32,149 nucleotides of DNA from Gammaproteobacteria bacterium (GTDB lineage: Bacteria > Pseudomonadota > Gammaproteobacteria > Steroidobacterales > Steroidobacteraceae). The notes under the pieces were generated by a model that saw only the letters and a program-made list of their open reading frames with translations, was not told where the DNA came from and ran no database searches. The position numbers and the translations under genes are program-made. Positions 1 to 32,149 of the stretch are shown one piece after another. The number at the start of each line of letters is the position of its first letter. The first letter of the stretch is position 1. The DNA is taken from positions 1-32,149 of the forward strand of contig RGWK01000004.1 in NCBI GenBank assembly GCA_010029775.1, read 5' to 3'.

Positions 1-1737
1 GAGCCGGCTCAAATCCTGACGTAGCAGCGTCGGCACGAGGTCGATGCGTTTGTTTGGGGTCCAGAGTCGCTGCGGTAACGAGGGTTGCAACGGCCCGAGG
101 TCGATGCCATGCGGTTCGCGGACAATGCGGCTGAGCGTGAGGCCGCCCGAGAGCGGATTCCACCCGGCGCCTCGTTCGCCTGTGCGGATGCCGAGCGCGA
201 TGGTGCGTTTGGGCGTCAACCACCGTGTTGCCAGGCGCGTGAGCGCAGCAGGACGGCGCGCAGGGTCGAGAGACTCGAGCCGCGAGGCGAGCGCTTCGCA
301 GATTTCCCAATCGTGGCGTTGATCAGCTTGCCGCGGGAACAATGGCTCACAGTATTTGACTGTGTTGCGGATCGCGAGCATGTGGAATACGAGATCGAAA
401 TGGTCCCGCTCGAGCGCGAAGGTCGGCGGCAGGATGAGATGCGCATGGCGCGTGGTTTCGTTGATGTAGAAGTCGATCGACAGCATGAACTCGAGCTGCG
501 GCAACGCTGCCGCCAACTGGTTGCCGTTGGGTGTCGAGAGCACCGGATTTCCCGCCGCGGTGACAAGACCACGGATTTGGCCTTTGCCCGGAGTCAGGAT
601 TTCTTCGGCCAGCGCCGCGACCGGGTACTCGCCGCTGAATTCCGGCAGTCCACGAACGCGGGTCCGGCGCTTGGCGAAAGACCCGGGTGTGCCGAAGCCG
701 ACGCCGCTACGACGCGTATCCAGCGCGGGTGAGGTAAAGAGTGCGCCCCCTTCGCGATCGAGGTTGCCCGTGACAATGTTGAGCACTTGGATCAACCACT
801 GTGACAGCGCGCCGAAGGCCTGCGTTGATACCCCCATTCGTCCGTAGCAAACGGCAGCCGGCGAGCCAGCAAAGTCACGCGCAAGTTGGCGGATGCGTGT
901 GGCCTCGACACCAGTAGGGCCGGCCACGCGTTCGGGTGGCCACTCCGCACAGATCGCACGCAGTTCATCGAGACCGTCGAGCGAGGTGGCAAGGCGGCCG
1001 GGGGCAGCGAGATTTTCGGCAAAGATCACCTGCAGCAGCGCGAGTAGCAGCAGTGCGTCGGTCCCTGGCGTGACGAACAAATGGGTATCGGCCATGTCCG
1101 CCGTTTCCGAGCGCCGCGGATCAACGACTACCAGTCTGCCGCCACGCGTGCGCAAGGCCTTCAGCCGCCGCGCCACATCCGGCGCCGTCATCAGACTGCC
1201 ATTCGAGACCACGGGATTGGCACCGAGCACCAGCAGAAATTGCGTGCGATCGATATCCGGGATCGGGATCATCAGCTGGTGGCCGTACAGCAACCATGAC
1301 ACCAGGTGATGCGGCAACTGGTCGACCGAGGTGGCCGAGTACCGATTTCGACTGCGCAGTGCGCGCAGCAGCCGCGCTCCGCCCATCAGGCCGGTGTAAC
1401 TGTGTACCTGCGGGTTGCCGATGTAACTGCCGACGGCTTCCGAACCGTATTCACGCTGAATGGCGAGCAGCCGCTCGGCGGCTTCGTCGAGCGCTTCATC
1501 CCAGGAGATCTCTCGCCAGGTATCGCCTTCGCGTCGCACCGGTCGACGCAGTCGGTCGGGATCCTCGTGTACGTCTTTCAGCGCCAGTGCTTTCGGGCAG
1601 ATATGCCCGCGGCTGAATGGATCAGCTTCATCGCCACGGATCGAAACAATTTCGCGACCGCGATGGCGGATTTCCACTCCGCACATCGCCTCGCACAGGT
1701 GGCAGGTCCGGTAATGGATCGCGACAGAGTCTGACAT
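1..1737 (-). CDS. Molybdopterin-dependent oxidoreductase with N-terminal 4Fe-4S motif (partial; C-terminus beyond window start)
   Basis: Reverse-strand frame open from ATG at 1737 to position 1 with no stop: MSDSVAIHYRTCHLCEAMCGVEIRHRGREIVSIRGDEADPFSRGHICPKALAL... The CxxCxxxC...C cluster and the later LLVLGANPVVSNGS and RHAHLILPPTFALERD segments are typical of the family. Not in the ORF track because it runs off the edge. Confidence 0.93.
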   Translation of the reverse strand, partial: MSDSVAIHYRTCHLCEAMCGVEIRHRGREIVSIRGDEADPFSRGHICPKALALKDVHEDPDRLRRPVRREGDTWREISWDEALDEAAERLLAIQREYGSEAVGSYIGNPQVHSYTGLMGGARLLRALRSRNRYSATSVDQLPHHLVSWLLYGHQLMIPIPDIDRTQFLLVLGANPVVSNGSLMTAPDVARRLKALRTRGGRLVVVDPRRSETADMADTHLFVTPGTDALLLLALLQVIFAENLAAPGRLATSLDGLDELRAICAEWPPERVAGPTGVEATRIRQLARDFAGSPAAVCYGRMGVSTQAFGALSQWLIQVLNIVTGNLDREGGALFTSPALDTRRSGVGFGTPGSFAKRRTRVRGLPEFSGEYPVAALAEEILTPGKGQIRGLVTAAGNPVLSTPNGNQLAAALPQLEFMLSIDFYINETTRHAHLILPPTFALERDHFDLVFHMLAIRNTVKYCEPLFPRQADQRHDWEICEALASRLESLDPARRPAALTRLATRWLTPKRTIALGIRTGERGAGWNPLSGGLTLSRIVREPHGIDLGPLQPSLPQRLWTPNKRIDLVPTLLRQDLSRL

Positions 1738-1815
1738 CGGCCGATTATTGACCATTTGCTTGGTAACATCACTCCGTCTACGAGTCAGCCGTCTTCAGGC
1801 GAGGGTATGTAGCGC

Positions 1816-2652
1816 ATGAGCACCGAGTACACACCACCCAAAGTTTGGGTTTGGAATCGAACCAACGGCGGCAAGTTCGCCAACATCAACCGTCCGACGG
1901 CCGGGTCTACCCACGACAAGGAATTGCCGCGCGGCCGCAACCCCTTGCAGTTGTATTCGCTGGGCACGCCCAACGGCGTCAAGGTTACGGTGATGCTCGA
2001 AGAGCTGCTTGCTGCGGGACACTCCGGTGCCGAGTACGATGCCTGGCTCATCAACATCGGTGAGGGCGATCAATTCGGCAGTGGCTTCGTCGCGGTGAAC
2101 CCGAATTCGAAGATCCCGGCACTGCTCGATCTCAGCACCTCACCATCGACGCGGGTGTTCGAGTCCGGATCCATCCTCGTTTATCTGGCCGAAAAATTCG
2201 GTGCCTTTCTGCCGCGCGAGGCCGCAGCACGCGCCGAGTGTTTGTCGTGGCTCTTCTGGCAGATGGGCAGTACGCCGTATCTGGGCGGCGGCTTCGGACA
2301 CTTCTATGCCTACGCGCCGCAGAAATGGGAATACCCGATCGATCGGTTCGCGCTTGAGGTCAAGCGCCAACTCGATGTGCTCGATCGTAATCTGGCGACC
2401 CGTCGCTATGTGGCGGGCGAGGAGTACAGCATTGCCGATATGGCGGTATTCCCGTGGTACGGGGGTCTCGTGCTCAACAACCTGTACAACGCTGCAGAGT
2501 TTCTCGAGGTGGCAAGCTATCGCCACGTGGTGCGCTGGGCGAGCGAGCTGCGCGAGCGACCGGCCGTGCAGCGCGGGCAGCGGGTCAATCGGACCTGGGG
2601 GCCCGAAGAACTGCAGGTGCGTGAGCGGCACTCGGCGGCGGATTTTCGGTGA
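1816..2652 (+). CDS. yghU: Glutathione S-transferase-like disulfide-bond oxidoreductase, YghU type
   Basis: MSTEYTPPKVWVWNRTNGGKFANINRPTAGSTHDKELPRGRNPLQLYSLGTPNGVKVTVMLEELL matches the recognisable YghU N-terminus; NPNSKIPALLD and ESGSILVYLAEKFG are GST-fold motifs. Confidence 0.92.
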   Translation: MSTEYTPPKVWVWNRTNGGKFANINRPTAGSTHDKELPRGRNPLQLYSLGTPNGVKVTVMLEELLAAGHSGAEYDAWLINIGEGDQFGSGFVAVNPNSKIPALLDLSTSPSTRVFESGSILVYLAEKFGAFLPREAAARAECLSWLFWQMGSTPYLGGGFGHFYAYAPQKWEYPIDRFALEVKRQLDVLDRNLATRRYVAGEEYSIADMAVFPWYGGLVLNNLYNAAEFLEVASYRHVVRWASELRERPAVQRGQRVNRTWGPEELQVRERHSAADFR

Positions 2653-3193
2653 TGGCAAACAGGCTGCGCGTGTCGGCAGGCACCGCGCCGTAGCGCAGGA
2701 AAATCACGATGCCCTCGATAAAGCCCAGCGTGTAGAGCAGGGCGGTGGCGCGCAGCAACCAGCTCGTATCGATCACGAACGAAGCGAACACCACGAGCAC
2801 CACACCCACGGCGGCGGTACGGTTCAGGTGGGTATGGAGCAAAATCAACCGACCGCATTTGAACCACGACACGGCGAGCATCAGACCCAGCATACCGATG
2901 GCCAGCGCGATGAAGGCGAGGTTGGCCCTCACGACCGCCGGGAACCACTGATACAGCAGCAACGCGGCGCAAGGGTAAAACACGAGATCAGCGACTCCAT
3001 CGAGCATGGCGCCGCGCTCGCTCGTCTGTTGCCAGCGACGGGCCAGCCATCCGTCCAGAAAATCACTGAGCCCCAGCAGCGCAAACCACGTGAGCAGCGC
3101 GGTCTGGTTCGTCTGCGTATCGAAGACGAACAGCAGGGGCGAGCCAAAGAACCGAAAGATCGACAGGGCATTGGGCAGATTCACGGCCGGCAT
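2585..3193 (-). CDS. CDP-alcohol phosphatidyltransferase family membrane protein
   Basis: Track ORF 2585..3250. Contains the DGWLARRWQQTSERGAMLDGVADL motif (DGxxARx8Gx3Dx3D) in a hydrophobic protein. Start probably MMPAVNLPNALS near 3193-3196 rather than 3250. Confidence 0.82.
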   Translation of the reverse strand: MPAVNLPNALSIFRFFGSPLLFVFDTQTNQTALLTWFALLGLSDFLDGWLARRWQQTSERGAMLDGVADLVFYPCAALLLYQWFPAVVRANLAFIALAIGMLGLMLAVSWFKCGRLILLHTHLNRTAAVGVVLVVFASFVIDTSWLLRATALLYTLGFIEGIVIFLRYGAVPADTRSLFAITENPPPSAAHAPAVLRAPRSD

Positions 3194-3243
3194 CATGCCC
3201 ACATGGCCCGGCGTTCGGCAAAGGCCGTACACTCTGCAGATCG

Positions 3244-4317
3244 ATGACACGTCGCAACACCATTGCCGCGCTACTGCTCAGCGGTTGCGGGTCGGCGCTG
3301 ATCGCTGGCCCTGCGTCCGCGCCGCCGACCCCTGTGGGGACCTCGCCCGTTGCCGGCTACACGGAGGCGCTCGATCGCGGCTGGCTGGAGGCTGTCATCA
3401 CGGTGCGGCAGCCAGAAGCCGTACTGCAGTTGGCCGAGCAGGTCGCCGGTTGGCAGATTGAAGCCCTGCCCGCGGCTGACACGGCTGCAGGGGCCGCCGC
3501 CAGCGCGGCGCGCGAGTGGCGCGTCGGCGATGCTTCCGGTCAACCGGGGGTGCTGCGGGTGATCGAGGCACGCGCATCGGCTGCAGGAACCTCCGCACGG
3601 TCCGTGCGCGCCTCGGCTCAACCCTGGGATACGGGCGGACACTTCAGCGTGATGACGCGTTCCAATGATGCCGAGGGTCGCTGGCGAAAGGCTGAATCGC
3701 TCGGTTGGGGCGCCTGGAACGCGCCGGTGGAACTGGATTTCGCAGGGGTGCGGCTCGCCAATGTCATCTTGCGCGGGCCCGAGGGTGTCAACGTCTCTAT
3801 CTATGAACGACGCGCGCCACGGTTGCCCGATGCGCCGGATCTGCGTGGGCTGCGTCGTCCGTTCAATGCGATGCAGATCGTGCGCGACCCGGCTGCCGCT
3901 CGGCGCTTTTATGTAGACATTTTGAAATTCGAGGTCCTGAACGAGGGGCGTTATCGCGGTGCGCCCGGTGTCGCCAACAATTTCGGCATGCCGGCCAACC
4001 TCGCAGGCGAGGTCGTGCTCGATTACATGATCGTGGCGCCGGTCAAGAACGGACCCACGCAAATTGAGGTGGTGCGATTCAATGGTATCGAGGGGCGTGC
4101 CTTGCCGACCGATCCGGCACCTACGCTCGGCATCACGGCGCTGCGCTTTCCGGTGAGCCGTCTCGCACTTATCGAGGAGCGGCTGCGCGCGGCGAACTGG
4201 CCGCTGCTGCAAGAAGCGACCGTACGGCAACTGGCGCCGTACGGTCGCGTGCGTTCGCTGAGTGTGAGCTCGCCTGAGGGTGCGGTTCTCGAGTTCTTCG
4301 AACTCAGCGCCCCATGA
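3244..4317 (+). CDS. VOC (glyoxalase/dioxygenase) superfamily protein with N-terminal signal peptide
   Basis: N-terminus MTRRNTIAALLLSGCGSALIAGPASA looks like a signal peptide. FNAMQIVRDPAAARRFYVDILKFEVLNEG and SVSSPEGAVLEFFEL are VOC-like. Confidence 0.75.
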   Translation: MTRRNTIAALLLSGCGSALIAGPASAPPTPVGTSPVAGYTEALDRGWLEAVITVRQPEAVLQLAEQVAGWQIEALPAADTAAGAAASAAREWRVGDASGQPGVLRVIEARASAAGTSARSVRASAQPWDTGGHFSVMTRSNDAEGRWRKAESLGWGAWNAPVELDFAGVRLANVILRGPEGVNVSIYERRAPRLPDAPDLRGLRRPFNAMQIVRDPAAARRFYVDILKFEVLNEGRYRGAPGVANNFGMPANLAGEVVLDYMIVAPVKNGPTQIEVVRFNGIEGRALPTDPAPTLGITALRFPVSRLALIEERLRAANWPLLQEATVRQLAPYGRVRSLSVSSPEGAVLEFFELSAP

Positions 4318-5239
4318 TGGGCTGCCCCGGCCCGTACTTGGCCATGTACTCGGCGAAGTCGATGCGCGGTTTTGTCCACGACTTCAGATCAAAGATTTCC
4401 GGTGTTTTCTTTTCGAGCGCCAAGCGGGCACCGCGCGGCAGATCGTCGAGGCTGCGCAGCTTCGTGCCGAGGCCTTTGCCCCAGGTGCGCCCCGGTGTTT
4501 TGCCCATGCCGAGCCAGGGGTGAAAGCTGACCAGGTTCTGGAACTGCACCGTCGACAGGGCACTCGATTTGCCAGGATCCTGGATGTCGCGTAGGTCAGC
4601 GGCAAAAAAGTAATGCGAGTCCCAGTAGAACATGGGGCCGCCGGCTTCCTTCGGCCACTTGTCTTCTTTGAACGGATTAGGGAACGAAAAGGACGACTGG
4701 TTGGGTGCGAGCACCTTGCCGGCGATCACGTCGATGCGCATGTCCTTGGGTTTGAGAGTCGCCTCAGGTCCGGTGACGATGCCGTCGGGACCGATTTCCA
4801 CCGAAAGCGGGCCGCCGGCGAATTGCCAGATCTCACGCTTCTCGCCGGTGACGGGATTGACCCAATGATCGACGAGCTCATCGGTGTCGAAGGCGGTGTA
4901 GGCGCCCACCTCGCGCACCAGGCACTTGTAGTTGCCGTTCGGCAGCGGAGACCACGATCCCGCGGCGAGGTTCTGCATGGTCAGCATGGGCTTCAGATTG
5001 CCGTCATTGAGCCACAGGTACAGGTGCAGTCGTGTGAAGGTGTAGACCGTCTCTTCGGCAATCGAGCCCTTGAGTTTGGCGAGCAGGCGGGCCCGCGCTT
5101 TGGGGTCCTCCAGTTGCAGTGCCGACACTCCACTCGATGTGGCAGCCACGGCAGGCGAGATCATCGAGGCGGCCATCGATCCGCCTATGGCGACCGAGGC
5201 GCCGAGTACTGAGCGACGCGAAATACCCATGTCCGACAT
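4304..5239 (-). CDS. DUF1838 family protein with Tat-like signal
   Basis: Start MSDMGISRRSVLGASVAIGGS at 5239 with a GAGGGGG-type RBS upstream. VDHWVNPVTGEKREIWQFAGGP and HPWLGMGKTPG match DUF1838-type motifs. Confidence 0.82.
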   Translation of the reverse strand: MSDMGISRRSVLGASVAIGGSMAASMISPAVAATSSGVSALQLEDPKARARLLAKLKGSIAEETVYTFTRLHLYLWLNDGNLKPMLTMQNLAAGSWSPLPNGNYKCLVREVGAYTAFDTDELVDHWVNPVTGEKREIWQFAGGPLSVEIGPDGIVTGPEATLKPKDMRIDVIAGKVLAPNQSSFSFPNPFKEDKWPKEAGGPMFYWDSHYFFAADLRDIQDPGKSSALSTVQFQNLVSFHPWLGMGKTPGRTWGKGLGTKLRSLDDLPRGARLALEKKTPEIFDLKSWTKPRIDFAEYMAKYGPGQPIMGR

Positions 5240-5337
5240 GTGAACCCCCTCGAAAAATGAGCCCTGAACATAACGCAAGCCGATGCGTCTTGTCCTTGGC
5301 GACGTTACCCTGTCCTCCTGTTGCTCAAGGGGGTCAA

Positions 5338-6213
5338 ATGAGCGAAGCCACTGCATGGTCCAGACGTGAGGCCTTGGCCGGCCTCGGGCTGCTCGCGGTG
5401 TCGGGCGGCATGGCGCACGCGGCGGGTTCTGCAGCGTCAAGCGCACCGGCTGCTTCAGAGCCGTCAATCGTGCCTGCGGAGGTCTTCGCGGACTTCATGC
5501 GGCTGCGCACTTCGCCGGAGGGTAGGCCCGTGCTTTGGGTGTATTCCGGTGTGCTGGTCGTCAAGCCCGAGGGCGAAGTGGCGCGGACGCTGGCGCGCAT
5601 CGAGGGCTTGAGTCGCTCGTTTGCGGTCGCGCAGCCTGACGGCAGTTATCTCTGGACGCTCGATGAGGCCGGCTATTACTGCGATCCGCAGACGGGTGAA
5701 GTCGCCTCCTCCCTGTTCAATCCTTTCATCGGCCAAAACGTGGTGCCGAAACACTATCGCTCGCCGCAGACGCTGCGCTTTAGCCGCAACGGAATTATCC
5801 CCGGTCGCGAACTGCCACCCGGCATCGACTTTCGCGGCGAAATCACGCGCCTCGGGGAGGTCGCGGGAACCGTGGCTTTAACCGAAGATTTGTACGTGCG
5901 CATGGGCGCTACGGCAGCGACGGCGGATCGCCCGGCTCGTCCCGTGCGCTTCGCCAACTCGCTTGCGACCTTCACGACGTTACGGCGCAACCTGCAGCGC
6001 CCTGCCAACGAGTGGGTCGACTGCCAGTTCAACTACACGACCCTCAACACGTTCGTAGATTGGTTGCAGATGGGCGGTCGCGCGGGCGTGCAGGACATGC
6101 GACTCGTCGGCATCAAGTGTCGACTCGAGGATCGCGAGGCAGTACCGAGCAGTTTGCGCGCGCGCATCGAGCGCGAACATCCGGATTTGCTCAAGGGGAG
6201 TGAGCGCACATGA
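5338..6213 (+). CDS. DUF1838 family protein with Tat-like signal
   Basis: MSEATAWSRREALAGLGLLAVSGGMAHAAG start at 5338 after an AAGGGGG RBS. CDPQTGEVASSLFNPFIGQNVVPKHY and FVDWLQMGGRAG are DUF1838-like. Confidence 0.83.
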   Translation: MSEATAWSRREALAGLGLLAVSGGMAHAAGSAASSAPAASEPSIVPAEVFADFMRLRTSPEGRPVLWVYSGVLVVKPEGEVARTLARIEGLSRSFAVAQPDGSYLWTLDEAGYYCDPQTGEVASSLFNPFIGQNVVPKHYRSPQTLRFSRNGIIPGRELPPGIDFRGEITRLGEVAGTVALTEDLYVRMGATAATADRPARPVRFANSLATFTTLRRNLQRPANEWVDCQFNYTTLNTFVDWLQMGGRAGVQDMRLVGIKCRLEDREAVPSSLRARIEREHPDLLKGSERT

Positions 6214-7160
6214 TCGATCGACGCAGCCTCTTGCAAGGCGTGGGCTTCGCTGCGCTATTGCAGTCACCGGTGCTGGCCGAGGCGGCCGCTATGGTCGCCT
6301 CCGGGGGCGTGCCCGGCGCTGCGCCGGGTGCGCTTGATCTGCGCACCGCGCAGGGAAACGTGCGGGCAATGGCCAAGATGTCCGCCACGCTCGCTGCCGA
6401 TGGACACAAGCATGGCTGGTACAGCGGCGTGCTGATGGGTGTGGTGCCCGGGCAGGCGGTGCGCGAGCTCGTGGGCGTCATCGGCATGAGCACGCAGCGG
6501 CTGCGCGCGGTTCCGGAGCAGGGGGGTTATCAGCTGTTGCAGAAGGAGTGCGGCTTCTTCACCGATCTCGGTACCGGTGCCGTGCTCGATCGATGGCTTA
6601 ACCCCTACACCAACGAGTACGTTGAGCCGTTCCACATCGCCAATCCCGCGGTGAACCGCTGGATACTGCCGGTGGTCAAGGAGGAACGGTTCTATGATCG
6701 CGTGCAGAACGACGCGCCTGTGGAGCGACCCTTCGTGTTGCCGTGGAAGCGCGCGGGGGATCGCGTCATGCTTGAGCAACGCACCCACTTTTGGGCCAAC
6801 AACCCGCTGGATCCTGCAGTCTGGAAGCGGGAGAGCAGCGGGCCACGCATCCAGGTCTCCGATTGCATGAGTTACAACGCGCGGTACGATGATCTCGTTG
6901 ATCCGCGGCTCGACAGCGTGGAGTACTCGGGACATTGGGTGCACGTGCGACCGTGGCAGCCGTGGATGCTGATGGGCGCGCATCCGGGGCATTGCCTCTA
7001 TAGCGCGATGACCGGCAGCGCGCTGCGTGCCGAGAACGTGCCGGCCCAGATCCTCGGCATCGTGCGCGAGCGTCTGCCGGAGTTCCTGCAGCCGCCCACC
7101 GAGGTGCGCAAGAGCGAGCCCAGCATGATTCGCTTCATGCGGGAGCGCAAACCCTCGTGA
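6210..7160 (+). CDS. DUF1838 family protein
   Basis: ATGA overlap with the previous stop. MIDRRSLLQGVGFAALLQSPVLAEA signal; VLDRWLNPYTNEYVEPFHIANP and HVRPWQPWMLMGAHPGHCLYSAMTG. Confidence 0.87.
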   Translation: MIDRRSLLQGVGFAALLQSPVLAEAAAMVASGGVPGAAPGALDLRTAQGNVRAMAKMSATLAADGHKHGWYSGVLMGVVPGQAVRELVGVIGMSTQRLRAVPEQGGYQLLQKECGFFTDLGTGAVLDRWLNPYTNEYVEPFHIANPAVNRWILPVVKEERFYDRVQNDAPVERPFVLPWKRAGDRVMLEQRTHFWANNPLDPAVWKRESSGPRIQVSDCMSYNARYDDLVDPRLDSVEYSGHWVHVRPWQPWMLMGAHPGHCLYSAMTGSALRAENVPAQILGIVRERLPEFLQPPTEVRKSEPSMIRFMRERKPS

Positions 7161-7724
7161 GCGGTCCCCTGCATCGGCATTACCACGGCAAGATGCTGTA
7201 TCTCACCGATGGCATCGGCGAGATGGGCCGCGAGTTTTTCAATAGACGGACAGTTGCTCGGGACCTCGTGGTTCAACTTCACGACCCGTACCGCCCAGTG
7301 CGAGGGACTCACCTCGCGCGACGGGCGGGTCTCGCAGCGCTTCGAACTCGACGAAGACATCGAGTCCTTTGGCACCCACGCCTTGCACGGCGATGCCTGG
7401 GTCGTGGCCCGTTTGCGTCGATATACCGGACCAATGGAGCGATTTGCGCTCGCGACCTTCACCAATTCGACGCGTGCCAATGGCGCCTCCGGGCCGACAC
7501 TGATCCGTCTCGGTGAGGGCTATTCGCGCATCCACGATCTCGGCGAAGAGACCCTCGCGGTGCCGGCCGGGCAGTTTATTACCCGGCATATCCGCATCGA
7601 TGTGCCCGGTGTCGATGATTTCGAGGTTTGGGCGGGCGGCGAGGATTGCTTGCCGGTGCAACTGCGATCAAAGAATTTACGCCAGACCTATGTGCTGGTG
7701 GATGTGCAGGGAGAGTGGCGATGA
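7157..7724 (+). pseudogene. Small DUF3108-like/beta-rich protein interrupted by an apparent frameshift at the T5 run 7235-7239
   Basis: GTG start at 7157 overlaps the previous stop (GTGA). Frame A reads MSGPLHRHYHGKMLYLTDGIGEMGREFF and then becomes Arg-rich nonsense. Frame B resumes immediately as SIDGQLLGTSWFNFTTRTAQCEGLTSRDGRVSQRFELDEDIES...VDVQGEWR, ending at 7724 with ATGA onto the next gene. Removing one T gives one 188-aa ORF. Confidence 0.65.
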
Positions 7725-8602
7725 CCAGGGTACGCCTCAATAGACGTGACGTAGTGGGCGGTGCGATCGGCGCGGTAGCGGCGGGCGCGGTGGGTTCAGC
7801 AGCCCAGGCATCAGTCGATGCGGCGCGCTCGGCCTCGCCGTCTACGTCGACGCCCGATCCGCGCATGCTGTACCGCAAGCTGCACCTTCGCACCGACGAT
7901 GGGCTGCTGTTCTGGTGGCTGCAGGGGCCGAAGATCGGGCAGGTGGGCACGACCTTGACGCCGCTTTATACGAGCAGCATCGGCACCGTGCAGCGCGTGC
8001 GTCACCGGGAAGATGGCGGTTTCGACGTCACGCAACTGGAACTGATCATTATCTGCGATTTGCAGACGGGGGAGCCCCTGACGCAATGGCGAAACCCCTA
8101 CACGGACGAAATGATCCCTATCCGTTTTGCGCCGGTCGGTCCTACCGTGGTGCGCTACCGAGCCGACAATTCGCGTGTCTTGCCGACCGAAATTGGGGGC
8201 ACGCCGTTGCAGGCCACCGCGACCATGCATGCGCCGGTGATTGTCGGTGACGATGTGTTTCAACGCGATGAGTCGGTGGCGCGCGTGTTTACGCCCGGTC
8301 GTGCTACGCCCTTCGAGGTCAACGATATCGCCGTTTATCACGGCAGTCTCGCCAATCTGACCGACCCGGCGGTAACGGTGGGTGAGGCGACGGTATTCTT
8401 CGCCGAAGTCACAGGCTGGCAACGCTGGATGAACATGGGTGATCGTGCGGGCAATTTGACCTCACGCCTGACCGGCCGCAAGGTTAGGCGCTACGCGGAG
8501 CTACCGTCGCGTTGGCGCGAGCAGCTTGCGGCCGTCGCGCCGAAGATTGCCGCCGATCCCATTGCTGCGCTCGATGTCGCCGCAGCCCGTTTCGATCGAT
8601 GA
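7721..8602 (+). CDS. DUF1838 family protein with Tat-like signal
   Basis: ATGA overlap start. MTRVRLNRRDVVGGAIGAVAAGAVGSAAQA; LTQWRNPYTDEMIPIRFAPVG and GWQRWMNMGDRAGNLTSRLTG. Confidence 0.88.
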   Translation: MTRVRLNRRDVVGGAIGAVAAGAVGSAAQASVDAARSASPSTSTPDPRMLYRKLHLRTDDGLLFWWLQGPKIGQVGTTLTPLYTSSIGTVQRVRHREDGGFDVTQLELIIICDLQTGEPLTQWRNPYTDEMIPIRFAPVGPTVVRYRADNSRVLPTEIGGTPLQATATMHAPVIVGDDVFQRDESVARVFTPGRATPFEVNDIAVYHGSLANLTDPAVTVGEATVFFAEVTGWQRWMNMGDRAGNLTSRLTGRKVRRYAELPSRWREQLAAVAPKIAADPIAALDVAAARFDR

Positions 8603-8609
8603 GGTGACC

Positions 8610-9527
8610 ATGTTGCGTAATGTGCTCATATCTTTGTTGCTGCTGGGTCTGGCCCCGCTTGCATCGGTTGCCGCGGAGCCCGCTGCGCCCAGCGCGTCGG
8701 CAGGATTCGTCTTTCGCTACGTGACGGCCACCGATGGCGTGCCGCTCAACGTGGTGGAGACCGGTAACCCTACGGGGTCCGCCATCATTTTTCTGCACGG
8801 CTACACGCAGAGTTACCTCAGTTGGCATCCGCAACTCGACGATGCGGCGCTCCGTGCCAAGTATCGACTGATTGCCGTAGACCTGCGTGGACACGGTGCA
8901 TCGGGCAAGCCCTGGGATAAGGCCGCCTACGCAGGTCATTTGCCCTGGGCCCGTGACGTACGTCGCGTCGTCGAGGAACTCGGTGTGACGCGGCCGATGC
9001 TCGTCGGTTGGTCTTTTGGCGGTTTCGTCGCCATGGACTATGTTCGTGAATACGGCGAGGCCGCAGTCGCCGGGGTGATGATGACGGGCAGTCACGGCGG
9101 TCTGCTGTCGCGCCCCGTCGGTCAACCGCCTGCATTCACCGGTGATCTTGACCTCGCCATCGACGGTGCGCGTACGTTCATGAAGATGATGTCCGTGGAG
9201 CCGCCCGCGCCCGCCACCGTCGATCGCGGCACCTATGCCAATGTCATGATGCCGGCGTATGTGCGTAATGCCATGTGGGGCAAGCGACTCGATAACACCG
9301 ATCTCACGCCGCGCCTGCAGTTACCGGTGCTGATGATTCTCGGCCGGCAGGATCTGAGTTTACCGGCCGACGCGATTGCGAGCTCGTTGGCGTCACGATC
9401 CAACATCACCGTGCGGATCTTCGAGCAGACGGGGCACTCGGCGTTCATTGAGCACCCGGCGCGATTCAATCAGGAGCTCGCGACCTTCGTCGGGCGGACA
9501 GACAGCGTCAAAGGGAGTCAGGAATGA
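8610..9527 (+). CDS. Alpha/beta-hydrolase with signal peptide
   Basis: MLRNVLISLLLLGLAPLASVAAEP signal; AIIFLHGYTQSYLSW, VGWSFGGFVAMD (GxSxG), ILGRQDLSLPAD, TGHSAFIEHP. Confidence 0.92.
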   Translation: MLRNVLISLLLLGLAPLASVAAEPAAPSASAGFVFRYVTATDGVPLNVVETGNPTGSAIIFLHGYTQSYLSWHPQLDDAALRAKYRLIAVDLRGHGASGKPWDKAAYAGHLPWARDVRRVVEELGVTRPMLVGWSFGGFVAMDYVREYGEAAVAGVMMTGSHGGLLSRPVGQPPAFTGDLDLAIDGARTFMKMMSVEPPAPATVDRGTYANVMMPAYVRNAMWGKRLDNTDLTPRLQLPVLMILGRQDLSLPADAIASSLASRSNITVRIFEQTGHSAFIEHPARFNQELATFVGRTDSVKGSQE

Positions 9528-10531
9528 AATCGTGGCAATCGCCGTTTCGTAGCGGCCGGCTACTGTCGGTGGTGATGTGGGTGATGCTGCTCGGTACTCC
9601 GGCGGGTGCGGCGTGGGCGCTCGGCACACCGTCAGTGCCGTTGGCCACGCTCGAATCCCGATACGTGACACCGACCTCGCTTTTCGCGGAGATCGACGGT
9701 GTGCGCATGCACTACAAGGACGAGGGCACGGGCCCCGCGGTGGTAATGCTGCACGCGTCGTACATGAGCCTGCACAGCTGGGACGCCGTGGCTGCAGACC
9801 TCGCCCGCGATCATCGCGTCATCCGTTTCGATTTTCCGCTCGCGGGGCTGACGGGTCCCGACCCGCAGCGCCGCTACTCGATGGAGCGAAGCGCGGAGTT
9901 GATGAACGGGTTGCTCACCAAACTCGGCGTGAGCACCTATTCGATCATTGCGACGTCCTCTGGCGCCATCGTCGGTTTTCGTCAGGCGGCGGCCAAGCCC
10001 GAGGCGGTGACCCGGCTGATCCTGATCAATGCTGCGGGCATGCCGCGCACGGCGGTGACAGACCCGAACCGGGAGCGGGGCACGGCATTCAGCCGGTGGC
10101 TGCAAGGCAAGTACAAATCTCGTGGCTACTGGAAAACAACGCTGACCGGGCAGTTCACCGGTGGCCAGCCGCCGCCCGCCGACATCGTCGAGCGCGTGTT
10201 TGACCTCAATCGACGATCGGGGCTCGTCGAGGAGTCGGCGATCTACATGCGCAATTTCCGCACGGGCGATCCCGAGGCCGTGCTCGGACAGATTCGCGCG
10301 CCCACGCTGATTCTTTGGGGCATGGGTAACATCACCGTGGCGCACCTCGAGGCCGACGTTTTCCAACTTTGGTTGACACAGGCGCCTTCGATCAAAAAGA
10401 AATATCCTCGCTATGGGCACTACGTCTACATGGAAAACCCCGGCATCGTGATCCCCGATGTGCGCAATTTTCTCGAGGGGCGCATGGACGCGGAGTTGCG
10501 CGTAACGCGGCGGCTGCCGCCTGCTCCATGA
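9524..10531 (+). CDS. Alpha/beta-hydrolase fold protein with signal peptide
   Basis: ATGA overlap start. VVMLHASYMSLHSWDAVAADLARDHRVIRFDFPLAGLTG, IIATSSGAIVGFRQA, LILWGMGNITV, YGHYVYMENP. Confidence 0.88.
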   Translation: MKSWQSPFRSGRLLSVVMWVMLLGTPAGAAWALGTPSVPLATLESRYVTPTSLFAEIDGVRMHYKDEGTGPAVVMLHASYMSLHSWDAVAADLARDHRVIRFDFPLAGLTGPDPQRRYSMERSAELMNGLLTKLGVSTYSIIATSSGAIVGFRQAAAKPEAVTRLILINAAGMPRTAVTDPNRERGTAFSRWLQGKYKSRGYWKTTLTGQFTGGQPPPADIVERVFDLNRRSGLVEESAIYMRNFRTGDPEAVLGQIRAPTLILWGMGNITVAHLEADVFQLWLTQAPSIKKKYPRYGHYVYMENPGIVIPDVRNFLEGRMDAELRVTRRLPPAP

Positions 10532-10532
10532 C

Positions 10533-11384
10533 ATGACGCCACTTCAGTTTCAAAGTCTGGTCGTCGTCGGCATCTTGCTGTTCTACGCGCTGCTGGAGCT
10601 TGCACGCGGCCGGTTTTTCACCGCAGCGGCGGATCGGGAGGACAACCGTCTCGATGTGGCGGTGATGATGATGTTTCCGCTGGTGTCGGGCGGCGTGTCG
10701 ATCGTCGCTGTTGCGCTGTGCCAGGCCTTCATGCCGGAGCAGGCGGGGGCGCTCTCGCATTGGCCGTGGTGGGCCATGGTGCTGACGCTGCTCGTAGTCG
10801 ACGATCTCACCCAGTACTTTTGGCATCGCTTGTCGCACACGAGCGTGCTGTGGCCGCTGCATCGGGCGCATCACAGCGCCTCATACATGAGCGTGCGTGT
10901 CGTCTACCGCAACAATGCGTTGTACTACGCGATGATGCCGGGACTTTGGTTGAGCGCAGTGTTCAGTTTTTTGGGTTTCAGCTGGGTGTATGTCGGTTAC
11001 ATCATGGTGAAGTTGGCCGTCATTGCCGGTGCGCACTGCAGCCTGCCCTGGGATGCGCCGCTCTACCGCATCCGGGCGCTTCGACCGGTGATGTGGGTGC
11101 TCGAGCGCACCATTTCGACACCCGCCACCCACTGGGCACATCACGCCTTGTCGCAGGATGATGGCGTCGGCCACTACTCCGGCAACTTCGGCAACCTGCT
11201 TTTTCTTTGGGACGTGCTCTTTGGCACGGCGCGGATCACGCGTCGCTACCCGCCGGCGTTCGGTCTTGCAGATGATCGCGCGCACGGTCACGAGAAGTGG
11301 TACACGCAGATGCTGTTCCCCTTCGTTCGGTCGCGCCGAGCCGAATCGAGCCTCGTCTGGCCGCCCGGGCGACCGCCGGCGTGA
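10533..11384 (+). CDS. Fatty acid hydroxylase/sterol desaturase family membrane protein
   Basis: Hydrophobic protein with histidine motifs FWHRLSHT, HRAHHSASYM and THWAHHALSQDDGVGHYSGNFGNLLFLWDVLFGTA. Confidence 0.9.
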   Translation: MTPLQFQSLVVVGILLFYALLELARGRFFTAAADREDNRLDVAVMMMFPLVSGGVSIVAVALCQAFMPEQAGALSHWPWWAMVLTLLVVDDLTQYFWHRLSHTSVLWPLHRAHHSASYMSVRVVYRNNALYYAMMPGLWLSAVFSFLGFSWVYVGYIMVKLAVIAGAHCSLPWDAPLYRIRALRPVMWVLERTISTPATHWAHHALSQDDGVGHYSGNFGNLLFLWDVLFGTARITRRYPPAFGLADDRAHGHEKWYTQMLFPFVRSRRAESSLVWPPGRPPA

Positions 11385-12889
11385 GTGTGCCGCCCGCAAC
11401 GGACCGACGAGGCCTGCTGCGGGGCCTGCTGGCCGGTTCCGTGTTGGGCGCCTCGGCACCGACGCGCAGCGAAGAAAGGGGTACCGCACCTGCGGCATTG
11501 CCGGATCGGCGCTGCATTATCGATGCGGGCTGGGCACTGCTGCACGATGGCCAAGGCTTTGCGCTGCAGCGTGACGTGTCGATCGTGATCGATGGCGATC
11601 GCATTGCGGCCGTGCATGCCGGCGCGCTGCGCTCCATGTTGCCGCGGGTGGACGCGCGGACTCATCTGGTGCTTCCCGGGTTTATCTCCGGGCACACCCA
11701 CGTGGCCGGAGGCACGGTTACGCGCGGCATCTTCGAAGGTCGCCGCTCCTACGCGCGGGCGCTCGAACTCGCCGAGACGCTGGATGATGATGCCCTCGAT
11801 GCCTTAACCGCCCTGAACCTCGCCGAACTGCTGCGTTCGGGCTGCACCACGCAACTCGACATGGCCCTGTCGTTACGACAGATGCAAAGTTACGTGCGTG
11901 TGGCTCGGCGCTGGGGGGTGCGTGCGTACCCCTCGGCCATGGTGCCGGGCGTCGGGCGATTGTTTCCGATCTGGCAACGCGAGAGCGATTCGGTATTGCG
12001 TGATTCGGTGCCGGATACTCTGGCGGAGATCGCAGCCGCGCTGAGTTACGCGCGCCAGATCAACGGCGCCGACGATGGCTTGATCCGCCCGCAAATGGCG
12101 ATGCATGCGAGCGACACACATACGCCAGAGACCATTGCCGCAACGCTCGCTGCGGCTGCTGAACTCGGTCACGGGTTGCATTTGCACCTCTGCCAGGGCG
12201 CACGCGAGGTCGAGGCCGTGCAGCGTTTGTGGCAGCAGCGGCCGGTGCAGTGGCTGGACTCGCTCGGCGTGTTTGCGCAGCGCGTATTCGCGGCGCACAT
12301 GTCGAGTGCGGACCCGGCGGTGGATGCGCCGCTGCTGCGTCGCGGCACGTTCACCTATTGCACCTGTCCCTCAGCAGGCGGTGCGAGCGGGTTCACTCAA
12401 CCGTGGCCGGAGATGCTCGCGGCGGGCGTGAACACGAATATCGGCATCGACACCCATTCGAACGACTACGTCGAGAATCTCAAGCTCGCGGTGCTCAAAG
12501 GCGAGGCGCGCTGGTCCTTGCTGCGTCGCAGTTCACCCGTGCCACTGCAACGGCCGAGCATCCAGCGCGCTGTGGAGGCGGCGACGGTCGATGCCGCCCG
12601 CGGTCTTGGCCGTGACGATATCGGACGCATTGCAGTCGGAGCGAAAGCGGATCTCGTCTCGATCGATGTGTCCGGACTGCTGGCGGGCACGGGCGCATTG
12701 CCGCCCGAGCCGCTCTACCATCTGCTCTATGCCAATGGCCTGATGGTGCGGCACGTGTTGATTGATGGCGCTTTCAAGGTGTTCGACGGAGTGCTGCGGG
12801 TCGATGACGAAGCGACTCTGCTGGCGCAAGGCGGAGCGGTGGTGCAAAAAATCTGGGCGCAACTCGACGAAGAGGGGTTTTTCAAATGA
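11381..12889 (+). CDS. Amidohydrolase (cytosine deaminase/chlorohydrolase-like) with Tat-like signal
   Basis: GTG start at 11381 in frame with the track ORF and overlapping the previous stop (GTGA). DRRGLLRGLLAGSVLGASA; LVLPGFISGHTHVAGG; GLHLHLCQG; NIGIDTHSNDY; IAVGAKADLVSID. Confidence 0.88.
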   Translation: MSVPPATDRRGLLRGLLAGSVLGASAPTRSEERGTAPAALPDRRCIIDAGWALLHDGQGFALQRDVSIVIDGDRIAAVHAGALRSMLPRVDARTHLVLPGFISGHTHVAGGTVTRGIFEGRRSYARALELAETLDDDALDALTALNLAELLRSGCTTQLDMALSLRQMQSYVRVARRWGVRAYPSAMVPGVGRLFPIWQRESDSVLRDSVPDTLAEIAAALSYARQINGADDGLIRPQMAMHASDTHTPETIAATLAAAAELGHGLHLHLCQGAREVEAVQRLWQQRPVQWLDSLGVFAQRVFAAHMSSADPAVDAPLLRRGTFTYCTCPSAGGASGFTQPWPEMLAAGVNTNIGIDTHSNDYVENLKLAVLKGEARWSLLRRSSPVPLQRPSIQRAVEAATVDAARGLGRDDIGRIAVGAKADLVSIDVSGLLAGTGALPPEPLYHLLYANGLMVRHVLIDGAFKVFDGVLRVDDEATLLAQGGAVVQKIWAQLDEEGFFK

Positions 12890-14367
12890 CCGTGTTCAAG
12901 CTGGGTGTGGCGGGTGTGATGGGCGTACTGATCGGCGTGTCGTCGTCGATGGCGCAGGCGATCGAGTGGCAGACCTTCGATCCGTCGCCCTATTCGCAGA
13001 GCGTGACCGACTGCGACCGTGAGGCCGCACACCCGGACGACCCGAACAAAGTGGTCCCGGGTCGCACCTCGCGCGAGATGAATCTCGACACGGCCATTCG
13101 TGTCTGTCGGGCAGATCTCGCCAAAGATCCGAACAACCCGCGCATCGGCTATCAGCTCGCGCGTTCACTCACCTACGCGGGAAAGGTTACCGAAGCGTTG
13201 CCCTTCATCGAGCGTGCCGCGGCACAGAAATATCCGCAGGCCATGTTCGTCGTCGGCTATCTGTATCTCGAGGGCTCCTACGCCTCACCCAAGAATCCTT
13301 GCCGCGCCGCGCAATTGATCCGCGAGTCGGCAATCTACGGACGACTGGCCGGGCTGCTCGGCTACCCGTCGTACGTGTTGAACGGCCGCTTTGCCGGTTG
13401 CGGGCTGCAGGTCGATGCGCAGGAACTGCGCGGCGGAGGATCGGAAATGAAAGGATCGGACATGAACGACAAGCGAGTATCGCGGCGTGACGTATTGCAG
13501 ACAGCCGCGGTTGCTGGGCTCGCGCCGCTTATTGCAGCCGCCCCCGCGGAGGCCAACCTGCCCCGGCCGGGCGGTGAGCGCGGTTATGCCCGCGGTCCGC
13601 ACGGTCAGGTGCACTACCACGACAATCAGGGCGCGAGTGCGATGCCCTTGCTGCTGCTGCATCAGGCACCGATGTCCCATCGGCAATTCGACGCGGTGTA
13701 CGGTCCTTTGAAGCAACGCGGGGTTCGTGCGATCGGCATCGACATGCCGGGCTTCGGCATGTCGGACCCGACGCCGTTCGTGCCTAAGGTCGCCGATTGG
13801 GCAAGCTCGATCGCGGCGGTACTCGACCATCTGCGCATTCGGCAGGCCGATGTGCTCGGTCATCACACCGGTGCGCTGCTCGCCACCGAGGTCGCGCTGC
13901 AGTATCCAGCGCGCGTGCGGCGGGTGATTCTGAATGGCCCGTTCCCCATTACCGAGTCCGAGCGGGCGATGTTTCTTGCCGATCTGCAGAAGACGGAAAT
14001 CGACTTCGAGTACCGCGCGGATGGCACTCACCTGTCGGAGAGTTTCGTCAAGCGCTCGAAGTTCTACGGCCCTGATGCCGACCCGAAGCACATCACGCGC
14101 ATTCAGGTTGAAAAATTCATGGGTTACGGACCGTTCTGGTACGGCCACAACGCCGCCTACCGCTACGATCACGCCAGCACGCTGAAGTTGTTGAAGCACC
14201 CGACGCTGATACTCACCAACACCGGGGACATGGCCTACCCGATGGCGCAACGTGCCCGGCAGATGCGCCCCGACATGGCCTACGTCGAGCTGCAGGGTGG
14301 CAACGTCGACATCGTCGATCAGGCGACCGAGCCCTGGAGCGATGCCGTCAAGGCCTTCGTCGCCTAG
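12886..14367 (+). CDS. In-frame fusion: N-terminal TPR/Sel1-like secreted domain (about 12886-13446) plus Tat-type alpha/beta-hydrolase fold domain (internal start candidates 13447 or 13462)
   Basis: Single 493-aa ORF. The N-half has signal MTVFKLGVAGVMGVLIGVSSSMAQA and repeats YQLARSLTYAGKVTEALPFIERAAAQKYPQAMFVVGYLYLEGSY. A second signal MNDKRVSRRDVLQTAAVAGLAPLIAAAPAEA follows mid-protein, then LLLLHQAPMSHRQFD, GIDMPGFGMSDP and VLGHHTGALLATE. Confidence 0.85.
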   Translation: MTVFKLGVAGVMGVLIGVSSSMAQAIEWQTFDPSPYSQSVTDCDREAAHPDDPNKVVPGRTSREMNLDTAIRVCRADLAKDPNNPRIGYQLARSLTYAGKVTEALPFIERAAAQKYPQAMFVVGYLYLEGSYASPKNPCRAAQLIRESAIYGRLAGLLGYPSYVLNGRFAGCGLQVDAQELRGGGSEMKGSDMNDKRVSRRDVLQTAAVAGLAPLIAAAPAEANLPRPGGERGYARGPHGQVHYHDNQGASAMPLLLLHQAPMSHRQFDAVYGPLKQRGVRAIGIDMPGFGMSDPTPFVPKVADWASSIAAVLDHLRIRQADVLGHHTGALLATEVALQYPARVRRVILNGPFPITESERAMFLADLQKTEIDFEYRADGTHLSESFVKRSKFYGPDADPKHITRIQVEKFMGYGPFWYGHNAAYRYDHASTLKLLKHPTLILTNTGDMAYPMAQRARQMRPDMAYVELQGGNVDIVDQATEPWSDAVKAFVA

Positions 14368-14376
14368 CGTTGCATC

Positions 14377-14396
14377 GCGCCGAGCGCGCTCGGCGC
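14377..14396. other. 20-bp perfect palindrome/hairpin in a convergent intergenic region (candidate bidirectional terminator)
   Basis: GCGCCGAG CGCG CTCGGCGC between the ends of 12886-14367(+) and 14413-15138(-). No T-tract. Confidence 0.45.
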
Positions 14397-14412
14397 TCGC
14401 ATGAGCCAAGAC

Positions 14413-15138
14413 TCAGGCGGCGAGTGCCACCGTCACCTTGTTGTCGGCGCCGATGTCCGACACGCTGATGGGCACGCCCATGGCTGCGGCATAGCCGAGC
14501 AGGCGCGGCTTCAGCCAGGTCTCGTGCATCTCGGTATCGCTGAGATCGAATTGCCCGGAGCGCCTCGCCTCGGCGAGCACGTACGAGTAAGGAAACGTGA
14601 AGGTCCGTTTACCGGGTTCGACTTTCAGATCGAGGCAGAGCTGGTAGAGGCAGGCCGTGCGATCGAAGATGCCGGCCAGCGCGATTTCCTTCTCGCCGGT
14701 TTTTTCGATCATGCCCTTGAGGCGTTCGAGCATCGGTTGCATGGTGCGGATATCGTGCTCGACGTAATCGTTGAGCACGCCATGAGTCTTGGCGAACTGC
14801 ACTGAGGTCAGGTGCATATTGACCAGTGCATCGTTCATTTCATGCGGATAGGGCGCCGTGTCCTTGAGCGTGCGGATCGCCATGGCTACGGCCTCGCCGA
14901 GTACTTTCTCCCGCCCTTCGAAGCCGCTCGAGGTGGCGAGCATTGCAGCCATGCTTTGCGGTGCTCCGCCCCCCGCCAGCATCGCCTTAACCCAGGGCGG
15001 CGGGCCACCGCCTGAACCGGGAGCTCCGCCCCCGGCGCTGGCCATCATTTTTTTCATCGCCCAGGAGATGAGCTTGGCCTTCAAGCCCTTCTTGGGTGGT
15101 GCGGGCGGTGTGGCGGTGCGTTCAGCAGTGACAGACAT
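14413..15138 (-). CDS. Hypothetical protein with Gly/Pro-rich N-terminal region
   Basis: MSVTAERTATPPAPPKKGLKAKLISWAMKKMMASAGGGAPGSGGGPPPW... with a GGAGGG RBS upstream. Family not recognised. Confidence 0.72.
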   Translation of the reverse strand: MSVTAERTATPPAPPKKGLKAKLISWAMKKMMASAGGGAPGSGGGPPPWVKAMLAGGGAPQSMAAMLATSSGFEGREKVLGEAVAMAIRTLKDTAPYPHEMNDALVNMHLTSVQFAKTHGVLNDYVEHDIRTMQPMLERLKGMIEKTGEKEIALAGIFDRTACLYQLCLDLKVEPGKRTFTFPYSYVLAEARRSGQFDLSDTEMHETWLKPRLLGYAAAMGVPISVSDIGADNKVTVALAA

Positions 15139-15170
15139 GGTGAACCCTCCTCGTAACGCTGGTTATACCC

Positions 15171-15671
15171 CTAGTTGCCACCGTCGTACACGAGTTCGAA
15201 CTCCTCGATCCAGAACGGCATCTCTGGCGATACCTCAAGACCGAAGGGTTGCAGATGGTTGTTCCAGTAGAACGTGTGTAAGGGCACCCAGGTTGCCGGG
15301 TCACGCACAGGCGAGCCGTCGATGACCGTGTGTTCGGCGCGGACGGCGCCGAACACGGCGCGGTCGACCCGTACGACTCGAGTCAGCAATACGGGCTTGC
15401 CGCCCATGTCGATAAGCACCAGCAGTCGACCGACGGCAGGCACCGGTGAGCCCGTGCGTTCGACGATCCAGGGAAGGGTGAAGGTGCCCCGTTTGTCGCC
15501 GGTGCGAATCAGATCGAAGATCTGCAGGGTGCTCTCGGCATCAAGCCCGATCCAGCGGATCTCGACGTTATCGGCGGCGAATTCAAGCGACGGGTTGGCC
15601 TGCTGGGCGCGGGCGCAAAAGGCGTGGACGCTCTCGGCGGAGGGCGCAATGGCAGGCGCTGGCAAATACAC
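15171..15671 (-). CDS. ASCH-domain-like protein
   Basis: Track ORF 15171..15839. Preferred GTG start at 15671 with TTGGAGG upstream. VEIRWIGLDAESTLQIFDLIRTGDKRGTFTLPWIVERTGSPVPAVGRLLVLID resembles the ASCH motif region. Confidence 0.62.
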   Translation of the reverse strand: MYLPAPAIAPSAESVHAFCARAQQANPSLEFAADNVEIRWIGLDAESTLQIFDLIRTGDKRGTFTLPWIVERTGSPVPAVGRLLVLIDMGGKPVLLTRVVRVDRAVFGAVRAEHTVIDGSPVRDPATWVPLHTFYWNNHLQPFGLEVSPEMPFWIEEFELVYDGGN

Positions 15672-15813
15672 GGACCAACCTCCAAGGGGTGAACGGCAAG
15701 TGATCAAGGACCCCGAATGTAGCAAGTCCGGCTGGTATCCCGCAGCCACCGTCCGCAGAATTCTTCGTGGCCGCAACAGGCCTGAGCCGATTTTGCAAAC
15801 GGGGGGCGAGTCA

Positions 15814-16893
15814 ATGAAACGATGGCAGCAGGCGATCACCGCGGTGTTGGTGGGCGTAGTGATGGCCGTGTCCGGACTGCGGGCCGCAGCCGGGCCTGCT
15901 CACGACCCGTCGCGACAGGAACTTGAAGCGATTCTGGCCGATCTCATTGCCTGGTTGCCGGGAGGTTGGGACTCCTATCCTCAAGTGCATTTTGAGCGGC
16001 GCTATCGCGTTCCCGCCGAGGGCGAGCACGAGCACTGGCACCATATCTTCGAACGCATCGATGCGCCGCAGATTGGCGAGGTCGTTTTCTACGGCCAGAT
16101 CAATCCGGGCGGGCGTGATGCGCCGATGATGCATCGCTCGCAAATTCTCTACAAAGTCTGGATCGACGAGCAGCGCGGCGTGGTTGTGGTCAACGGCCAG
16201 GGACCCGCTGATCCTGACGCGTTTGTCGATCTGCACGAGCGCCCGGAGTTATGGTCCAAGGTTCGCATGCGCGATCCGGCGAAGATCAACTGCGATTTCA
16301 TCTGGCGCCGCGATGGCGAGCAGATCGTCGGTGTGCTCGATGGCAAGACAGCGGCCGGGCGCACCCAGGGGCCGGGTACCTGCACGTACATGGTCAACAG
16401 CACCGATGTGCGTTTCATTGCTGACGCCGAGTGGGTGCTCTCGCCCGAGGTGTTCTGGGACTACGATCTCAATGAAATGGCTGGCCATCAGTTCATCGGG
16501 CGCAAGGATAAAACCCACATCAAGATGTACCGGGCACGCGGTTACGACTGTCGCGTGCGCGATGCCGAGGGCGAGCGTCGCTGGCAGGCCTACGATCGTG
16601 GCGCGACTTTGGCCGTGAAAACCTCAGTCGGGCCGCGCCAGTTGATGCTGTTGCGCGCGCCGATGCCCGATGCCGCCGGTCGCGGTATGCACGACAAGTT
16701 GCGCTTGCTGCTGCAGAAACCCGGCGAGGACGCGCCGCTGTACGAAACCGAGTCCGAGCCGCGCGCTGCATCGATCGCACTCGAGCGCGACGGTGTGAAC
16801 GTGCAGTGCGCGCTTGCGCCCTCGCTGCCGCGCATGCACAAGGCAGATGCCGCAGTCGCATCCGCGGGACACAGCACGTCAGCGGGGCATTGA
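15814..16893 (+). CDS. CpcT/CpeT-like (chromophore lyase fold) protein with signal peptide
   Basis: MKRWQQAITAVLVGVVMAVSGLRAAAG signal from 15814. LIAWLPGGWDSYPQVHFERRYR and CTYMVNSTDVRFIADAEWVLSPEVFWDYDLNEMAGHQFIGRKDKTHIKMYR resemble CpcT/CpeT. Confidence 0.62.
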   Translation: MKRWQQAITAVLVGVVMAVSGLRAAAGPAHDPSRQELEAILADLIAWLPGGWDSYPQVHFERRYRVPAEGEHEHWHHIFERIDAPQIGEVVFYGQINPGGRDAPMMHRSQILYKVWIDEQRGVVVVNGQGPADPDAFVDLHERPELWSKVRMRDPAKINCDFIWRRDGEQIVGVLDGKTAAGRTQGPGTCTYMVNSTDVRFIADAEWVLSPEVFWDYDLNEMAGHQFIGRKDKTHIKMYRARGYDCRVRDAEGERRWQAYDRGATLAVKTSVGPRQLMLLRAPMPDAAGRGMHDKLRLLLQKPGEDAPLYETESEPRAASIALERDGVNVQCALAPSLPRMHKADAAVASAGHSTSAGH

Positions 16894-17799
16894 ATCCAGC
16901 GGGGTGTTACGCAGTCGGCGTTGCAGGTAGGGCTGCGCGAAGACCACGGCGAGAATCAATGCCACGCCGAGGTAAAACCGCGGTGTGAGCTCGGCGTACT
17001 CGCGAAAGAGCAGGGCCGCGATGACGATTGCGTAAACGGGCTCGAGATTGAGCGCCAGTTGCGTCGTAAACGCGGTGATGTGGCGTAGTGCACGCAAAAA
17101 GAGCAGGAAGGGCAGCAGCGTGCACAGCAGCGCAAGCAACAGCAGCCAGCCGAGATCCGTCAGACTCGGTTGCTGCAACGTTGCCTCGACACCCAGAGTG
17201 AGCGAGCCCAACAGCGCGAGAAAAAGGCCGCCGCTCGCCATTTGTACAAATGTGATCGCTGCAGGGTCGCCGCGGGTCACGTAGCGTTTGTTAAGCGCGG
17301 CGAAGAGCGCTGTCAGGAACGCCGCCGCAGTGCCGATCAGCACGCCGATCTGCATGGCGTCTGGTACTCCGCCCACCAGCAGCCACGCACCGGGCAGTGC
17401 GAGCACCCCCAGCAGCAACTCATCAACCTGGTGACGGCGACCGGTGAGCGGGGGCTCGACGATGGCAGCAAAGATCGAACTCAGCGCCAGACAGGCGACG
17501 GCTACCGAGGCGTTGGCGATCTTGATCGCAGCAAAGAAGGCGAGCCAGTGCACGGCGATGACGCAACTGACGGCGGCGAATAGCGCGACGTTGCGCGCAC
17601 CGAGCGCGCGCAGCTCGCGCCATACGCGGGGCACGACAGCGAGCGATGCTGCCACGATGCCGACGCGCCAGATCACGAGCGCCAGCGCGGGCAGCGCAAT
17701 CAGTTTGCCGAGAATCGCCGTAAAGCCCCACAGCAGCACACAGGCGTGGATCTGCCACAGCGCCTTGCGCTCGGCTGCGCTGCTCGTGTGCATTGGCAA
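16879..17799 (-). CDS. EamA/DMT-family transporter
   Basis: About ten hydrophobic segments; IHACVLLWGFTAILGKLIALPALALVIWRVGIVAASLAVV and a C-terminal repeat LNLEPVYAIVIAALLFREYAELTPRFYLGVALILAVVF. Confidence 0.9.
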   Translation of the reverse strand: MPMHTSSAAERKALWQIHACVLLWGFTAILGKLIALPALALVIWRVGIVAASLAVVPRVWRELRALGARNVALFAAVSCVIAVHWLAFFAAIKIANASVAVACLALSSIFAAIVEPPLTGRRHQVDELLLGVLALPGAWLLVGGVPDAMQIGVLIGTAAAFLTALFAALNKRYVTRGDPAAITFVQMASGGLFLALLGSLTLGVEATLQQPSLTDLGWLLLLALLCTLLPFLLFLRALRHITAFTTQLALNLEPVYAIVIAALLFREYAELTPRFYLGVALILAVVFAQPYLQRRLRNTPLDSMPR

Positions 17800-17823
17800 T
17801 GCGGGAGTGAGCGGTGTGTCGCG

Positions 17824-18651
17824 TCAGGGTGCGGCGGGTTGCTGCAAGCGCCGGATTTCGGCGAGATCACGCGGCGGTTCGCGCCACAATGCTGCCTCGC
17901 TTTGCACGTACTCGCGGATGCTTTGTGGCAAGTCCTCGAACCGATCGACCCGCCACGACACCATATGCATCACGCCCTTGCCGAGTCCCGCAGGCAGATC
18001 ACCGAAGCGCAACCAGCTGATCTGATACGGATGCCGCAGTCCCTTCGCCGCCGATTGATCGAAGAAATCGTAATGCTCGAACGCCTGACTGCGTGTGCCG
18101 TCTCGCAGTGGGAAGTCGAGAAACAGCGGCGCGGAGAAGGCGAGCGTTCCGCCGATGCGCCGCGCCATGATGTCCGTACCCGGACCGATGCGTTGAACCC
18201 GCGCTCCTGCGCCTTGCTCCACCCAGCTCTCGACGCTGCGGTCCCGCAATTCGTAGGTGATGTACTGGTAGGGGTAACTGATCGGCGGCAGGGGTTTGCC
18301 TTGCCACTCGCGCAGGATCGCGTTGCTCTGCAAGTCGCGGTACACGAAGGTCTTGCGCGAGAGCTGATGTGCCTTGCTCGCGGTGGACTGGGTGGTGTCG
18401 AGCCGGGCCGCGTCGATGCCCTCCATGCGCATCAGCGGCTGGCCGCTTGGCGAGCTGTAGACCGTGCCGACCGCATACCAGTACACCGGGGTGCCCGAGC
18501 CGACGCGCATCTGTACCCATTGGCGAAACACCTCGGGGTCGAAGCCACGATCGACGTTGGCGGGCTGCGCGGAACCGACCGGCATCAGACCGCCGGCACA
18601 GCACAGCATGGCGGCCCAGAGAATGGCCACACGGGAACGGGATTGGCGCAT
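17824..18651 (-). CDS. DUF1838-like exported protein
   Basis: Start MRQSRSRVAILWAAMLCCAGGLMPVGSAQ at 18651 with AGGAG upstream. FVYRDLQSNAILREWQGKPLPPISYPYQYITYEL and PYQISWLRFGDLPAGLGKGVMHMVSWRVDRFEDLPQSIREYVQ. Confidence 0.75.
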   Translation of the reverse strand: MRQSRSRVAILWAAMLCCAGGLMPVGSAQPANVDRGFDPEVFRQWVQMRVGSGTPVYWYAVGTVYSSPSGQPLMRMEGIDAARLDTTQSTASKAHQLSRKTFVYRDLQSNAILREWQGKPLPPISYPYQYITYELRDRSVESWVEQGAGARVQRIGPGTDIMARRIGGTLAFSAPLFLDFPLRDGTRSQAFEHYDFFDQSAAKGLRHPYQISWLRFGDLPAGLGKGVMHMVSWRVDRFEDLPQSIREYVQSEAALWREPPRDLAEIRRLQQPAAP

Positions 18652-18744
18652 GCGAATCTCCTGCTCGGGGAGGGTGTACGAACCGGTCGGGGCGAGGCTA
18701 CACTTCCCGCCCCGGAACGTCCTCGAGTGTAGTAGACCCGAGCC

Positions 18745-19311
18745 ATGCTGCCCGCATCCCTGCAACGCCCTGCCCGAGCCTTGGTGGTCGGCCTCATTGC
18801 CCTCTCGGGGCTTGGGATGGCACGGCCCGTTGCGGCCGAGACGCAGGAGGAGCAGGGCGTGGTTCAGGGACTGCAGTTGGCCCTGTCGGCACAGGCCGTG
18901 GTGATGCAGGGGGTGGTCGATCGCGCCCTCGGTTATATCGGCATCCCTTACCGGTTCGGCGGCAGTCACCCCGACAAGGGGTTCGATTGCAGCGGGCTCG
19001 TCAACCACGTGTTCCGTGAGACGCTCGGTGTCAGGCTGCCACGCACGTCGCGGCAGTTGGCGACGGTGGGCATCGAGGTCGCGAGAGAGGATCTCCGAGC
19101 GGGCGATCTCGTGTTCTTCAACACGCGTGGCTCGCCGAACTCGCATGTCGGCATTTACCTCGGCGACGGGCGTTTCGTGCATGCCCCGCGCGCCCGCACC
19201 TTGGTGCGCATCGACCAGCTCGACGATGTCGGCTATCGCGGTCGTTTCACCGGGGCTCGGCGGATTGATCCGCTGACCTTCGTCGTGGCGACCGTCGATC
19301 CGGCGAGCTGA
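18745..19311 (+). CDS. NlpC/P60 family cell-wall hydrolase
   Basis: ALGYIGIPYRFGGSHPDKGFDCSGLVNHVFRE (catalytic Cys) and PNSHVGIYLGDGRFVHAPR (catalytic His). Confidence 0.93.
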   Translation: MLPASLQRPARALVVGLIALSGLGMARPVAAETQEEQGVVQGLQLALSAQAVVMQGVVDRALGYIGIPYRFGGSHPDKGFDCSGLVNHVFRETLGVRLPRTSRQLATVGIEVAREDLRAGDLVFFNTRGSPNSHVGIYLGDGRFVHAPRARTLVRIDQLDDVGYRGRFTGARRIDPLTFVVATVDPAS

Positions 19312-19341
19312 TCGCGAAAGCCGACCGCTCAACCCGTCCGC

Positions 19342-20916
19342 TTATCCTGCCAGCGAGAGATATCGCGACGGGTGCGCGTGCCCCGGGTGGTCCGTCCAGC
19401 CGCGCACGCGGCGCGCGATGAGGCGATGCGAGTTGCCTGCCCACAGCGGAATCAGCGGCACATCGCGCAACAACAAGGTTTCGGCCTCGCCATAACCCGC
19501 GTAGCGCGCGGCCAAGGTCAACTGACGTTCTGCCGCCGTGACGGCGCGGTCGAAGGCCGCGTTGCGATAGCGGGTCACGTTCTCTGCGGAGTCGGAGACG
19601 AAGCGCAGCAGGAAGTTGGACGCCGAGGGCACGACCGCAAAGGCCGCATAACTGAAGAGGTCGTAGTCGCCGCGCTGCAGAGCCGCGCTGTAGGCGCGGC
19701 CATCGAGCGGCAGCAGTTCAAGATCCACGCCGATGGGTTTCCACATGGCGGCAACGGCCAGATACATCTTGCGGCCGGTGGGGCTCGTCGGAAAACCAAT
19801 GCCGAGCCGGAGCCGGGCGGAACCGATGCTCTGGCGTACGAGAGTGCGAGCGGTATCGATGCGCTGTGCCATAGCGGCAGCGCTGTCGCCGGGTTTGCGC
19901 AAGGCTGGGTAGCCGGGAATTCCGGGTGGTAGCACGCTGTGCCACGGCTGCTCGCCGAGTCCGCGGACCTTGCCGACCAGTACATCGCGATCCACCGCGA
20001 GCGAGAGGGCGCGGCGTAAATCCGTTTTGTCGAGGGGCGCGCGCGAGGTATTGATACCGATGGCTCCGAGCGCACATTCCGGCGAACTGCGCAGGGCCGT
20101 GCCGAGCTCGCGGCGCGCCGCGGCGTAATTGCCCATGTCCTCGATCGAGGCGATATCCGCTTGTCCGAGGCGGAACAATCGCAGGCGCGTGCTGTCGTCG
20201 TAGCCGGTGAGCCATTCGATGCGCTCGATGGCGACCTCGGCGGCCGCGTAGAAACGCGGATTGCGTCGTAACTTCAAATCTTTGGCGCCTGCCGCCCAGG
20301 ACTCGAGTCGGTACGGGCCGTTGCAGACAATCAGCGTGGGCTTGGCCCACTCGCGACCGTGCACCGAGATCACGTGCTCGGGCACGCAGTAGGCCGTGAC
20401 GAGATTGACCGGCAACTCCACATCCGGGTGTTGCAGACGGATGACGAGCGTCGCGGGGTCGGGCGCGCTGACGCCGAGCGTCGAGGCGGGTTTGCGGCCG
20501 AAGCGCACGTCCACCGCACCGACGATGGAGTCGAGGCGCGCGGCTTGCGCGGCGCCAGTTTCCGGTTGCAGGTAGCGTCGCAGCGTGTAGACAAAATCAC
20601 GGGCCGCGAGCGGCTTGCCATCGGACCAACTGAGATTGCGCCGCAGACGAAAGGTCCAGGTGAGTCCATCGGCACTCGTCGACCATGACTCCGCACAGCC
20701 CGGCACCACCCGTCCTGCGGCATCGGTGACCGCGAGGCCTGCGAAGAGTTCGGCCGCCATCTCCGCGGTGACCTGACCGGTGGGGCGCTGCGGGTCGAGA
20801 GACGTCAGTTCGCTCGATACGACCCGACGCAATACAGCCGGGTTCTGCGCTTGCAGCGGGGCGGCCGCGCACAAAGAAATCGCCGATCCGGCGATGAGAA
20901 AATCCCTACGTTGCAT
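19342..20916 (-). CDS. ABC transporter periplasmic solute-binding protein, SBP_bac_5 (peptide/nickel) family
   Basis: MQRRDFLIAGSAISLCAAAPLQAQ signal; LTSLDPQRPTGQVTAEMAAELFAGLAVTDAAGRVVPGCAESWSTSADGLTWTFRLRRNLSWSDGKPLAARDFVYTLRR. Confidence 0.93.
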   Translation of the reverse strand: MQRRDFLIAGSAISLCAAAPLQAQNPAVLRRVVSSELTSLDPQRPTGQVTAEMAAELFAGLAVTDAAGRVVPGCAESWSTSADGLTWTFRLRRNLSWSDGKPLAARDFVYTLRRYLQPETGAAQAARLDSIVGAVDVRFGRKPASTLGVSAPDPATLVIRLQHPDVELPVNLVTAYCVPEHVISVHGREWAKPTLIVCNGPYRLESWAAGAKDLKLRRNPRFYAAAEVAIERIEWLTGYDDSTRLRLFRLGQADIASIEDMGNYAAARRELGTALRSSPECALGAIGINTSRAPLDKTDLRRALSLAVDRDVLVGKVRGLGEQPWHSVLPPGIPGYPALRKPGDSAAAMAQRIDTARTLVRQSIGSARLRLGIGFPTSPTGRKMYLAVAAMWKPIGVDLELLPLDGRAYSAALQRGDYDLFSYAAFAVVPSASNFLLRFVSDSAENVTRYRNAAFDRAVTAAERQLTLAARYAGYGEAETLLLRDVPLIPLWAGNSHRLIARRVRGWTDHPGHAHPSRYLSLAG

Positions 20917-20921
20917 GGTCC

Positions 20922-21866
20922 TCAGTGCTCGATGAGCCAGTGGAAAACGCCGTGCGGTGCGCGAATGATCGCAGTGCGACGCACGCTGCCTGCGATGTCG
21001 ACCGACTGCGGTTCACCCGCGATCTCGATGCCGGCGCTGCGGCATCGCGCCACGAGTGACTCGAGTCCGCTGACCCGCAGCCGCACACCGATGATACCGC
21101 GATTGGGCGGCCGAGCGCGCTCGCGCAAGTCGGCATAGCTGCCCTCGGGCAGCCCGTAGTGGATGATGCCGAGCATCACGTCTTCGACGACACGGCCGTA
21201 ATTATTGGCCCGGATATGCAGCGTTTGGCTGACACCGACCATGCGCGAGAAGGACTCGCTCGCGAACTCGTAGCGAAAGCCGAGCGGCACGCCCAGCACC
21301 TCTTCGTAGAACTGCCGCACCGGCTCGAAGTCGCTGACCGGGCCCGAACTGCTCTGCACTTCGCTGAAGACTCGATCGGTCAGTGTGACGAACTGTGCGG
21401 CATCGACGTTTTGGGGCTCGATCGCCGCGATCATCACCCCATCCGGACCCTTGGCATGGGCTTCGAGAAAGCGCGACCCGTCCGGTAAATCGACGTGGGC
21501 CCCTTCCGAGACCAGCTCGAACCCATGGGCTCGCAGCCGCGCCACCGCCGCAGGACGATCTGCAGTAAAGAAATCGATCATCTTTAGGGCGTTGCAGGCC
21601 ACGCCCACTCCGCCTTCGCGGATGACGACGGCAGAACCCGGTGAGAACTGTACGAGCCATACGCCGAGTTCCGAGCCTGGCGTGACGAGGCACATCAAGC
21701 GAGCGGTTTGTCCTGCCACGCCAAACAGGACTTGAGTGGCCTTGGCATCGAGCGCGGCGTCCGCCACGACCTGCATGCCGATGACGTCGGCGAACAATTC
21801 GCGCTGGCGGGGCAGATCCGCCGTGCTGATGATGGGTCCGTCGATGGATTCGACGCGGCCGCTCAA
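20922..21866 (-). CDS. VOC-family protein (two VOC modules), likely TTG start
   Basis: Track ORF 20922..22103, but the upstream part is frame shadow of 21863-22669. TTG at 21866 overlaps the upstream gene stop (TTGA). GPIISTADLPRQRELFADVIGMQVV, FLEAHAKGPDGVMIAAIE, FEPVRQFYEEVLGVPLGFRYEF, APHGVFHWLIEH. Confidence 0.8.
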   Translation of the reverse strand: MSGRVESIDGPIISTADLPRQRELFADVIGMQVVADAALDAKATQVLFGVAGQTARLMCLVTPGSELGVWLVQFSPGSAVVIREGGVGVACNALKMIDFFTADRPAAVARLRAHGFELVSEGAHVDLPDGSRFLEAHAKGPDGVMIAAIEPQNVDAAQFVTLTDRVFSEVQSSSGPVSDFEPVRQFYEEVLGVPLGFRYEFASESFSRMVGVSQTLHIRANNYGRVVEDVMLGIIHYGLPEGSYADLRERARPPNRGIIGVRLRVSGLESLVARCRSAGIEIAGEPQSVDIAGSVRRTAIIRAPHGVFHWLIEH

Positions 21867-22669
21867 GCGAGTGGGGCTCGAGCGAGCCGCTTGCCGGCGA
21901 GATAACTCATCAGCACCGTGAGCACCACGGCGGCGCCGAAGTAGAGCTCCTTGCCCTCCGACCAGGCGTCGAGGTTGGGCAGCGTCAGTTTGGCGAGGGC
22001 AAACGCAGCGATCAGCAGGCTGACGCCACCGACTGCGAGACTCATGACTCTTGAGGCGATGCGGGCCAGTTCGTCGGCGCGGGCGATGAGTCGCGAGATC
22101 CACACGCCGTTGATGCCGTCAGTGACCAGCATGCCGGCGGTGAACAATGCGCCGAGCATCACGGCGTGGCCGAGGCCACCGAATTGCTGCGCAGTAAGCG
22201 AGAACAGGGCCGCTTGACTGATGGTGTCGAACGACAGGGCAAACAGCGCACCCACGAAGGCGATCAGTCCGGGCGAACCGGCACGTCCGAGACGACCGAG
22301 CAGGCGCGCTTTCAAGCCGACAGGCGCGACGATTTCATCGGCCGGTGCGGTGATAGCGGCATGTACGTTGGCGATACCAAGGGCGGCAAGGAAAGTAATG
22401 GAGATCCAGACGCCGCTCGTTTGCAGCCACGCGGGTGTCTGCCACTGGCCGGCCACGAGGCTGACGATCACCGCAATCGCCATGACCACCACGCCGTGAC
22501 CCAAAGAAAACAGCGCCCCGCAATAGGGTGCGAAGGCCTTGCGGCTGCGGGCGTTGACCCGCGTCAGGCCGTCGATGGTGGCGAGGTGATCAGCGTCGAA
22601 ACCATGCTTCACGCCGAGCAGGAAAACGACTGCAGCCAGTGCAGTCCAACTGGTGGGTAATGCATCCAT
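21863..22669 (-). CDS. NiCoT-like nickel/cobalt transporter family protein
   Basis: LGVKHGFDADHLATIDGLTR, FSLGHGVVVMAIAV and ALFALSFDTISQAALF correspond to NiCoT signature regions; multi-pass hydrophobic. Start MDALPTS at 22669 preferred over 22693. Confidence 0.82.
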   Translation of the reverse strand: MDALPTSWTALAAVVFLLGVKHGFDADHLATIDGLTRVNARSRKAFAPYCGALFSLGHGVVVMAIAVIVSLVAGQWQTPAWLQTSGVWISITFLAALGIANVHAAITAPADEIVAPVGLKARLLGRLGRAGSPGLIAFVGALFALSFDTISQAALFSLTAQQFGGLGHAVMLGALFTAGMLVTDGINGVWISRLIARADELARIASRVMSLAVGGVSLLIAAFALAKLTLPNLDAWSEGKELYFGAAVVLTVLMSYLAGKRLARAPLA

Positions 22670-22764
22670 GGATTGAAAGGGTAGGCAGTCCACAGGGTGG
22701 CAGACAAGGGAGGTGCGGACGGTGCCCGTACCGCGGTAGGCTGTGGTTCATTGGGGGTACGGGC

Positions 22765-25521
22765 ATGCGGCAATCGCACATCGGCAAGGCTGGACGAACG
22801 TGGAGCGCGGGCATCGCGGCAGCGCTGCTTGTAGTGTCCTGCGGCGGTGGCGGCGGTGGTGGATCGTCGAGCAGCTCGGCTGCGCCACCGACCTCGGGGG
22901 GGTCCACCACGCCGGTGACCGTCTCCCCTATTGAGCAATCGCAGGGCGCGTTGCTGCAGCGGCCGGTGTTCCAGTGCGGGACGTCGGCCGACAACGTCAC
23001 CGCAGACACGGCGGCCAACAGCGTGACCCTGTTCGAGAGTGGTCCCGTTCGGCCTTTGGCGCTGTCTGCTGACGGCCAGCGTCTGTATGTGGCGAACGCC
23101 CCAGCGCACTGCTTGGAAATTTACGCTGTTGAGACGGATGCCCTGCGTCTCGTCAGCACCGTGTCGGTCGGTCTCGAACCAGTGGCCGTGGCCGAGCGTA
23201 ACGCCAACGAGGTCTGGGTGGTCAATCACCTCTCCGACTCGGTGAGCGTGGTGCGTCTCGACGGCACGCCGCGCGTGCTGCGCACGCTGCAGGTCGGCGA
23301 TGAGCCGAGGGATGTGGTGTTTGCCGGAACTAATCGTGACCGCGCGTTCATCACCGCCGCCTTCCGCGGTCAGAATCGGCCGGGTTTCACGTCGTCTTCC
23401 CTGACTACGCCCGCCACCGGACGCGCGGACGTGTGGGTGTTCGATGCCTCGCAACTCGATGAATCGTTGAACGGCAAGCCGGTGACGACGCTGACGCTGC
23501 CGGCTGATGTGCCGCGGGCGCTGGCCGTCAGCAACGATGGCCGCAGCGTGTACGCCGCGGTGTTCATGTCGGGCAATCGCAGTACCGTGCTGCACCGCGA
23601 TGCCTTGAATACCCCAAAGCCAGGACTTTCGACCAGCACGGACGGCGTGCAGGCTCCGGGCACGGGGCTGATCGTTCGCTACGACGGCACGGCCTGGCGC
23701 GACGAGGCCCGCAATGACTGGTCCTCGCGCGTGAAGTTCACGCTGCCCGATGAGGATCTGTTCGTCATCGATGCCGCTGCTGCAACACCCACCATCACGC
23801 AGCGCGTCAGTGGTCTCGGTACGGTGCTCTTCAACATGGCGGTCGCTCCGGATGGGCGTCTCGTGGTGAGCAATACCGAGTCGTTCAACGAGGTGCGATT
23901 TGAGGGTTCCGGGCGGCGCGGCAACAGTACGGTGCGCGGTCGCATCGCCGAGAGTCGCCTGACGTGGGTCACGCCGGGCTCGGCGTCGGTGTCGGCCGTG
24001 CATCTGAACAAGCACGTGAACTTCGCGCTTCCGCAAGGACAGAGCTTGCCCGCTGCAGAGAAGGCGCGCAGTTTGTCGCAGCCGACGGCGCTCGCCTTCA
24101 GTCCGAGCGGCGACACGCTGTACGTGGCCGCCTTTGGTTCAGCGAAGGTGGCGGCGCTGCCGACGGCGAGCCTGACAGCGAGTGGATTCGAGCCGGATGC
24201 GAGTCGCCACATTGCGGTGCCTGCGGGGCCTGCGGGCCTCGCGCTGAATGCGTCGGGTTCACGGCTCTATGTCTATTCACGCATTGCGCACAGCGTCAGC
24301 ATCGTCGATACCACACAGCGCAGCGTGCTCGCGACGCGCAGTCTCTTTTCGCCCGAGAGCACGGCGGTGAAGACCGGTCGGCAATTTCTGTACGACGCGA
24401 ACTTGAGCTCGGCCAACGGCTCGGTGTCCTGCGCGAGTTGCCATGTGTTCGGAGATCTCGATCATCTGGCCTGGGACCTCGGCAATCCCGACGATGCGAT
24501 GCAGCTGAATCCGAACGCCTACGTCGCCAACAGTCCGCGCACGACGCCGCGTTTCCATCCGCTTAAGGGCCCCATGACCACCCAAACCCTGCGCGGCATG
24601 AGCGGGCATGGGCCGCTGCACTGGCGCGGTGATCGCACGGGCAGCAATCGGCAGATCGTTCGTGGCGCTTTGGAGACACTCGAAGAGGCCGCTTTCAAAG
24701 AATTCAATGGAGCCTTCGTCGGTCTGCTCGGGCGCGAGACCGTGCTGACGCCTGCGCAAATGCAGGCGTTCACCGATTTCGCCATGCGCCTCGCGATGCC
24801 ACCGAATCCGATCCGTGCGCTGGACGGCTCGCTGACGGCGGATGAAGCCGCCGGGCGCAACATCTACATGAACGTGCCGACCACACTGCTCGGTAGTTGC
24901 GACAACTGCCATCGGCTGCGCCCCGCGGAGGGCAAGTTCGGCACCGGTGGGCTGATGTCCTTCGAAGGGGGGCGGATCAGCGAGAATTTCAAGGTGCCGC
25001 AACTGCGCAACGTCTACACCAAGGCTGGAATGTTCGGCTTCAGTGCTGACAGCGGTGGCAGCACCGGGGCGCAGATTCGGGGCTTCGGTTTTAGTAACGA
25101 CGGTTCGCTCGACACGCTCGATAATTTCTTCCGCGATCCGGTGTTCTTCTTTCCGGCCCCTGCAGACCAGAGCCGACGGCAGGTGATCGCCTTTGTGCTG
25201 GCGTTCGACAGCGACCTTGCGCCCGTAGTGGGGCAGCAGGTGACCTGGCGCCCGGGCTCGCCCGATGCAGTGGAGTCGCGGCTCGCCTTGCTACGCGGTC
25301 AGGCGACGGCGCCGGGCGGCGCGACCTGCGATCTGGTGGCCCGCGGCAACATCAACGGCGTGTCCTACAGCGCATTGCTGCAGGCCGATGGCACGTGGTC
25401 GATGCGCGGCGGTGGCACGCGCAGTGATGCGGCACTCAAGGAATTGGCCAGTGCGGCGCAGCCGCTGACCTTCACGTGCATGCCGCCCGGCAACGGCCGG
25501 CGCGCAGCACTCGATCTGTAG
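22765..25521 (+). CDS. Lipoprotein with YVTN-type beta-propeller and cytochrome-c-peroxidase-like di-haem region
   Basis: MRQSHIGKAGRTWSAGIAAALLVVSCGGGGGGGSSSSSAAPP lipobox and linker from 22765. LYVANAPAHCLEIY and VWVVNHLSDSVSVVRL propeller repeats; haem motifs CASCH and CDNCH. Confidence 0.88.
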   Translation: MRQSHIGKAGRTWSAGIAAALLVVSCGGGGGGGSSSSSAAPPTSGGSTTPVTVSPIEQSQGALLQRPVFQCGTSADNVTADTAANSVTLFESGPVRPLALSADGQRLYVANAPAHCLEIYAVETDALRLVSTVSVGLEPVAVAERNANEVWVVNHLSDSVSVVRLDGTPRVLRTLQVGDEPRDVVFAGTNRDRAFITAAFRGQNRPGFTSSSLTTPATGRADVWVFDASQLDESLNGKPVTTLTLPADVPRALAVSNDGRSVYAAVFMSGNRSTVLHRDALNTPKPGLSTSTDGVQAPGTGLIVRYDGTAWRDEARNDWSSRVKFTLPDEDLFVIDAAAATPTITQRVSGLGTVLFNMAVAPDGRLVVSNTESFNEVRFEGSGRRGNSTVRGRIAESRLTWVTPGSASVSAVHLNKHVNFALPQGQSLPAAEKARSLSQPTALAFSPSGDTLYVAAFGSAKVAALPTASLTASGFEPDASRHIAVPAGPAGLALNASGSRLYVYSRIAHSVSIVDTTQRSVLATRSLFSPESTAVKTGRQFLYDANLSSANGSVSCASCHVFGDLDHLAWDLGNPDDAMQLNPNAYVANSPRTTPRFHPLKGPMTTQTLRGMSGHGPLHWRGDRTGSNRQIVRGALETLEEAAFKEFNGAFVGLLGRETVLTPAQMQAFTDFAMRLAMPPNPIRALDGSLTADEAAGRNIYMNVPTTLLGSCDNCHRLRPAEGKFGTGGLMSFEGGRISENFKVPQLRNVYTKAGMFGFSADSGGSTGAQIRGFGFSNDGSLDTLDNFFRDPVFFFPAPADQSRRQVIAFVLAFDSDLAPVVGQQVTWRPGSPDAVESRLALLRGQATAPGGATCDLVARGNINGVSYSALLQADGTWSMRGGGTRSDAALKELASAAQPLTFTCMPPGNGRRAALDL

Positions 25522-25526
25522 ATGCG

Positions 25527-25550
25527 CCCGCGGCGCTACGGCGCTGCGGG
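25527..25550. terminator. Candidate bidirectional hairpin with cUACGg tetraloop at convergent gene ends
   Basis: CCCGCGGCGC-TACG-GCGCTGCGGG, 10-bp stem with one G-U-type position. Lies at the convergent ends of 22765-25521(+) and 25536-26096(-). No clear U-tract. Confidence 0.45.
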
Positions 25551-26096
25551 TCGTGGGGCCTCGAGCAATTCGATCAAGTACCCGTCCGGGTCTCGGACGT
25601 GAAATACCTTGCCCCGCATTGGTGAGCCATCCGGCGCAGTTTTCTTTGATGTGTACACCTGTGGCGGCTCGATGATCCGTACGCCGGCACGCTGCATCGT
25701 GGCGTGGATGGCATCGGCGTCAGCCACGTCGAACACCAGCACCACATCACCGCGGCCGGTGCGCGCCGGATCGAGGCGGGCTTCGGTCGGCGTCGGCTTG
25801 GAGAATTCCACGAGCCCGATGCGACCGCCTGCGCCGGAGGCGCTTTGCATGATGACGAGGCGCACGGCGGTGGAGGGCGCATTCAGCGGAAATGGGTTGC
25901 TCTCAGGCTTGCGTGGGTTCGCCTGATCCATCTCGACCCGAAAGCCGAGCAGTTCGTAGAACGCCATCGCACGCGGTGCGCTGTCGACGATCAGTGCTGC
26001 GCGCAGCAAGGTCGGCGAATCAGCGGCGGCTGGCCGCAGAGCAGTGGCCAGCAGCAGCGAACCCAACACCCATGAGCGACGAAGTTTAGAGTTCAT
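25536..26096 (-). CDS. VOC/glyoxalase-like protein with signal peptide
   Basis: MNSKLRRSWVLGSLLLATALRPAAADSPTLLRAALIVDSAPRAMAFYELLGFRVEM...GKVFHVRDPDGYLIELLEAP. Start at 26096 preferred over 26132. Confidence 0.88.
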   Translation of the reverse strand: MNSKLRRSWVLGSLLLATALRPAAADSPTLLRAALIVDSAPRAMAFYELLGFRVEMDQANPRKPESNPFPLNAPSTAVRLVIMQSASGAGGRIGLVEFSKPTPTEARLDPARTGRGDVVLVFDVADADAIHATMQRAGVRIIEPPQVYTSKKTAPDGSPMRGKVFHVRDPDGYLIELLEAPRPAAP

Positions 26097-26125
26097 GTCA
26101 TCAGCATAGCGCCGACGGAGGTCGC

Positions 26126-26800
26126 GTGACATACAGCCTGCTGCTTTGGGCGCACGTTCTGGTGATGGGTTACTGGCTCGGCAGCGAACTGGTCATCAAT
26201 GCGCTGACGCATTACATCGCCCGCACCACCAGTTTGTCGGGTACCGAGCGCATGCGGCTGTGGGATTTTCTACTCGACGTCGACCAGCACGTACGCAACG
26301 CCATGATCATGTCGGTGCCGCTCGGCTTCTCGCTCGCCGGCCTCCTTGGGCTCGCCCCGATCGAGGGCTGGACCGTGATCGCGGTGTGGTTTGTATCGGC
26401 GGTTTGGTTCTGGTTCATGTGGCTGGTTCACTGGCGTCGCAACACGGCCGAGGGCCTGACGCTCGCGCGCTGGGACTGGCGCCTGCGCTACGTGCTGATG
26501 GTGCTGTTCTTCGCCAGTGCCGTGTGGTCGCTCGCGACCGGCTGGCCGTTTGCCGCGCCGTGGCTTGCGTGGAAGGTATTGCTGTTCGTCGGCTGCATGG
26601 CCTGCGGCATCGCCGTTCGCTACTACATCCGCGCCGCCTACCGCAGCGCGCTGCCGGCGATCGCGGCCGATCGGGCCACGCCCGCTGACAACGCCGAGTT
26701 CGCCCTGCTGATGCGCCGCGCGACCTGGGCGCTGGTGGTGCTCTGGGTGCTGCTGTTCACGATTGGCGCCTTGGGGGCCCTCAAGCCGCACTTCGGCTAG
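26126..26800 (+). CDS. Multi-pass membrane protein of unknown function
   Basis: GTG start. Several hydrophobic helices: LLLWAHVLVMGYWLGSELVINAL, VIAVWFVSAVWFWFMWLVHW, ATWALVVLWVLLFTIGAL. Confidence 0.8.
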   Translation: MTYSLLLWAHVLVMGYWLGSELVINALTHYIARTTSLSGTERMRLWDFLLDVDQHVRNAMIMSVPLGFSLAGLLGLAPIEGWTVIAVWFVSAVWFWFMWLVHWRRNTAEGLTLARWDWRLRYVLMVLFFASAVWSLATGWPFAAPWLAWKVLLFVGCMACGIAVRYYIRAAYRSALPAIAADRATPADNAEFALLMRRATWALVVLWVLLFTIGALGALKPHFG

Positions 26801-26809
26801 AATCGCCGC

Positions 26810-28789
26810 ATGAACGTGTTTACCGTGTTGCGTCGTGCCCGGCTTGTGCTCGGGTGGTGTGTTTCGGCTGTGCTGCTGTCGGCGTGTCTGTCGAGCGCGG
26901 GGCCGGAGGCACCGACCATCACCGAACAGCCGAAGGACCGCATCACGTTCATCGGTCAGACGGCGAAGTTCGACTTCGGCGGCTCGGGCAAGCCGCCGTT
27001 CACCTTCCAGTGGTTTCGCAATGGAACGGCCATTTCCGGCGCGACGGCGTCGACCTACACCACGCCGGCGCTGACGGCTGCCGACGATGGCGCGAAGTTC
27101 TCCGTGACCATCACGAATGCCGCCGGCACGGTGACGAGTTCTCAGGCCACGCTGACCGTCAAGCCCGGTCCTTCGATCACCACGCAGCCGGTGTCGACCT
27201 CCGTTACGGCGGGTACGGCAGCGAGTTTCACGGTCGTTGGTGCGGGCGAACAGCTGGCGTATCAGTGGTTCCGTGACGAGGTCGCGATCTCGGGCGCCAC
27301 CACGGCGACCTATTCACTGACCTCGCCGACCGCGGCTGATGATGGCGCGGTATTTGTGGTCTACGTGGTTAATCCGGGCGGTTTCGTTGCCTCCAATCCT
27401 GTGACGCTCACGGTCTCTGCGGCACCGGCTATCGTTGTGCAGCCCGTCAGCCAAACCGTCGTGGCAGGGGACTCGCTTACGCTCGCGGTCAGCGCGACGG
27501 GCGGCAACCTCAAGTACCAATGGAAGCGCAACGGCGCCGACATCGAGGGTGCCACATCGAACGTATACCGACTCGCCGCTGCGGCGGCGGGCGATGACAA
27601 CGCCTCGTTCACCGTCGCCGTCAGCAATGGGCTCGGGGCGGTGACGAGCAGCGCGGCCGTGGTGCGTGTGGTGGCAGGCGCCGTGTCGGCCTTGCCGGTC
27701 GCAGCGGCGCAGGTGGCCGTCTCGAAGCCGGGCTCCGCTTCGGGAAGTTTCACGCTCGTGCGCCGCTCCAACGGCACGCTCGCCAGCTGGGGGTACAACA
27801 CAGACGGGCAGCGCGGTGATGGCACGGTGACTTTGCCGAGCGACACCATCGGCACGGTCACGCTGCCCGCCGGACGCACCGCCCGCCAAATCGCGGTCGG
27901 TGGCTCGCACGCACTCGTGCTGCTCGATAACGGCGACGTGTATGCCTGGGGTCTCAACGATGCCGGGCAGCTCGGGCAGGGCGATGTCGCCACCCGCGCC
28001 GTTCCGGTGAAAGTCACCTTGCCGGCCGCCGCCATTGCCATTGCGGCGGGCCGCGTGCACTCGGTTGCCGTGCTAACTGGCGGGGCCGTGTACACCTGGG
28101 GTGCCAACACTTTCGGGCAATTGGGTGATGGCGGCCGCGAAGCGAAGGCCTCGCCGGTGGCCGTCGTGGGGCTCGACGGCGTGGTCGGCGTGGCGGCGGG
28201 GAAGGATCACACGCTGGCTCTGCGCAGCGATGGAACCGTGCGCGCCTGGGGTGCCAATGCCTCCGGCCAGTTGGGCGATGGCACGTTCAAGCCGAGCCGG
28301 GTGCCGGTGATCGCGGCGTTGTCGGGCATCGCTCGTATCCGCGCGGGTGGTGATCAATCCTTCGCGATCTCGACGCGCCGTGCGCTGTATGCCTGGGGCG
28401 AGAATGGCGATGGGCAGCTCGGGCTGGGATCGGCGCTCGATGCCGGAGTCCCTGCAGGCGTGCTGCGCGATGTGGTGGACGCCGCCACGGCCGATCGCAC
28501 CTCGATTGCTTTGGGTGGTGATGGCCTTGCTCGATCGGCGGGCGCCAACGAATCGGGCTCCTTGGGCGATGGCGGCAGCACGGCGCGCAATACCTTTGGT
28601 GCCGTTGCGGTGCTGAGCACGGGTATCTCCATCGACACCGGCGGCCGCTCGTTCTCGGCAGCCATCGCGGCGGATGGCGCGACCTACACCTGGGGTGACA
28701 ACACGAGCAAGCAGCTGGGCAACACGACCCTCTCTGCCGTGGGTACCTCCACACCTACCGCCGTGCCCTCCTTCGACGCGATTCCGTAA
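26810..28789 (+). CDS. Lipoprotein with three Ig-like domains and an RCC1-type beta-propeller
   Basis: Lipobox VLLSAC. Three Ig-like repeats (FTFQWFRNGTAISGATASTY, LAYQWFRDEVAISGATTATY, LKYQWKRNGADIEGATSNVY). About seven RCC1 units (YAWGLNDAGQLGQGD, YTWGANTFGQLGDGG, RAWGANASGQLGDGT, YAWGENGDGQLGLGS and others). Confidence 0.93.
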   Translation: MNVFTVLRRARLVLGWCVSAVLLSACLSSAGPEAPTITEQPKDRITFIGQTAKFDFGGSGKPPFTFQWFRNGTAISGATASTYTTPALTAADDGAKFSVTITNAAGTVTSSQATLTVKPGPSITTQPVSTSVTAGTAASFTVVGAGEQLAYQWFRDEVAISGATTATYSLTSPTAADDGAVFVVYVVNPGGFVASNPVTLTVSAAPAIVVQPVSQTVVAGDSLTLAVSATGGNLKYQWKRNGADIEGATSNVYRLAAAAAGDDNASFTVAVSNGLGAVTSSAAVVRVVAGAVSALPVAAAQVAVSKPGSASGSFTLVRRSNGTLASWGYNTDGQRGDGTVTLPSDTIGTVTLPAGRTARQIAVGGSHALVLLDNGDVYAWGLNDAGQLGQGDVATRAVPVKVTLPAAAIAIAAGRVHSVAVLTGGAVYTWGANTFGQLGDGGREAKASPVAVVGLDGVVGVAAGKDHTLALRSDGTVRAWGANASGQLGDGTFKPSRVPVIAALSGIARIRAGGDQSFAISTRRALYAWGENGDGQLGLGSALDAGVPAGVLRDVVDAATADRTSIALGGDGLARSAGANESGSLGDGGSTARNTFGAVAVLSTGISIDTGGRSFSAAIAADGATYTWGDNTSKQLGNTTLSAVGTSTPTAVPSFDAIP

Positions 28790-28827
28790 GCGGTATTGCA
28801 GCGCCGGCGTTGCGAAATTACAACGAA

Positions 28828-28862
28828 ATCGGATTGAGAAATCCGATCTGACATGGTAACAA
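28828..28862 (+). promoter_or_regulatory. Candidate sigma70-type promoter (TTGAGA-N17-TAACAA) overlapping inverted repeat ATCGGATT-GAGA-AATCCGAT
   Basis: Perfect 8-bp inverted repeat at 28828-28847. TTGAGA at 28834-28839 and TAACAA at 28857-28862 lie upstream of the TonB-dependent receptor. Confidence 0.4.
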
Positions 28863-28955
28863 TTGCGCCCTTCGGGAGAGGGGTTCCGGGCAATAGCCCG
28901 GTTTCCGCTTGTCCGAGCGGTTTTCAAAGCAAACAACAGGGAAGGATTCAACACC

Positions 28956-31931
28956 ATGACACGCGTCAATCGCGCTGCCTTGATCTCGGCATTCGTCGCC
29001 GCTGCGGTCGCTCAGAGCGCTGCACTGGCTGCGCCGCAGGCTCAGTCGTCGGCCAACACCTCGCAAGCCACCAGTCAGGAATCGGCGATCGAGGAAGTGG
29101 TCGTCACCGGTTCGCGCATCAAGCGCACCGAGTTCACCTCGAGCTCGCCGGTGCTGATCATCACGAGCGAAGAGACCTCCCTCGAGGGCTTGCTCAGCAC
29201 GTCTGAAATCCTGCAAACGAACACGCTCGCGGCGGGTTCGCAACAGATTAACGACCAGACCACGGGCTTCGTGACCGAGAACGGTCCGGGTGCCAACACG
29301 GTCGCACTGCGTGGCATCGGTTCCTCGCGTACGTTGCTGCTGCTGAACGGCCGTCGCCTCTCGCCCGCGGGTGCCCGCGGTCAGTTGGCCTCCGTTGACC
29401 TCAACGTCATCCCGACCTCGATCGTTCAGCGCACCGAGATCCTCAAGGACGGCGCGTCGTCGGTGTACGGTTCGGACGCCATCGCGGGTGTCGTGAACCT
29501 CATCACCAACAAGAACCTCGACGAGGGGCGCCTGAGCGCCTCGGCCAACTCCGTGTTCGAAGGTGGTGGCGAAACCCAGCTGTTCTCGTACGAGTACTAC
29601 AACCGCGAGCCGATGCTGGTTGCCGATCGTGACTTCCTGAGCTGCGCGCAGGACAACCTCACCAACGTCACGCAAAACCCGAACTCGATCTTCTACTCGT
29701 CGGCTGGACAGTCACTAGACATCATCGACCCGGCCACCGGCCAATCGAAGTGCTTCAACCTGCTTGACGCCGTCATCGACCGTCTGCAGCGTGGTGGTCG
29801 CTTCGTGCCCGACTCCACGGCCGTTGCGGGTGGCGGTGCCTTCGGTCTCGACCTCGCGGGCTGGAAGCGTGTCGGCTTGACCTACGCGCAGGTGCTGGCC
29901 GCTCGTCCGACCTTGACGCCGGCCCAGGCCCTGCAGGCCTGGCGTGATTCGCAGGCGATCGTGCCGAACGATCCGAAGCGTTTCTTGAGCCGTACGTTCA
30001 TCTCGCCGGTGGAGCGCAACTCGGTGTTCGCGGAAGGTTCGTACACCTTCAGCGACGCCGCCAAGGTGTACGGCGAAGCGCTGTACAACAAGCGCGAGTC
30101 CGCGCAGAAGAGCTGGCGGCAGATTTTCCCCAACGTGGCCGCGGCGAACCCCTCGAACCCGTTCGGCGAAATCGCCCGGTCGATCGTCACCATTCCGACC
30201 AACCAGGAACAGGAAGTCGAGTTCAAGCGTGCCGTGGTGGGCATCACGGGTGAGTGGTCGAGCGGCTTCCTCGATGGCTGGAGCTACGACGCGTATATCC
30301 AGCGCGCGGAGTCGGACGCCACGTACGTCAACGACATCATCTACAACGATCGCGTGAATGCGACCACCGGTGCCTCGGCCTGTAACGCGGCCCTGATCAC
30401 CATCTCGGGTCCGGTGACCTGCCAGGCCGTCAACTGGTTCAGCCCCACGACCATCACGTCAGGCAACTTCTCGGATGCCGAGAAGGCGTTCCTGTTCACG
30501 CGTGACATCGGCCAAACGAGCTACACGCAGAACCTGCTTGGCGCGTCGCTCACCGGCAGCGTCTTTGACCTGCCTGCGGGTTCGGTCAGCGCGGTGATCG
30601 GTATCGAAGCTCGTAAGGACTCGATCGATGATCTGCCGGGCTTTAACGCCCGTAATAGCAACCTGTGGGGCCAGACGTCGGCCGGTCAGACCAAGGGCGA
30701 TGACACCGTGAAGGAAGCCTACACGGAGTTCGAAGTTCCGTTGCTGCGCGACATTCCGGGCATCAAGCGCCTGACCTTCAACGGTTCGTACCGCTGGACG
30801 GATTACGAGAGCTACGGTTCGGACAGCACCTACAAGGTGAGCTTGAACTGGCAGTTCATCGACGCCCTGCGTCTGCGTGGCGCCTACGGCACTTCGTTCC
30901 GTGCGCCGGCGCTCTACGAACTGTACCTTGCCAACCAGACGGGTTTCATCGGGCAGGGCTCGGTTGATCCTTGCACCCAGTGGAACCTCAGCTCGAACCA
31001 GCAGATCGTCAAGAACTGCGGTCCGAGCGGCATCGGTCTGCCGGAGAACTGGAACAACCTGAACTCCTCGGCGCTCGCCATCACCGGTGGCGGCAAGGGC
31101 ATCCTCGATGCGGAGACCTCGGACAACACCACCGTAGGTTTGATCTGGACGCCGGAGTCGCTGCCTGTCAGCGCGGCTGTCGACTGGTGGCGCATCGAGA
31201 TCAACAACCAGGTCTCGCAGTTCGGTGCAGGAAACATCGTGAGCTCATGCTACGGTTCCAAGGATTTCCCCAACGACCCGTTCTGCTCGCTGTTCCAGCG
31301 TGATCTGAACAAGGCCTCGCCGAGCTACGGTAAGATCGACAACATCCGCAACTCCTACGTGAACATTGCCAACCAGACGGTGGAGGGTACCGACTGGACC
31401 GTGCGCTTCAACAAGCGCTTCGGCAAGACGCAGGTGCGGATCAGCGCGCTGGTCACGTACTTCAATGTCGATCAGTCGCAGACCTTTGAGACCTTCCCGA
31501 TTGTTGATAGCCGCAACACGATCTACAACAACCGTTGGGTGTCCAACCTCGATTTCAACTTCGAGCGCGGGCCCTGGACCTTCAACTGGAACATCGATGG
31601 CTTCGCCAAGGCGTCCAACGATGATTTCTTTGGCGGTGACACCTTCGGCTGGCGTGGTTTCGCGAACTGCCTGACGTCGGCGCCGACTTCCACCACCTGC
31701 GTGGCCGCGAAGTACGACCAGACCACCGAAATGGCCTTCTATCACGACATGTCGCTGCGCTACCGCGCGGACAAGTGGGAAGCCATCGTCGGTGTGTCGA
31801 ACGTGTTCGACAAGGAGCCGCCGGTGCTGTCGACGGGTTCCGGTGCAACCCGCATCGGCAACGCCGTGGCGATCAGCAACTACGACGTGCTCGGCCGCCG
31901 GGCGTTTGCGACGCTGAACTACCGGTTCTGA
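28956..31931 (+). CDS. TonB-dependent receptor
   Basis: MTRVNRAALISAFVAAAVAQSAALAAPQ signal from 28956. IEEVVVTGSRIKR; plug region VALRGIGSSRTLLLLNGRRLSPAGARGQLASVDLNVIPTSIVQRTEILKDGASSVYGSDAIAGVVNLIT; C-terminal RRAFATLNYRF. Confidence 0.97.
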   Translation: MTRVNRAALISAFVAAAVAQSAALAAPQAQSSANTSQATSQESAIEEVVVTGSRIKRTEFTSSSPVLIITSEETSLEGLLSTSEILQTNTLAAGSQQINDQTTGFVTENGPGANTVALRGIGSSRTLLLLNGRRLSPAGARGQLASVDLNVIPTSIVQRTEILKDGASSVYGSDAIAGVVNLITNKNLDEGRLSASANSVFEGGGETQLFSYEYYNREPMLVADRDFLSCAQDNLTNVTQNPNSIFYSSAGQSLDIIDPATGQSKCFNLLDAVIDRLQRGGRFVPDSTAVAGGGAFGLDLAGWKRVGLTYAQVLAARPTLTPAQALQAWRDSQAIVPNDPKRFLSRTFISPVERNSVFAEGSYTFSDAAKVYGEALYNKRESAQKSWRQIFPNVAAANPSNPFGEIARSIVTIPTNQEQEVEFKRAVVGITGEWSSGFLDGWSYDAYIQRAESDATYVNDIIYNDRVNATTGASACNAALITISGPVTCQAVNWFSPTTITSGNFSDAEKAFLFTRDIGQTSYTQNLLGASLTGSVFDLPAGSVSAVIGIEARKDSIDDLPGFNARNSNLWGQTSAGQTKGDDTVKEAYTEFEVPLLRDIPGIKRLTFNGSYRWTDYESYGSDSTYKVSLNWQFIDALRLRGAYGTSFRAPALYELYLANQTGFIGQGSVDPCTQWNLSSNQQIVKNCGPSGIGLPENWNNLNSSALAITGGGKGILDAETSDNTTVGLIWTPESLPVSAAVDWWRIEINNQVSQFGAGNIVSSCYGSKDFPNDPFCSLFQRDLNKASPSYGKIDNIRNSYVNIANQTVEGTDWTVRFNKRFGKTQVRISALVTYFNVDQSQTFETFPIVDSRNTIYNNRWVSNLDFNFERGPWTFNWNIDGFAKASNDDFFGGDTFGWRGFANCLTSAPTSTTCVAAKYDQTTEMAFYHDMSLRYRADKWEAIVGVSNVFDKEPPVLSTGSGATRIGNAVAISNYDVLGRRAFATLNYRF

Positions 31932-31957
31932 TCGCAGAGCTCGGGTTTCGACCCCTC

Positions 31958-31989
31958 GAAAAGGCCCGCCTCGGCGGGCCTTTTCTTTT
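31958..31989 (+). terminator. Rho-independent terminator of the TonB-dependent receptor gene
   Basis: GAAAAGGCCCGC-CTCG-GCGGGCCTTTTC followed by TTTT; 27 nt after the stop codon. Confidence 0.92.
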
Positions 31990-32003
31990 GCTAGTCTCAC
32001 GCT

Positions 32004-32149
32004 ATGACTGCACCGCAACGCTTCACACTGACCACCACCGATGGCGAACAGCTCGCCTGCTTCGACTGGGCTCTGCCCGGGCCGCGCGGCACCGTGCTCA
32101 TCGTGCATGGCCTCGGCGAACACGCCCTGCGCTACGCGCGGCTCGCCGA
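32004..32149 (+). CDS. Alpha/beta-hydrolase (monoacylglycerol lipase/serine aminopeptidase S33-like), partial at window end
   Basis: ATG at 32004: MTAPQRFTLTTTDGEQLACFDWALPGPRGTVLIVHGLGEHALRYARLA, open to the window end. Confidence 0.8.
   Translation, partial: MTAPQRFTLTTTDGEQLACFDWALPGPRGTVLIVHGLGEHALRYARLA

Follow-up and report, generated by a model that had tools for sequence, protein, structure and literature searches.

The stretch of DNA analysed here, referred to as the window, comprises 32,149 nucleotides and corresponds to contig C224 in the draft genome (2.75 Mb, 77% complete) of a freshwater bacterium. Four genes of the DUF1838 family (PF08894) lie together in it, accompanied by a hydrolase gene. 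Gene D (4304–5239, reverse strand; 62.1 bits against PF08894 for the ORF 4304–5467, with a likely start at 5239) is transcribed away from gene B (5338–6213, forward strand; 50.2 bits, in two stretches). On the same strand as gene B follow gene A (6210–7160; 118 bits), gene X (7157–7724), which lacks a Pfam match and is not a DUF1838 gene, gene C (7721–8602; 64.5 bits for the ORF 7628–8602, with a likely start at 7721) and gene H (8610–9527), encoding an exported alpha/beta-hydrolase with a score of 90.7 bits against PF00561 and a GWSFGG nucleophile motif. Start and stop codons overlap at positions 6210 (ATGA), 7157 (GTGA), 7721 (ATGA) and 9524 (ATGA), and the overlapping frames appear to be arranged as in a translationally coupled operon. 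The reading frame of gene X is broken by a 134-base deletion relative to an intact 233-aa ORF in L027 (10945–11643), and the copy in the window is either a pseudogene or an assembly error. Distant relatives of gene X were observed in L062, L066 and L040. A fifth DUF1838 gene, E (17824–18651, reverse strand; 28.5 bits), is the most diverged copy.

The original prediction, made from the DNA alone, placed these five ORFs in one family, and both their coordinates and their assignment proved correct, all of them exceeding the PF08894 gathering cut-off of 25 bits (28.5–118 bits). The W[LM].[MF]G box is likewise present in all five, as PWLGMG, DWLQMG, PWMLMG, RWMNMG and SWLRFG. Two further features are shared by A, B, C and D but not by E. 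The NP landmark is found in the former four, whereas E reads EWQGKPLPP, and the exported N-termini described as Tat- or Sec-like carry a twin-arginine motif in A (DRRSLLQG), B (SRREALAG), C (NRRDVVGG) and D (SRRSVLG), judged by inspection as twin arginines ahead of a hydrophobic stretch, whereas E has no RR motif. Using a simple rule, a Tat motif was detected in 141 of 159 DUF1838 sequences, E not among them. The strong divergence of the five genes was also confirmed, with a best identity of 23–38% to another sampled copy of their own genome, and so was the absence of recent duplication, as A–D are at most 38% identical to any sampled paralogue. Recent tandem duplication as the origin of the cluster is ruled out by this low identity. 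Judging from their low mutual identity, while each of A–D has a reciprocal best match elsewhere, the DUF1838 copies of the source genome are old.

Five copies turned out to be an undercount. A PF08894 profile search of the whole genome returned 23 matching stretches, equivalent to about 18–19 genes distributed over many contigs, and 18 of the 18 own-genome copies that were aligned match PF08894. Within the genus, DUF1838 was detected in 24 of 24 genomes, the source genome included. Thirteen other genera of the family were sampled, of which 12 lack it, and several other families of the order hold 4 to 32 DUF1838 stretches. Because only 4 of 399 genomes drawn evenly from the phylum contain it, with one copy each, compared with 1–45 matched stretches (in which one gene may count twice) per genome of the genus, DUF1838 can be described as a rare family with extreme local expansion. 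A genome of the same genus (G011, L149–L151; 4.3 Mb) contains 45 DUF1838 stretches; its contig C61 is the counterpart of L035, which bears the label Steroidobacteraceae Prado182.

The five genes of the window represent different subtypes. A belongs to the canonical subtype, and its conserved polar motif is complete. In the diverged subtypes B, C, D and E, the central motif that marks canonical members is missing. Across 93 canonical members, E113, N131, E136, N145, P202, W205, R207, E208, W243, P248, W249, P251, W252, M255 and G260 (numbering of A) are invariant, whereas 60 other members retain mainly E113, D119, N131-P132, W252, M255 and G260, a contrast that is inflated and partly built in, as likeness to A was the basis on which canonical members were selected. 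The canonical-subtype residues N145, N149, W205, R207 and E208 are present as a set in A and not in B, C, D or E. Polar residues retained in A comprise E113, N145, N149, H193, R207, E208 and E or D at 218, whereas B, C and D preserve the core (E113, N131-P132, W252, M255 and G260) and have largely lost the polar motif. Among 66 evaluable loci, 21 have a canonical and a divergent member side by side, involving several different divergent types, and in Novosphingobium sp. P6W such a pair is located next to genes for a TonB receptor and a serine hydrolase. DUF1838 clusters also exist in Aliiglaciecola and Parahaliea maris, which like Novosphingobium sp. P6W are culturable; none of these three clusters consists of the four genes A–D. 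The recurring pairing of canonical and divergent members points to B, C and D as putative partner subunits of A, which is our preferred, though unproven, reading.

In AlphaFold2 models, A (pLDDT 88.1, pTM 0.82) has about eight long strands arranged in a sheet, together with an N-terminal helix and C-terminal helices, a predicted fold that we read as a barrel, and in B (pLDDT 88.2) these elements follow one another in the same order. Foldseek searches of the PDB gave no good match for A, with LmcA and PsbO at a TM of about 0.3, and nothing below an E-value of 0.001 for B. A structure search among viral models (BFVD) yielded no convincing relative, and no significant match to a solved member of known beta-barrel superfamilies (lipocalin-like, PsbO, LmcA) was obtained. 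Sequence searches found no solved relative of DUF1838, and the alignment of B matched PDB profiles mainly over the N-terminal signal region or insignificantly. The earlier statement that DUF1838 has no assigned function agrees with our literature search, which retrieved no function and one passing mention. This concerns ArtU, a protein of 248 aa annotated as DUF1838 in the NRPS cluster for aurantimycin of Streptomyces aurantiacus, for which the paper gives no function (PMC5031334); what it shares with the genes studied here is this annotation.

The five DUF1838 genes were originally considered the core of any undescribed system here, with hydrolases, a desaturase and a TonB receptor as genes that might co-occur with them. 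Conserved co-occurrence was indeed found in other genomes, for the four genes A–D together with H, while E falls outside. The complete five-gene order outside the genus is known from a single MAG contig, labelled Alphaproteobacteria (L036), where the genes are arranged as TonB receptor-A-B-H-C-D. There, all four DUF1838 genes are reciprocal best matches of those in the window (A 45.8%, B 32.6%, C 29.8% and D 46.7% identity), and H has a counterpart with 39.6% identity. The match of C is the weakest: its 102 bits in L036 stand little above the scores of C to two paralogues from the source genome (96.3 bits to the one in L019). Partial versions of this arrangement are found as TonB receptor-A-B-H in Sandarakinorhabdus (L037) and in a member of Sphingomonadales (L038), and as A-B-H in Lysobacterales (L040). 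The proposed link to a hydrolase holds for H, which is associated with DUF1838 genes across classes: it adjoins B in L036, L037, L038 and L040, lies upstream of B in L032, and adjoins D in two genomes of the genus (G006 and G019).

A TonB receptor is linked to the module in L036, L037, L038, G006 and G019, and none of that type is present in the window. The receptor encoded in the window (28863–31931), which had been suggested as a partner, is not detectably similar to those that adjoin A in relatives. The A-linked type, at 64% identity or more, occurs in four of the eight genomes of the genus that carry A, B and C and in one non-carrier, indicating partial co-inheritance. The suggested desaturase was seen only in the copy of the sister species, and both it and an amidohydrolase, likewise seen in no other copy, were discarded as conserved partners.

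Within the genus, orthologues of A, B and C occupy the identical 8 of 24 genomes (Fisher test, 1.4e-6 per pair), using identity limits of at least 52%, 38% and 60%, respectively, which were placed by visual inspection where the lists of matches show a clear break. Orthologues of D were found in 9 of the 24, namely seven of the eight A/B/C carriers plus two other genomes (p = 7e-4); the carrier without D, G012, has a genome that is 83% complete. G006 and G019 carry the set in pieces on separate contigs (TonB receptor-A; H-D-B; C), with every part retained. On an rpoB tree of 20 genomes, which includes five of the eight carriers, the presence of A, B and C requires 4–5 state changes, and thus a single clade does not account for their distribution. 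Phylogenetic inertia as the cause of the co-occurrence finds no support in this tree. Taken with the arrangement in other organisms, A, B, C, D and H are well supported as a conserved module.

E behaves differently. It is present in 6 of 8 carriers versus 6 of 16 non-carriers of A, B and C (p = 0.19), and its sole relative among the loci compared adjoins a canonical DUF1838 gene elsewhere (L063). A single system made up of all five copies is thus ruled out by the distribution of E, a gene that is not co-inherited and that also lacks the NP and Tat motifs. E is a family member outside the module.

Elsewhere, the genes that recur around canonical members encode TonB receptors (a raw count of 27 of 78 loci), alpha/beta-hydrolases, beta-lactamase-fold hydrolases, VOC proteins, cupins, family 5 extracellular solute-binding proteins, aldehyde dehydrogenases and FAD oxidases. 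Such a neighbourhood appears to be that of a catabolic context. VOC proteins, hydrolases and a solute-binding protein are likewise found in the window.

We propose, with a probability of roughly 50%, that D, B, A, C and H constitute one functional periplasmic module for the uptake and processing of a small, probably hydrophobic compound, in which A is catalytic and B, C and D are its partners; the chemistry and physical assembly of this module are what we infer. All five proteins would be exported to the periplasm via Tat or Sec. In relatives, a dedicated outer-membrane TonB-dependent receptor would feed the module of A with a small organic compound, possibly an ester or a lactone given the presence of hydrolase H. 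A would act as the catalytic barrel, as its retained polar residues suggest, and H would hydrolyse the compound. B, C and D would be obligate, non-redundant partners, serving either as subunits joined to A before Tat export or as carriers of substrate and product. The remaining DUF1838 copies in the genome may form parallel modules for other compounds.

It is also possible, although somewhat unlikely, that each of the four DUF1838 proteins is an enzyme in its own right within a single pathway, acting on successive intermediates or on a substrate series without any assembly. Their strong divergence, the retention of the unlinked genes in G006 and G019 and the mostly catabolic neighbours of canonical members (hydrolases, VOC proteins, an oxygenase and aldehyde dehydrogenase) would fit this explanation. 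Two observations argue against it: most of the polar residues shared by all canonical members are missing from B, C and D, which would be surprising if these were active enzymes carrying out the same chemistry, and A and B are nearly always adjacent when they share a contig.

More doubtful is a role of DUF1838 proteins as non-catalytic periplasmic barrels that bind ligands and pass hydrophobic molecules from TonB receptors to hydrolases. The predicted beta-barrel, the frequency of TonB-receptor homologues in the neighbourhoods surveyed and the weak fold resemblances of A, which are with barrels or with proteins that carry ligands (LmcA and a haemophore among them), are consistent with this role, but all fold matches have a TM of about 0.3 or less and do not reflect homology, and conserved residues of the kind seen here (E, N, H and R) more typically belong to an active site. 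Finally, that the cluster is a by-product of general DUF1838 expansion, with functionally unrelated paralogues gathered in rich genomes, is very improbable: copy number does track genome size (Spearman 0.69), the A/B/C carriers are also DUF1838-rich genomes, and E and other copies have profiles of their own, but draws weighted by copy number seldom yield the same 8 genomes (P = 4e-4 to 0.015 per matching profile, depending on the weight), G003 has 20 matched stretches and lacks A, B and C, and the same four genes are found together in another class (L036).

Returning to the reading of a periplasmic module with A as its catalytic barrel, in relatives the gene for a TonB receptor precedes those for exported proteins and a hydrolase, an arrangement that resembles PUL-like loci, where uptake through a TonB receptor is combined with periplasmic enzymes. 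The module differs from them in that predicted DUF1838 barrels replace glycosidases, no SusD-like protein was identified, and the copy in the window has no adjacent receptor. A second parallel is offered by SAR202, where paralogue expansions have been proposed to broaden the range of oxidised organic compounds (PMC6946804). The likeness lies in the lineage-specific expansion of a single family, whereas the families expanded in SAR202 are known catabolic enzymes, e.g. the enolase superfamily, and the DUF1838 proteins studied here are exported, with paralogues in linked sets. As a tentative extension, which we regard as rather speculative, DUF1838 might represent a new class of periplasmic enzymes in which one catalytic barrel is assembled with several diverged ones; such hetero-assemblies would be loaded via dedicated TonB receptors and would have multiplied in this lineage to deal with many compounds.

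DUF1838 is thus rare in the phylum, although a single lineage can hold dozens of copies, and four strongly dissimilar ones have stayed together over long distances. The conserved set offers a first concrete handle on the family, as it indicates which proteins, hydrolase and receptor to study together. If the proposed function is true, it would represent an unrecognised route for processing dissolved organic compounds in freshwater and marine bacteria.

Several other genes of the window were also noted. The 493-aa ORF at 12886–14367 corresponds to two adjacent genes of L027 (16841–17485 and 17485–18387), combining a TPR-like N-terminal part with a Tat-type alpha/beta-hydrolase, and two relatives of the hydrolase part, with 61% and 56% identity, are located close to DUF1838 genes, in Parahaliea maris (L077) and in L044. 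An exported protein of about 350 aa (15814–16893), intact in L027, has no Pfam or NCBIfam match and is, we presume, reminiscent of CpcT-like proteins. A NicO-type nickel/cobalt transporter is encoded at 21866–22693, and a similar-looking gene lies immediately beside H, D and B in G006 and G019. Further along, the window encodes a beta-propeller/di-haem peroxidase-like lipoprotein (22639–25521) and a protein resembling Ig-like domains plus RCC1-type repeats (26810–28789).
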